Assembly (NCBI RefSeq): GCF_027531545.1
Contig: NZ_JAPZSC010000059.1
Coordinates: 1-57,233 of the forward strand
Direction: 5' to 3'
DNA length: 57,233 bases
From: Silanimonas sp.
GTDB taxonomy: Bacteria > Pseudomonadota > Gammaproteobacteria > Xanthomonadales > Xanthomonadaceae
The notes under the pieces are model-generated. The model saw nothing but the letters and a program-made list of their open reading frames with translations, made no database searches and had not been told where the DNA came from. Numbering within the stretch: position 1 is the first letter of the stretch; every line of letters begins with the position of its first letter. Positions 1 through 57,233 of the stretch are shown here, one piece after another. The translations under genes and the position numbers were made by a program.

Positions 1-136
1 ATGACGATCCAAGTCGGCGTTCCAATTGGAAGGTTTGTCTTACTTGATTCAGTCACCTTTGAAGCGCGCTTTATAGGACGGGGTTGACACGGAATTTTCG
101 CCATTGCTCACACGGCGATCATCACTAGAGTGAGTT

Positions 137-209
137 CGACGCCCCCCCCCCCCGCCGATCTCGAGTAGTTCCCACGCCCCCCTCCGACGCCCCCCTCGAT
201 CTTGAGTAG
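137..209. repeat. C-rich imperfect direct repeat left of the IS element
   Basis: Two copies of a short C-rich unit lie at 137-168 and 185-209. Each starts CGACG, runs into a block of C (12 in the first copy, 6 in the second) and ends with a GATCTYGAGTAG-like sequence. No coding signal covers it. It could be a decayed tandem repeat or simple slippage. The rest of 1-283 holds no gene that I can support. Confidence 0.5.
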
Positions 210-283
210 GCGGGCGACTCACAAACTGCATGCCGGGGAACCGCTGCTAAGGGTCGTGACCTGAGACACACAATCGTCAGGCC

Positions 284-310
284 TGAACCGCCCCGGCTTT
301 TCCGGAGGCT
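284..310 (+). repeat. Left terminal inverted repeat of the IS3-family element
   Basis: A 27-bp end beginning TGAACCGCCCCGGCTTT. It pairs with the complement of 1560-1586 with two mismatches near the inner end, and it lies next to the 3' end of the transposase reading frame. Confidence 0.9.
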
Positions 311-322
311 GTTTTCATTGAG

Positions 323-1249
<927 letters not shown>

Positions 1250-1559
1250 AAAAACGCCGACGCCTTGCGCAGGATCTCGTTCGCCTGCCGCAGCTCGCGG
1301 TTCTCCTTCTCGAGCTGCTTCAGCCGCGCCTTGTCGTCGGTCGTCGGACCCGGCCGCAAGCCCTGGTTGCGCTCGGCCTGCCGCACCCAGATCCGCAGGG
1401 TCTCGGGCTGGCAGCCAATCTTCGCCGCCACCGCACCGATCGCCGCCCACTGCGACGAATACTCGGACTGGTGCTCCAGCACCATCCGAACCGCCCGCTC
1501 ACGCACCTCGGGTGCGTACCTCGCCAATCTGTTCATGCTCCAATCCTCTCAAGGTTCGG

Positions 1560-1586
1560 AGCCTCCGAGAAAGCCGGGGCGGTTCA
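1560..1586 (-). repeat. Right terminal inverted repeat of the IS3-family element
   Basis: The complement of this 27-bp end reads TGAACCGCCCCGGCTTT and onward, matching the left end at 284-310 except for two bases. It lies 23 bp upstream of the OrfA start codon and would overlap the element's own promoter. Confidence 0.9.
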
Positions 1587-1659
1587 ATGTGTCGACTGCG
1601 GTGCTAATTGAGCCTAGATGGATGCATACGAGATCGCCGTTCAGTAGACACTGCGCCCC

Positions 1660-2049
1660 ATGACTCAGTCCCGACGTCCCCTCAACGTCCTCGGTACCCC
1701 GCTCGAGGACTGCAGCCACGACCCGAAGACCGGCTGGTTCCGCGACGGCTGCTGCCGCACCGACGAGAATGACCGCGGCAGCCACACGGTCTGTGCCAAG
1801 CTCACCGCGGAGTTCCTCGAGTTCTCGGTGCGCGCCGGCAACGATCTCGTGACGCCGCGGCCCGAGTTCGGCTTCCCCGGCCTGAAGCCCGGCGATTCGT
1901 GGTGCGTCTGCGCCTCGCGCTGGATGCAGGCCTTCGAAGCCGGTGTCGCGCCGCCGATCCGTCTCGAAGCGACGCACGAGAAGGCCATGCAGATCGTCCC
2001 GCTGGCCGCGCTGCGCTACCACGCGATCGAAGACGACGCGGCGGACTGA
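1660..2049 (+). CDS. DUF2237 family protein
   Basis: A 129-residue soluble protein that matches the DUF2237 pattern nearly throughout: NVLGTPLEDCS near the start, GWFRDGCCRT, GSHTVCA, then the core GNDLVTPRPEFGFPGLKPGD and CVCASRW followed by EAGVAPPI. The conserved cysteines and aspartates suggest a small catalytic or metal site, but no biochemical role is established for the family. The start is ATG 1660; no strong Shine-Dalgarno sequence precedes it. It lies 74 bp outside the right end of the IS, so its promoter may have been affected by the insertion. It is followed 60 bp later by a lipase-like gene on the same strand. Confidence 0.9.
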   Translation: MTQSRRPLNVLGTPLEDCSHDPKTGWFRDGCCRTDENDRGSHTVCAKLTAEFLEFSVRAGNDLVTPRPEFGFPGLKPGDSWCVCASRWMQAFEAGVAPPIRLEATHEKAMQIVPLAALRYHAIEDDAAD

Positions 2050-2108
2050 GCCCGCACGGGACCGGCAGCCCCGTGGGGCCATACCGACGATGCATGACAG
2101 GAGGCCCG

Positions 2109-2945
2109 ATGGCCACGACGACGGACGGTTTCCTCACCAGCAACGATGGCACGCGACTGTTCTTTCGGCGCCATACAGCGACGACACCCGGGGCGCGGGT
2201 GCTGGTGATCCACGGCTTCGCCGAGCACAGCGGCCGCTACCTCGAACTGCTCGACGCGCTGGCCGACGCGGGCTTCGACGCGCTCGCGTTCGATCTGCGC
2301 GGGCATGGGCGTTCGGAGGGGCGTCGGGCGCACCTCCGTCGCTTCGAGGACTATCTGGATGACACCCGCGCCGCCTTCTCGGCTCTCACGGCGGGCACGG
2401 ACGGCACCGCGCTGGTGTTCGGCCATTCGATGGGCGGGCTGATCGCCACGCATTTCGCCGCCTCGGTACCCCAGCGCTGCCGCGCCTTGGCGCTCAGCAG
2501 CCCGATGTTCGCCCGCGCGCTCGCGGTGAACCCGCTGAAGCTGCTGGCCGCGCACGTTCTGGGCCGACTGCTGCCTGTGTTCTCGATGCCCAGCGGCATC
2601 ACCGGCGCGCATCTGACGAGTGATCCGGACGAGATCGCACTTCACGATGCCGACCCGCTGATCCTCCACCAGGCGCGCGCAGGCTGGTTCATCGCGCTCG
2701 AAACGGCGATGGCGGCAGCACCCGCGGCCGTGGCCCGCCTGACGATGCCGCTCTACCTGATGCACGGCGAGGCCGACCCACTGACCGCCTTCGACGCGAG
2801 CCGTGCGCTGTTCCCCTTGGCGCCCAGCACCGATAAGACCTTCGTGGCCCTGCCCGGCATGCGCCACGAGACCCTGCACGAAATCGGTCGGGAGAAAGTG
2901 CGGTCCGACCTCGTGGCCTGGCTGGCGGCGCACGCGGCCCCCTGA
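2109..2945 (+). CDS. Alpha/beta hydrolase, monoacylglycerol-lipase-like (Hydrolase_4)
   Basis: The 278-residue product has the marks of the monoacylglycerol lipase/lysophospholipase group. The oxyanion region is HGFAEHSGRY (35-44), the nucleophile elbow GHSMGG has Ser108, the acid is Asp223 in HGEADP, and the likely base is His253 in MRHETLHE. It should cleave fatty-acyl esters such as monoglycerides or lysophospholipids in the cytoplasm. The frame stays open well upstream, but ATG 2109 is preferred because AGGAGG lies about 5 bases before it; ATG 2094 in the same frame is an alternative. There is no signal peptide. Confidence 0.88.
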   Translation: MATTTDGFLTSNDGTRLFFRRHTATTPGARVLVIHGFAEHSGRYLELLDALADAGFDALAFDLRGHGRSEGRRAHLRRFEDYLDDTRAAFSALTAGTDGTALVFGHSMGGLIATHFAASVPQRCRALALSSPMFARALAVNPLKLLAAHVLGRLLPVFSMPSGITGAHLTSDPDEIALHDADPLILHQARAGWFIALETAMAAAPAAVARLTMPLYLMHGEADPLTAFDASRALFPLAPSTDKTFVALPGMRHETLHEIGREKVRSDLVAWLAAHAAP

Positions 2946-3020
2946 TCCCCGCGGCAGGCGGTCAACCGAAGGCGCCTCCGCGCGTTTGCCGCCTCAAACC
3001 GTCTGAAGAGGCACCTCGCC

Positions 3021-4826
3021 ATGGGCATCACACGCACCCTCCTCCCGCGGGTCCAGCACGGGCTGGCGCTGCTCGGCACGCTGGCCGCCGGCATGCTCTG
3101 GGCCGCCCCGCCCCCGACCGCCGACCAGATCGCCGCCGCGCGCGCCTACCACGAGTCGGCGGGGGGCCAGGGGCTCGTCATCCTGCACGACGGCCAACTG
3201 ATCCATGAGTCGTATGCCAACGGCGGCAACGCGAACACGCAGGTGCTGCTGGCCAGCGGCACGAAGGGCTTCACCGGCCTATTCGGGGCCATGGCCGCCG
3301 AGGACGGGCTGTACCGGCTGGACGACCCGGTGGCCGAGGTGGTGCCCGAGTGGAGCAGCGATCCCCGGCGCTCGCGCATCACCTGGCGCCACCTGCTCAC
3401 GATGACGAGCGGCCTTGATGACGTGAAGGAGCAGAGCAGCTGGGAAAGCTTCCTGCAGGCCAAGGCCGTCGCCGACCCGGGCACGCTCTTCGATTACGGC
3501 AGCGCGCCGAACGTGTTCGGCGCTGCCCTGCAGCGCAAGCTCGGCAGTGAGAAGGTGGCGGACTACATGCAGCGTCGCCTGTTCGGTCCACTGGGCATCC
3601 AGGTGAGCTGGCGCGGCAATTTCAGCGACGGCAACCCGCAGCTCAGCGGCGGCGCCTACGTGCGGACGCGCGAATGGGCCAACCTCGGCGAAATGGTGCG
3701 GCTTGGCGGGCGCTGGAAAGGCCAAACCCTGATTTCGCAGGACCGGCTCGAACAGGCGTTGACGGGAACGACGCCCAACCCCGCCTATGGCCTGTATTGG
3801 TGGCTGAATCGCGAGGTCCCCGATTCGCTCGCACAAACGGCACCGCAGTTCGAACGCCACATCCTCGGCCTGATCGAAGCCGCGTTCCTTCCCGACGACT
3901 TCGCCATGGCGGCCGGCGCCTACGAGCAACGGCTGTACGTCATTCCTTCACTTCAACTGGTGGTCGCGCGCAACGGGCCGAAGTCGGCGGGCGGTCGCTT
4001 CGACGACGTGGCCTTCCTGTCACGTCTCCTGCCGCCCGTGCCGCCGCGCAACCACACGGCTTTGTACTGGGCTCCGCTCGAGCCGGGCTGGACGCTGGCC
4101 GTCTCCCATGTCGGCGAACAGGTGTTCCCGGTCTGGATGACCTACGGCGAAGACGGCAGTCCGGAGTGGTTTTCCCTCGAGTCGCTGAAGCCCGACGCAC
4201 AGGGCGTGCTCCGGGGGGACATCGTGCGCTGGACGGGCAGCCCCTTCGCGCCCGGCACCGGGCCCGTACCGCCCCAGCGGACCCCTGCAGTCCTCGGCAC
4301 GGTGACGCTTCTCTTCGCGAGCAACGGCGATCTCGAGTTCGGCGTGAAGTTGGGCAGCGAGCCCGTCCGCACGCGCAAGCTGGTGCCCTTCGCGATCGAT
4401 GCCAAGCCCCCCACCTGCGTGTTCACCGTCGGCTCCCGTGCTGGCTCGGGCAACCTCAGCGGCCTGTGGTGGAACCCCGAGGCCCCGGGTTGGGGCGTGA
4501 ACGTGGTGCACCAAGGCAGCCGCATGTTCCTCGCCGGCTACACCTACGACGGCGACGGCACGCCCGGCTGGTCCGTGGTGCTGCTCGAGCGCCAAGCCGA
4601 TGGCAGCTACCGGGGCGACATGGGGCGGCCGGTGGCCGGCACGCCGTTCAATCGAACGGAAGGACTCGCCGTGACCAACTTCCCTCTGCCCCTGGTCGGC
4701 ACCATGACGCTGCGGCCCGAGAACGGCGAGCGGGTCACCCTGGAGATCGATGCGGCCGGTGTGCTCACGAGCACGCCGATCCGGCGGTTCTCCGGCGCCC
4801 TGCCCCAGACGGAGTGCACGGACTGA
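3021..4826 (+). CDS. Secreted serine hydrolase (beta-lactamase class C fold) with duplicated C-terminal domain
   Basis: A 601-residue protein. Residues 1-29 form a signal peptide ending in A-A-P. Residues about 35-340 are a class C beta-lactamase/esterase domain with the nucleophile motif S79-x-x-K82 and a Y159...N164 element that probably corresponds to the YxN motif. The last 250 residues hold two copies of a module: one around 347-390 (ALYWAPLEPGW, then VWMTYGEDGSPEW) and one around 485-525 (GLWWNPEAPGWGV, then GYTYDGDGTPGW). This tryptophan/glycine-rich repeat occurs in other proteobacterial secreted proteins and probably binds a surface or ligand. The enzyme likely acts in the periplasm or outside as an esterase or peptidase; the substrate is unknown. 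Confidence 0.87.
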   Translation: MGITRTLLPRVQHGLALLGTLAAGMLWAAPPPTADQIAAARAYHESAGGQGLVILHDGQLIHESYANGGNANTQVLLASGTKGFTGLFGAMAAEDGLYRLDDPVAEVVPEWSSDPRRSRITWRHLLTMTSGLDDVKEQSSWESFLQAKAVADPGTLFDYGSAPNVFGAALQRKLGSEKVADYMQRRLFGPLGIQVSWRGNFSDGNPQLSGGAYVRTREWANLGEMVRLGGRWKGQTLISQDRLEQALTGTTPNPAYGLYWWLNREVPDSLAQTAPQFERHILGLIEAAFLPDDFAMAAGAYEQRLYVIPSLQLVVARNGPKSAGGRFDDVAFLSRLLPPVPPRNHTALYWAPLEPGWTLAVSHVGEQVFPVWMTYGEDGSPEWFSLESLKPDAQGVLRGDIVRWTGSPFAPGTGPVPPQRTPAVLGTVTLLFASNGDLEFGVKLGSEPVRTRKLVPFAIDAKPPTCVFTVGSRAGSGNLSGLWWNPEAPGWGVNVVHQGSRMFLAGYTYDGDGTPGWSVVLLERQADGSYRGDMGRPVAGTPFNRTEGLAVTNFPLPLVGTMTLRPENGERVTLEIDAAGVLTSTPIRRFSGALPQTECTD

Positions 4827-4845
4827 GCGCGAGCGCGGACGTTCC

Positions 4846-5433
4846 CTAAAGCACGACGCTCGTCTCTTCCATCCGTCTCAGCAGGCGGGCCAGTCGCACC
4901 CCGGGGTCCAACTCCGGGTCGAGGAGGTGCCGCAGCAGCGCGTCGGCCGACGCCTCCAGCGCGTCGTCGGCGAGCTCTACCGCGCCATGCAGCACGTAGG
5001 CGGGCAGGAAGGTCATGCCCAGCAGGTTGGCCGTCTGCTGCAGGGGCTTCAGCAGTTCGCTCATCGCATAGTGGTTGTAGCCCCCCGCCTGGTAGGACGT
5101 CGCCGGCCCGCCCGTCGAGATGGCGGAGACCCATGCCTTGCCCCTCAGGGCGTGCCCCCCGGGCCCATAGGCCCAGCCGTAGGTCAACACATCGTCCAGC
5201 CACTTCTTCATCAGCGGCGGCGTGGAGTACCACAAGAACGGATGCTGGAAGACGATGCGGTCATGCGTGAGGAGCAGCGACTTTTCATGTTCGACGTCGA
5301 TCCGCCAGTCGGGATAGCGCTCGTACACGCGATGGACGGTCACTTCGGGCCGCTCGGCCAGCGCACTCGCCCATCGCCGGTTGACGCGCGAGGCGGCGAG
5401 GTTGGGATGGAAGACATTGACGAGGATCTTCAT
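4846..5433 (-). CDS. NAD(P)H-dependent oxidoreductase, flavodoxin-like fold (KefF/MdaB/YwrO type)
   Basis: A 195-residue flavodoxin-fold quinone reductase. Visible signatures are ILVNVFHPNL with S-R-V-N-R in the first FMN loop, then FQHPFLWYSTPPLMKKWLD and YGWAYGPGG, which are typical of the two-electron NAD(P)H:quinone reductases. It likely reduces quinones or other electrophiles. The start is ATG 5433, where the sequence aligns with family starts and a GGAG lies upstream; an open extension exists but overlaps the preceding gene. It is 17 bp downstream of the SDR gene, so the two are cotranscribed, and a LysR gene diverges from them. Confidence 0.9.
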   Translation of the reverse strand: MKILVNVFHPNLAASRVNRRWASALAERPEVTVHRVYERYPDWRIDVEHEKSLLLTHDRIVFQHPFLWYSTPPLMKKWLDDVLTYGWAYGPGGHALRGKAWVSAISTGGPATSYQAGGYNHYAMSELLKPLQQTANLLGMTFLPAYVLHGAVELADDALEASADALLRHLLDPELDPGVRLARLLRRMEETSVVL

Positions 5434-5450
5434 TGGCGGCTCCGGGTCGC

Positions 5451-6332
5451 TCAGGTTCTGGGGTTGCGGTCGAGCAGCGCCCCGATCCCCATGCCGTCGT
5501 ACAGGCCGCGGTGGAGGGATTCGAGCTGCTGGTTGTAGGGGGCGATGGCGTTGGTCATGCCGAGGAAGTCCACCGGCGTGCGGAAAGGGCGCTGGCCTGC
5601 CGGACGGTCGACCAGATCCGCGATCGCCTCGGCGACGCACCGGGGGTCCTGCGCCGGCGTGGCGTCCACCATGGCGATGAAGCCCTTGAGCGCGAGTTCC
5701 CGCTGGCGGGCGAACTCGCCATAGGCCGCTTCTCGACCGGCATCGGACGGGGGCATCAGGTGGCTGCTGAACGCCGTGTTGAAGCCGCCGGGCTCGACGA
5801 TGACGCTGTCGATGCCCACCGGCGCGAGTTCGACCCGGTAGTTCTCGGCCAGTGCCTCGAGCGCCCACTTGCTCGCGTTGTAAGGGCCGTAGAAGGGCAT
5901 GACCACGCGACCCAGCAGGCTCGACACGTGGATCAGCAGGCCCGATCGCTGGGCGTGCATCGTCGGCAACGCGGCCCGGTTGACCCGGGCGACGCCGAAC
6001 ACGTTGATATCGAAGAGCCGCTGCCAGTCGGCGCTGGTGAACGCCTCCTGCAGGCCATGCACGCCGACGCCGGCGTTGTTGACCACGACATCGAGGCGGC
6101 CGCCCAGGGCGTGCACCGCCTGGCGGACACCCCGCTCGACGCTGTCATCGTCGCTGACGTCCATCTCGACGACCGTCGCGCCTTCGGCCTCGAGGGCTTT
6201 CGCCTGCGTGGCATTGCGTCCGGCCGGATCGCGAACGGTCGCGACCACGCGATGGCCGCGCGCCAACAGGGCGGTGGTGGCGAGACGACCGAATCCGCCC
6301 GAGGCGCCGGTCAACAGGATGGTTTGCTTCAT
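5451..6332 (-). CDS. SDR family oxidoreductase
   Basis: A classical short-chain dehydrogenase of 293 residues. It has the nucleotide-binding TGASGGFG (8-15), NNAG (85-88), the catalytic serine near 137-138 and Y151-x-x-x-K155. The ARVNRA and PGGFNTAF stretches are common in SDRs annotated as oxidoreductases of aldehydes or ketones with NADP. The start ATG 6332 begins directly at the first beta strand (MKQTILLTG). It is the first gene of a two-gene operon with the quinone reductase. The divergent LysR gene and the palindrome at 6435-6453 suggest that substrate-responsive control acts on this promoter. Confidence 0.93.
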   Translation of the reverse strand: MKQTILLTGASGGFGRLATTALLARGHRVVATVRDPAGRNATQAKALEAEGATVVEMDVSDDDSVERGVRQAVHALGGRLDVVVNNAGVGVHGLQEAFTSADWQRLFDINVFGVARVNRAALPTMHAQRSGLLIHVSSLLGRVVMPFYGPYNASKWALEALAENYRVELAPVGIDSVIVEPGGFNTAFSSHLMPPSDAGREAAYGEFARQRELALKGFIAMVDATPAQDPRCVAEAIADLVDRPAGQRPFRTPVDFLGMTNAIAPYNQQLESLHRGLYDGMGIGALLDRNPRT

Positions 6333-6434
6333 GGAAACTCTCCGTGGGTGGGTGCCCGATCGCCGGCGGCGAAGGGCCTGTTGCCACGGTAAGGCCCGCA
6401 CCATTCCTGATTAATCGGGGGAAAATGGAATTAC

Positions 6435-6453
6435 TATTCGCACGATACGAATA
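6435..6453. promoter_or_regulatory. Palindrome, candidate LysR operator
   Basis: TATTCG and CGAATA form a perfect inverted repeat with a 7-base spacer, in an A/T-rich stretch between the divergent SDR (start 6332) and LysR (start 6475) genes. It fits the size of a LysR recognition site and lies where autoregulation would be expected, about 22 bp before the regulator's start codon. A second short palindrome, GATTAATC, is at 6409-6416. Confidence 0.6.
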
Positions 6454-6474
6454 ATCAATCCGGGAGCGGCGCGC

Positions 6475-7413
6475 ATGGACCTGATCAAGGCGATGCAGAC
6501 CTTCGCCAAGGTGGCCGAACTCGGCAGCTTCTCGCGGGCCGCCGAGGCTCTGGACCTGCCCAACGCGACGGTGTCCCAACGGGTGTCGCAGCTGGAGGAG
6601 CACCTCGGCGTCAAGCTGCTTGTCCGGACGACACGACGCGTCTCCCTCAGCGACGAGGGCACGGCGTATCTCGACTGGTCGCAGCGACTCCTCGGCGAGA
6701 TCACCGAGGTCGAGGACCGGCTGCGCGGACGCGTCGGATCGCCTCGCGGACGCATCCGGGTGGACGTCCCGGCCTCGGCCGGACGGCACGTCATCGCACC
6801 GGCACTGCCCGGCTTCCTGGAGCGCTACCCCGGCATCACCGTGGAATTGGGCAGCAGCGACCGGCCCGTCGACCTGATCCTCGAGAGCGTCGACTGCGTC
6901 ATCCGCGGCGGCAACGTGCTGGATGAATCGCTGGTGGCGCGGAAGCTCGGAGAGTTTCCGGTCATCACCTGCGCCTCGCCGGCCTATCTCGGCCGATTCG
7001 GCACCCCCGCATCACCTCAGGCTCTGGAGGGGCACCGGGCCGTCAACTTCTTCTCGGCGAAGACCGGGAAGGCGATGCCCCTGGATTTCACGATCGACGG
7101 CCGCGTCGAGGAGACCCCGCTGCCCCACCGCGTGGGCACCAACGATGCCGACACCTACCGCGCCTTGGTCGTCGAGGGGCTGGGGATCGGCCAGTTCCCG
7201 AGCAGCGGCGTCGTCTTGGATGCACTCGCCGATGGACGCCTCGTGCGCATCCTCGAGGCCTGGGACCCGGAGCCCTTCCCGCTGTTCGTGATGTATCCCC
7301 GCAACCGGCATCTGAGTGCGCGCGTCCGTGCCTTCGTCGACTGGGCGATCGCGCTCTATGCCGAGGTGTTCCGGGGCGGTCCGCCGTCGGCGTCGGTCGT
7401 CGCCGGGCGATGA
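6475..7413 (+). CDS. LysR family transcriptional regulator
   Basis: A 312-residue LysR protein. The winged helix-turn-helix occupies about residues 5-62 (FAKVAELGSFSRAAEAL, then SQRVSQLEEHLGVKLL), followed by the linker helix and a type 2 periplasmic-binding-fold effector domain. The C-terminal YPRNRHLSARVRAFVDW is typical of the CrgA/AaeR-like branch that commonly controls adjacent SDR or quinone-reductase genes. It is transcribed away from that pair at 5.4-6.3 kb, with a 142-bp shared control region holding a good palindrome. It probably responds to a small aromatic or quinone, which is inference from the neighbours. Confidence 0.93.
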   Translation: MDLIKAMQTFAKVAELGSFSRAAEALDLPNATVSQRVSQLEEHLGVKLLVRTTRRVSLSDEGTAYLDWSQRLLGEITEVEDRLRGRVGSPRGRIRVDVPASAGRHVIAPALPGFLERYPGITVELGSSDRPVDLILESVDCVIRGGNVLDESLVARKLGEFPVITCASPAYLGRFGTPASPQALEGHRAVNFFSAKTGKAMPLDFTIDGRVEETPLPHRVGTNDADTYRALVVEGLGIGQFPSSGVVLDALADGRLVRILEAWDPEPFPLFVMYPRNRHLSARVRAFVDWAIALYAEVFRGGPPSASVVAGR

Positions 7414-7432
7414 GGGAAAGAGGACCCGGGCC

Positions 7433-8587
7433 TCAATCCCGCGCGACGTCCCGCGGCGACACGCGCAGGCCTTCGGCGAGTTGGCGGTCCGGCGCCGCGA
7501 CGATCACGTCGCCCGCGGCGAGCCCGGAGCGCACCTCGCGCCAGCGGCCATCGGTGAGGCCGACGGTCACCGGCACGGCGTTCACTCGCCCGGCGTCGAT
7601 GCGCCATGCGCGCCATCCTTCGCCATCGCGCACCAGCGATTCCACCGGCACGCGCACCACGCCTTCCACGCGAGCAATCTCGACACGGGCCTCCACCTGG
7701 AAGCCGTGCCCGGCACCGGGCATCGGCTCGGCCGGGTCCAGCCAGACGTCGACGCGACGCTCCTCGACGCCGAGGGCGGATACCTTCAGGCGTCCGCTTG
7801 GGGCGATGCGCCGCACCCGCGCCGGCACCGCTGCGCCGCCCCAGCCTTCGATCCAGGCCGGCGCGCCTTCGCGCATCAGGGCGGCGTCCTGCGAGAGGAA
7901 CTCCGCCACGACTTCGAGCGCGTCGGGACGCCCGACCTCCATCAAGGCCTCGCCAACCAGCACGGGCTTCGCGCTCTCGACCTGGCGTGCCAGCACGCGG
8001 CCCTCGATCGGCGACAGCACCGCGACCGCCGCGCTCCCGCCCGCCTGCGACTCGGCGAGTTCGGCTTCGATGCGGGCCACACCGGCATCGGCCGCCGCAC
8101 GCTCGGCCTCGGCCTCGCGTCGCATCAACTGCGCGGCCCGGTGCGTCTGCTCGGACACCAGGCGCTGCGCCCACAGCCGGGCCGTGCGTTCGGCCTCGTC
8201 CGCCGCGAGTTGCGCATGGGCGCCGGCACGATCGCGCGTGGACCGCGCCTGCCGCAGGGCGGCTTCGAGGCTGGCGCGCGTGCGCCCATCGAGCGGCGTG
8301 CTCGACGCCGGATCGATCCAGGCCAGCACCGCGTCCTGGGCGACGGGATCGCCGACGTCCAGCGTGATGCGACGAAGCCGCCCGGCCACCGGCGCGGTGA
8401 TCACGTAGGGCTCGCGGACGCGGGTCTCGCCGAGGTCCACCACGCTGCTCGCCAGATCGCCGCGCGCGACCGTGACGGCCTCGACGGGCAGCGCCCGTGG
8501 CCACCACCACGCGAGCACCAGAAGAACAACGACGGCCGCCGTTGCGAGAGCCAGCCACCGGGTACGTTGGCGAAGGGGATTCGGCAC
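7433..8587 (-). CDS. HlyD/RND-type periplasmic adaptor (membrane fusion protein)
   Basis: A 384-residue adaptor with an N-terminal membrane anchor (about 11-29, LALATAAVVVLLVLAWWW). A first lipoyl half follows (TAPVAGRLRRITLDVGDPV), then an alpha-helical hairpin rich in Ala, Glu and Arg (about 105-185), the second lipoyl half (SPIEGRVLARQV) and a beta-barrel. This is the bridge between an inner-membrane ABC pump and an outer-membrane channel. It is the last gene of a three-gene unit with permease and ATPase, 3 bp after the permease stop. No outer-membrane TolC-like gene is nearby. The substrate is unknown. Confidence 0.9.
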   Translation of the reverse strand: MPNPLRQRTRWLALATAAVVVLLVLAWWWPRALPVEAVTVARGDLASSVVDLGETRVREPYVITAPVAGRLRRITLDVGDPVAQDAVLAWIDPASSTPLDGRTRASLEAALRQARSTRDRAGAHAQLAADEAERTARLWAQRLVSEQTHRAAQLMRREAEAERAAADAGVARIEAELAESQAGGSAAVAVLSPIEGRVLARQVESAKPVLVGEALMEVGRPDALEVVAEFLSQDAALMREGAPAWIEGWGGAAVPARVRRIAPSGRLKVSALGVEERRVDVWLDPAEPMPGAGHGFQVEARVEIARVEGVVRVPVESLVRDGEGWRAWRIDAGRVNAVPVTVGLTDGRWREVRSGLAAGDVIVAAPDRQLAEGLRVSPRDVARD

Positions 8588-8590
8588 GGC

Positions 8591-10963
8591 TTACTCCCGG
8601 GATTTCAGCGATTCGACGAGATCGATGCGATCTATGCCCCGACGCACGACCAGCAGGGCCGCCAGCACGGACGCGACGACGATGAGCGCCGCGCGGGCAT
8701 CGGCGGCGGCATCGTGGATGTCGGGGAAGGTGAACAGGTCGGTGCCCATCGCGGCGAGGAAGGCGTTCGCCGCATGCTGCCCCAGCCACACGCCGAGCGG
8801 CAGGGCGACCACGGTGAGCACGAGCACTTCGACCACCAGCAGGGCCGACACCTCGACCGGCGTGAAGCCGAGCACCTTCAGCGTGGCGAGATCGCGCCGC
8901 TGCTCGGCCAGCGTCACCGAGGCGGTGGCGTAGGCGATGCCGGCGGCCATGACGATGGCGAAGGCGGCGAACAGGGCGTCCATGGTTCCCGCGCCCTCGT
9001 CGAAGATGCGCCGCATCGAGGCCTCGGCCAAGCCGACGTAAGAGACGCCCGCGAGCCCCGGTGTGCGGTTCACCGCGGCGTTGAACGCGGGCAGCGCGGC
9101 CGGATCGAGCCGCGCGTTGGCACCCGACACGCGCCCCGGCTCGCCGGCGAGGCGCTGCAGGGCGGCGAGGTCGAGGTAGGCACCCATGCCACTGGCGACG
9201 GTCACGACGGCGACGACCGGCAGGTCGACGGTGCGCCGCAACCCCTCCGTGAAGCGCACCGCGACACGATCCCCGGGCACCACCGCCAGCGCGCGGGCGA
9301 GGCCCGCCGTCACCACCAAGCCATCGTCGCGCAGGGCCTGCGCGCGTCCGTCCACGTCGACGAGTCGCTCCAGCCGCCCATCGGCGGGCAGGCCAGTGAG
9401 GACCTCCTCGACGCGGCGACCGTGCGCGCTGAACTCGACGCTGGCATAGCGGAAGGCCTCCACCTCGGACACGCCGGGCAGCCGCGACAGGGCGAGAACG
9501 TCCGCCCGGCCCTGCGGTTCGATCAGCGTGAGGGCGACGTCCTGCCGCTTGGATTCCGAAAAGGTCAGCGAGAGCAGGCGGTCGATGGCCAGCGGGAAGC
9601 GGCTCGACACCACGAGCAGCATGACCGCGCAAGCGAGCCCGGCCACCGTCGTCAGCGAGCGGCGCGGGGCGCCCGTGAGCCGCCGCAGCACGATCCGCGC
9701 GGGCACTTCGAGCTGGTGGTACAGGCGCTCCAGGCCGCCGGCCGCGGCCCGATAGCGCGGCGGCGGCGGCGGCGCGAGGGCCTGCGCCGGCGGCAGCAGG
9801 ATCACGCGACGCAGCGGGGCCGCGGTACCGATCGCCGCGGCGACGAAGGCGGTGGCGATCGACAGCGCGATGGCGGCGGCATCGTGGCGGAACGGCAGCG
9901 CGGGAAGTCGGTAGATCTCGAGGTAGAGATCCGCCATCCAGCGGCCGATCCCGGTGCCCAGCACGAGCCCACCGGCAAGGCCCATCAGCACGAGAACGAG
10001 AGGAAAGCCGGCGTAGCGCCAGCCCACTTCGCCCGCGTGGTAGCCGAAGGCCTTCATCAGGCCGATGTTCGAGCGCTCGGCGTCGATCAACCGGCCGAGG
10101 ATGATCGCGAGCAGGAAGGCGGCGACGGCGAGGAAGATCGGCGGCAGGATCTTCGCCATCGTCGCCAATTGCTGCACCTCCTGATCGAGGAATCGGGCCG
10201 AGGGGATGCGATCGCGGCCCTGCGCCCGCTGCGCGCCATACCGCGCCAGCAGGCCGTCGAGCGCCTCCGCCACCGGCGCCACCGCCTGCCCGGGCGCCAG
10301 CCGCAGGACGAGGTCGTTGAAGGCCCCGGCCATCTGCGCGGCCTGCTCCAGCGCGCGCTGCGGCATCCACAGCACGGCGAAGCGATCGGGCTGCGGGAAC
10401 AGCTCGCCGGGCGGGCTGACGAAGACGAACTCCGGCGAATTGGCGATGCCGACGATGATGACCTCGGCGCGCTGGCCGCGCAGCAGCAAGGGCAGGCGCG
10501 ATCCGGGCTGCAGGCCGCGGGCGGTGGCGAAGGCCTCGTTCACCAGCACTTCGTCGCTGCGCGCAGCAACGGGCCACCGCCCGGCCACGAGCCAGGGCTG
10601 GTTCACCGCTTCCTCGCCGTCCGGCGCCAGCGACACTACGCGGGCACTGACCGGCGGCTCGGCCACGCCCAGCTCGATGATGGCGCCAGCCACCACGCGT
10701 GCCGACAAGGCCTGCACGCCGGGAAGCGCGGCGACGCGTGCCGCCAGGGGGCGCGGGGCGCGCACCAGGGCCACTTGGAGGTCGGCCAACCGGTTGTCGG
10801 CGTAGTAGGCGTCCCGCGCGTCGATGAGCGAATGCCGAACGCCAAGCGAGGCGACCATCAAACCGACGCCGATCGCCAGCACCACCACCACGGTGAACCC
10901 CTGCGCGCGCGTCCGCCACAGGTCGCGCCAGAGCTTGCGGCGGAGCGGCGAGGCGGTCTTCAC
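8591..10963 (-). CDS. ABC transporter permease, double FtsX domain
   Basis: A 790-residue integral membrane protein with an N-terminal TM (about 22-42), a large extracytoplasmic region, three TMs around 270-400, then a second unit with a TM near 440-460 and three TMs at about 690-775. Both C-terminal halves carry FtsX-like signatures ([18 protein letters not shown] and [18 protein letters not shown], the coupling helices). Such eight-TM fused permeases serve export of lipoproteins, lipids or small molecules. ATG 10963 overlaps the stop of the ATPase gene by 4 bases (ATGA), so translation is coupled. Confidence 0.92.
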
Positions 10964-11718
10964 CAGTGCAGCTCCGCGGGCGACACGCGGCGCTCGTTGC
11001 GGATCACTTCGCGGATGGCGCCGTCGGCGAAGTGGATGACCCGGTCGGCGACGCGGGCGATGTCGGCGTTGTGCGTCACCATCATCAGCAGCGTGCCGGT
11101 GCTGCGGTTCGCCGCCACCAGGGCCTCGAGCGTGGTGATGCCGGTGCGCAGGTCGAGCGCGCCGGTGGGCTCGTCGCAGAGCAGCACGCGCGGGCGCTTC
11201 GCCAGGGCGCGGGCGATGGCCACCCGCTGCTGCTCGCCGCCGGAGAGTTCGGACGGGAAGTGCGTTGCCCGCGCCGACAGGCCGACGAGCGCCAGCGCTT
11301 CGGCGGGCGGCATCGGATCGCGCGCGATGTCGGTCGCGAGCTGGACGTTCTCCTCGGCCGTCAGGCTGGGGATCAGGTTGTAGAACTGGAAGATGAAGCC
11401 CACGGCGTCGCGGCGGTAAGCCGTCAGCGCCCGATCACTCTTCGCCGCGAGCGAATCGCCTTCGAAACAGACGTCGCCGGCCGTCGGCCGGTCGAGCCCG
11501 CCGAGGATGTTCAGCAGCGTCGACTTGCCGGAGCCGGACGGGCCGAGCAGCACGACGATCTCGCCCTGCATCAGCTCGAGATCGACGCCGCGCAACGCGT
11601 GCACGGCGCCGGGGCCGGCGCCGAACACGCGCTCGAGGCCGCGGACGCTCAGGGCCGCCGGCGCGGGCGAGGGGACCTCGTGTTCGCCGCCCGTGTGCGG
11701 CGCTCCGGACTCTGGCAT
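10960..11718 (-). CDS. ABC transporter ATP-binding protein (MacB/LolD/DevA type)
   Basis: A 252-residue nucleotide-binding domain: Walker [10 protein letters not shown]-loop [10 protein letters not shown], signature [15 protein letters not shown], Walker [13 protein letters not shown] and switch histidine MVTHN. The FYNLIP and EPTGALD variants place it in the MacB/LolD group. An in-frame ATG at 11769 would add 17 residues, but ATG 11718 is preceded by a strong GAGGAGG ribosome site and is chosen here. It is first in the operon ATPase-permease-adaptor. The N-terminal 20 residues are low-complexity and look dispensable. Confidence 0.92.
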
Positions 11719-11803
11719 GCCCTCCTCCTCGTCCACCCGCGACCCGTCTACCGGGGCACTCCCGTCCATGGGGCCAGCATGGCACCGATGCCCATGGCCG
11801 TCC

Positions 11804-12787
11804 TCAGGCGACGGCGGATTCGATCACCGCATCGATCGGGCGCCGGGGCGTCGGGGCCACGGGCCCGGCCGGATGGCCCCAGCGCAGCAGCACCTGCGGA
11901 TGGCCGGGCGTGCCGAGTGCTTCACGCAGGCGTTGGCGCAAGGCCGGCACCTCGATGGGCTGGTTCAGGTAGGACGCCTGCAAGCCCCGGCGACAACCTT
12001 CGAGGAGGGCCCGCTGCAGCGCCTGACCGGCATGCAGCCAAGCGCGCGGGTCGTCTTCCTCGGTGGCCAGCACGGTCAAGGACGGCGATCCGAGGAGCAG
12101 CTGCTGGTCCTTCGCCGCCAGGCCATCGCCCATGTCGAAGGTGCGCACGACGGCCTGCGCGACCGGCGCCGCGAGCGCAGGGACGGCCAGACCATCCCCG
12201 TCGCGGCGCGGATGCATCCACATCGCCAGTTCGCGACGCCAGCGCGGGTCGTTCCACAGGTGGTGATCGCCTTCGGCGACGAGTTCACCGGCCAGCTTCC
12301 GCTGATCGCCGTCGAGCACCCGCAGGTCGCCGCCCTCGAGGGCGGCCGCGGCGCCGAGGGCCGCCATCGTCTCGTCGGGCACGGCTTGGGGATCGAAGGC
12401 CTTGCGATAGGTGCATCGCGCCAGGAGGTGCGCGGCGAGGTCCGCGAGACCCGGCTCGACCACACCGCGCCCGACGACCACGCGCGCGAGAACGTCGTGA
12501 TCCGCGGGGTCCGGCAGGAGCCGGACGTCCGCGGCGAGACCCTTCGCGGCCGCCGCGACCCGCAGGGCCATCAGGGCCGCCCCGCAGCTGATGACGAGTT
12601 CCCGGTCGAAAGGATCGTTCACCGGCAGCGCGCGGGTGCGGTCCGCCAGCAGGTCGATCGACGCCGGCGCCAGCCGGAATCGCCATGGCTGGGTGTTGTG
12701 GCTCGAAGGCGCATACACGGCCAACGCGACCAGATCGCGCAGCGTGTCCAAGGTGAGAACGGGATCGGCCACGAGGCGCGCGCTCAC
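11804..12787 (-). CDS. Acg-family nitroreductase-like flavoprotein
   Basis: A 327-residue protein of the Acg (Rv2032) type. It has the family hallmark [12 protein letters not shown] near the N-terminus and [13 protein letters not shown], and is built from two nitroreductase-like halves. In mycobacteria Acg is induced by hypoxia and is thought to bind FMN without typical nitroreductase turnover. GTG 12787 is chosen because it overlaps the stop of the upstream host-attachment gene (GTGA), giving translational coupling; an ATG at 12841 would lie deep inside that gene. It is therefore the second gene of the unit led by the FNR-type promoter at 13162-13210. Confidence 0.87.
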
Positions 12788-13137
12788 GTGCGGGGGATCG
12801 GCGGGACCGCCTGACGAATGGCCACGGGGGACGCACTGCACAGGTCCTCGTCGACCTCCGCCACCGCGAGGCGCAGCACCTGCGCGGCGAGCGCGGCGGC
12901 GAACCGGTGGGCCACCTTGTCCTCGGGGGTCGTGTGCGGCTCGATGGCATGCCGGCCGTGCCCCATGCGGTCATGGGTGCTCGGCGACCGCTCCTCGCCC
13001 AGCTCCCAACCCGAGAGGCGGCCGTCCGAGCTGGGAGAGTCCACGATCTCGAGGAAACCCGCCTCCGCATCGCTCGGATCGAAGGAAAAGAACCAAGCCT
13101 TGGCCCGGTCGGCGACGACCACCCAAGTAGCAGCCAT
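12784..13137 (-). CDS. Host attachment family protein, internally shortened
   Basis: The 117-residue product starts like the host-attachment family (MAATWVVVADRAKAW, then GHGRHAIEPHTTPEDKVAHRFA) and ends like it (VAEVDEDLCSASPVAIRQAVP). Full-length members are roughly 140-150 residues, with a segment between these parts that includes the L-Y-L-V-A-A-P-R-F-type strand. Here the two parts join directly at about residue 82, so 25-30 residues are missing without loss of frame. The name comes from phage-adsorption work; the real role is unclear and members often sit in stress or anaerobic clusters. Start ATG 13137 has GGAG 7 bases upstream and lies behind an FNR-like promoter. Confidence 0.8.
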   Translation of the reverse strand: MAATWVVVADRAKAWFFSFDPSDAEAGFLEIVDSPSSDGRLSGWELGEERSPSTHDRMGHGRHAIEPHTTPEDKVAHRFAAALAAQVLRLAVAEVDEDLCSASPVAIRQAVPPIPRT

Positions 13138-13161
13138 GGGACACTCCGTGGAAAGGCGACA

Positions 13162-13210
13162 GGACCCCATTACACGCCCGTGACGCGCCCCGGCGCTTGA
13201 CCCGGATCAA
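13162..13210 (-). promoter_or_regulatory. Class II FNR/ANR-type promoter
   Basis: The box TTGACCCGGATCAA at 13197-13210 matches TTGAT-N4-ATCAA at 9 of 10 defined bases. Reading on the minus strand, TGTAAT (plus 13169-13174, one base from TATAAT) follows after exactly 22 bases. That puts the box centre at -41.5 for a start near 13162, the standard class II position. It would leave a leader of about 25 bases before the host-attachment gene at 13137 and drive the nitroreductase as well. Confidence 0.75.
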
Positions 13211-13271
13211 GCCGCACGCGGCCCCGACGTCGGACAACGACGGTCGTTCCCTTCCGTGCGCGAGGTCCGAC

Positions 13272-13328
13272 ATGAACGCGCTGCCCTTCCTCGACCGCGA
13301 GTCGGTCGCGCTGCTGGCGCGCCGCTGA
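13272..13328 (+). CDS. Possible 18-residue minigene or gene remnant
   Basis: ATG 13272 is preceded by CGAGG at suitable spacing and opens an 18-codon frame (MNALPFLDRESVALLARR) ending at TGA 13328. It lies on the other side of the same FNR-like box, about 68 bp from its centre. It stops 10 bp before the end of the convergent P-type ATPase gene. It could be a short peptide, or the head of an oxygen-regulated gene whose remainder was deleted. I do not recognise the sequence. Confidence 0.3.
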   Translation: MNALPFLDRESVALLARR

Positions 13329-13338
13329 GGGGCGGGAC

Positions 13339-15891
13339 TCAGCCGCCGAGCGCCCGCCGCATCGGGGGCCAGCCCTTCAGCGGCTCGAACAAGGCTGCGG
13401 CGCCGAGACCGACCCCGAGCGCCACGAGGGTGGCGGGCATCCCCGGAGCTGCGAAACCGAACAACGCCGCGGCCGTCGGCCAAAGCACGCAGGTGGCGAC
13501 GATGGCGCCCGCCACCGCCATGACGATCCAGTAGGCCCGGTGGCCGGCTTCGAACAAGCGCGGCAGCGCCGCACCGCGAGCACCGTTGATGCGCACCAGC
13601 GCGAAGTTGCCCGCGGTCAGCGCGATGAAGGCCAGGGTGCGCGCTTCATCCTCCGCCACGCCTTTGGCCACCGCCCCGATGTGCAGGCCGATGACGCCGG
13701 CAAGAAGGAGAAGACCCTGCACGGCGCCCAGGAGCAGTTGCGGAACACCAAGCAGCGGTTCCGCCGCCAGACGCGGCGGACGCGCCATCAGGTCGCGTTC
13801 GCCCGGCTCGCTCTCGAAGGCGATGGCGCAGATGGGGTCGACCACCATCTGGATCAGCACCACGTGCATGGGTAGCAGCAGCGGCGACCAGCCAAGCAGT
13901 ACCGGAAGCAGGGCCAATCCAGCAATCGGCACGTGGATCGCCACGATGTAGAGCAGCACCTTGCGCAGGTTGTCGAAGATGCGCCGCCCCATGCGCACGC
14001 CGTCGACGATGTGGCCGATGTCGTCTTCGAGCAAGGAGATCGCCGCCGCCTCGCGCGCCACGTCCGTGCCACTGCGGGCCATTGCGAGGCCGATATGCGC
14101 AGCCTTCAGGGCGGGCGCGTCATTGACGCCGTCACCGGTCATCGCAACGACCTCGCCACGCCGCTTGAACGCTTCGACCAGGCGCAATTTCTGCTCGGGG
14201 CGGATGCGCGCGAACACCGAGACGCGCGCCACGGCGGCGTCGAGCGCCGGATCATCGAGTGCCGCAAGCTCGGTGCCGGACAGCGCACCGGCGGCCGTCT
14301 CGATGCCGGCCTGGGCCGCGATGGCGAGCGCCGTGCCGGGGAAATCGCCGGTGATCATCACCACGCGGATGCCGGCCGAGCGCGCCTCGGCGATCGCTTG
14401 CGGTGCGGACGGCCGCAGCGGGTCCTGGAAGCCCACGAGGCCATCGAAGATGAAGGCCACGCTCCGCGGATCGTCGGGTGCCGATTCGAAAGGCCCGGCA
14501 TGCGCCACGGCGAGCACGCGCAATCCGCCTGCCGCGAGCCGGGCCACGTCGGCCAGCATCGCGGACGTGGCCGCGGCGTCGAGCCCGCACAGACCCGCGA
14601 TGGTCTCCGGCGCGCCCTTGGTCGCCACGATGATGCCGCCCTCGTCACGCACCCACGCCTGCGAGTAGGCGAGCAACGCCGCGCTCAAACCGTACTGCCG
14701 CGCCAACGGCCAGTCGGCATGAAGGTGCTCGGTGTCGGCCAGCGTCGCATCACCGGCGTGGCGCACCGCACGGTCCATCGGGTCGACCGCGTCCGGGCGG
14801 CTGGCCAACACCGCGTGTTCGAGCAGCCGATGCACGTGCTCAGGCACCTCGCGCGTTGACGCATCGATCCACGCCTCGCCCTCGGGTGAGAGCAAGGCAC
14901 GCACGCGCATCCGGTTCTCGGTCAAGGTGCCGGTCTTGTCGACACACAGCACGCTGGCAGCGCCCAGCGTCTCGATGACCGCTGGACGCCGCGCGAGGAT
15001 GCGCATCTGGGCGAGGCGCCACGCGCCGAAGGCCATGAATACCGCGAAGGCCATCGGGAACTCTTCCGGCAGCAAGGCCATCGCCACGGCGATGCCGGAG
15101 AGCGCGCCCTCCATCCATTCGCCGCGCCGCAGGCCGTAGAGCACGAACACCGCCACGCTGACGACGCCCGCCATCAGCCCCAGCACGCGGACCAGCCGGC
15201 CCATCGACTGCTGCAGCAAGGTCTTCTCGACCACGATGCCCGCGAGCGACGCGCCGATCCGACCGGCCTGCGTGCCGAGCCCCGTGCACACGACCTCCGC
15301 GAGACCGTGCCCGGAGACCACCAGCGTGCCCGCGAACACCCCCGCGCCGCCCTCGCCACCGGGCAGGCCGGGATCCGCCACGCCCATGGGTGCGACCTGT
15401 TTGGCGACGGGCACCGACTCGCCGGTGAGCAGGGATTCGTCGACGCGCAGCGCGCTGCCCTCGCGCAGCACGGCGTCGGCAGGAATGCGCTCGCCCTCGC
15501 CCACGAGGATCCAGTCGCCGGGCACCAGGTCGGCCGCGGGGATGGCCTGCACCCGGCCGTCGCGCCGAACCCTCGCCACCGGGGCGGCCATCGCCCGCAG
15601 GGCCTCGAGCGCCCGCTCGCTGCGGACTTCCTGCACGACGACGAGGCCCACCGAAAGCGCGGCGAACAAGCCCAACAGCGCGCCCTCGGCCGCATCGCCG
15701 AGCACCACGTAGAGCGCGGCTGCGAGCACCAGCAGCAGGAACATCGGCTCCCGCAACACCTCGAGGAGCAAGGCGCCCGCCCGCTTCCTCGCGGGCTCGG
15801 GCAGGCGGTTCGGACCGAAGCGACGGAGGCGCTCGCGCGCCTCTTCGCTGCTCAGGCCACCGCTTTGCGTGGGGGACACGGGAGGAGGCAT
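13339..15891 (-). CDS. Cation-translocating P-type ATPase
   Basis: An 850-residue P2-like ATPase. It has the N-terminal cation-ATPase domain (GLSSEEARERLRRFGPNRLPEP), actuator motif LLTGES, the phosphorylation motif DKTGTLT, the hinge TGDGVNDAP, and about ten TMs, six of them after the P domain. The M4 motif is PEEFP instead of the PEGLP of Ca2+ pumps, and M6 carries VVDPICAIAFESEP, so the ion is uncertain (Ca2+, Mn2+, H+ or other). ATG 15891 has a GAGGG ribosome site and lies about 76 bp from an FNR-like box centre; ATG 15927 is an alternative start. It ends 200 bp upstream of the host-attachment gene, in the same direction. Confidence 0.92.
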   Translation of the reverse strand: MPPPVSPTQSGGLSSEEARERLRRFGPNRLPEPARKRAGALLLEVLREPMFLLLVLAAALYVVLGDAAEGALLGLFAALSVGLVVVQEVRSERALEALRAMAAPVARVRRDGRVQAIPAADLVPGDWILVGEGERIPADAVLREGSALRVDESLLTGESVPVAKQVAPMGVADPGLPGGEGGAGVFAGTLVVSGHGLAEVVCTGLGTQAGRIGASLAGIVVEKTLLQQSMGRLVRVLGLMAGVVSVAVFVLYGLRRGEWMEGALSGIAVAMALLPEEFPMAFAVFMAFGAWRLAQMRILARRPAVIETLGAASVLCVDKTGTLTENRMRVRALLSPEGEAWIDASTREVPEHVHRLLEHAVLASRPDAVDPMDRAVRHAGDATLADTEHLHADWPLARQYGLSAALLAYSQAWVRDEGGIIVATKGAPETIAGLCGLDAAATSAMLADVARLAAGGLRVLAVAHAGPFESAPDDPRSVAFIFDGLVGFQDPLRPSAPQAIAEARSAGIRVVMITGDFPGTALAIAAQAGIETAAGALSGTELAALDDPALDAAVARVSVFARIRPEQKLRLVEAFKRRGEVVAMTGDGVNDAPALKAAHIGLAMARSGTDVAREAAAISLLEDDIGHIVDGVRMGRRIFDNLRKVLLYIVAIHVPIAGLALLPVLLGWSPLLLPMHVVLIQMVVDPICAIAFESEPGERDLMARPPRLAAEPLLGVPQLLLGAVQGLLLLAGVIGLHIGAVAKGVAEDEARTLAFIALTAGNFALVRINGARGAALPRLFEAGHRAYWIVMAVAGAIVATCVLWPTAAALFGFAAPGMPATLVALGVGLGAAALFEPLKGWPPMRRALGG

Positions 15892-15960
15892 GGGCCCTCG
15901 CAGGGGGACGCGCCCCGACGGGAGCATGCACGAAGCCTGATCCCATCGCGCTGCCGCGGC

Positions 15961-15974
15961 TTGATCGCCGTCAA
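15961..15974. promoter_or_regulatory. FNR/ANR-like box upstream of the P-type ATPase
   Basis: TTGATCGCCGTCAA matches the FNR consensus at 9 of 10 defined bases. Its centre lies 76 bp before the ATPase start codon (minus strand) and 83 bp before the DUF2058 start (plus strand). No good -10 element lies at the class II distance, so assignment to the ATPase rests on the parallel with the box at 13197. Confidence 0.55.
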
Positions 15975-16050
15975 CGCCCCCACGTTCGCCGACGGCACCA
16001 ACCGTCGGCGGTATCCTTGCCGCCCCGAAACCCTTACCGCCCGTCGCCCC

Positions 16051-16605
16051 ATGGCCAAGCTCAACGCCCTGCAGGAACAGCTGCTCAAGGCCGGACTCGC
16101 GAAGAAGTCGAAGGCCGCCGAGGCCGCGCGCGAGCAGGAGAAGGCCCGTCGCGGCGAGGCGCCTTCCGCCGCCGCCGAGATCCAGCGCGAAGCGGAGCGC
16201 GCCCGCGAGGAGAAAATCGAACGCGACCGCGCGCTGGCCGCGGCCCAGAAGGCCGAGGCGCAGGCCAAGGCGCTGCGCGCGCAGGCCCGGCAGATCACCC
16301 TCGACAAGCGCGTGGTGGTGAAGGGCGACATCGAGTACCGCTACCCGATCGACGGCGCCATCCGCAGCCTGCTCGTCGATGAGGCCACGCGCCGCCAGCT
16401 CGCCAACGGGCAACTGGTGATCGTGCGCTTCGACGAGGGCGTGGCGCTGTTGCCGCGAATCGCCGCGGAGAAGGTGCGCGAGCGCGCCCCCGATCTGATC
16501 GTGCTCGACAACCGCAGCGCGGCCGACACCGCGCCCACCGCGGGCAGCAGCGAGGACGACGCCTACTACGCCCAGTTCACGGTGCCGGACGATCTGATCT
16601 GGTGA
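16051..16605 (+). CDS. DUF2058 family protein (YaiL-like)
   Basis: A 184-residue protein that fits DUF2058 throughout. The N-terminal MAKLNALQEQLLKAGL is followed by a long charged helix rich in Ala, Arg, Glu and Lys (about 20-90), and then a compact domain with DIEYRYPIDG and LANGQLVIVRF. The family is described as nucleoprotein- or polysome-associated; its molecular role is not settled. The start ATG 16051 coincides with the conserved family start. It is divergent from the P-type ATPase and convergent with the response regulator. Confidence 0.92.
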   Translation: MAKLNALQEQLLKAGLAKKSKAAEAAREQEKARRGEAPSAAAEIQREAERAREEKIERDRALAAAQKAEAQAKALRAQARQITLDKRVVVKGDIEYRYPIDGAIRSLLVDEATRRQLANGQLVIVRFDEGVALLPRIAAEKVRERAPDLIVLDNRSAADTAPTAGSSEDDAYYAQFTVPDDLIW

Positions 16606-16612
16606 CACGCCG

Positions 16613-16630
16613 CCTCGGGCCTCCCCGAGG
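16613..16630. terminator. Hairpin between convergent genes
   Basis: CCTCGGG and CCCGAGG form a perfect 7-bp stem with a 4-base loop between the DUF2058 stop and the response-regulator stop. There is no clear U tract, only GAAACC, so termination strength is uncertain. Confidence 0.4.
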
Positions 16631-16641
16631 AAACCGCGGCT

Positions 16642-17286
16642 TCAGTGCAGGGTTTCGCGCCCCTCGTCCGCCGCACGCAGTCGGTACTCGACCGCGCAGC
16701 GCATCAGGGAACCCGCGGTATGCAGTTCGAGCTTCGCCATCAGGTGGTGGCGATGCGTCTCCACCGTCTTGATGCTGAGGCCCAATCGATCAGCGACCTG
16801 CTTGTTCATCAAGCCCTCGCCCAAGGCCACCAGGACCTCCGACTCGCGTGCGGTCAACAGGGCGAACCGGGCGCTCTGCCGCTCCCGTTCCTCGCGGCGA
16901 CGGTGCTCCTGCTCGGCCACGGCGGCGGCTTCGCCGACTTCGCGGGCATAGGCTTCGAGGTCGACCGGCTTGGTCAACACGGTGAGCATGCCCTGCTGCA
17001 TCGCTTCGACCACATGGGGCAGGTCGACGACGCCGGACAGCATCAGCGCCGGGCCGTCGAAGCCTACTCGCCTCGCCAGACGCAGCGCGGCGATGCCGTC
17101 GGTGCCGGGCATCGAGTAGTCGATCGACAGCACCTGTGGGCGGCTTCGCCCCACTTCCGCGAACGCGATCAGGAAGGCGTCGGCACCGGACGCGCCTCGG
17201 GCGTCCAGTCCGAACGCCTTCAGCACGTCGACGAGCAGAGTACGAAGGTGGTCGTCATCGTCGACCACCCACACGATCACCGGCAT
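16642..17286 (-). CDS. Two-component response regulator, receiver plus LuxR/FixJ HTH
   Basis: A 214-residue regulator. The receiver domain (1-125) has the acidic cluster VVDDDD, phospho-acceptor Asp56 in SIDYSMPGTDG, a switch Ser in LMLSG and the lysine in LTKPVD. After a coiled linker rich in Glu/Arg comes the LuxR-type HTH (LTARESEVLVALGEGLMNKQ, then SIKTVETHRHHLMAKL). ATG 17286 begins at the first strand of the receiver and is preferred to an upstream in-frame start. No histidine kinase is adjacent; the partner is the HPt-like gene just upstream, which lacks its histidine. Confidence 0.92.
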   Translation of the reverse strand: MPVIVWVVDDDDHLRTLLVDVLKAFGLDARGASGADAFLIAFAEVGRSRPQVLSIDYSMPGTDGIAALRLARRVGFDGPALMLSGVVDLPHVVEAMQQGMLTVLTKPVDLEAYAREVGEAAAVAEQEHRRREERERQSARFALLTARESEVLVALGEGLMNKQVADRLGLSIKTVETHRHHLMAKLELHTAGSLMRCAVEYRLRAADEGRETLH

Positions 17287-17347
17287 GCGCGCCTCCCGAT
17301 CCCTGGTCCCCACGCCCAAGGCTACCCTACCGCTGCGCGAGCGATCT

Positions 17348-17752
17348 TCATGGACGGGCCTCGGTGGCGAACCGGCGCGGAACCGGCATCTCTCGCCCGG
17401 CGATGCCTACGGCGATATCGCCGAGGTTGGCGAGCGTGTACTCCAACTGCGCTTCGATGTCGGCAAGGCTGGCACGCAACTCATTGCCGTTCCAACGGCT
17501 GGCGACGGATTCGATGCGGCTGTACGCATGGCCCAGCGCCAAAGCACCGACGGTGAAGCACGAAGCCTTCAGGCGTCGGGCGCACCGGGCCGCCTCCTCG
17601 AAGTGGCCTTGCGAGGCCTCGCGGCACAGTGCCTCGTGTTGCCATCGGCACACGGCCTGGAACATGAGGTAGAAGCGGCGCAACTGCCGGGGATCGTCCC
17701 CGGTCAGGGCTTCCAGCGTACTGGCGTCGAAATCGGGGCAGCGGATGCTCAT
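17348..17752 (-). CDS. Degenerate HPt-domain protein (phospho-acceptor His replaced)
   Basis: A 134-residue all-helical protein with the length and layout of a stand-alone histidine phosphotransfer domain. The diagnostic helix normally reads A-H-x-L-K-G followed by a small-residue stretch and G-A. Here it reads A-R-R-L-K-A-S-C-F-T-V-G-A at about residues 58-70, so the histidine is Arg and the glycine is Ala. Phosphotransfer should be impossible; the protein may instead bind a receiver. It is 61 bp upstream of the LuxR-type response regulator on the same strand, which suggests a regulator-sequestering partner. The HPt assignment rests on this one helix and overall size. Confidence 0.68.
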   Translation of the reverse strand: MSIRCPDFDASTLEALTGDDPRQLRRFYLMFQAVCRWQHEALCREASQGHFEEAARCARRLKASCFTVGALALGHAYSRIESVASRWNGNELRASLADIEAQLEYTLANLGDIAVGIAGREMPVPRRFATEARP

Positions 17753-17960
17753 GGCGTCCTCGTCGATCGGGGCCGGCGGCCCGGATGTGATGACGGTAAG
17801 GCGCGACCCTCCTCCCGGCGCATCTGCAACGACTTCTGTTTGGATCCTGGACGGGCGTCACGGACGCGCGTTTGCATTCGGAAAAACGGCGCGCTGGCCT
17901 GCGAACGTGGTCACGTTTGCTGATCGGGCTTTTCCCGAATCACGAAACGCATTGCGCGGA

Positions 17961-19868
17961 CTAGTCTCGATCTCCCGGCCGAGAACGCTTGAAGTCCTCG
18001 CGCGTCGCAAGCACGGCGCGTGCGTGGTCGAGCCCGATCGCGCCCACGCGATCGAACGCACGCCACTGCAGCAGGCCAACATCCGACACATCGGGTTGGA
18101 ACGCGAGGTCGACGAGCTCGCGCATGCGCTTCTGGTGCGAGGTGCTGGCCATCAACGCGACGTTGACCACCGTCGTCCCGAGGCTCGGGAAATCCTTGTA
18201 GCGCCGTCCGTCGCGACGACGGAACAGACGGTCGAGCAGGAACGCCCAAGGCGACGGCACGTCGGCGTGGTCGAGCGCGCGGTAGGCGTCCTGGCTCAGG
18301 TCCACGCCGATCACCCGCGCCGCGCCCGCCGCGCGCATCAGGTCGACGGGGTAGTTGTTGAAGGTGCCGCCATCGACGAGCAACTCGCCGTCGCGCAGCA
18401 CCGGCGGCAGCGCGGCCGGGATCGACACGCTGGCGCGCAGCGCCTCCGACAGGCGGCCGCGCCGCAGCACGTCGGCGCGCTGCCGCGAGCAGTTCGACGC
18501 CACGCAGAAGAACGGCCTCCACAGGTCCTCGATGTCCGCTGCGCCGTCGAACGCCTCGGCGACGGCGTCGTCGATGACGCGCTTCAGGCGTCGGCCACGC
18601 AGCAGCGACATCACCGGCACCCAGTTCACGTCGCCGGTCGGGTTACGGCGGAACGCCTCGCCGGCCAGCGCACGCATGCGCGAAGCCGGCAGGCCGGTGG
18701 CGGCGTAGAAGCCCATCACCGCGCCGATGCTGGTGCCGCCGACGACATCCCATTCGATGCCCTGCTCTTCGAGCGCCTGCATCACGCCCACGTGGGCGAA
18801 GCCGCGCGCTCCACCGCCGGCCAGCACGAGGCCGATGGCGCGGCCCGCGACGATGCGCGCAACACGCCGCCAATCACCGGGATGCCCACGCCGCAGGTGC
18901 AGGTGCGACAGGCCATCGACCGCGAGGTGCGGGCGCGCCGCCAACCAGGCCGCGGTATCGCGGGGCCGTCGCCGGTCGTCGGGATGCACCAGCCACAGCG
19001 ACTGGTGCGCGGCGATGCGCCGCGCGTCGCCAACGAGGTGGGCGAGCTCCACGCCCTGCGGCGCGGGGTCGGCATCGGCATCGGTCGCCAGCAACACCAG
19101 GTCGGCCTGCCGAAGGCACAGGCGCGTCCAGGCGGTGTCGGCCGCATCGGCCACGAACACCTGCAGCGCATGCGCGGCTTCCTGCTGGTCGAGCCAGTCG
19201 AGCAGGCGTCGATGCTCGCCGAGCGCCTCGGCTTCCACGGACTCGATATCCAGGCCGAGTGCCGCTTCCACGCTGCGGCGATCGTGCAGGGCGAACGCGC
19301 CGGCCGACGTCTCGTCCGCCGACAGCGCGGAGAGCTCGGCGTGCAGGCGCGACGCGAGGGCATCGCCGTCGAGTGCCGCCTGCAAAGGCAGCACGCAGAC
19401 GTTGATGAAGCCCTGTCGCCGCGCACCGCCACGCTTCCTCGACAGGCGTTCGATCAGCTTGCGCGCGAGCGGCAGCCCGGCACGTGGCCAGCGCTGCAAG
19501 ACGTCGATGAAGTCGACCCCATCGAGCCGCACCAGCACGCTGTCGCGCAGCGCGCGCACGGTGGCAGTGCGCGGCGCGCCGGTGATCACCCCCATTTCGC
19601 CGATCGGTTCGCCGCGGCCGATTTCGCCGAGCACCGCATCCGCACCCCGGCTGGCGACGAGCCGCCCCGAGAGCACGAGATAGAGCGCATCGGAAGGCTC
19701 ACCCTCGCGCATCAGGACCGTGCCACCCGCCAGCTCGAGCGTGGTGAGCCGCGGCTGGAGGCTGGCGAAAAGGCCCGGCTCGAGCTCGCCAAACACCTCG
19801 GCGAGGGTATCCTCGAGCAGGCGCTGGTGGAAGCCGGCGGCGTCCGATGGCGGTGCGGGCGTGGGCAT
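17961..19868 (-). CDS. Patatin-like phospholipase with cyclic-nucleotide-binding domain
   Basis: A 635-residue protein of the bacterial neuropathy-target-esterase/RssA-like type. Residues about 20-135 form a cNMP-binding domain (GEPSDALYLVLSGRLVA, then GEMGVITGAPRTATVRA). A middle region of about 200 residues follows, and then the patatin domain with the oxyanion loop GGGARGFAHVG, the nucleophile motif GTSIG and the catalytic aspartate in DGGTFNNYP. It likely hydrolyses phospholipid or lysophospholipid at the inner membrane under control of a cyclic nucleotide or as a scaffold. It is 43 bp downstream of the PhoD-type gene and may be cotranscribed. Confidence 0.93.
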   Translation of the reverse strand: MPTPAPPSDAAGFHQRLLEDTLAEVFGELEPGLFASLQPRLTTLELAGGTVLMREGEPSDALYLVLSGRLVASRGADAVLGEIGRGEPIGEMGVITGAPRTATVRALRDSVLVRLDGVDFIDVLQRWPRAGLPLARKLIERLSRKRGGARRQGFINVCVLPLQAALDGDALASRLHAELSALSADETSAGAFALHDRRSVEAALGLDIESVEAEALGEHRRLLDWLDQQEAAHALQVFVADAADTAWTRLCLRQADLVLLATDADADPAPQGVELAHLVGDARRIAAHQSLWLVHPDDRRRPRDTAAWLAARPHLAVDGLSHLHLRRGHPGDWRRVARIVAGRAIGLVLAGGGARGFAHVGVMQALEEQGIEWDVVGGTSIGAVMGFYAATGLPASRMRALAGEAFRRNPTGDVNWVPVMSLLRGRRLKRVIDDAVAEAFDGAADIEDLWRPFFCVASNCSRQRADVLRRGRLSEALRASVSIPAALPPVLRDGELLVDGGTFNNYPVDLMRAAGAARVIGVDLSQDAYRALDHADVPSPWAFLLDRLFRRRDGRRYKDFPSLGTTVVNVALMASTSHQKRMRELVDLAFQPDVSDVGLLQWRAFDRVGAIGLDHARAVLATREDFKRSRPGDRD

Positions 19869-19911
19869 CGCCGCATGGTAGGCGATGCCGGCCCCGCGCC
19901 GTCACGACGGC

Positions 19912-22044
19912 TCAGTCCGGATCGGCCACCAGCGTCAGCGACCCGTCCTCGCGACGCACGCGGAAGCGGCGTTCATGCCGCGCCGTCGCCAGGGCCAGCG
20001 GATCCGCGTAGTGGCGCTCGGCGACTCGCTCCGCCTCCAGCTCGAGATAGCGGACCCGCAATTCGTCGCGACCGATCGCCAGCAGCATCGCGCCGTTGCG
20101 CCGTGTCTGCGCATAACGCAGGCCGCCATAGCCGGCGAGCAGGAGGGCGTCGAGGTTCGCGGCGAGGCGAGCCCCCGCCTCGCGCGTCGCGGCGTCGCCA
20201 CCGGCATTGCGTTCGAGGATGGCGCCGAGGCTCTTCGACGACACCGCCGGCGTCGTGAACTCGACGACACGCGGGCGGTGCTGGCTGGCGAAGCTGGCGT
20301 GGATATCGCCACTGAGCAGGACCGCACCCTCGCCGTCGAAGTGGTCGAGCCAGGCGTCGCGCTCCACGGGAAAGCCATCCCAGTGGTCGACGTTGAGCAG
20401 CACCTCGTGCGCCCAGCCGGCGGGGGCCTGGATCTCGGGCCGGCGCAGGTCGAGGCGCAACGGGGTGAAGGACACCGAACTGGCGACAAGGCGCCAGCGC
20501 GCATCGCGGTGGCGCTCGGCGGCGCCGGCCAGCCACGCGGCCTGCGGGGCGCCCAATGCGCTGCCGAGCGGACCGCCGACGCCGGCGGCACGCAAGCGGG
20601 CCAACAGGCCGAAGCCCTCGGCCAGCACGAAATAGCGGCTGCCGACAGGATCGAACAATCGCGACTTGCCCACCCCGGCCCAGCTCAGGCCGCGCGGCAG
20701 GTCGGGGGTTTCGGGGATGGCGCCCGCATCGAGGGAGAACGGCGCGGCCGCGTCGTGGCGGGCGAGGATGGCGTTGACCACCGGCAAGGCCATCGGCGCG
20801 GCGAGAACGGCATCGACCCTCGCCCGGACGTCCGCCTTCGCGAGGCCCTCGGCGGCATAGGCTTTGTGCAGCGCGCGGGCCAAGGGCCGGCGCCAGCGCC
20901 GGTACTCGGGCGTGTTGATGTCGATGTAGGGCTGAAGCCGCGAACGCCACCCGTCAAAGGATTCGCCGATGCGCGGAAGGGCGTCCTGCAGCGTCGGCTC
21001 GTCGAACACCATGGCGCCGGGGAACGCATCTTCGGGAACGAGGTGGTCGGGACGGGCACTGCGGTAGTCGGTCATGCACAGCGACGCTCGACGGCCGAAA
21101 CGGAACTCGCGCCAAATGCGCGTCGCGGGGTGCAGCGCGCCAGCGTCCACGGCCGCGCCTTCGAACGCGCCGCCGACATCGACCGGCATGTACTCGAACC
21201 ACGCCTGCTCCGACGCCCGCCGCCGCGCCGCATCGCGTTCGTCCTGGCGGCCGTCGTGGAAGGTCGCCACGTCCTGCCAGGCGTCGTCGGCGAACTCATG
21301 GTCGTCCCAGATGGCGATCAGCGGCGCCTTCGCCAGCAAGGCCTGCAGCACCGGGTCCGTGCGGTATTCGCGGTGCAGCTGGCGGTAGTTGTCGAGGCTG
21401 CGCGCCGACTGGAACCCGCCATCGCCGAGCGTCAGCGCGCCCGCCGCGTCGTCGAACACCACCCGCCGCCCGTCGCCGCTCTGGAAGGACGGATCGCCCG
21501 TGGTCTCGTAGATGAAGTCGCCGAGATGCACGATGGCATCGAGCGGCTCCTCCAGCAGCGGCAGCAGCGTGTTGTACCAGCGGCCGTTGTAGTCCTGGCA
21601 GCTGAGCACGGCGAGGCGCAGGTCGCGCTCCTCGTCATCGCCCGGGAGGGTGAGGGTGCGGCCCACGGGCGACGCGGCCGCGGGCTCGCCCTCGATGACG
21701 AAGCGGTAATGCCAGGCGGTGCCGGGATCGAGATCATCGACGCGGACCTTCAGGCAGCCATCGGTCTCGGCGCCCACGGCGAACGGGCGCTCGACGCGAA
21801 GGCGTTCGAAGCCCGCGTCCTCGGCAACCTGCAGCACGACCTCGCGGCCCCATGCCGACGGCGCGAGGCGTGTCCACAGGACCACGCTGCGCGCCGACGG
21901 GTCGCCGGAAGCGACCGCCTGCGGGAACAGGGATGCATCGATGGGCAGCGTGGCCGCGAAGCGGCGGGCATGCAGCGGCAACACCACGGCGGCGGCGGTC
22001 ACGGAAAGCAGGCGCAGCACGGCGCGGCGGCTGATGGGGGGCAT
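19912..22044 (-). CDS. PhoD-like alkaline phosphatase/phosphodiesterase, Tat-exported
   Basis: A 710-residue PhoD-family metallophosphoesterase. The N-terminus has a twin-arginine signal (S-R-R-A-V-L, followed by a hydrophobic stretch to about residue 26). A fibronectin-like domain follows (FPQAVASGDP, VVLWTRL), then the catalytic domain with LSCQDY, HLGDFIYE, IWDDHEFADD and LSGDIH, which bind Fe/Ca. It should cleave phosphate monoesters or diesters in the periplasm. An insertion in the second half makes it longer than typical PhoD (about 550 residues). It is divergent from a TonB-dependent receptor, suggesting joint use in phosphorus scavenging. Confidence 0.93.
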   Translation of the reverse strand: MPPISRRAVLRLLSVTAAAVVLPLHARRFAATLPIDASLFPQAVASGDPSARSVVLWTRLAPSAWGREVVLQVAEDAGFERLRVERPFAVGAETDGCLKVRVDDLDPGTAWHYRFVIEGEPAAASPVGRTLTLPGDDEERDLRLAVLSCQDYNGRWYNTLLPLLEEPLDAIVHLGDFIYETTGDPSFQSGDGRRVVFDDAAGALTLGDGGFQSARSLDNYRQLHREYRTDPVLQALLAKAPLIAIWDDHEFADDAWQDVATFHDGRQDERDAARRRASEQAWFEYMPVDVGGAFEGAAVDAGALHPATRIWREFRFGRRASLCMTDYRSARPDHLVPEDAFPGAMVFDEPTLQDALPRIGESFDGWRSRLQPYIDINTPEYRRWRRPLARALHKAYAAEGLAKADVRARVDAVLAAPMALPVVNAILARHDAAAPFSLDAGAIPETPDLPRGLSWAGVGKSRLFDPVGSRYFVLAEGFGLLARLRAAGVGGPLGSALGAPQAAWLAGAAERHRDARWRLVASSVSFTPLRLDLRRPEIQAPAGWAHEVLLNVDHWDGFPVERDAWLDHFDGEGAVLLSGDIHASFASQHRPRVVEFTTPAVSSKSLGAILERNAGGDAATREAGARLAANLDALLLAGYGGLRYAQTRRNGAMLLAIGRDELRVRYLELEAERVAERHYADPLALATARHERRFRVRREDGSLTLVADPD

Positions 22045-22171
22045 CGGGTGGCCAACAGAGGGGGGAAGGCAGCCGGCTATTCCAGCCCCCGCATCTTTCA
22101 GGACCGTGACCGGTTGTCGCTTTTAACGGCATTGCAACGCCGCGCGACGACGCTGGCGCCTCCAACACCCC

Positions 22172-24571
22172 ATGGAGTTCCCCTCGATGCGTCGCGCCAC
22201 CCTGCTCGCCTCGGCGATCCACGCCGCCCTCGTCCTCGTCGCCGCCCCCGCGTTCGCCCAGGACGCCCCCGCCGCCGGGGCCGCCAGCGTCGACGCCACG
22301 ATGATCGACACCATCGTGGTGACGGCGCAGAAGCGCGAGCAGCAGGTTCAGGATGTGCCGATCGCGATCAGCGCCTACTCGGGCGAGTTCCTCGAGGGCT
22401 TCGGCATCACCGGCATGGACGACATCGGCAACCTCGTGCCCGGCCTCGAAGTGCAGGAGCAGAGCCCGAACAACCCCGGCTTCGTGATCCGCGGCATCAC
22501 CTCGGACAGCGGCGCCTCGTTCTCGCCGCCGCGCGTCTCCGTGTTTCAGGACGGCATCGCCATCTCGCGCGCCCGCGGCGCCGTGGTGCAGCCCTTCGAC
22601 CTCGAGCGCGTCGAGGTGCTGCGCGGTCCGCAGGGCACGCTGTTCGGCCGCGGTGCGCAGGTCGGCGCGGTGCACCTGGTGCAGAAGAAGGCCTTCCAGG
22701 GCTACGAGAGCGGCTTCACCGTCGGCCTGGGCAGCGACGCTTGGCGCCGCGCCAGCGGCTACGCGAACGCCCCGCTGTCGGAATCGCTGGCGATGCGCCT
22801 CGCGGTCTACCACGAGAAGAACGAGGGCTTCGTCGAGAACCTCTCGGGCGGCCACCTCAACGGCAAGGACACCAGCGCGCTGCGCCTGTCCTTCGGCCTC
22901 GACCTCGGTGACACGAACCGCGTCGATGTGATCTTCAACCACCAGGTCGACACCCCGCCGGGCACTGCCTTCCGCACCAATGTGCTGCGGACGCGCGCGG
23001 GCAGCCGCGACCTGTTCGATGGCACCGCCGACCTCAACCGCGGCGAGCAGCTCGGCCTCGACCGCCACGTCACCGGCTTCACCGTGCTGGGCCAGTTCGC
23101 CATCAACGAGTCGTGGAGCCTCTCGACGATCAGCGGCTGGCGCGAGTTCGCTTCGCTGGAAGAGTTCGACGCCGACGGCTCGCAGCTCAACGCGCTGGAA
23201 TTCGCCGAGGACGCCGAGGGCGAGCAGTGGAGCCACGAGTTCCGCTTCAACTACGACAACGGCGGCGCCTTCCGCGGCTTCGGCGGCGTCAGCTGGTTCA
23301 AGGAGGAGGGCTTCCAGCGCGTTCCGTTCAGCACCGACGAGCGCCAGCTCGGCGCCCTGCTGTCGCCGGCCCTGCGCGCGGGTGTGGCCGGCGCGACCGG
23401 CGGGTTGATCCAGCTGCCCGTGGTGAGCCCGCTGAACCCCAACCTCACCCCCTTTCTTGGCTACACCAGCTTCCCGGCGCTGGGCATCCCGGGCATTCCG
23501 CTCGGCACGCTGCTGCCGCTGCGCGCCAGCCATCGGGAGGAGTACACGAACTTCGGCGAGGTCGATGCCATGGACGTGTTCGCCGACGGGACCTGGTCGG
23601 TGACCGACCGCTTCGACCTGACGCTCGGCCTGCGCGGCACGCGAGAAGACGTGCGCTCGGGCTACGAAGCCCTGACCTTCGGCGGCCTCTCGCCGCTCGG
23701 CCAGGTGCTGCCGGCGGCGCCGACCAACGTCGCCATCCCGAACATCCTGTTCCGCCCGGTCACGCGCCGCTACGCCGAGGACACCTACTCGTCGGCCGTG
23801 GGTCGCGTCGTGGCCGCCTACCGCTTCAGCGACACGCTCAACGGCTACGCCAGCGTTTCGCGCGGCCGTCGCCCGGACGTCATCGAGTTCCCGACCGGCG
23901 GCAACGGCACGCCGAACTTCATCCCGGCCGAAGTGGTGTTGAGCTACGAGATCGGCCTGAAGGGCACGGCCTTCAGCGAAGCGCTGACCTACGACGTGGC
24001 GGTGTTCGATTACGACTACAGCGATTTCCAGGCCAGCGTGCTGAACCCGAACGGCATCGGCACGATCACCGCGAACGGCGGCAACGCCAGCGCCACCGGC
24101 GCCGAGCTCTCGCTGATCCTGCGCGCCAGCGAGGGCCTGCAGGGCTTCTTCACCTACGGCTACGTGGACGCCAGCTTCGACGAGCGCGACGACGCCGGCC
24201 GCCGCCAGTCGCTCGCCGGCAACCGCTTCCGCCTCACGCCGGAGCACTCGGCCTCGGCTGGCCTCGACTGGCGCTTCGGCGTGGGCGACGGCCTCGAAGC
24301 CTATGTGCGCCCGAGCTGGAACTGGCGCTCGCAGGTGTTCTTCGAGGACCAGAACCAGCGCGGCATCGAGCAGGCCGGATACGGCCTGGTCGACGTCCGC
24401 GTCGGCGTGGCGTTCGGCGATGGCCGCTGGGACCTCGGCGCTTTCGTGAAGAACGCCGGTGACCGCGAGTACCTGATCGACGCCGGCAACACCGGCCTCA
24501 ACTTCGGCCTGCCGACGTTCATTGTTGGGTCGCCACGGACGTGGGGCGTGGAGCTGACCGGCCGCTTCTGA
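22172..24571 (+). CDS. TonB-dependent outer-membrane receptor
   Basis: A 799-residue receptor with a signal peptide ending in APAFA-Q at about residue 29. A TonB-box-like IDTIVVTAQ follows, then a plug domain (QDVPIAISAYSG, VPGLEVQEQSPNNPGFVIRG, ERVEVLRGPQGTLFGRGA) and a 22-stranded barrel ending in aromatic F. This sequence type resembles receptors of sphingomonads and Lysobacterales for complex organic substrates, not classical siderophore receptors. The start ATG 22172 gives the signal peptide; a second ATG six codons in (22187) is possible. It is divergent from the PhoD gene and followed by a terminator at 24611. Confidence 0.94.
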   Translation: MEFPSMRRATLLASAIHAALVLVAAPAFAQDAPAAGAASVDATMIDTIVVTAQKREQQVQDVPIAISAYSGEFLEGFGITGMDDIGNLVPGLEVQEQSPNNPGFVIRGITSDSGASFSPPRVSVFQDGIAISRARGAVVQPFDLERVEVLRGPQGTLFGRGAQVGAVHLVQKKAFQGYESGFTVGLGSDAWRRASGYANAPLSESLAMRLAVYHEKNEGFVENLSGGHLNGKDTSALRLSFGLDLGDTNRVDVIFNHQVDTPPGTAFRTNVLRTRAGSRDLFDGTADLNRGEQLGLDRHVTGFTVLGQFAINESWSLSTISGWREFASLEEFDADGSQLNALEFAEDAEGEQWSHEFRFNYDNGGAFRGFGGVSWFKEEGFQRVPFSTDERQLGALLSPALRAGVAGATGGLIQLPVVSPLNPNLTPFLGYTSFPALGIPGIPLGTLLPLRASHREEYTNFGEVDAMDVFADGTWSVTDRFDLTLGLRGTREDVRSGYEALTFGGLSPLGQVLPAAPTNVAIPNILFRPVTRRYAEDTYSSAVGRVVAAYRFSDTLNGYASVSRGRRPDVIEFPTGGNGTPNFIPAEVVLSYEIGLKGTAFSEALTYDVAVFDYDYSDFQASVLNPNGIGTITANGGNASATGAELSLILRASEGLQGFFTYGYVDASFDERDDAGRRQSLAGNRFRLTPEHSASAGLDWRFGVGDGLEAYVRPSWNWRSQVFFEDQNQRGIEQAGYGLVDVRVGVAFGDGRWDLGAFVKNAGDREYLIDAGNTGLNFGLPTFIVGSPRTWGVELTGRF

Positions 24572-24610
24572 TCCACGAGCCTCGATACGCTCTTTGCAGG
24601 TCCCACGACG

Positions 24611-24642
24611 TCCGCCCCGCTCCCCGGGGCGGATTTCGTTTG
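24611..24642 (+). terminator. Rho-independent terminator after the TonB-dependent receptor
   Basis: TCCGCCCC and GGGGCGGA form a perfect 8-bp stem with a 7-base loop, followed by TTTCGTTTG. It lies 40 bp after the receptor stop. Confidence 0.85.
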
Positions 24643-24703
24643 GGCTGGCCGAGGGCCTCGGCCGACGCCATAGTGCGCGCCAGCCCAACGCAAGCCATCG
24701 CCC

Positions 24704-25579
24704 TTGGATCTCGAACGCTGGCAGCACGCCGACCCGGAACACGGCCTCACCCTGCGCGGCTGGCACACGCCACCCCGCGGTCTGCCGCTGCTGCATGTGC
24801 TGCACGGCAACGGCCTGTGCGCGCGCACCTACACGCCGATGCTCGCGCCTTTGGTCGAGCGCTTCGACCTTTGGCTCTGTGATTCCCAAGGCCACGGCGA
24901 CAGTGACGCCGGCGAGCGCTTCCTCGGCTGGAACGCCAACGCGGCGATGGTTGCTCGCGCCTTCCGAGCCCATCACCCGAACCCGCGCGTGCCGGTGTTC
25001 GCCGTGGGCCACAGCTTCGGCGGGGTGACCACCGCCCTGATGGCCGCGGCCGATCCCTCGTTGTTCCAACGCCTCGTCCTGCTCGATCCGGTGATCTACA
25101 CCCCGCTGGTGGCAGCCAGCGTCGCCCTGCTCGAACGCACCGGGCTGCAGGGCCTCCTGCCGCTCGTGCGCGCCACGCGTCGTCGACGCACGCGCTGGCC
25201 GTCGCGCGACGACGCCTTCGCCCGCTTCCGCGGCCGCGGTGTGTTCGCCGACTGGCAGGACGACGCCCTGCGCGCCTACGTCGAGCACGGCCTCCGCGAG
25301 GACGGTGAGGGCGTCACCCTCAAGTGCCCGACGAGCATCGAGGCCACGATCTTCAGCTCCGGTCCCGTCGGTCTGTGGCGGCAACTCGACCGGCTCGCCA
25401 CGCCGACCCTGCTCATCCATGGGGACCGCACGCTGCCCTTCGTCGGCCCGTCCGCGCGCCGACTGGCGGCCCGCCACCCGCACGTGCGGGTCGAGCCGGT
25501 CGCCGGCTCGCACTGCTTCATGCTGGCCGAACCCGAAGCCACCGCCGGCCGCGTGGCGGCCTACCTCGGGAAGGGCTGA
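24704..25579 (+). CDS. Alpha/beta hydrolase
   Basis: A 291-residue alpha/beta hydrolase. It has the oxyanion motif HGNGLCARTY, the nucleophile elbow GHSFGG, an acid in LIHGDRT and the base His in AGSHCF near the C-terminus. The cap region is rich in Arg (RATRRRRTRW). The start is taken as TTG 24704, since no ATG or GTG gives a proper first strand; the ribosome site is weak, so the start is uncertain. It sits 58 bp upstream of the QueD-like gene on the same strand. The substrate cannot be inferred. Confidence 0.85.
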   Translation: MDLERWQHADPEHGLTLRGWHTPPRGLPLLHVLHGNGLCARTYTPMLAPLVERFDLWLCDSQGHGDSDAGERFLGWNANAAMVARAFRAHHPNPRVPVFAVGHSFGGVTTALMAAADPSLFQRLVLLDPVIYTPLVAASVALLERTGLQGLLPLVRATRRRRTRWPSRDDAFARFRGRGVFADWQDDALRAYVEHGLREDGEGVTLKCPTSIEATIFSSGPVGLWRQLDRLATPTLLIHGDRTLPFVGPSARRLAARHPHVRVEPVAGSHCFMLAEPEATAGRVAAYLGKG

Positions 25580-25637
25580 GCGGCGGCCCCCCGGGCGCCC
25601 CGTGGCAGAATGCGCGCCTGCCCCACCCGCCATTCCC

Positions 25638-26009
25638 ATGCCCACCGAGCTCAGCCAAGCCTTCTACTTCGAAGCCGCGCACACGCTGCGCCGCTACGTC
25701 GAGGGCGAGATCGAATCGAGCAAGCGGATCCACGGCCACACGTACCACGCCGAGATCACGCTGCGCGGTGACCCCGACCGCGAGACCGGCATGGTGATGG
25801 ACCTCGGCTTCGTGCGCCGCGAGCTGGCAGCGTTGCGCGAACGCCTCGACCACCGATTCCTCGATGAAGTGGAGGGCATCGGCCCGGCCACGCTCGAGAA
25901 CCTCTGCGCCTTCATCGCCCGCGAGCTGCAGCCGTCGATGCCGCTGCTGGTCCGCGTGTCGGTGTTCCGCCCGGCGTCGGGCGACCGCGCGACGCTTCAG
26001 CTCGGCTGA
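25638..26009 (+). CDS. QueD/6-pyruvoyl-tetrahydropterin synthase homologue lacking the catalytic Cys
   Basis: A 123-residue T-fold protein. The zinc ligands are visible as His15 (FEAAHTL), His32 and His34 (RIHGHTY), and the Asp-His pair as D71-H72 (RLDHRFL). The catalytic cysteine that lies four residues before HGH in E. coli QueD is Ser28 here, and the C-terminal Glu that anchors the pterin is replaced (VSVFRPASGD). It may therefore perform a side reaction or a different pterin chemistry, and does not look like standard 6-carboxytetrahydropterin synthase. ATG 25638 matches the family start. Its last 13 bases overlap the convergent bioD gene. Confidence 0.85.
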   Translation: MPTELSQAFYFEAAHTLRRYVEGEIESSKRIHGHTYHAEITLRGDPDRETGMVMDLGFVRRELAALRERLDHRFLDEVEGIGPATLENLCAFIARELQPSMPLLVRVSVFRPASGDRATLQLG

Positions 26010-26686
26010 GGAAAGCCCTCGGGCAAGACGAGGTGCGCCGTGAGCGTCGCCGGGTCCACACCCGGCGAGTGCGGCAGGCGTCCGAAGCACGGCACCGGCA
26101 GCGCGGCCTTCAGGGCGTCGAAGTAGTCGTCGGGGAAGAGCATCGTCGGCTCGACATCGGAAGCGATCCAGCCCAGCACGCGGAAGCCCCGCGCGTGCAC
26201 CGCCTCGACGGTCATCCGCGCGTGGTTGATGCATCCCAGCTTCAAGCCGACCACGACCAGCACCGGCAAGCCCAGCGCGCGCGGCAGGTCGCACTGGTCG
26301 ATCACCGCGTTCACCGGCGCGAGGAAACCGCCGACGCCTTCCACCAGCACCACGTCGGCCTGGGCCTTCAACTGCGCGAACGCCGCTTCGATCGGCGGCA
26401 GGGTCACCTCGACGCCATCGAGGCGCGCGGCGATCTCCGGAGCCGTCGGCTCGCGCAATGACCAAGGATTCACCAGCACATAGTCGGGGCGCGGATCGCT
26501 GGCCGCCTGAAGCGCGAGGGCGTCCTCATTGCGCAGGCCTTCCGGCGTTTCGTCACTGCCGCTGGCGATGGGCTTCATGCCCACGGCGCGCAGTCCGCGC
26601 TGGCGCAAGGCGTGCAGGAGGACGGTGCTGGTGAAGGTCTTGCCGGCGCCGGTGTCGGTGCCGGTCACGAAGAAGGCGGTCGTCAT
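25997..26686 (-). CDS. bioD: ATP-dependent dethiobiotin synthetase BioD
   Basis: A 229-residue enzyme that closes the ureido ring of biotin by carboxylating 7,8-diaminononanoate with ATP. It has the N-terminal FFVTGTDTGAGKT P-loop (5-17), the substrate-binding MKPIASG, and VLVEGVGGFLAPV with the Mg-binding Glu. The LKLGCINHA stretch is typical of the family, and the product length is normal. ATG 26686 starts at the conserved family position; upstream in-frame starts would overlap the divergent gene's leader. It is not next to other bio genes. The 3' end overlaps the QueD-like gene by 13 bases in convergent orientation. Confidence 0.94.
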   Translation of the reverse strand: MTTAFFVTGTDTGAGKTFTSTVLLHALRQRGLRAVGMKPIASGSDETPEGLRNEDALALQAASDPRPDYVLVNPWSLREPTAPEIAARLDGVEVTLPPIEAAFAQLKAQADVVLVEGVGGFLAPVNAVIDQCDLPRALGLPVLVVVGLKLGCINHARMTVEAVHARGFRVLGWIASDVEPTMLFPDDYFDALKAALPVPCFGRLPHSPGVDPATLTAHLVLPEGFPQPS

Positions 26687-26802
26687 CCCGCCATTGTTGG
26701 CGAATCCGCCGTGAAGGCCGCGCTTGCCTTCGTCGCCGGGCGTCCCCATCGTTGCCCTCCCCGGCCGCGGAACGCGGCCCGCTGAACCGGATTCCAGAGC
26801 GC

Positions 26803-27288
26803 ATGTCCTTCACCTCCGTCGCCCTCGAGGGCAGCAAAGCCGAGCAGTACGCCCAACTCGTCGACCAGGCCCGCGGCCTGATGCACGGCGAGCCCAACCG
26901 CACCGCCAACGCGGCGAACCTGTCCTCGCTCGTCTTCCACGCCCTGCCCGACCTCAACTGGGTGGGCTTCTACTTCTTCGACGGCAAGGAGCTCGTGGTC
27001 GGGCCCTTCCAGGGCTTGCCGGCCTGCGTGCGCATCGCCATCGGCAAGGGGGTCTGCGGCACGGCCGCGGCCACGCGCCAGACGCAGCTCGTCCCCGATG
27101 TGGAAGCCTTCCCGGGCCACATCGCCTGCGATTCGGCCTCGCGCTCGGAAGTGGTGGTGCCCTTGTTCAAGGGCGACACGCTGGTGGGCGTGTTCGACAT
27201 CGACAGCCCGGTGCTCGACCGCTTCGACGCCGACGACCAGCGCGGGCTGGAAGCGCTCGCCGCCGCCTTCCTCGACACCCTGGCCTGA
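26803..27288 (+). CDS. msrC: Free methionine-(R)-sulfoxide reductase, GAF domain
   Basis: A 161-residue GAF-domain protein with the family sequence (LSSLVFHALPDLNWVGFYF, then VGPFQGLPACVRI, then GVCGTAA and HIACDSASRSE). The three redox cysteines, Cys75, Cys85 and Cys109, keep the exact 10 and 24 residue spacing of E. coli Cys84/94/118. The enzyme reduces free Met-R-sulfoxide in the cytoplasm with thioredoxin and protects against oxidants. ATG 26803 matches family starts. It is divergent from bioD and followed after 5 bases by the TfoX-C-like gene. Confidence 0.95.
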   Translation: MSFTSVALEGSKAEQYAQLVDQARGLMHGEPNRTANAANLSSLVFHALPDLNWVGFYFFDGKELVVGPFQGLPACVRIAIGKGVCGTAAATRQTQLVPDVEAFPGHIACDSASRSEVVVPLFKGDTLVGVFDIDSPVLDRFDADDQRGLEALAAAFLDTLA

Positions 27289-27293
27289 TCGCG

Positions 27294-27692
27294 ATGGCCA
27301 CGCCGCCCAAGCTGCGCAATATCGGCCCGAAGTCGGCCGCGCAATTGCGGCAGGTCGGCGTTCGCACGATCGACGACCTGCGCGCCGTGGGCAGCCTCGA
27401 GGCCTTCGTCAAGCTCAAGCGCGCGGGCTTCAAGCCCTCGCTCAACCTGCTTTACTCGCTCGAAGGCGCGCTGCTCGACTGCCATTGGCAGCAGGTGCCC
27501 GACGAACGCCGCAGCGAACTGATCCTCGCCGCCGATGCCGCGAGCGCGGCGCTGCCGAAGACACAGCCGCGCTGGTTCAGTGGCGGCAATGCACCGGCGA
27601 GCGTCGTGGCCGGAGGCGACGGCGACGGTGAACCGAATGCCGACGCGGACGAGAGCCCAGCGGACGACGGCGGTGGCGACAGCGGCGACTGA
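27294..27692 (+). CDS. TfoX C-terminal-domain-like protein
   Basis: A 132-residue protein. Its first 85 residues match the helix-hairpin-helix TfoX C-terminal domain (LRNIGPKSAAQLRQVGVRT, then DLRAVGSLEAFVKLKRAGF, NLLYSLEGALLDCHWQQV). The tail from about 100 is low-complexity and acidic (Asp, Glu, Gly). The N-terminal TfoX domain of competence regulators is absent, so this is the stand-alone form of unknown role. ATG 27294 lies 5 bases after the msrC stop, so the two are cotranscribed. Confidence 0.85.
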   Translation: MATPPKLRNIGPKSAAQLRQVGVRTIDDLRAVGSLEAFVKLKRAGFKPSLNLLYSLEGALLDCHWQQVPDERRSELILAADAASAALPKTQPRWFSGGNAPASVVAGGDGDGEPNADADESPADDGGGDSGD

Positions 27693-27732
27693 GATCCGCC
27701 GTCCGGCTGCCCCGGATCGGGACGGCACGTTG

Positions 27733-27984
27733 GTGCTCGCGATCACGCCGAGCCATGGTGAACCCGTGACCGTGCCGATCGAGGTGGCCTCCGGCACGCG
27801 CGAGAACAGGGTCGCGAAGCGCGTCGTCGACGTGCTGCGCGAGGCCATCGGTGCCGACTACAAGATCGAGCGCGACGACGGCGAGGATGTGCTGGTGAAG
27901 CGTCGCCTCGGCCGCGATCGCTTCAACGTCACCGTCGTCAGCAACGCCATCCGCGGGGTGCGACTCAACCTCGACCAGGAGTGA
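27733..27984 (+). CDS. Small hypothetical protein
   Basis: An open frame ends at 27984 with a plausible folded sequence: VTVPIEVASGT, VAKRVVDVLREAIGADYKIE, then VLVKRRLGRDRFNVTVVSNAI. It has mixed alpha/beta character and balanced charge. The frame stays open into the TfoX-like gene, so the start is uncertain; GTG 27733 (or TTG 27730) is given because it begins after the preceding stop. I do not recognise a family. The codon usage fits a real gene and it continues the msrC-TfoX unit. Confidence 0.5.
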   Translation: MLAITPSHGEPVTVPIEVASGTRENRVAKRVVDVLREAIGADYKIERDDGEDVLVKRRLGRDRFNVTVVSNAIRGVRLNLDQE

Positions 27985-28054
27985 TCGGCACGGGGCTTGC
28001 CGTCGCGCTCGGATTGGCGACGATGACAGCCCCAGCCATCACGGACTCCTCGCC

Positions 28055-28422
28055 ATGCCCTGGACCCTCGGACTGCTGATCGCTTTCAGCTTCTCCAGCG
28101 CCGGTGACCGCTTCGAGACGCGCCGGCACTCGCGGGTTCGCTGGCAGCCACCGAAGCGCAGCAGGCGCGCATCTGAGCGGCCGTCAACGCGGCACTCGAG
28201 CAGAAGGGCCAACCGGCCCTCGTAGCGATGCTCGCGACCTTCCTCGCGGGCCACGGCCGCGGCCTGAGCGGCCGGCGCAGTCCGTTGCATACCGTGGTCT
28301 TCGTCCTCGTCATCAGCGGGACGATCTACAGCATCGTCGAGCTGGAGTACCCGCGCCTCGGCTTCGTGACGATCAAGGATGCGGACGTCGTGTTGGCCGA
28401 GGTGCGCGGGATGATGCGCTGA
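28055..28422 (+). pseudogene. Decayed bestrophin-like/DUF4239 membrane protein gene
   Basis: ATG 28055 opens a frame with MPWTLGLLIAFSFSSAGDRF, which resembles the N-terminal TM and basic loop of DUF4239 proteins. After about 25 codons the similarity moves to another frame, which reads LAATEAQQARI, then TGA where the family usually has Trp, then AAVNAALEQKG. The same frame ends with a TM (HTVVFVLVISGTIYSIVEL) and EYPRLGFVTI before TGA 28422, like the family's C-terminal end. A frameshift, a stop codon and a shortened middle mean it is not functional. The 448-bp stretch 27985-28432 holds nothing else that I can support. Confidence 0.55.
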
Positions 28423-28432
28423 GCCGCGGTGC

Positions 28433-29011
28433 TCAGCGCACGACGGCGTAATCGCGCGCGTTCTCGCTCCAACGCGGCGTCTCGCGGATGCGCGGCAGCA
28501 CCTCGTCGACGCGCTCCACCATCGACCACATGGCGGCATGCTCGGGGTTCATGAAGCGCTCGTCGATGACCTTCCGCATGAAGGCCTGCAACCCTTCGTA
28601 GAAGCCGTTGACGCTGAGCAGCACGATCGGATTGAAGTAGAGGCCGAGGCGCTTCAGGGTGATGGCCTCGAACAACTCCTCGAGCGTGCCGCAGCCCCCG
28701 GGAAGGGCGATCACCGCATCGCTGCCGGTCAGCAGCCGATGCTTGCGCTCGCGCATGTCCTCGACGAGCTCCAGCGTCGTGACGCCCGGGTGGCCCCATT
28801 CCAGGTCGACCATGAACTTCGGGATGATGCCGATGACCTCGCCACCCTCGGCGATGGCGCCATCGGCGAGTGCGCCCATCAGGCCCTGGCCGCCGCCGCC
28901 GTACACCGTGGTGCAGCCGGCCCGGGCCAGCGTGGCGCCGAGTTCGCGGGCCGCGGCGAGGTAGACGGGATCGACTTTGCCGCTCGAGGCGGCGTAGACA
29001 CAGATGCGCAT
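28433..29011 (-). CDS. LOG family protein (cytokinin riboside 5'-monophosphate phosphoribohydrolase-like)
   Basis: A 192-residue Rossmann-fold LOG protein. It has the nucleotide-binding GGGGQGLMG loop and the diagnostic PGGCGTLEELFE motif with its catalytic Glu/Arg set (also MRERKHRL). Family members cleave the N-glycosidic bond of AMP-type nucleotides, which releases cytokinin bases in some bacteria, or act in general nucleotide salvage. Start ATG 29011 begins at MRICVYAASS, the family start. It is convergent with the decayed gene before it and divergent from the HU gene. Confidence 0.94.
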   Translation of the reverse strand: MRICVYAASSGKVDPVYLAAARELGATLARAGCTTVYGGGGQGLMGALADGAIAEGGEVIGIIPKFMVDLEWGHPGVTTLELVEDMRERKHRLLTGSDAVIALPGGCGTLEELFEAITLKRLGLYFNPIVLLSVNGFYEGLQAFMRKVIDERFMNPEHAAMWSMVERVDEVLPRIRETPRWSENARDYAVVR

Positions 29012-29077
29012 GGCGGTATGGCAACAGGCCGATTCGCGCGCGTCAACGGCTGCAGACGGGGGCATTCGGCGGCCGGC

Positions 29078-29122
29078 GCAAAAAAAAGTGCGGTTTTTTT
29101 CGCGCGGGGGCTCACTTTTTGC
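29078..29122. promoter_or_regulatory. A8/T7 homopolymer block with nested inverted repeats
   Basis: Between the divergent LOG and HU genes lies a run of A8, then GTGCGG, then T7, with CACTTTTTGC about 13 bases on. GCAAAAAAAAGTG and CACTTTTTGC are complementary apart from three extra A. It stands out in an otherwise G/C-rich region. It could be a curved or nucleoid-protein-binding promoter element for the HU gene, or a hairpin in its leader. Confidence 0.5.
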
Positions 29123-29217
29123 GGCGTTTCAGGCGAGGATTGGCAAGTCCGAGCCGACCTGCGGGTCGCCGGGCCGGTCCCATTGCCGATCCACGGAACC
29201 TCACGAGAACCCATCAC

Positions 29218-29616
29218 ATGGCAACGAAGAAAGCAGTCAAGAAAGCTCCGGCCAAGAAGGCCGCCCCGAAGAAGGCCGCCAAGGCCGCCCCGGCAGCGCC
29301 GAAGGCCATCAAGGACACGCTGAACAAGACCGGCCTCGTCGCGCACATCGCCGAAGCCGCTGGCGTCGCCGCCAAGGACGTCCGTGGCGTGCTCGCCGCG
29401 CTCGAAGGCGCCATCGTCGGTTCGCTCAACAAGAAGGGCGCCGGCCAGTTCGTGCTGCCGGGCCTGCTGAAGATCACCTCGGTGAGCGTGCCGGCCAAGC
29501 CGAAGCGCAAGGGCATCAACCCGTTCACCAAGGAAGAGCAGTGGTTCGCCGCCAAGCCGGCCTCGACCAAGGTCAAGGTGCGTCCGCTGCGCAAGCTGAA
29601 GGCCGCTGCGGAGTAA
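29218..29616 (+). CDS. HU-family DNA-binding protein with histone H1-like N-terminal tail
   Basis: A 132-residue nucleoid protein. The first 30 residues are a lysine/alanine/proline tail (MATKKAVKKAPAKKAAPKK) like the C-terminal arm of histone H1 or AlgP. The rest is an HU/IHF fold (IKDTLNKTGLVAHIAEAAGV, then LEGAIVGSLNKKGAGQFVLPG and the beta-arm region PAKPKRKGINPFT). It binds DNA with little sequence demand and the tail should strengthen or condense binding. ATG 29218 is the only sensible start. A terminator follows at 29670. It is probably strongly expressed. Confidence 0.94.
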   Translation: MATKKAVKKAPAKKAAPKKAAKAAPAAPKAIKDTLNKTGLVAHIAEAAGVAAKDVRGVLAALEGAIVGSLNKKGAGQFVLPGLLKITSVSVPAKPKRKGINPFTKEEQWFAAKPASTKVKVRPLRKLKAAAE

Positions 29617-29669
29617 TCCCGCGCGCGCCGCGGCTCGGCGCCGATCGCGGCGCAGTCGCCAGAAAGCCG

Positions 29670-29706
29670 AACGGCCGGTCCCTCGCGGGGCCGGCCGTTC
29701 TCGTTT
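29670..29706 (+). terminator. Terminator after the HU gene
   Basis: AACGGCCGGTCCC and GGGGCCGGCCGTT form a 13-bp stem with one G-T pair and a 4-base loop, followed by CTCGTTT. It ends at the stop of the convergent DUF2238 gene and could serve both directions. Confidence 0.88.
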
Positions 29707-30365
29707 CAGCAGGTTCGAGGAGGGGCTTCCCACCCGGCCCGCTGGAAGGACAACGCGGTTGCGGCGATCACGCTGCCGAGCAAGGCCAGCGCCATGTCCT
29801 TCTGCGCGTCCCAGACGTCACCCTGGGTGCCGAGGAAGGCCATGCGCAGGTCGCCACCGAACACCAGGGCCGCGCCCCACTCGATCAGTTCGTAGAGCAG
29901 GGAATGCGAGGTGACGAAGCCCACGGCCAGCAGCCATCGCCAGAGGCGCGTGGTGGGCGCCCGCGCATCGACGATGTCGAAGACCGCCGGAGTGGCGAGC
30001 AGGCCGTAGAGGAAGTGCACGAGCCGGTCGTAGTGATTCCGTTCGACGCCGAACGCTGCCCCGGGCGAGAACCCGAGCCACGCCTCGCACCAGTCATCGA
30101 TCGGCACCTCCGAATAGGTGTGGTGCGATCCAATGGCATGGAACACGAAGAAGACGAACAGCGCGATGTAGCTGCTGTCCCGCAGGCGCAGGCGCGAGGA
30201 CGCCCACACCAGCAGCGGGATCGCGACGAAGACCAGCACGTTCTCCAGCCACCAGTCCGCACGGTGCTTCGGGGCGACGGCCAGGGCACCCCAGATGAGC
30301 CCGTAAACGGCGAGGAGCACCGCCGGAACGGTGCGCGTCGATGCAGGGGAAGGATGATTGGCCAA
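29706..30365 (-). CDS. DUF2238 family membrane protein (YjdF-like)
   Basis: A 219-residue inner-membrane protein with about six TMs. Family marks are the His/Tyr cluster in loop 3 (GSHHTYSEVPIDDW), YDRLVHFLYGLL, SHSLLYELIEW and the end motif GTQGDVWDAQKDMALALLG. The function of DUF2238 is unknown. Met1 at 30365 opens a short Ser/Thr/Pro leader before TM1. It is convergent with HU and shares its terminator. About 200 bp of less G/C-rich sequence (30366-30563) without a gene separates it from the next operon. Confidence 0.9.
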   Translation of the reverse strand: MANHPSPASTRTVPAVLLAVYGLIWGALAVAPKHRADWWLENVLVFVAIPLLVWASSRLRLRDSSYIALFVFFVFHAIGSHHTYSEVPIDDWCEAWLGFSPGAAFGVERNHYDRLVHFLYGLLATPAVFDIVDARAPTTRLWRWLLAVGFVTSHSLLYELIEWGAALVFGGDLRMAFLGTQGDVWDAQKDMALALLGSVIAATALSFQRAGWEAPPRTC

Positions 30366-30563
30366 GAGAAGATCCGCCGATCGTGAGGTGGATGACCAGG
30401 CTCGTCAGAAGCCGGGTGGCAAGGAGCTATAGAACGATGTTCTTGGTTTTCTGACGCCGGGCTAGAAGCATCCCCGCCCGCTGGCCATTTGAATGCCGAG
30501 AAGCAGGCCTGTCCAGAATCAAGCGCTTTATCGTTTTGGGAGCGAGTTCAACAATGCCGGGCG

Positions 30564-31484
30564 CTATCGCCCCCTTCGGATGGCATCGGCGAGATAGTCT
30601 GCGAGCACCCTGACCCGCGCAGAGAGGTGGCGGTTCTGCGGATACAGCACGTGGAAGGAGCGCGAGCGGCCACCGGCACCTTGCAGCACTTCCACCAGCT
30701 GTCCGTTGCGCACCGCTTCCCTCGCCACGAAGTGGTAGATCTGAAATAGCCCCCCTCCCGCGATGGCCCACCCGACGCCGGCCAGCACATCCTCATGCAC
30801 GCGCTGTCGGCTCTTGAAGGTGAGGTCGATGTCTTCGCCCGCCGCATTGCGGAAGATCCAAGGCATGGGTCTGCCCGTGCTGGGCAGTACGAACTGAATG
30901 AGATCGTGCGTTGCGAGGTCCTCCAGCGTGCGCGGCTTGCCCTTGCGTCGCAGGTAGTCGGGCGCGCCGAATACGCCGACGCTCGCCTCTTCCAGCTTGC
31001 GCGCCACGAGGCGTGAATCCCGCGGCTCGCCCAGGCGTATCGCCAGGTCGTAGCCGTCCTCCACGAAGTCGATGTTCCTGTTGGAGACGTTGAGCTCGAC
31101 TTCCACGCCCGGATAAGCCGCCATGAAACCGGGCAACAAGGGCACAATTCGGTGGTGGCCGTAGAGCGTGCCCACGCTGACGCGAACCAGCCCCTTCGGC
31201 TCGCTTTGCTGGCCAGTGATGGCGCGCTCCGCCTCCGCAATCTGCTCCAACGCTTGCTGACACTCCGCGCGGTAAAGCTCGCCGTCGCTGGTCAAGCGCA
31301 CGCTGCGGGTGGTGCGAGTGAAAAGCCTTACCCCGAGCCGCGCTTCCAGTCGGCTGATCGAGCGGCTCACCGAGGCCGGCGTGACGCCCAGCATCTCGGC
31401 GGCCGCGGTGAAGCTGCCCATCTCGGCCGCCTTGCAGAACAGCTCGATGCTGCCGAGTTGTACGGGGTCGAACTGCCGGGCCAT
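30564..31484 (-). CDS. LysR family transcriptional regulator of the electrophile-defence operon
   Basis: A 306-residue LysR regulator. The winged helix is at about 8-65 (FCKAAEMGSFTAAAEMLGV, then SRSISRLEARLGVRLFTRT), followed by the effector domain (LVARKLEEASVGVFGAPDYL, then YPQNRHLSARVRVLADYL). It is divergent from the seven-gene operon starting at 31603 with 118 bp between, the usual position of a LysR activator and its target. It is of the CrgA-like branch, and such proteins sense small electrophiles or aromatic compounds in several bacteria. The effector here is unknown. I could not identify a clear operator in the gap. Confidence 0.93.
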   Translation of the reverse strand: MARQFDPVQLGSIELFCKAAEMGSFTAAAEMLGVTPASVSRSISRLEARLGVRLFTRTTRSVRLTSDGELYRAECQQALEQIAEAERAITGQQSEPKGLVRVSVGTLYGHHRIVPLLPGFMAAYPGVEVELNVSNRNIDFVEDGYDLAIRLGEPRDSRLVARKLEEASVGVFGAPDYLRRKGKPRTLEDLATHDLIQFVLPSTGRPMPWIFRNAAGEDIDLTFKSRQRVHEDVLAGVGWAIAGGGLFQIYHFVAREAVRNGQLVEVLQGAGGRSRSFHVLYPQNRHLSARVRVLADYLADAIRRGR

Positions 31485-31602
31485 TTATTCACCGATGTAA
31501 GTAAAGAAGTTCCTATGATCCAGTTTATCGGCACAAATGGACTCAATGAAGTCGCCGCCCAAGGGCAAAACGCCCCTTCACCCGAGTCTGCTTTCCCTCT
31601 GA

Positions 31603-32457
31603 ATGACCATGAAAAACCTCTTCAAAAAGGCCCTCCTTTCCGCCGCCGCATTGGGCCTATCCACACTGTCCTGGGCAGCGCCGGCGCCCAAAGGCGAAGT
31701 CCTCGTGGTGCTGTCCAGCGAGACGGCCTTGCCGTTGCGTGATGGAAAGACCTTTCCCTCCGGCTACTACCTCAACGAGTTCGGCGTGCCTGCCGATGCA
31801 CTGCAGCGCGCCGGCTACCGGCTGACGGTCGTCACGCCGCGCGGGAACCGGCCGCAGGCCGACCAGCGCTCGGTCGATCCCCAGTACTTCCGGGGCGACG
31901 CGCGGGAGATGGAGCGAATCGCTGGCGTGGTGGAACAACTCACCCAGGCCGACCAGATCAAATCGCTACCCGAGGTACTTGAGTCAGGGCTCGATCGTTA
32001 TGCGGCCGTGTTCATCCCCGGCGGCCACGCGCCCATGATCGATCTGGCCAACAATCCGCTGGTCGGCCACGTGCTTCGCCACTTCAATGCGAATGGCAAG
32101 CCCACCGCCGCGATCTGCCATGGCCCTATCACTCTGTTGGCCGCCCAGGACGATCCGCAGGGCTACGAGCGCAGCTTGGGCAATGCCGACGCGGGCCGCG
32201 CCCAGAATTGGATCTACAGCGGCTATCGCATGACCATCTTCGCGGATGCGGAAGAGGCGGCCTTCGAGGCATCGCTCAACGGCGACAGACTGCGCTATTA
32301 CCCGGCACGCGCCATGGCAACCGCCGGTGGCGACCTGCGGTTCGCAAAGGCTTGGGAGCCCCACGTTGTCGTGGACCGCGAACTCATCACTGGACAGAAC
32401 CCCTTCTCCGACCACGCACTGGCCCAAGCGCTGATCGCGGCGTTGGCTGAGCGCTGA
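31603..32457 (+). CDS. Secreted DJ-1/PfpI-family protein (Hsp31-like)
   Basis: A 284-residue type 1 glutamine-amidotransferase-fold protein with a signal peptide (1-26, LLSAAALGLSTLSWA). Motifs are EVLVVLSSE, FSGYY-type YYLNEFGVPADAL, FIPGGHAPMIDL and the elbow AAICHGPITLL with the catalytic Cys. Bacterial Hsp31-class members degrade methylglyoxal or act as chaperones, but most are cytoplasmic; secretion is notable. ATG 31603 is used, with a second ATG two codons later. It is the first gene of the operon, 48 bp before the YqhD-like gene. Confidence 0.9.
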   Translation: MTMKNLFKKALLSAAALGLSTLSWAAPAPKGEVLVVLSSETALPLRDGKTFPSGYYLNEFGVPADALQRAGYRLTVVTPRGNRPQADQRSVDPQYFRGDAREMERIAGVVEQLTQADQIKSLPEVLESGLDRYAAVFIPGGHAPMIDLANNPLVGHVLRHFNANGKPTAAICHGPITLLAAQDDPQGYERSLGNADAGRAQNWIYSGYRMTIFADAEEAAFEASLNGDRLRYYPARAMATAGGDLRFAKAWEPHVVVDRELITGQNPFSDHALAQALIAALAER

Positions 32458-32505
32458 AACCCCGCATTCCGCCAACAACGCCGCCCACACGTCGAGCTTT
32501 TCACC

Positions 32506-33663
32506 ATGCAGAACTTCAGCTTCCACAACCCCACCGCCATCCACTTCGGCACCGGGGCGATCGCGCAACTGAGTCAGCGCGTGCCGATCAACGCGCGCGT
32601 ACTGGTGCTTTACGGGGGCAGCAGCGCCGAACGCAACGGGACCTTGGCCGAGGTGCGCGAGGCGCTTCACGGTTACCAGTTCCAAGAGTTCGGCGGCATC
32701 GAGCCCAATCCCAGCTACGAAACCTTGATGCGAGCGGTCGAGCAGGTGCGCTCGGAAGACCTCGACTTCCTGCTGGCCGTGGGCGGCGGCTCGGTCATCG
32801 ACGGAACCAAGTTCGTGGCCGCCGCCGTGCCCTATACGCAAGACCCTTGGCACATCTTGGAAACGGGCGGCGCCGAGGTGAGGCAGGCACTGCCCTTTGG
32901 CTGCGTGCTGACGCTGCCGGCTACCGGTTCGGAAATGAATGCCGGCTCCGTGATCACCCGACGCGCCACCCAGGCTAAGCGCGTGTTCCACAGCGCCCAT
33001 GTCTTCCCTCGCTTCAGCATCCTTGACCCGTCCAAGATGGATACGTTGCCGGCCCGCCAACTCGCCAACGGGGTGGCGGACGCCTTCACCCATGTCATTG
33101 AGCAATACCTGACCTACCCGGTCCAGGCACATGTGCAGGACCGATTGGCTGAAGCCCTCCTGCAAACGCTGGTGGACGTCGGACCCCAAGTGCTGGCCGC
33201 CGAGAATGACGCCGCAGCGCGGGCCAGCCTGATGTGGACCGCCACGCTGGCCCTCAATGGCCTCATCGGTGCGGGCGTGCCGCAGGACTGGTCGACCCAC
33301 ATGATCGGTCATGAACTCACGGCGCTGCACGACATTGACCACGCCCGAACCCTGGCCGTAGTGCTGCCCGCCAATCTCAAAGTGCGCCGCAGTGCCAAGC
33401 GCGAGAAGTTGCTGCAGTACGCCGAACGCGTGTGGCATCTGCGCGAGGGCACCGAAGAGGCCCGCATCGATGCGGCCATCCAGCGCACTGAGGACTTCTT
33501 CGAGTGCCTGGGCATCCCCACCCGGCTATCGGCCTACGCGCTGGGAGCCGAAGCGGTGGAACCCATCGTCAAGCAACTCGAGGCCCATGGCCTGACCACC
33601 CTGGGCGAGCGGCGCGACGTCACGCTGGCGCTGAGCCGCCAGATCCTGCAGGCCGCGCTCTGA
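32506..33663 (+). CDS. yqhD: Iron-containing alcohol dehydrogenase, YqhD-like aldehyde reductase
   Basis: A 385-residue group III alcohol dehydrogenase, close in size and motifs to E. coli YqhD. It has the NAD(P)-binding AVGGGSVIDGTKF, TLPATGSEMN and the metal set in GVADAFTHVIEQY (Asp, His) and IGHELTALHDIDHA (two His). YqhD reduces methylglyoxal, acrolein and other short or peroxide-derived aldehydes with NADPH. ATG 32506 is the family start. It lies 35 bp before the second DJ-1 gene. The role in carbonyl detoxification fits the whole operon. Confidence 0.92.
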   Translation: MQNFSFHNPTAIHFGTGAIAQLSQRVPINARVLVLYGGSSAERNGTLAEVREALHGYQFQEFGGIEPNPSYETLMRAVEQVRSEDLDFLLAVGGGSVIDGTKFVAAAVPYTQDPWHILETGGAEVRQALPFGCVLTLPATGSEMNAGSVITRRATQAKRVFHSAHVFPRFSILDPSKMDTLPARQLANGVADAFTHVIEQYLTYPVQAHVQDRLAEALLQTLVDVGPQVLAAENDAAARASLMWTATLALNGLIGAGVPQDWSTHMIGHELTALHDIDHARTLAVVLPANLKVRRSAKREKLLQYAERVWHLREGTEEARIDAAIQRTEDFFECLGIPTRLSAYALGAEAVEPIVKQLEAHGLTTLGERRDVTLALSRQILQAAL

Positions 33664-33698
33664 CGCCGGTCGCATCACACCTTTCCAAAGGAAATTCC

Positions 33699-34391
33699 AT
33701 GACTTCCCGCATCCTGATGATCGTCACCTCCAATGCCCGCATGGGCGACACCGGCAAGCCGACGGGCTTGTGGGCCGAAGAGTTGGCGGTGCCCTACTAC
33801 GCGCTGGCCGATGCCGGCGTCGAGGTCACGCTGGCCTCGCCGGCTGGCGGTCCCGCACCCATTGATCCGGGCAGCCTGAAGCCCGTCGGGCAGAACGACC
33901 CGGTCGTCGAGCGCTTCCTCGCTGATGAAGCCCTGCAAGCCCGGATTGCCGCCACCTCCAGGGCCTCGGAGTTCGACGGCGCCAGCTTTGATGCCGTGTT
34001 CTTCCCGGGCGGCCACGGCACCATGTGGGACCTGCCCGTAGACGCCGGCGTGACACGTGCCGTCGAGCGCGCCTTCGCAGCCCACAAGCTGATCGCCTCG
34101 GTCTGCCACGGCGCGGCAGGCCTTGTCACGGCCAAGCGACCCGATGGGCAGCCCATCGTGAAGGACCTGCGAGTCAACTCCTTCACCGACGCCGAAGAAG
34201 TAGCCGTGGGCCTCGAAAAGGTGGTTCCTTTCATGCTGGAAACGCGCCTGCGCGAACTCGGTGGCCACTTCGAGGGTTCGGCCAACTGGCAAGCCTTCGC
34301 CATCCGCGACGGCCAGTTGATCACCGGGCAGAACCCGCAGTCGTCGCACCTGGTGGCACAACAGCTGCTCAACGCGCTAAAGACCGCATGA
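33699..34391 (+). CDS. DJ-1/PfpI-family protein (cytoplasmic)
   Basis: A 230-residue DJ-1/PfpI protein without a signal peptide. Motifs are RILMIVTSNARM, GLWAEELAVPYYAL, FFPGGHGTMWDL and the nucleophile elbow SVCHGAAGL with the reactive Cys, plus NWQAFAIRDGQLITGQNP near the end, typical of YhbO/Hsp31-type members that handle glyoxals or glycated targets. It is the second such protein of this operon, and the first is secreted, so the pair may cover both compartments. ATG 33699 has a GGAAA ribosome site. Its stop overlaps the Dps start (ATGA at 34388). Confidence 0.9.
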   Translation: MTSRILMIVTSNARMGDTGKPTGLWAEELAVPYYALADAGVEVTLASPAGGPAPIDPGSLKPVGQNDPVVERFLADEALQARIAATSRASEFDGASFDAVFFPGGHGTMWDLPVDAGVTRAVERAFAAHKLIASVCHGAAGLVTAKRPDGQPIVKDLRVNSFTDAEEVAVGLEKVVPFMLETRLRELGGHFEGSANWQAFAIRDGQLITGQNPQSSHLVAQQLLNALKTA

Positions 34392-34888
34392 GCATGAAGG
34401 GCGCCACCCCAATCCACAGCGTGCAGATCGGCATCAGCGAGCACGACCGCGTCGCCATCGCAGTGGGCTTGTCACACCTTCTCGCGGACACGTACACGCT
34501 GTACCTGACCACCCACAACTTCCACTGGAACGTAACGGGACCCATGTTCATCAGCTTGCATGGGATGTTCCAGACCCAGTACTCGGAGCTGTGGAGCGCC
34601 GTCGACCCCATCGCAGAGCGGATTCGCGCGCTTGGGGCCAAGGCGCCCGGCAGCTACGCGCAGTTCCAGACACTGACGTCGGTACCCGATGTGCCGAGCC
34701 AACCCCCCACAGCACTCGAGATGGTTCGCATCCTCATGCAAGGCCATGAGACGGCGGCCCGCACCGCGCGCGGCCTTTTCTCCGTGGTCGAACAAGCGGG
34801 CGACCAACCGAGCGCAGACCTTCTGACTCAGCGCATGGACAACCACGAGAAGAACGCCTGGATGTTGCGCAGCCTTCTGGAAACCTGA
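34388..34888 (+). CDS. dps: Dps family DNA-binding ferritin-like protein
   Basis: A 166-residue Dps protein. The intersubunit ferroxidase site is visible in THNFHWNVTGPMFISLHGMF, which carries the first histidine and the ligands of the next, followed by YSELWSAVDPIAERIRALGA with Asp/Glu ligands. Dps binds and oxidises Fe2+ with H2O2 and can protect DNA. Start ATG 34388 overlaps the upstream stop by 4 bases, giving translational coupling; a second ATG at 34394 is possible. It adds iron and peroxide handling to the operon's carbonyl defence. The N-terminal Lys-rich tail of E. coli Dps is absent. Confidence 0.93.
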   Translation: MSMKGATPIHSVQIGISEHDRVAIAVGLSHLLADTYTLYLTTHNFHWNVTGPMFISLHGMFQTQYSELWSAVDPIAERIRALGAKAPGSYAQFQTLTSVPDVPSQPPTALEMVRILMQGHETAARTARGLFSVVEQAGDQPSADLLTQRMDNHEKNAWMLRSLLET

Positions 34889-34897
34889 CCAATTGAC

Positions 34898-36004
34898 ATG
34901 GCATCCCTCTTCGAACCCCTGCGCTTGAAAGACGCGGTCCTGCGCAACCGCATCGGTGTGCCTCCGATGTGTCAGTACATGGCCCAAGACGGTCTGGCCA
35001 ACGACTGGCACCACGCGCACTACACCGCGCTGGCGCGCGGCGGAGCCGGACTGATCACCGTCGAGGCGACCGCGGTGTCGCCCGAGGGCCGGATCACACC
35101 AGCCTGCCTTGGCTTGTGGAACGACGCCCAGGCCGAACCGCTGGCACAGATCGCACAGTCGATCCGGAACGCCGGCGCGGCTCCCGGTATCCAGATTGGA
35201 CACGCCGGCAGGAAGGCTTCCGCCCACCGCCCTTGGGAAGGCGACGACCACATCCCCGAGGGCGATGCCACCGGCTGGCAACCGATCTCGCCCTCAGCCC
35301 TCGCCTTCGGCGGCCAACTGGGCCGGGTGCCGCGTCCCATGAGCCTCGATGACATCCAGCGCGTACAGCAGGATTTCATCGCCGCGGCCAGCCGGGCGCG
35401 GGATGCCGGATTCGAGTGGCTTGAACTGCACTTCGCTCACGGCTACTTGGGCCAGAGCTTCTTCTCCACGCATTCAAATGCGCGTACCGATGCCTACGGG
35501 GGCAGCCTTGAGAACCGCGGCCGCTTCCTCGTCGACACGCTGCGCGCAGTGCGCCGCATTTGGCCCGAGCGACTTCCGCTGACGGCCCGCTTTGGGGTCA
35601 TCGAGTACGACGGCGACGACGAGCGCACGCTGGCCGACTCGATATCGCTGACTCGCCGGTTCAAGGCGGAAGGCCTGGACCTTCTGAGCGTCAGCGTCGG
35701 CTTCTCCGCACCAGACGTTCAGGTGCCCTGGGGCCCAGGCTTCCTCGGCCCGGTCGCGGCTCGTGTACGCAGAGAAACAGGCATCCCGGTGTCCTCGGCT
35801 TGGGGCTTCGAGAACCCCGCGGTGGCGGAGGCCGCCATCGCCAAGGGGCAACTCGACGTCGCCCTTGTAGGGCGTGCGCACCTCGCCAATCCGCATTGGC
35901 CCTATGCCGCGGCGCGAGCGTTGGGCATCGACCATGCGGCACGTGTCCTTCCTGCGCCTTACGCGCATTGGCTCGAACGTTACCAACCCCGCCTTGCCGA
36001 TTGA
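34898..36004 (+). CDS. NADH:flavin oxidoreductase, Old Yellow Enzyme (YqjM/XenA type)
   Basis: A 368-residue TIM-barrel flavoenzyme. PPMCQYMA near residue 23 is the YqjM-class cysteine motif, and HAHYTALARGGAGLITVEAT, GIQIGHAGRKAS, ELHFAHGYLGQSFFS and NARTDAYGGSLENRGRF are standard. It reduces activated double bonds (enones, maleimides, nitro compounds) with NAD(P)H and FMN. It starts 9 bp after Dps and is followed 15 bp later by the ABM-VOC fusion. It fits the electrophile-detoxifying theme of the operon. Confidence 0.94.
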   Translation: MASLFEPLRLKDAVLRNRIGVPPMCQYMAQDGLANDWHHAHYTALARGGAGLITVEATAVSPEGRITPACLGLWNDAQAEPLAQIAQSIRNAGAAPGIQIGHAGRKASAHRPWEGDDHIPEGDATGWQPISPSALAFGGQLGRVPRPMSLDDIQRVQQDFIAAASRARDAGFEWLELHFAHGYLGQSFFSTHSNARTDAYGGSLENRGRFLVDTLRAVRRIWPERLPLTARFGVIEYDGDDERTLADSISLTRRFKAEGLDLLSVSVGFSAPDVQVPWGPGFLGPVAARVRRETGIPVSSAWGFENPAVAEAAIAKGQLDVALVGRAHLANPHWPYAAARALGIDHAARVLPAPYAHWLERYQPRLAD

Positions 36005-36019
36005 TCGGTTGCCTCCGTC

Positions 36020-36832
36020 ATGACCATCCATGTCTTTGCCACGTTGCGCGCTTTGCCCGGATTCGAACACGAGCTTCACGACGCGCTCCGAGCACTCGCA
36101 GCGGCCAGCCGAGGCGAAACAGGCAACGAACGCTATGAACTGTTCCTCGAGGAGGGCCAAGCAGGAGTGTTCCACCTCATCGAGGCCTATCGCGACGACG
36201 ATGCCCTGGCCGAGCATCGAAAGACGGTGCACTACACGGCCTACCGCGAGCGAACCCGCAAATGGTTGATCGCGCCGCCAACAGTCCGGATCCTCCGAGA
36301 GGAAGGAATTGAGGAAGGGGCGCCTCTCGCAAGCGCAGGCTTCGCTCCAATTGCCGCCGAAGCGGGCGCTGCGATCCCGCCGGCGCGTGCCGTGAAAAAC
36401 GGTGCCAATCCGCGATCCGGCCTTTCGATGCTCCCGCTGTTGCGGATCGACCACGTAGCGATCATCTGCAGCAACTTGGAGGCGTCGCGGGCGTTCTACG
36501 CCGACATCCTCGGGTTTCCGGTCGTGTCGGAACTCGACCGACCGAGCCGCCAATCCAGAAAGCTCGATCTCCTAGTGCCCGGCGGCGGCAGGCTGGAGTT
36601 GTTCTCGTTCCCCGAGACGCCCCCGCGGCCGTCATACCCGGAGGCCTGTGGCCTTCGCCATCTCGCATTCGCCGTCGCCGACATCGACGCAGCCATTGCT
36701 TGGCTTGCTCGGCATGGTGTCGACGTCGAAGTGCTCCGAATCGACGAAGGAACGGGAACGCGATTTACGTTCTTCGCCGATCCCGACGGACTGCCTCTGG
36801 AGCTTCACGAACGGACAGAGGCCGCTTTTTGA
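36020..36832 (+). CDS. ABM-VOC fusion: antibiotic-biosynthesis-monooxygenase plus glyoxalase-like domain
   Basis: A 270-residue two-domain protein. Residues 1-95 are an ABM dimeric alpha-beta barrel (MTIHVFATLRALPGFEHEL, then RYELFLEEGQAGVFHLIEAY and HRKTVHYTAYRER), as in YgiN quinol monooxygenase. A linker rich in Ala/Pro (about 96-138) leads to a VOC domain (140-270) like the GloA2/YaeR group, with metal ligands His in RIDHVAI, Glu in RLELFSF, His in LRHLAFA and Glu in PLELHER. It could oxidise quinols and clear the product. The fusion is unusual; in other genomes the two parts are commonly separate. It lies between OYE and the royal-jelly-type gene. Confidence 0.85.
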   Translation: MTIHVFATLRALPGFEHELHDALRALAAASRGETGNERYELFLEEGQAGVFHLIEAYRDDDALAEHRKTVHYTAYRERTRKWLIAPPTVRILREEGIEEGAPLASAGFAPIAAEAGAAIPPARAVKNGANPRSGLSMLPLLRIDHVAIICSNLEASRAFYADILGFPVVSELDRPSRQSRKLDLLVPGGGRLELFSFPETPPRPSYPEACGLRHLAFAVADIDAAIAWLARHGVDVEVLRIDEGTGTRFTFFADPDGLPLELHERTEAAF

Positions 36833-36861
36833 AATCCTTTAATCCTCCAAGAGTCCTCGAC

Positions 36862-38031
36862 ATGCATCTAAAGCAGCAACTCATTCTTCCAAGCCTCATC
36901 GCACTCATGTTCGCGCCCACCGTCGCGCTGGCACAGGACGACGGCGAGCTTCCCAGCGCCCGAACGATCGGAAACATCGAGGCTGTCGCCACCTTCCATG
37001 ACGCCATGCCGACGGGCGTCACCGTGTCCGAGGGCGGCCGGATATTCGTCAACTTCCCGCGCTGGGGCGACGACGTGCCGTTCACCGTGGCAGAACTTCG
37101 CGACGGACGCGCGGTCGCCTATCCGAACGCATCGATCAATCATGGCGACACAACCCAACCCGAAAAGACCTTCCTCAGCGTCCAGAGCGTCGTGGCCGAT
37201 GGACGCGGCCGCCTGTGGATCCTCGACACCGCAGCACCAAACTTCTCTGCGCCGGTGCGACGCGGTGCCAAGCTGGTCGCCATCGACCTCGCAAGCAACC
37301 GAATCGAACGCACGTACATTTTCCCCGAGAACGTCATCGACGAGACAACATACGTCAATGACATGCGGTTCGACTTCAGAGTCGGCAAGCAGGGCGTTGC
37401 CTACGTGACCGATTCCTCGCCAACCGGGACGGGCGGCATCATCGTGCTCGACCTGGACAGCGGGCAGGCGATCAAGCGGCTCGTCGGCCATCACTCCACG
37501 TCGGCGGATCGGTCGTTCACGCCCATCGTCGAGGGCCAGCGACTCATGAACCGCGCCCCCGACGGCACAGCGACACCGTTCACAATCGCGTCCGATGGGA
37601 TTGCGCTCTCACCGGACGGAAAAACGCTCTACTTCTCGCCGTTGTCCAGCCGGCGCCTCTACAGCGTTCCGACAGAGCTCCTGCGCAATGCCTCGATCGA
37701 TGACGCCACGCTCGCCAAAGCCGTCGAGGACCTTGGCGACAAAGGGGCATCCGACGGGCTCGAATCAGATGCACTCGGCAACGTCTATGCCGGCGACTAC
37801 GAACACAATGCGATCCACCGCCGAACCCCCGCAGGACAATGGTCGACGCTTGCCGCGGATCCACGCATCCTCTGGCCGGACACTCTTTCGGTCGGACCGG
37901 ATGGTTTCCTGTACTTCACTGCGAATCAACTGCATCGCCAAGCAGGATTCAACGGAGGCGAAGACAAACGGCACAAGCCCTACGTTCTCTTCCGTACTCG
38001 CGTGGATGCCTTGCCGGCACCTACCCGTTAG
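36862..38031 (+). CDS. Secreted major royal jelly/yellow-family protein
   Basis: A 389-residue beta-propeller protein with a signal peptide (1-22, ILPSLIALMFAPTVALA). It matches the MRJP/yellow family: FVNFPRWGDDVPFTVAEL near residue 54, VADGRGRLWILDTAA, TYVNDMRFD, YVTDSSPTGTGGIIVLDL, SPDGKTLYFSPLSSRRLY and GDYEHNAI. Insect members bind small amines or take part in melanin chemistry (dopachrome conversion), and bacterial members are of unknown role. It closes the operon, 29 bp after the ABM-VOC gene. The G/C content and codon use of this end of the operon look lower than in nearby genes. Confidence 0.92.
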   Translation: MHLKQQLILPSLIALMFAPTVALAQDDGELPSARTIGNIEAVATFHDAMPTGVTVSEGGRIFVNFPRWGDDVPFTVAELRDGRAVAYPNASINHGDTTQPEKTFLSVQSVVADGRGRLWILDTAAPNFSAPVRRGAKLVAIDLASNRIERTYIFPENVIDETTYVNDMRFDFRVGKQGVAYVTDSSPTGTGGIIVLDLDSGQAIKRLVGHHSTSADRSFTPIVEGQRLMNRAPDGTATPFTIASDGIALSPDGKTLYFSPLSSRRLYSVPTELLRNASIDDATLAKAVEDLGDKGASDGLESDALGNVYAGDYEHNAIHRRTPAGQWSTLAADPRILWPDTLSVGPDGFLYFTANQLHRQAGFNGGEDKRHKPYVLFRTRVDALPAPTR

Positions 38032-38163
38032 TGGGACCGATCGGCGCAAGCGGGGCTAGGCAAGGCGCTCGCCCGTCGCCGGGGCGGCGCCTCCTCGAGC
38101 AGGGTTCTTGCCTTCAACCGCCTTCGTTCATCAACGACCTTTCGGCTTCGGACCTCCCGGACA

Positions 38164-39990
38164 CTACTCCACCGTCACTGACTTCGCGAGGTTGCGCGGC
38201 TTGTCCACATCGGTGCCGCGCGCCAGCGCGGTGTGGTAAGCCAGCATCTGCACCGGGATCGCGTGCACGACCGGCGAAAGCGGCCCGACGTGGCGCGGCG
38301 TGCGGATCACATGGACGCCGTCCTCCTCGCCGAATTGGCTGTCGGCGTCGGCGAAGACGAACATCTCGCCGCCGCGGGCGCGCACTTCATGGATGTTCGA
38401 CTTCACCTTCTCGAGCAACGCGTCGTTCGGCGCAATCACCACCACCGGCATCTCGGCGTCGACCAGCGCCAGCGGGCCGTGCTTCAGCTCACCGGCCGCG
38501 TAAGCCTCGGCGTGGATGTAGGTGATTTCCTTGAGCTTGAGCGCGCCTTCCAGCGCGATCGGGAAGTGCAGGCCACGACCGAGGAACAGCGCGTGGTCCT
38601 TGGTGGCGAACGCTTCCGCCCACGCCGCGATCTGCGGCTCGAGGTTGAGCGCATGCTGCACGCTGCCCGGCAGGTGGCGCAGGGCGTCGACGTACCCCGC
38701 TTCCGCCGAGGCATCGAGGCGGCCGCGGGCCTTGGCGATCACCAGCGCGAGCGCGAACAGCGCCACCAGCTGGGTGGTGAAGGCCTTCGTCGAGGCCACG
38801 CCGATCTCGGCGCCGGCGCGGGTGAGGAACTGCATCGCCGACATGCGCGGCAGCGCGCTCTCGGCCACGTTGCAGATCGAGAGCGTGCGGTGGTGGCCTT
38901 CGCCGATGGCGTACTTCAGGGCCTCGAAGGTGTCGAGCGTCTCGCCCGACTGCGAAATGGTGACGACGAGGTTGCCCGGATTCGGCACGATCGGGCGGTA
39001 GCGGTACTCGCTGGCGATGTCGACGGCGCAAGGCACGCCGGCGATCGCTTCGATCCAGTAGCGCGCCACGAGGCCCGAGTAGTAGCTGGTGCCGCACGCG
39101 AGGATCTGCACGCCGGTGACGCCGTCCATAAGCACGGCGCCACGCGGCCCGAACAGCGCCGGGACGAAACCGGTTTCGAGGATCGGCTCGAGCGTGTCGG
39201 CGATGGCGCGCGGCTGCTCGTGGATCTCCTTCTGCATGAAGTGGCGGTACGGGCCCAGCTCCAGTGAGGCCAACGAGACGCCGGACACCTGCTCCTTGCG
39301 CTGCACAGCGGAGCCTTCGGAGTTGAACACGCGCACGCCGTCGCGCTTCACTTCCGCCACGTCGCCTTCGTCGAGGTAGATCACGCGGCGCGTCTGTGCG
39401 ACGACGGCGGACACATCCGAAGCGACGAAGGCCTCGCCCTGGCCCACGCCGATCAGCAGCGGGCAGCCCATGCGCGCGGCGACCAGGCGCGAGGGATCGG
39501 ACTTGGCGATGATCGCCAGCGCGTAGGCGCCGCGCAGCTCCTTCACCGCGGCCTGCGTGGCCGCGAGCAGGTCGCCGCTGGCGCGCAGGTGGTGGCGGAT
39601 GAGATGCGCGACCACTTCTGTGTCGGTCTGCGAGGTGAACACGTAGCCCAGCGCCTTCAGGCGCTCGCGCTGCTCCTCGTGGTTCTCGATGATGCCGTTG
39701 TGCACCAGCGCGAGTTCGCCGTCGCTGATGTGCGGGTGGGCATTGGCTTCGGTCACGCCACCGTGCGTGGCCCAACGCGTGTGGCCGATGCCGATGTGCG
39801 CGGCCAGCCCTTCGGCGGCGGCGGCGGCTTCCATCTCGGCCACGCGGCCGGTGCGGCGCACGCGCTTCAGTTCGCCGTCCAGCACGGCCACGCCGGCCGA
39901 GTCGTAGCCGCGGTACTCGAGACGCTTCAATCCATCGACCAGCACCGGCACGACATCACGACCGGCGATCGCTCCAACGATTCCGCACAT
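38164..39990 (-). CDS. glmS: Glutamine-fructose-6-phosphate aminotransferase (isomerizing) GlmS
   Basis: A 608-residue enzyme, the usual family length, that makes glucosamine-6-phosphate from fructose-6-phosphate and glutamine, the first step to UDP-GlcNAc. The glutaminase domain begins with Cys after Met1 ([13 protein letters not shown]), with RGYDSAG and HTRWATHG. The two SIS domains hold [19 protein letters not shown] and [12 protein letters not shown] 39990 is chosen because processing to Cys2 is required; the open frame upstream is not translated. In relatives glmS lies close to glmU; here the sigma54 export module lies between them. Confidence 0.97.
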
Positions 39991-40099
39991 TGAGTAGCGC
40001 TCCACAGAAATCCGAAGGCGCACAGTGTAGCGGCCGTGAAGGCAGCGGCATGGCGCGACGACGGTGGAATTCTGTCCACGCGCAGGCGCCCCCAACCTT

Positions 40100-40131
40100 C
40101 CGCGGACACCGGCCGGACGGCCGCGGACACC
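40100..40131. promoter_or_regulatory. Paired direct repeat, candidate activator site of the sigma54 module
   Basis: CCGCGGACACC occurs twice, at 40100-40110 and 40121-40131, exactly 21 bp apart (two helical turns). A related inverted half-site, TGTCCACG, begins at 40073. The pair lies about 45-75 bp upstream of the -24 element, where an NtrC-type activator binds. The cluster encodes such an activator, so self-regulation is likely. Confidence 0.6.
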
Positions 40132-40156
40132 CCATGAGCACCGCAAAGCACTGATT

Positions 40157-40169
40157 TATCGAATAATTG
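40157..40169. promoter_or_regulatory. IHF-like site
   Basis: TATCGAATAATTG matches the IHF consensus WATCAA-N4-TTR except for one base. It lies between the activator repeats and the sigma54 promoter, the place where IHF normally bends DNA to bring the activator to the holoenzyme. Confidence 0.5.
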
Positions 40170-40172
40170 TGC

Positions 40173-40190
40173 TTGGCACGCGGCGTGCTA
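40173..40190 (+). promoter_or_regulatory. Sigma54 (RpoN) -24/-12 promoter of the ABC/two-component module
   Basis: TTGGCACGCGGCGTGCTA has GG at 40175-40176, GC at 40187-40188 and exactly 10 bases between, and it matches TTGGCACG-N4-TTGCW apart from one base. The start would be near 40200, about 24 bases before the adaptor gene. The downstream operon ends with a sigma54 activator and its kinase. Confidence 0.85.
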
Positions 40191-40223
40191 AGGAAGAGCC
40201 ATTCCCTCACGACGTCCGCGCCG

Positions 40224-41477
40224 ATGATCCCCGACACGTCCGCCCAAGACCGTACCGTCGCCGCGCCGAAGCGCCGCCTGCCGTGGCCCGCCATCGGCGC
40301 CACCGTCGGACTCGTGGCGGTGCTGGTGGCGGTTTGGGCCTGGGCCGGCGCCGGCCGCTCGGTGAGCGCCGACCGCCTGCGTATCGCCACGGTCGAGCGC
40401 GGCTTGCTGGTGCGCGACGCGCAGGTCAACGGCCGGGTGGTGGCGTCGGTGAGCCCGACGCTGTACGCGCCGGCGGCGTCGACGGTGAACCTGAGGACGC
40501 GCGCCGGCGCCACCGTGAGGAAGGGCGATGTGCTGGCCACGCTCGACTCGCCGGAGCTTCGCGCCGAGCGCGACCGCGAGCTCGCGACGCTGCGCGGCTT
40601 CGAGGCCGACGTGGCACGCCAGCGCATCCTCGCGCAGAAAGCGCGACTGCTCGCCGCGCGCACCGCCGACGAGGGACGCCTCGCCCTGCAGACGGCCCAG
40701 CGCGACGCCGAGCGCACGGCCCGAGCCTGCGAGCTGCAGGCCATCCCCCGCGCCGACTGCCTGCGCTATGCCGATGCGGTGGAAGCGGCGCAGGTGCGCG
40801 CTCGCCACAGCGAGGCCGATGCCGGTCTCGAAGGGCAGAACGCCGCGTTGGAATTGAAGAGCCGCGAGGAGGCCTTGGCCCGCCAGCGCGCCGTGGTCGC
40901 CGACCTCGAGCGCCGCGTCAGTGACCTCGATCTGCGCTCCCCGGTCAACGGCATCGTCGGCAGCATCGCCGTCGCCGATCGCGCGGTCGTCCCCGCGAAT
41001 GCGCCGCTGATGACCGTGGTCGATCTCTCGCAACTCGAAGTGGAACTCGAAGTGCCGGAGACCTACGCCGACGACCTCGGTCTCGGCATGCGCGTCGAAG
41101 TGCGCATCGGCGCCCAGAACGTCGGCGGCGAGCTCATGACCATCGCGCCCGAAGTCCTGAACCGCCAAGTCCTTGCGCGCGTCCGCCTCGACGCACCGCC
41201 GGAGGGCCTTCGCCAGAGCCAGCGCGTCAGTGCCCGCGTGCTGATCGAGGAGAAACCCGATGTGCTGAAGCTGGCACGCGGCCCTTTCCTCGAAACCCAA
41301 GGCGGCCGCTTCGCCTACGTGATGGACGGCGGCGATGCCGTGCGCCGGCCCATCAGCGTCGGCGCCACCGCCGTCGGCGCCATCGAAATCGTCGAAGGGC
41401 TGCGGGAAGGCGAGCGCGTGGTCATAGCCGGCACCGACCTTTTCGAAAACGCTGAACGCGTGCAAGTCAACGAGTAG
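40224..41477 (+). CDS. HlyD/MacA-type periplasmic adaptor
   Basis: A 417-residue adaptor with an N-terminal TM (about 20-45, AIGATVGLVAVLVAVWAWA). Two lipoyl halves (LYAPAASTVNLRTRAGATVRK and DLRSPVNGIVGSIAVADRA) flank a long helical hairpin (about 115-240, ARHSEADAGL and nearby), and a beta-barrel follows (LEVELEVPETYADDLGLGM). It connects the MacB-like permeases to an outer-membrane channel. ATG 40224 is preferred; a TTG upstream (40167) would lie before the sigma54 promoter start. It is the first gene of a six-gene module. Confidence 0.9.
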   Translation: MIPDTSAQDRTVAAPKRRLPWPAIGATVGLVAVLVAVWAWAGAGRSVSADRLRIATVERGLLVRDAQVNGRVVASVSPTLYAPAASTVNLRTRAGATVRKGDVLATLDSPELRAERDRELATLRGFEADVARQRILAQKARLLAARTADEGRLALQTAQRDAERTARACELQAIPRADCLRYADAVEAAQVRARHSEADAGLEGQNAALELKSREEALARQRAVVADLERRVSDLDLRSPVNGIVGSIAVADRAVVPANAPLMTVVDLSQLEVELEVPETYADDLGLGMRVEVRIGAQNVGGELMTIAPEVLNRQVLARVRLDAPPEGLRQSQRVSARVLIEEKPDVLKLARGPFLETQGGRFAYVMDGGDAVRRPISVGATAVGAIEIVEGLREGERVVIAGTDLFENAERVQVNE

Positions 41478-41538
41478 CGCCACGCGGCCTTGCGGCCTCG
41501 GCACCCCTTCCCCTCTCTACCTTCCGACGGAACCCCAC

Positions 41539-42222
41539 ATGCTTACGATGAAACAGCTCTCCAAGGTCTACCAGACCCACATGATCGAGACCCACGCTCT
41601 GCGCGGCATCGACATGGCCGTTCGCGAAGGCGAGTTCGTCGCCGTCACCGGGCCCTCGGGCTCGGGCAAGACCACCTTCCTCAACATCGCCGGCCTGCTC
41701 GAGGAGTTCACCGGCGGCGAGTACCACCTCGATGGCGTCGATGTCCGCGGGCTCGACGACAACCAGCGCTCGCGCCTGCGCAACGAGAAGCTCGGCTTCA
41801 TCTTCCAGGGCTTCAACCTGATCCCCGATCTCAACCTGTTCGACAACGTCGACGTGCCGCTGCGCTATCGCGGCTTCAAGGGGCCTGAGCGCAAGCAGCG
41901 CATCGAGGAGGCACTGGCCAAGGTGGGCCTCGCCTCGCGCATGAAGCACTATCCGGCCGAACTCTCCGGCGGCCAGCAGCAGCGCGTCGCCATCGCCCGC
42001 GCGCTCGCCGGCAGCCCGCGCCTGCTGCTCGCCGACGAACCGACCGGCAACCTCGACACGCAGATGGCCCGCGGCGTGATGGAGCTGCTCGAGCAGATCA
42101 ACGCCGAGGGCACCACCATCGTGATGGTGACGCACGACCCGGAGCTCGCCGCGCGCGCGCAGCGCAACATCCACATCGTCGATGGCCAGGTCGTCGACCT
42201 GCAGCGCCTCGCCGCGGCCTGA
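41539..42222 (+). CDS. ABC transporter ATP-binding protein, MacB type
   Basis: A 227-residue nucleotide-binding domain: Walker A GPSGSGKT, Q-loop FIFQGFNLIP, signature [17 protein letters not shown], Walker B LLLADEPTGNLD and switch MVTHD. It powers the two permeases that follow and the adaptor before it. The start ATG 41539 is the first codon of a clear beta strand (MLTMKQLSKVYQT), with a second ATG at codon 4. It begins 61 bp after the adaptor stop. The transport substrate is not shown by the sequence. Confidence 0.94.
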   Translation: MLTMKQLSKVYQTHMIETHALRGIDMAVREGEFVAVTGPSGSGKTTFLNIAGLLEEFTGGEYHLDGVDVRGLDDNQRSRLRNEKLGFIFQGFNLIPDLNLFDNVDVPLRYRGFKGPERKQRIEEALAKVGLASRMKHYPAELSGGQQQRVAIARALAGSPRLLLADEPTGNLDTQMARGVMELLEQINAEGTTIVMVTHDPELAARAQRNIHIVDGQVVDLQRLAAA

Positions 42223-42235
42223 GGAGTCCGACGCA

Positions 42236-43543
42236 ATGTTCCGCTACCACCTCAAGCTTGGCCTCAAGAGCCTGCGCCGCGCGCCGGTGCTCACCGCACT
42301 GATGGTGCTCATCCTCGCCGTCGGCATCGGCACCAGCATGACCAGCCTGACCCTGCTGCTGGCGCTCTCGGGCGACCCTGTGCCACAGATGAGCGGCAAG
42401 CTGTTCGTGCCACGCCTGGATGCGCGGCCGCTGGAAAGTTACACCGCCGGTGACGAGCCCGACTTCCAACTGGGCTACATCGATGCCCGCAATCTGCTGC
42501 GCGACGCCAAGGGCACGCGGCAGACCGTGCTGTTCGGCATCGCCCCCGCGGTCGACAGCGGCCGTGATGATCTTCAGCCCTTCTTCGAGGACGGCATGAC
42601 GGCCACGCGCGATGCCTTCGCCATGTTCGACGTACCTTTCGTCGAAGGCGGCCCTTGGAGCGCCGAGGACGACGCCAACGCCGCGAAGGTCGCCGTGATC
42701 GGGCAAGACCTTGCGCAACGCCTGTTCCCTGGCGGCAAGGCGGTGGGCCAGCGCATCCGTCTTGACGCGCGCTACTACACCATCACCGGCGTCATGGGCC
42801 TTTGGCAGCCGGTGCCGAACTACATCCGCGTGTATGGCAGCAGCGCCACCGGCCGCCCCCAGCAGCTGTGGATTCCGTTCAGCACTGCCGTGCAGTTCGA
42901 GTACAGCAACAACGGCACGACCAACTGCCAAAGTGTCCCCGAGCCGGGCTACCAGGGCTTTCTGGACTCCGAGTGCACCTGGTTGCAGTACTGGGTGCAA
43001 CTGGACGATACCGACCAGGTGCGGGCCTACCGCGACTACCTCTCGGCCTACGTGGCCGAGCAGAAGAAACTCGGCCGCATGCCGCGCCCACCCAACGTCG
43101 CATTGCTGCCCCTGATGGCGCATCTGGAGAAAGCCGGCGTCGTCGGCAACGACCAGCGCCTGTCGAGCTGGTTGGCCTTCGGCTTCCTCGGCGTCTGCCT
43201 GGTGAACCTGATGACCCTGATGCTGGCCAAGTTCACCGCGCGCCACGGCGACATCGGCGTGCGTCGCGCACTCGGCGCCACCCGCGCCCAGATCTTCCAG
43301 CAGTACCTCACCGAAGCCGGGGTGGTCGGCGCCGTGGGGGCCGTGCTGGGCGCGGCACTGGCCTGGTATGGGGTGCATCTGGTGGGCCGGGCGACCGCAA
43401 GCGCCGAAGACTTCTACCGGATGGACCCTGGCCTGCTGGCAAGCAGCGTCGTGCTGTCGGTGCTGGCCGCGCTCGTGGCCGGCCTGTTGCCCACCTGGCG
43501 CGCCTGCACGGTGCGCCCCGCCCTGCAATTGAAGAGCCAGTGA
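42236..43543 (+). CDS. MacB-like ABC transporter permease (first)
   Basis: A 435-residue permease with the MacB layout: TM1 (about 19-40, VLTALMVLILAVGIGTSM), a large periplasmic domain (40-310) and three C-terminal TMs (about 315-430). The coupling segment DIGVRRALGATRAQIFQQY is the FtsX-type signature. Two cysteines are visible in the periplasmic domain (NCQSVP and SECTW). Start ATG 42236 comes 13 bp after the ATPase stop with GAGGAG upstream. It likely forms a heterodimer with the next gene. Confidence 0.92.
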   Translation: MFRYHLKLGLKSLRRAPVLTALMVLILAVGIGTSMTSLTLLLALSGDPVPQMSGKLFVPRLDARPLESYTAGDEPDFQLGYIDARNLLRDAKGTRQTVLFGIAPAVDSGRDDLQPFFEDGMTATRDAFAMFDVPFVEGGPWSAEDDANAAKVAVIGQDLAQRLFPGGKAVGQRIRLDARYYTITGVMGLWQPVPNYIRVYGSSATGRPQQLWIPFSTAVQFEYSNNGTTNCQSVPEPGYQGFLDSECTWLQYWVQLDDTDQVRAYRDYLSAYVAEQKKLGRMPRPPNVALLPLMAHLEKAGVVGNDQRLSSWLAFGFLGVCLVNLMTLMLAKFTARHGDIGVRRALGATRAQIFQQYLTEAGVVGAVGAVLGAALAWYGVHLVGRATASAEDFYRMDPGLLASSVVLSVLAALVAGLLPTWRACTVRPALQLKSQ

Positions 43544-43551
43544 GGCCCGCC

Positions 43552-44769
43552 ATGGAACTCCGCCCCATTCTTTCGGCCATGCTGCGCAGCAAGACCGGCG
43601 TCCTGCTGATCGCGCTGCAGATCGCCCTCACCCTCGCCATCCTGACCAACGCCCTGAGCGTCATCGACGACCGCCTGCGCGAAGCCAAGCGCCCCAGCGG
43701 GTTGGACGAGGCCAACACCTTCCACCTCGCAGTGATCGATCGCGAGGCCAAGCTGGGGGATGGCGTGGTCGACAACGATCTCGGCCACCTGCGCGCCCTG
43801 CCCGGGGTCGAGGCCGCCGCCTGGGTGAGCCAGGTGCCACTGATGCAGTCCGGCAGCAACAACGGCTACCAGCGCCAGCCGGACCCGTCGGGTGACTATG
43901 TCATCGCGACGAACTACATGGTCGATGCCGAGGCCTTCAAGGCTTGGCCGCTTCGTCTGACCGAGGGTCGGTCCTTCGGTGCCGATGCGATGATCGAGGT
44001 CGACCGTACGCTGCCGGGCCAGCCCGCACCGAGGGTCGCCGTGATCACGCAGGGCCTCGCGCGCGCGCTCTGGCCGGATGCAAGCGCTGTGGTCGGGAAG
44101 AGCTTCTACGAGGGCTCGGCAAGCGTGCCGATCGAGGTCATCGGCGTGGTCGAGACGCTGGTGTCCCCCTGGGGTCGCGGATGGAACGATGGCAGCAATG
44201 CCGTGCTGTTCCCCGTCGTCGAACGCCAGCGCTACAACATCTACGCGGTGCGTACGGCGCCCGGGCAACTTGACCGGGTGATGAAGGAGGCCGAAGCCAC
44301 GCTTCTGGCCCAGGTGCCGGGGCGGATGGTGTCCTACAACGAGGCAATGGCCGAGACCCGCGCCGACCGCTACGGCGGCGAGCACACGCTGGTCAACGGC
44401 CTGCTGGTGGTCGTCGCCCTGCTGCTGGTGATGACGGCGAGCGGCATCGTCGGCCTGGCCTCGCTGTGGGTGAACCAGCGCCGCAAGCAGATCGGCGTGC
44501 GTCGCGCGCTCGGCGCGCGCCGCGTCGACATCCTGCGCCTGTTCGTGACCGAGAACGTGATGATCACGGGCATCGGCATCGTGGTGGGCTGCGGGTTCGC
44601 ACTGGGCCTCAATGCCTTGATGATGGACCAGCTCGAGTTGCCGAAGCTGCCCTTGGGGTATCTCGGGCTGGGCTCGGCGGTGCTGCTCGTGCTCGGCATC
44701 GCCGCCGTGCTCGGCCCCGCCTTGCGCGCCGCCTCGGTGCCGCCGGCGGTGGCCACGCGGAGCGCCTAA
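43552..44769 (+). CDS. MacB-like ABC transporter permease (second)
   Basis: A 405-residue partner permease: TM1 (about 13-33, GVLLIALQIALTLAILTNAL), a periplasmic domain (40-280) and three C-terminal TMs, with the FtsX-type coupling segment QIGVRRALGARRVDILRLF. It shares the motif with the first permease but the periplasmic domain is different in sequence and shorter, so the two probably form an asymmetric pair. ATG 43552 follows the first permease after 8 bp. The downstream regulator starts 9 bp after its stop. Confidence 0.92.
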   Translation: MELRPILSAMLRSKTGVLLIALQIALTLAILTNALSVIDDRLREAKRPSGLDEANTFHLAVIDREAKLGDGVVDNDLGHLRALPGVEAAAWVSQVPLMQSGSNNGYQRQPDPSGDYVIATNYMVDAEAFKAWPLRLTEGRSFGADAMIEVDRTLPGQPAPRVAVITQGLARALWPDASAVVGKSFYEGSASVPIEVIGVVETLVSPWGRGWNDGSNAVLFPVVERQRYNIYAVRTAPGQLDRVMKEAEATLLAQVPGRMVSYNEAMAETRADRYGGEHTLVNGLLVVVALLLVMTASGIVGLASLWVNQRRKQIGVRRALGARRVDILRLFVTENVMITGIGIVVGCGFALGLNALMMDQLELPKLPLGYLGLGSAVLLVLGIAAVLGPALRAASVPPAVATRSA

Positions 44770-44778
44770 ACTCCGCCC

Positions 44779-46149
44779 ATGCCCACCCTTCTCGTCATCG
44801 ACGACAACGCCGGCGTGCGCACGGCACTCGATGTGCTGTTCGACCTGCACGGCCTCACCGTCCTCGGCGCCGAAAGCCCCGAGGACGGACTTGCCCTGCT
44901 CGACGCGCACCCTATCGACCTCGTGCTGCAGGACATGAACTTCACCGCCGACACCACGTCGGGCGAGGAAGGCATCGCGCTGTTCCACGAGATCCGTCGT
45001 CGCCACCCGGACATGCCGGTGATCCTGCTCACCGCGTGGACGCAGGTGGAAACCGCCGTGAGCCTGATGAAATCCGGCGCGGCCGACTACCTCGGCAAGC
45101 CGTGGGACGACCACAAGCTGCTGGCCAGCGTGCGCAACCTGCTGGAGCTTTCCGACACGCGCCGCGCGCTGCAACAGCTCGCCGGCGCCGATCGCCGCCG
45201 CCGCGCCGGGCTCGACGGCCGCTTCGAGCTGCGCGGCATCGTCTACGCCGACCCGGCGATGGAGCGCGTGCTGCAGGTCGCCACGCAGGTGGCGGGTGCG
45301 GACGTGCCGGTGTTGATCACCGGCCCGAATGGCAGCGGCAAGGAAAAGATCGCCGACGTGCTGCAGGCGAATTCCGCGGTGCGCAGCGGACCCTTCGTGA
45401 CGCTCAATTGCGGCGCCCTGCCCTCCGAGCTGATCGAAGCCGAGCTGTTCGGCGCCGATGCCGGTGCCTATACCGGCGCCACCAAGGCCCGCGAGGGCAA
45501 GTTCGAAGCCGCGGACGGCGGCACGCTGTTCCTCGATGAAATCGGCAACCTGCCGGCGGCAGGCCAGATGAAACTGCTGCGCGTGCTGGAGACGGGTCGT
45601 TTCGAACGCCTCGGCAGCAACCGCGAGCGGCAGGTCAAGGTGCGCGTCATCAGCGCGACCAATGCGGACCTCGCCGCGATGATCCGCGACGGCCGCTTCC
45701 GCGAGGACCTCTACTACCGATTGAATCTCATCGAGCTGCGCGTGCCGCCGCTGGCGGAACGGCCGCTCGACGTGATTCCGCTGGCGGAGCACTTCCTCGC
45801 CGGCAGCGGCAAGACGCTTGACGACGGCGCACGCCGCGCGCTGCGTGCGCACGCCTGGCCGGGCAACGTGCGCGAGTTGAAGAACACGATTGCACGCGCG
45901 GCCTTGCTGTCGTCCTCGCCGACGATCACCTCCAACGACCTTGGGCTGCCGGCCTTCGCCACCGGCGCAGCCGCTCGTGGCAACGACGCCCCGATGGATG
46001 CCGACGAACCGGATCGCGCCAGCATCGAAGCCGCGCTGAAGCGGCATCGCGGCGTGCTCGCGCAAGCGGCGGCCGAGCTCGGTCTCTCGCGCCAGGCGCT
46101 GTATCGGCGGCTCGAGCGGCTCGGCATCGACCGCGAGTCGGCGTCGTGA
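44779..46149 (+). CDS. NtrC-family sigma54-dependent response regulator
   Basis: A 456-residue activator. The receiver (1-125) has the acidic pair IDDNAG, Asp52 in LQDMNF and Lys in GKPWDDH. The AAA+ domain (about 150-375) has a Walker A-like GPNGSGKE, the sigma54-contact loop GAYTGA (Phe changed to Tyr), Walker B FLDEIGNL and the R-finger region [11 protein letters not shown] Fis-type HTH ends the protein ([21 protein letters not shown]). It probably binds the repeats near 40100 and activates the module's own sigma54 promoter, making a loop with the transporter. It follows the permease by 9 bp. Confidence 0.95.
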
Positions 46150-46180
46150 GCGGCTCGCCCGCGTCCGAGGCGGCGCCGTC

Positions 46181-47491
46181 GTGACGCGCTGGCGGTGCTC
46201 GCTCGCGGGCCAGTTCGCGCTTCGCGTGCTGCCCGTGCTCGCGGGCGGCATCGCGCTGGCACTGGCGCTGCAAGCGTGGCTCGGCGACGCCCTGCTGGCC
46301 GGCGCCATCGCCGTGATCACGAGCGGCCTCGTGCTGCTTTGGCTGCTCGGCGCCTGGCTGTCGCCGGTGCGCTCGCTGATCCGGGCCCTCACCGGCACCG
46401 CGCTCAGCTACCGCGACGGCGACTACAGCTTCGGCCTGCGGTGGCCGCGCAACGACGAGCTCGGCGACCTCGTCGCCGGCCACAACGCGATCGGCGAGGC
46501 GCTTCGCGAGAAGCAACTCCAGCTGGTACAGCGCGAGTTGCTGCTCGACACCATGGTGCAGAACACGCCGGTGGCCATGCTGTTGCTCGACGCACAGCAG
46601 CACGTGGTCTTCGCCAACGTCGCGGCGCGCAAGCTGCTGGCGGAGGGCCGCCGCCTCGATGGGCACGCACTGCACGGCCTGCTCGACGCACGCGACGATG
46701 CCTTGTCGGAAGCTCTCCGCCACGGCGCGGCGGGCGTGTTCAGCACCGGTGATGGCGAAGACGACGACGTTTATCACCTCGCCACGTCCGCCTTTCGCCT
46801 GAACGGCCGGGCGCACACCCTGCTGCTGGTTCGGCAGATCACCACCGAACTGCGCCGGCAGGAAGTGCAGACCTGGAAGAAGGTCATCCGCGTCATCAGC
46901 CACGAGCTCAACAACTCACTGGCACCGATGGCCTCGCTCGCGCACAGCGGCGCGGAGCTAGCGCGCCGCGGCCAGATCGAGAAGCTGCCCACGGTGTTCG
47001 CCACCATCGAGGAACGCGCCCGACATCTCGATGGCTTCCTGCGTGACTACGCGCGCTTCGCCAAGCTGCCGCAGCCGCGCATCGAAGCCCACGACCCCGC
47101 GGTGCTCGTCGAGCGCCTGCAGAGCCAGATCGCGTTCGTCCTCGACGGCGAGGTGCCGCAGGAGCCGCTGCGCGTCGACGGCGCGCAGTTCGAGCAGGCC
47201 CTGCTGAACCTGCTGAAGAACGCGCACGAGGCTTGCCCACCCGAAGCCGATGTGCGGATGCGCCTGCGCCACCTCGGCGGCGACTGGCGCATCGAGGTGC
47301 TCGATCGCGGCACCGGCATGAGCGAAGCCGTGATGGCCAATGCGCTGGTGCCGTTCTATTCGACGAAGCGCAGCGGCACCGGCCTCGGGCTCGCGCTGGT
47401 GCGCGAGATCATCGAGGCGCACGGCGGACGCATCGGCCTCGCCAACCGCGAGGGCGGCGGGCTGTGCGTCAGCCTGGTGCTGCCGGGCTGA
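46181..47491 (+). CDS. Sensor histidine kinase, NtrY/NtrB-like
   Basis: A 436-residue kinase with two N-terminal TMs (about 14-30 and 38-62) separated by a very short loop, so it senses signals at or within the membrane. A HAMP-like linker and a PAS-like region follow, then the HisKA box VISHELNNSLAPM, N box ALLNLLKNAHEACP, G1 VLDRGTGMSEA, F box and G2 GTGLGLALVREI. GTG 46181 is taken as the start, 31 bp after the regulator. It is the likely partner of the regulator before it. Its stop (47489-47491) abuts the convergent glmU stop at 47492. Confidence 0.92.
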   Translation: MTRWRCSLAGQFALRVLPVLAGGIALALALQAWLGDALLAGAIAVITSGLVLLWLLGAWLSPVRSLIRALTGTALSYRDGDYSFGLRWPRNDELGDLVAGHNAIGEALREKQLQLVQRELLLDTMVQNTPVAMLLLDAQQHVVFANVAARKLLAEGRRLDGHALHGLLDARDDALSEALRHGAAGVFSTGDGEDDDVYHLATSAFRLNGRAHTLLLVRQITTELRRQEVQTWKKVIRVISHELNNSLAPMASLAHSGAELARRGQIEKLPTVFATIEERARHLDGFLRDYARFAKLPQPRIEAHDPAVLVERLQSQIAFVLDGEVPQEPLRVDGAQFEQALLNLLKNAHEACPPEADVRMRLRHLGGDWRIEVLDRGTGMSEAVMANALVPFYSTKRSGTGLGLALVREIIEAHGGRIGLANREGGGLCVSLVLPG

Positions 47492-48859
47492 TCAGGCCTT
47501 CTTCAACGGTCGCTGCCACGCGGCGATGCTCACCTGCTTCCCGCGCGCCACGGTGAGCTGCCCTTCCGGTGCGTCCTTGGTCACCACCGAACCTGCGCCG
47601 ATCGTCGCCATCGCGCCAATCGTCACCGGCGCCACCAGCGAGCTGTTGCTGCCGATGAAGGCGCCGTCGCCGATCGTCGTGGCCCACTTGTTCACGCCGT
47701 CGTAGTTGCAGGTGATGGTGCCGGCGCCGACGTTCACCTTGGCGCCGATCACCGCGTCGCCGAGGTACGTGAGGTGGTTCGCCTTGCTGCCCTTGCCCAT
47801 CGTGGTCTTCTTCGTCTCGACGAAGTTGCCGATGTGCACGCCCTCGCTGAGCTGCGTGCCGGGGCGCAGGCGCGCAAAGGGGCCGATGGTGCAGTTCGGC
47901 TCGGTCACCGCGCCTTCGAGGTCGCTGTGTGCGGCGACGACGGTGCCGGCACCGAGGGTGACGTCCTTCAGGCGGCAGAACGGGCCGACCACCACGCCAT
48001 CCCCAAGCACGACACGGCCTTCGAGGATCACGTCGACATCGATGCGCACGCCCTGTCCCACCACGACCGTGCCGCGCTGGTCGAAACGCGAGGGATCGGC
48101 GAACTGGACGCCTTGCTCAGAGAGCGTCTTCGCGCAGCGACGCTGGTAGGCGCGCTCGAGCTGAGCCAGCTGCCACGGATCGTTGGCACCCTCCACCTCG
48201 CCCGCGTCGTCCACGCGCACGGCCGCAGCGGGACGCCCTTCCGCAGCCGCCATGGCGAACACATCCGTCAGGTAGTACTCGCGCTGCGCGTTTTCGTTGC
48301 GCAGATTCGCCAACCACCGCTTCAGGGCCGAGCCCTCGGCGGCAATCAGGCCGGTGTTGATCGTGCGCACGGCGCGCTGCTCCGGCGTGGCGTCCTTCTG
48401 CTCGACGATCGCCTGCACGCGACCTTCCGCGTCGATGAGCACGCGCCCATAGCCCGTCGGATCGACGAGCTCGGCCACCAGCACCGCTAGCGCACCGTCG
48501 GCGGCCACGAGCGGACGCAGCGACTCGGCGCGGACGAGGGGGACGTCCCCATACAAAACGAGCACGCGCGCGTCGTCGGGAAGGCCGGGGACCGCCTGCT
48601 GCACCGCATGGCCGGTGCCGAGGCGCTCCGCCTGTTCCACCCACGCCAGGTCGGCGTCGGCCTTGAAGGCCTCGCGCACCGCTTCACCTCCATGACCGTA
48701 GACCACGTGGATGCGTGCCGCGCCGAGCGCGCGCGCCGTGTCGATGACGTGGCCGAGCATGGAGCGCGTCGCGATCGGCTGTAGAACCTTGGGCAGCGGC
48801 GACTTCATGCGCTTGCCTTCGCCGGCGGCGAGGATCACAACGTGGAGTGAGGGGCTCAT
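47492..48859 (-). CDS. glmU: Bifunctional N-acetylglucosamine-1-phosphate uridylyltransferase/glucosamine-1-phosphate acetyltransferase GlmU
   Basis: A 455-residue bifunctional enzyme that acetylates GlcN-1-P and then couples it to UTP, giving UDP-GlcNAc for peptidoglycan and LPS. The N-terminal pyrophosphorylase has [17 protein letters not shown] and [18 protein letters not shown] and NTGLIAAE. The C-terminal left-handed beta-helix has [34 protein letters not shown] and [10 protein letters not shown]. The GEGKRM variant is shared with xanthomonad GlmU. Start ATG 48859 has GGAGG 8-12 bases upstream. It lies next to the atp operon as in relatives. Confidence 0.97.
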
Positions 48860-48990
48860 GCAGATCAGTCCTCCTGAGACGCCGTGATTGTACTCGCCTC
48901 AACACTTGGGCGACCCCGGCGTGGGGGAAGCTAGCAAAGCTCGACCATCGAATAAACTCTGCAGTATCCAGTCGACAAAGAGGGTTGCTC

Positions 48991-49698
48991 ATGCCGGGAA
49001 AGTCCATCAAAGAGTGGCTTCTTGTCCTCGGCTCCTTCCGGCAGGATTCGGAGGGCGAGACCATTTCGAAGCGCTCAATCGTGAGTTGGCTCCGGGAGTT
49101 CGCCGTCATCGTGGTCGGTGTTTTCGTTGCCTTGGCAGCGGAGTCGTGGTGGTCTGCTCGTGAGGAGCGGCGGGTTGAACGCGAGATCCAAGAGGACATC
49201 GCTGCGGAGTTCGAGTCAAACATCCGGATTCTGCGAGCGGACCTCGCGACAAACCAAGCGTCGCGCAGGCAGCTCGCGGTGCTGGAGAGTCTCACTGTCG
49301 AGGAACTGATGGCATTGACCGATGCCCAGATGACTGAGTCGCTGCGGAGCGTCGATTGGGCTGGATTCGACCCCGAGATGGGGAACGCGCAGGCGATGGT
49401 GCGAAGCGGCAACGCCATCATCGTCAGCGATCGGGAGTTGCGTCTCGCCTTGGCCAGGTGGGCCGGCTTGCTTGAGCTCAATGACCGGTTCACCTTTCTG
49501 GCAACCGAGTACGAGAGGGAAGTACGCCCGATGTACGTCAGAGCCGCTGCCGATGGCCGGTGGTCCGAGAATGAACGTCGGGAGATGCAGCTCCATCGCC
49601 GCGAACTGCTGGGGTTCTTCGACCGCACGATCGAGAATCAGCGGCAGTTGCTGGCGGCGGCGGAAACGATCCGCTCGCTCCAACTAGCCAGTGATTGA
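48991..49698 (+). CDS. Single-TM protein of unknown function (DUF6090-like layout)
   Basis: A 235-residue protein with a cytoplasmic leader, one TM (about 34-52, LREFAVIVVGVFVALAAESWW) and a long helical, charged C-terminal part (EERRVEREIQEDIAAEFES, then RRELLGFFDRTIENQRQLL). The order REF-VIVVGVFVAL-ESWW followed by E/R-rich helices resembles DUF6090 proteins, whose role is unknown. ATG 48991 is chosen by the leader and TM position. It is transcribed opposite to both glmU and atpC, the codon use is less G/C-rich than its neighbours, and it breaks the usual atpC-glmU adjacency, so it may be a later arrival. Confidence 0.75.
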   Translation: MPGKSIKEWLLVLGSFRQDSEGETISKRSIVSWLREFAVIVVGVFVALAAESWWSAREERRVEREIQEDIAAEFESNIRILRADLATNQASRRQLAVLESLTVEELMALTDAQMTESLRSVDWAGFDPEMGNAQAMVRSGNAIIVSDRELRLALARWAGLLELNDRFTFLATEYEREVRPMYVRAAADGRWSENERREMQLHRRELLGFFDRTIENQRQLLAAAETIRSLQLASD

Positions 49699-49715
49699 TG
49701 GCGCGGGCTTCATAA

Positions 49716-49746
49716 ACGAGAACGCCGGCCTCGGGGGCCGGCGTTT
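49716..49746 (-). terminator. Terminator of the ATP synthase operon
   Basis: AACGCCGGCC and GGCCGGCGTT form a perfect 10-bp stem with a TCGGG loop (49721-49745). On the minus strand it is followed by CTCGTTTATG, and on the plus strand by TCG after an extended T, so it may stop both atpC and the opposing gene at 48991. Confidence 0.9.
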
Positions 49747-49787
49747 CGTGCGTGCTGTCTTCCCGCGGAAAGGCGGCGGACGGCGCG

Positions 49788-50213
49788 TCAGTGCTTGAGG
49801 TTCTTCCGCAGACGCTCCAGCGCCTGCAGCTGCGCCATGGCTTCGGCGAGCTTGGCCTGCGCCTCGGCGATTTCCATCGCCTCGCTGCGGTTGGCCAGGA
49901 TGCGCTCGGCTTCTTCCTTGGCCTTCTTCACCACGGCCTCGTCGAGGTCGTCGGCGCGCACGACGGTGTCGGCGAGCACGGTGACGACCTGCGGCTGCAC
50001 CTCGAGGATGCCGCCCGACACATAGAAGTCGAGCTTCTCGCCGTTCGGCTGGGTCACGACGACCTTGCCCTGCTTGATGCGCGTGATCAGCGGCGCATGG
50101 CGCGGAGCGATGCCGAGCTCGCCCAGTTCGCCAGTGGCCACGACCAGAGTCGCGTCGCCGTGGAAGATTTCCTTCTCGGCGCTGACGATGTCGCAGCGGA
50201 TGGTGGTGCTCAT
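49788..50213 (-). CDS. atpC: ATP synthase epsilon subunit
   Basis: The 141-residue F1 epsilon subunit: an N-terminal beta-sandwich ([20 protein letters not shown], then [14 protein letters not shown] and [15 protein letters not shown]) and a C-terminal pair of helices ([20 protein letters not shown], then [13 protein letters not shown]) that can rise to inhibit rotation. It joins gamma at the rotor foot. Start ATG 50213 lies 27 bp after the beta-subunit stop. It is the last gene of the operon. Confidence 0.97.
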
Positions 50214-50240
50214 GCCAATGCTCCCTTGAGGACGGCGGCC

Positions 50241-52548
<2,308 letters not shown>

Positions 52549-52601
52549 GGTGTCCTCCGGTCAGGGCGCGCTGGCCGCGCGCCCTACCCCGTTGTCGTTG
52601 C

Positions 52602-54146
<1,545 letters not shown>

Positions 54147-54194
54147 TGGGGTGCCTCGTTGCCGGCCGGAGCCGGTTAGCGGAAAGGGAAAGTC

Positions 54195-54722
54195 TTAATG
54201 CGTGAGAGCGGTTTCGAGGCGCGCCAGCTTGCTGCGCAGCGACCCGTCGATGACCACGTCGCCAGCGTCGATGACGGCACCGCCAATCAGCGCCGGGTCG
54301 ACGGCCGTTTCCAGCGCGACATCGGCGTTGAAGCGGCGACGCAGCGCCTGCTCGATCTTGGACTGCTCGTCGGCCGACAGCGGCGTGGCCGACGTGACCT
54401 TCGCGCGCACGACGCGCTCGGCTTCGGCACGGAGCTGCTCGTACTGGCCGGCGATTTCCGGCAACAGGGCGAGACGATCGTTCGATGCGAGCACGTCGAG
54501 GAACTGCAGGAAGACGGCGTCGCACGACGGCGGCGCCACCAGTCCCGCGGCTTCGGCGCGATCAAGCGCCGGGTGCGCGACAAGACCGGCGATACGCGGA
54601 TCGGCGGCGAGCTGCGCCGACACCGAAAGCGCGGCCGACCAGCCCGGCAGGGCGCCGGATTGACGGGCCAGCGCGAACGCGGCGCGGGCGTAGGGACGGG
54701 CGAGGGTCAGGGCCAGGCTCAT
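54195..54722 (-). CDS. atpH: ATP synthase delta subunit
   Basis: The 175-residue stator subunit that connects F1 to the b dimer. N-terminal RPYARAAFALARQSGALPGW forms the start of the helix bundle, and the C-terminal part has RAKVTSATPLSADEQSKIEQ and DPALIGGAVIDAGDVVIDGSLRSKL, the classic OSCP/delta signature. Start ATG 54722 lies 10 bp after the atpF stop. Normal length. Confidence 0.97.
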   Translation of the reverse strand: MSLALTLARPYARAAFALARQSGALPGWSAALSVSAQLAADPRIAGLVAHPALDRAEAAGLVAPPSCDAVFLQFLDVLASNDRLALLPEIAGQYEQLRAEAERVVRAKVTSATPLSADEQSKIEQALRRRFNADVALETAVDPALIGGAVIDAGDVVIDGSLRSKLARLETALTH

Positions 54723-54732
54723 GGGCGTGTCG

Positions 54733-55203
54733 TCAGATCTGCGCGGCGAGTTCGTCGATCAGGGCCGCATGGGCCTTGGCGTCGATTTCGCGACGGATCA
54801 GCTTCTCGGCGCCGGCGACGGCCAGCGAACCGACCTCGCGACGCAGGGTTTCCTTCGCGCGGAAGGTCGAGGCTTCGATCTCCGATTCGGCCAACGCCTT
54901 CTGGCGCTGCCCTTCGGCGATCGCTTCCTGCTTGGCGGCATCGACGATCTGGGCCGCACGGGCTTCCGCCTGCGCGATGATCTCGTTGGCCTTGACGCGG
55001 GCTTCCTTCAGCGCCTCGCTGACCTTGTCCTGCGCCTGCGCGAGGTCCTTCTGGCTGCGCTCTGCAGCGGCCAGACCCTCGGCGATCTTCTTCTGGCGCT
55101 CTTCGATGGCCTGAAGCAGCGGCGGCCACACCTTGGTAGCGATCAGCCAGATCAGCATCGCGAAGGCCAGCGCCTGCGCGAACAGCGTGAGATTGATATT
55201 CAT
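54733..55203 (-). CDS. atpF: ATP synthase b subunit
   Basis: A 156-residue F0 b subunit: one N-terminal TM (about 7-24, [19 protein letters not shown]) followed by a long charged, mostly helical coiled coil (35-140) and a short C-terminal contact region. Two copies form the peripheral stalk. Start ATG 55203 begins with [10 protein letters not shown], typical for proteobacteria. It sits 107 bp after the c-subunit gene. Confidence 0.97.
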
Positions 55204-55310
55204 GGGTTCGCTCTGGAAGAACAGTCGCGCGCCCCATCCGGGGCGCCCGCAAACATCACCGGCTCAGGGCCGGCATGCGCGGGGGCGAGCCCCCGCGCGA
55301 ACAACGCCGC

Positions 55311-56463
<1,153 letters not shown>

Positions 56464-56470
56464 CGCCGCT

Positions 56471-56845
56471 TCATTGCCTCTTGAACGTCATCATCGCCAC
56501 GACCAACGCCACCTGCGCGAACAGCAGTCCGGCGAACACCGGGAGAACCCTGGGCATCGCCAGCACCATCGCCAGCACAAGCAGCGCCGCGACCACCATC
56601 CACTTCAGCACCGTTCCGAGCACCACCGCGTACATGGCCGCGGAACCACTCGGCGCCACGGCGCGCAGCGCATAGAGCGCCGAAACCGCAACACCCGACA
56701 AAAGCGCGAACCCGCCGCTGAAAAAAGCCGCAGCCGCCGCCATGTCGAAGACCAGAGCCACCAGCAACGCCCCCGCACCCTGGGCCGCCAGACCTCGCCA
56801 CCACACCGCCTTCGTCAGCAGACGCTTTTCGACGAGGGCTTGCAT
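56471..56845 (-). CDS. atpI: ATP synthase subunit I (assembly factor)
   Basis: A 124-residue hydrophobic protein with four TMs, the standard first gene of the atp operon and a chaperone-like factor for c-ring assembly. The charged N-terminal segment MQALVEKRLLTKAVWWRGL leads into TM1, and the end ALVVAMMTFKRQ is typical. ATG 56845 is the start. About 250 bp between this gene and the terminator at 57093 hold no other gene that I can support, and should contain the atp promoter. Confidence 0.9.
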   Translation of the reverse strand: MQALVEKRLLTKAVWWRGLAAQGAGALLVALVFDMAAAAAFFSGGFALLSGVAVSALYALRAVAPSGSAAMYAVVLGTVLKWMVVAALLVLAMVLAMPRVLPVFAGLLFAQVALVVAMMTFKRQ

Positions 56846-57092
56846 GACACGGTCCGGCGCGGGAATGGGACGCCGCTGATAAGGAGCGGGAGTTTAGCAT
56901 GCCCTCGGAACGCGCCTCAACGGCCTGAAGCCTCGGGGACGCCTGCGTTCACGGTCGGTGCACAGCCCCGACCTGCGTCGTCACGGCGACCGATTCATAC
57001 CCAGCAGCTCGAGGGGTGCTTGCTTGGCGGGGCGTATCCACCGCCACCGCTCGTTGTCGCTGTTGTGGATATGTTTTTCTTTGGTGCAAAGG

Positions 57093-57122
57093 AAAACCCC
57101 GCCGATATCTCGGCGGGGTTTT
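57093..57122 (-). terminator. rRNA operon terminator
   Basis: AAAACCCCGCCGA and TCGGCGGGGTTTT form a perfect 13-bp stem with a 4-base loop. On the minus strand it follows the 5S rRNA end by about 10 bases and leads into a T-rich tract. Confidence 0.93.
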
Positions 57123-57131
57123 GGGTAAGGC

Positions 57132-57233
57132 CCTGGCGATGACCTACTCTCGCATGCGGATGCACACTACCATCGGCGCGTGCGCGTTTCACTTCCGAGT
57201 TCGGGATGGGATCGGGTGGTTCCACGCAGCTAT
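57132..57233 (-). rRNA. rrf: 5S ribosomal RNA, partial at the window edge
   Basis: The minus strand reads a typical gammaproteobacterial 5S rRNA: CCACCCGATCCCATCCCGAA, then CTCGGAAGTGAAACGC, GCCGATGGTAGTGTG and GAGAGTAGGTCATCGCCAG. The 3' end is near 57132; the 5' end lies beyond the window. It indicates that a ribosomal RNA operon lies to the right, transcribed toward the atp operon. Confidence 0.95.

Follow-up and report, generated by a model that had tools for sequence, protein, structure and literature searches.

The window (i.e., the whole stretch of 57,233 nucleotides of Silanimonas sp. DNA that was analysed) carries, beside glmS, a gene for a LysR-type regulator that is divergent to seven closely spaced genes, which encode two DJ-1/PfpI proteins (DJ1a and DJ1b), a YqhD-like aldehyde reductase, a Dps protein, an Old Yellow Enzyme (OYE), a fusion of an ABM domain with a VOC (glyoxalase-fold) domain (ABM-VOC), and a protein of the MRJP/Yellow family (Table 1). 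All eight proteins match Pfam families at scores exceeding the gathering cut-off, which confirms the part list given in an initial annotation of this DNA; the open reading frame coordinates also agree with the spacing reported there (gaps of at most 48 bp and one 4-bp overlap), with successive gaps of 48, 35, -4, 9, 15, and 29 bp, the Dps start overlapping the DJ1b stop in ATGA. Gaps and gene order support the operon-like anatomy claimed in that annotation, and we infer that the seven genes may form a single transcript under LysR control. Clear ribosome-binding sites were found upstream of few of the gene starts. A scan of positions 30300-38300 returned no sigma-70-like promoters (shuffle mean 0.7), and two candidate internal terminators, both weak matches within the ABM-VOC gene, were rejected as the shuffle mean was higher (5.5).

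Table 1. Features of the glmS-adjacent locus, with positions in the window.
Feature	Position	Strand	Remarks
Block of 7758 bp (LysR gene, seven genes, and ~110-180 bp at each end)	30384-38141		Absent from congener G002
LysR-type regulator	30564-31484	-	Divergent to operon; Pfam HTH_1 and LysR_substrate
Conserved block adjoining LysR start	31485-31544		Invariant core ~31486-31528 (TGTAA...TTTAT)
DJ1a, DJ-1/PfpI (HchA-like), signal-peptide-like N-terminus	31609-32457	+	Pfam DJ-1_PfpI
YqhD-like aldehyde reductase (Fe-ADH)	32506-33663	+	Pfam Fe-ADH
DJ1b, DJ-1/Hsp31-like, without signal peptide	33699-34391	+	Pfam DJ-1_PfpI
Dps	34388-34888	+	Pfam Ferritin; PDB 8FF9, E 9.6e-59
Old Yellow Enzyme (OYE), XenA/YqjM class	34898-36004	+	Pfam Oxidored_FMN; PDB XenA 3L5L
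ABM-VOC fusion	36020-36832	+	Pfam ABM and Glyoxalase in one chain
MRJP/Yellow-family protein, signal-peptide-like N-terminus	36862-38031	+	Pfam MRJP 9.5e-32

Catalytic positions are present in DJ1a, DJ1b, the YqhD-like protein, and the OYE. Both DJ-1 proteins carry the cysteine and glutamate of the DJ-1/Hsp31 family, with a nucleophile-elbow C170 in AICHGP and an upstream E57 in DJ1a, and with C136 in SVCHGAAG and an upstream E28 in DJ1b; their scores against the HchA equivalog model (84.3 and 64.1 bits) lie below its cut-off of 365 and, on sequence grounds, the two are relatives of HchA rather than HchA itself. The YqhD-like protein has YqhD (4QGS/1OJ7) as its best PDB matches (E ~1e-153; 2.7e-153 for 4QGS) and scores just under the NCBIfam equivalog cut-off (599.6 bits; cut-off 645); D192, H196, H265, and H279, which we take to be the metal site as in Escherichia coli YqhD, are identical in the alignment. 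The OYE aligns with XenA (3L5L) without gaps across 363 residues (E 5.1e-179) and has the C25, Y27, H178, H181, Y183, and W302 of the XenA class. It lies outside the NemA class, as it reaches 118 bits with the model for N-ethylmaleimide reductase, well short of the cut-off of 403.

In the ABM-VOC protein, a linker of ~45-60 residues joins the two domains. The VOC domain is of the YaeR type (169.2 bits against the SMU1112c_YaeR model, cut-off 140) and not a GloA glyoxalase I (33.4 bits; cut-off 165), while the ABM domain matches PA3566, Rv0793, and LsrG better than ArqI (8ECP), which it matches weakly (E 0.059). ABM-glyoxalase fusions are rare but published, with three architectures and 24 proteins described in excerpts of PMC12274486; the initial account listed the fusion but not this precedent. 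The ABM half was covered in none of 39 other matches in the phylum, and 80% coverage was reached in none of 54 plasmid records.

The last gene encodes a protein of the MRJP/Yellow family, which is best known from honeybees. This protein has PDB matches to 2QE8 and MRJP1 (5YYL), contains no cysteines, and has relatives that carry the annotation "L-dopachrome tautomerase-related". DJ1a, DJ1b, YqhD, or OYE genes lay within 3 kb in none of 17 loci fetched with the MRJP protein. Eleven residues (P88, V107, D122, D167, D184, L207, L266, T271, G299, W338, and D340) are conserved in at least 26 of 27 sequences, a comparison that gave no clue to mechanism; a single-sequence structure model had a mean pLDDT of 40.8, and no search was built on it.

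The LysR-type regulator is nearest to the NCBIfam model YafC, with a score (205.8 bits) below the cut-off of that model (470). A LysR gene is divergent to DJ1a in all 19 host-family loci read (31 found) and in 5 of 12 phylum loci, four of these five belonging to the host's family; outside the host family, the arrangement was seen in 1 of 8 phylum loci, a count that excludes four loci picked for good matches (L003, L004, L146, and L147), in which LysR relatives 64-73% identical to that of the window are divergent to DJ1a. In an alignment of the intergenic region from four genera (the window, L003, L146, and L147; the near-duplicate L004 was left out), 20 of the 60 positions adjoining the LysR start are invariant, as compared to 5 in the next 60 nt and to a mean of 1.6 and at most 9 in 20000 mononucleotide shuffles. 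This conserved block is likely to represent the LysR site together with the divergent promoter region. A thiol switch in the regulator was considered as well; of the 29 rows in the alignment, only 5, counting the window, share C17 and C75, and as these are all close relatives, the pair is uninformative.

While the exact seven-gene order was found nowhere else among the genomes examined, smaller combinations recur. YqhD and DJ1b are grouped more often than expected by chance, since every one of the 15 DJ1b relatives seen in 80 loci anchored on YqhD, and every one of the 7 YqhD relatives seen in 40 loci anchored on DJ1b, was located on the same strand as the anchor and no more than 3 kb from it. 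An OYE of the alkene reductase type lies on the same strand within 3 kb of DJ1b in 5 of 40 loci, and an OYE closest in sequence to that of the window lies within this distance in 2 of 40 (L191, 41%; L218, 70%). Partial orders include DJ1a-YqhD-OYE (L153 and L154), YqhD-DJ1b-OYE (L145 and, with two genes intervening, L144), DJ1b-OYE (L148 and L218), and LysR/DJ1a-YqhD (L003 and L004). The initial annotation had not recognised the set as a known module; so far, the exact set and order are indeed confined to one genome, but subsets of it, and the functional set in the form of a sister operon in sphingomonads, recur.

This sister operon, located on sphingomonad plasmids, contains LysR, DJ-1, VOC, OYE, and secreted MRJP genes, with ABM in two of the three read; further genes encode an SDR, a formaldehyde dehydrogenase, and another DJ-1. 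It resembles the window operon in its divergent LysR gene and in its tight order, with DJ-1 first and OYE and secreted MRJP following. In the two of three operons compared, DJ1b (52-54% identical) and MRJP (60-62% identical) are the only parts close to those of the window, whereas LysR and OYE are 22-25% and 39% identical, respectively, VOC is 24-28% identical over part of its window counterpart, and ABM has no credible match, these two parts coming from other branches; unlike the window, all three operons read lack YqhD, Dps, and a secreted DJ1a. The two kinds of operon thus have similar predicted roles and different parts. The comparison supports the MRJP protein as a real member of the putative detoxification operon, although at most MRJP loci elsewhere these partners are missing. 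Among characterized systems, nemRA-gloA of E. coli, in which NemR responds to glyoxals, quinones, and reactive chlorine, likewise combines an OYE and a glyoxalase-fold protein in one electrophile-responsive operon (excerpts of PMC5297802); however, it has a TetR-type regulator, a NemA-class OYE, and a true GloA, as compared to LysR, a XenA-class OYE, and a YaeR-type VOC in the window, and it lacks the DJ-1, YqhD, Dps, and MRJP that the window has. E. coli yqhC-yqhDE, which responds to glyoxal and furfural, also places a YqhD aldehyde reductase beside a divergent regulator (excerpts of PMC5297802), in this case of the AraC type, and includes an aldo-keto reductase that the LysR-linked window operon does not have. 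ABM and glyoxalase-fold proteins are made together from arqI-gloA2, the most upregulated glyoxal-induced operon of Pseudomonas aeruginosa (excerpts of PMC12274486), whereas in the window they are one fused chain with a YaeR-type VOC part. A literature search covering titles and abstract openings returned nothing pointing to the sphingomonad operon, to the window operon, or to MRJP in such operons.

The regulator and operon lie in a block that is absent from the congener G002, where C46 runs straight across the site; its matches to positions 28215-30383 and 38142-42000 abut, with a 3-bp overlap. A CGA triplet is present at both block ends, so that the edges can be placed only to within 3 bp. 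The G+C content of the block is 0.643, versus 0.699 and 0.691 for the 10 kb on either side, and all 340 other overlapping stretches of block length in the window lie above it (0.652-0.724). Taken together, the LysR gene and operon look like an insertion beside glmS that was horizontally acquired. Tn7 inserts just past glmS (attTn7), has TGT...ACA ends, and generates a 5-bp duplication; while the position of the block, ~20 bp past the glmS stop, resembles that of such an insertion, a Tn7-type element was rejected, as the ends are not TGT...ACA, the CGA repeat is 3 bp rather than a 5-bp duplication, and no transposition gene is among the eight. Terminal inverted repeats were rejected as well, since 448 of 500 shuffles gave an end-to-end match at least as good as the best one observed. 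In a comparison of the GlmS protein with ten named genomes, nine had a match, the best being 72% identical (an unclassified proteobacterial MAG) and the next 63% (Herbaspirillum). The initial account did not include this insertion-like block, and a search of titles and abstract openings on islands at glmS found nothing pointing to it.

We interpret the locus as a horizontally acquired, LysR-controlled operon for carbonyl/electrophile detoxification that would act in two compartments, with a probability of about two in three; this reading is supported because both the gene pieces and the sphingomonad sister operon recur. On the conserved divergent promoter block, the LysR protein would sense a reactive carbonyl or its product and switch the operon on. 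Outside the cytoplasmic membrane, DJ1a, as a secreted Hsp31/HchA-like protein, would turn glyoxal-type aldehydes into hydroxy acids; a reactive compound, perhaps a quinone- or dopachrome-like one, may be bound or converted by the beta-propeller of the likewise secreted MRJP protein. In the cytoplasm, DJ1b would perform a glyoxalase III-type job like that of DJ1a, YqhD would reduce aldehydes with NADPH, the XenA-type OYE would reduce activated C=C bonds and quinones, and ABM-VOC may take a further oxoaldehyde or adduct, with Dps curbing iron-driven damage. Here we infer the regulatory role of LysR, the inducer, the substrates, secretion, and each protection step. Electrophile handling as the common theme, proposed in the initial annotation, is supported, as are its two compartments; the signal-peptide-like N-termini of DJ1a and MRJP were assessed by eye, and a secreted-type DJ1a adjoins a signal-less DJ1b in 6 of 19 host-family loci read as well as in L152.

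The same annotation had named oxidants beside electrophiles, and an operon responding to peroxide or hypochlorite, with Dps and OYE central and the aldehyde enzymes clearing secondary products, would be consistent with the overlap of Dps and DJ1b, with the response of NemR to reactive chlorine besides glyoxals (excerpts of PMC5297802), and with the surroundings of the two plasmid Dps relatives read, one adjoining a catalase gene and one near ppk1 and a hydroperoxide-resistance gene. We nevertheless consider it unlikely; Dps is the sole direct oxidant part and, among the YqhD- and DJ1b-anchored loci examined, lies within 3 kb of such genes only in the window (one other relative, in L023, is 27% identical and ~6 kb from YqhD on the opposite strand), and no catalase, peroxidase, or methionine sulfoxide reductase is found among the Pfam assignments at this locus. 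The electrophile part of the earlier description is supported, whereas its oxidant part depends mainly on Dps. Less probable again is a biotransformation operon by which plant or pollutant enones, furans, and aromatic aldehydes are used or modified, beyond tolerance; the XenA-type OYE and the aldehyde, succinate-semialdehyde, or formaldehyde dehydrogenases among the neighbours of relatives would suit such a role, but the Pfam matches include no acid-forming aldehyde dehydrogenase, ring-cleaving enzyme, or transporter, and a secreted DJ-1 and Dps would fit it poorly. Least probable is a loosely assembled island of transferred genes sharing a promoter without a joint task, as similar gene types recur together in sphingomonads, partly in distant or unrelated versions, even though the exact order is unique, MRJP loci elsewhere are mostly without these partners, and the nearest relatives identified for the individual parts come from different groups, each with <75% identity.

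Beyond the detoxification reading, we tentatively propose, as a possibility that we consider less likely than not, that bacterial MRJP/Yellow proteins, at least those of the branch found here and in sphingomonads, are extracytoplasmic electrophile handlers that LysR/DJ-1 operons have recruited on more than one occasion; MRJP and secreted DJ-1 would form an outer barrier that meets carbonyls and quinones before the cytoplasm, with the inner reductases and glyoxalases behind it, and such operons might travel compactly without a transposase of their own and be able to settle in the glmS attTn7 region. The operon consists of known parts in an exact combination not found in the other genomes examined. 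Under one regulator, it would unite YqhD, OYE plus glyoxalase, DJ-1 glyoxalases, and ABM-glyoxalase, which represent separate circuits in E. coli and P. aeruginosa, and would add a secreted layer to these functions. That MRJP occurs in two such operons of different build suggests a testable function for a bacterial branch of this family, and the clean block beside glmS offers a natural presence/absence pair for gauging what the operon is worth.

The initial annotation had described an electrophile and oxidant defence operon of seven genes under a LysR regulator, and all eight genes were recovered where it had placed them; each encoded protein has a Pfam match above the gathering score, and the seven genes are separated by 48, 35, -4, 9, 15, and 29 bp. 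The N-termini of the first DJ-1 protein (DJ1a) and of the MRJP protein are signal-peptide-like, while the second DJ-1 protein (DJ1b) lacks such an N-terminus. Alignments placed the residues that we take to have catalytic meaning in DJ1a (C170, E57), DJ1b (C136, E28), the YqhD-like protein (D192, H196, H265, H279), and the Old Yellow Enzyme, OYE (C25, Y27, H178, H181, Y183, W302). The closest solved relatives are E. coli YqhD (4QGS, E 2.7e-153), XenA for OYE (3L5L, E 5.1e-179), 8FF9, listed as a "probable DNA-binding stress protein", for Dps (E 9.6e-59), 1U9C for DJ1b (E 9.4e-54) and, more weakly, DJ1a (E 2.7e-18), 2P25 for the VOC half of the ABM-VOC protein (E 4.1e-35), and 2QE8 for MRJP (E 1.8e-43). 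The operon most likely serves detoxification of reactive carbonyls and electrophiles in two compartments. A second stretch of the same genome is 67% identical to the operon dps at the DNA level, and congeners G001 and G005 show short matches (74-76%) to that query region as well; the operon copy may thus be an additional, acquired one.

Features in the window and, in the last row, elsewhere in the same genome
Feature	Position	Strand
LysR regulator	30564-31484	-
DJ1a, YqhD-like, DJ1b, Dps, OYE, ABM-VOC, MRJP	to 38031	+
Block with all eight genes (7758 bp)	30384-38141	
Segments matched in congener G002	28215-30383; 38142-42000	
Inverted repeat arms	38142-38166; 30360-30383	
Short-chain dehydrogenase and divergent LysR	5451-7413	
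1355-residue open frame	7316-11383	
Open frame, nitroreductase match	11804-12841	
Second dps-like stretch	G000:C64:88882-89357	

Whether the gene order recurs was explored by scanning the YqhD protein against 84,980 species genomes; the 80 top-ranking of 414 relatives, none above 71% identity, were kept. No locus among these 80 held the seven-gene set, and within 3 kb of YqhD on the same strand DJ1b was found in 15 and DJ1a in 2. In a phylum sample of 398 genomes (own included), DJ1b was matched in 101 (E ≤1e-30), MRJP in 23 (E 1e-20), DJ1a in 13 (E 1e-30), and ABM-VOC in 40 (E 1e-40), the ABM-VOC matches being confined to the VOC half in every genome but that of the window. Eighty neighbourhoods were then taken, comprising all 12 other DJ1a matches, 17 regions covering 20 of the 28 other MRJP places, 40 of the strongest phylum DJ1b matches, and 11 DJ1b matches from a 60-relative search. 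Genes were labelled by best tblastn match (E 1e-4), so that distant members may be missed or mislabelled. Smaller arrangements were LysR/DJ1a-YqhD (L003, L004), DJ1a-YqhD-OYE (L154, and L153, where about 1 kb precedes OYE), DJ1a-DJ1b-VOC (L152), DJ1b-VOC-OYE (L191), YqhD-DJ1b-OYE (L145, and L144 with two genes intervening), DJ1b-OYE (L148, L218), DJ1a-ABM (L158, L161), and OYE, YqhD, and DJ1b spaced 1-2 kb apart (L192). The proposed module recurs elsewhere in fragments; its parts are known, and the exact combination is unusual and unique in the collections searched, which may omit records very close to the window's own genome.

A DJ1a relative was identified in 32 of 316 family genomes (own included), the other 31 being 41-46% identical; LysR was divergent to DJ1a in all 19 loci read of those 31, with DJ1b between the two in 6. 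Among the 12 phylum loci (G447 is counted in both sets), a divergent LysR adjoined DJ1a in 5, 4 of them from the host's family, and in 1 of the 8 outside it; in two more of these 8, L151 and L152, a LysR relative lies about 1.1 kb upstream of DJ1a on the same strand. By eye, a signal-peptide-like N-terminus was present in 32 of 35 DJ1a relatives (exceptions L158, L161, L162; L156 and L271 are one place) and in none of 12 DJ1b relatives. A signal-less DJ-1 lies between LysR and a secreted DJ-1 in L256, L258, L259, L264, L268, and L270, all from the host's family; such loci are, as predicted from their N-termini, a minimal two-compartment pair. Across four rows with close LysR and DJ1a (window, Acinetobacter L003, Aeromonas L146, and Pantoea L147; near-duplicate L004 excluded), 20 positions are invariant in the 60 nt adjoining the LysR start, versus a mean of 1.6 and a maximum of 9 in 20,000 mononucleotide shuffles, a lenient null, and 5 in the next 60 nt, the better control. 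The short-chain dehydrogenase and its divergent LysR form the window's second regulator/oxidoreductase pair.

With regard to the ABM-VOC fusion, the ABM half (3-78) was uncovered in all 39 other phylum genomes matched at E 1e-40, with matches starting at query residue 96 or later, and none of 54 plasmid records reached 80% coverage, a test that could overlook fusions whose ABM half has diverged. A published study (PMC12274486) gives 3 architectures and 24 proteins combining ABM with PF00903, and describes arqI-gloA2 as the P. aeruginosa operon most upregulated under glyoxal, its deletion reducing resistance to glyoxal and not to methylglyoxal, with resistance restored by gloA2 and not arqI. 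This supports a carbonyl role for the fusion, although the VOC half belongs to the YaeR type and the ABM half is matched by ArqI only weakly.

A differently built operon was found on sphingomonad plasmids: of 467 plasmid records with matches, 40 rows were listed, and six of these align to the window as two segments spanning DJ1b to MRJP (Croceicoccus, two Sphingobium xenophagum plasmids, two Qipengyuania records that are possibly one plasmid, and Sphingopyxis). The annotation of three regions gave LysR / DJ-1, VOC, OYE, MRJP, SDR, ABM, formaldehyde dehydrogenase, DJ-1 (L143, L281) and LysR / DJ-1, OYE, MRJP, VOC (L278). Identity to the window (L143, L278) is 52-54% for DJ-1 and 60-62% for MRJP but 39% for OYE, 22-25% for LysR, and 24-28% over part of VOC, and the L143 ABM has no credible match to the window's ABM. 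Since different proteins partly fill similar roles, the comparison argues for shared function rather than common descent of the whole operon. Against shared function, DJ1a, DJ1b, YqhD, and OYE were all missing within 3 kb in the 17 loci fetched by MRJP. The MRJP genes read on Pantoea and Klebsiella plasmids also have other neighbours; one, in L276 (Klebsiella pneumoniae plasmid), adjoins a zinc-binding alcohol dehydrogenase and is near an N-acyl homoserine lactonase-family gene, and another has formaldehyde dehydrogenase on one side and, beyond an IS1 copy, a VOC gene on the other.

The block is absent from G002, where the flanking matches abut with a 3 bp overlap; the junction lies about 20 bp beyond the glmS stop (glmS read forward), within an inverted repeat (GGAGGTCCG...CGGACCTCC). 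In the window the block splits this repeat just downstream of glmS, leaving its arms 7.76 kb apart; the far arm has drifted (CGGATCTTC vs CGGACCTCC in G002). The insert would not fit in G001, G004, G005, or G006, in which no more than 1.2 kb separates glmS from the next conserved block on the contig that carries both; G003 and G007 have the two on different contigs. Neither DJ1b (E 0.001) nor DJ1a (E 1e-50) was matched in any of the seven congeners. G+C is 0.643 in the block and 0.699 and 0.691 in the flanks, and GC3 is 0.70-0.83 in block genes and 0.86-0.91 in four flanking genes, with 0.70-0.81 also seen in some other window open frames, not all of which need be genes. The simplest reading is gain in the window's lineage; loss from all congeners instead is conceivable. 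The site lies where Tn7 inserts (attTn7), but the block's ends, duplication length, and genes are all unlike a Tn7 element.

Of the remaining open frames, the one of 1355 residues gave no Pfam match (E 0.001) and falls in a G+C-rich region whose AT skew is about 0.1-0.2; it may be an unusual gene or not a gene. The nitroreductase-like frame has its best stretch over residues 25-58 only, and is perhaps a composite, partial, or misframed gene.

The more surprising features are that a secreted MRJP protein occurs in two operons of different build and that a clean block adjoins glmS.
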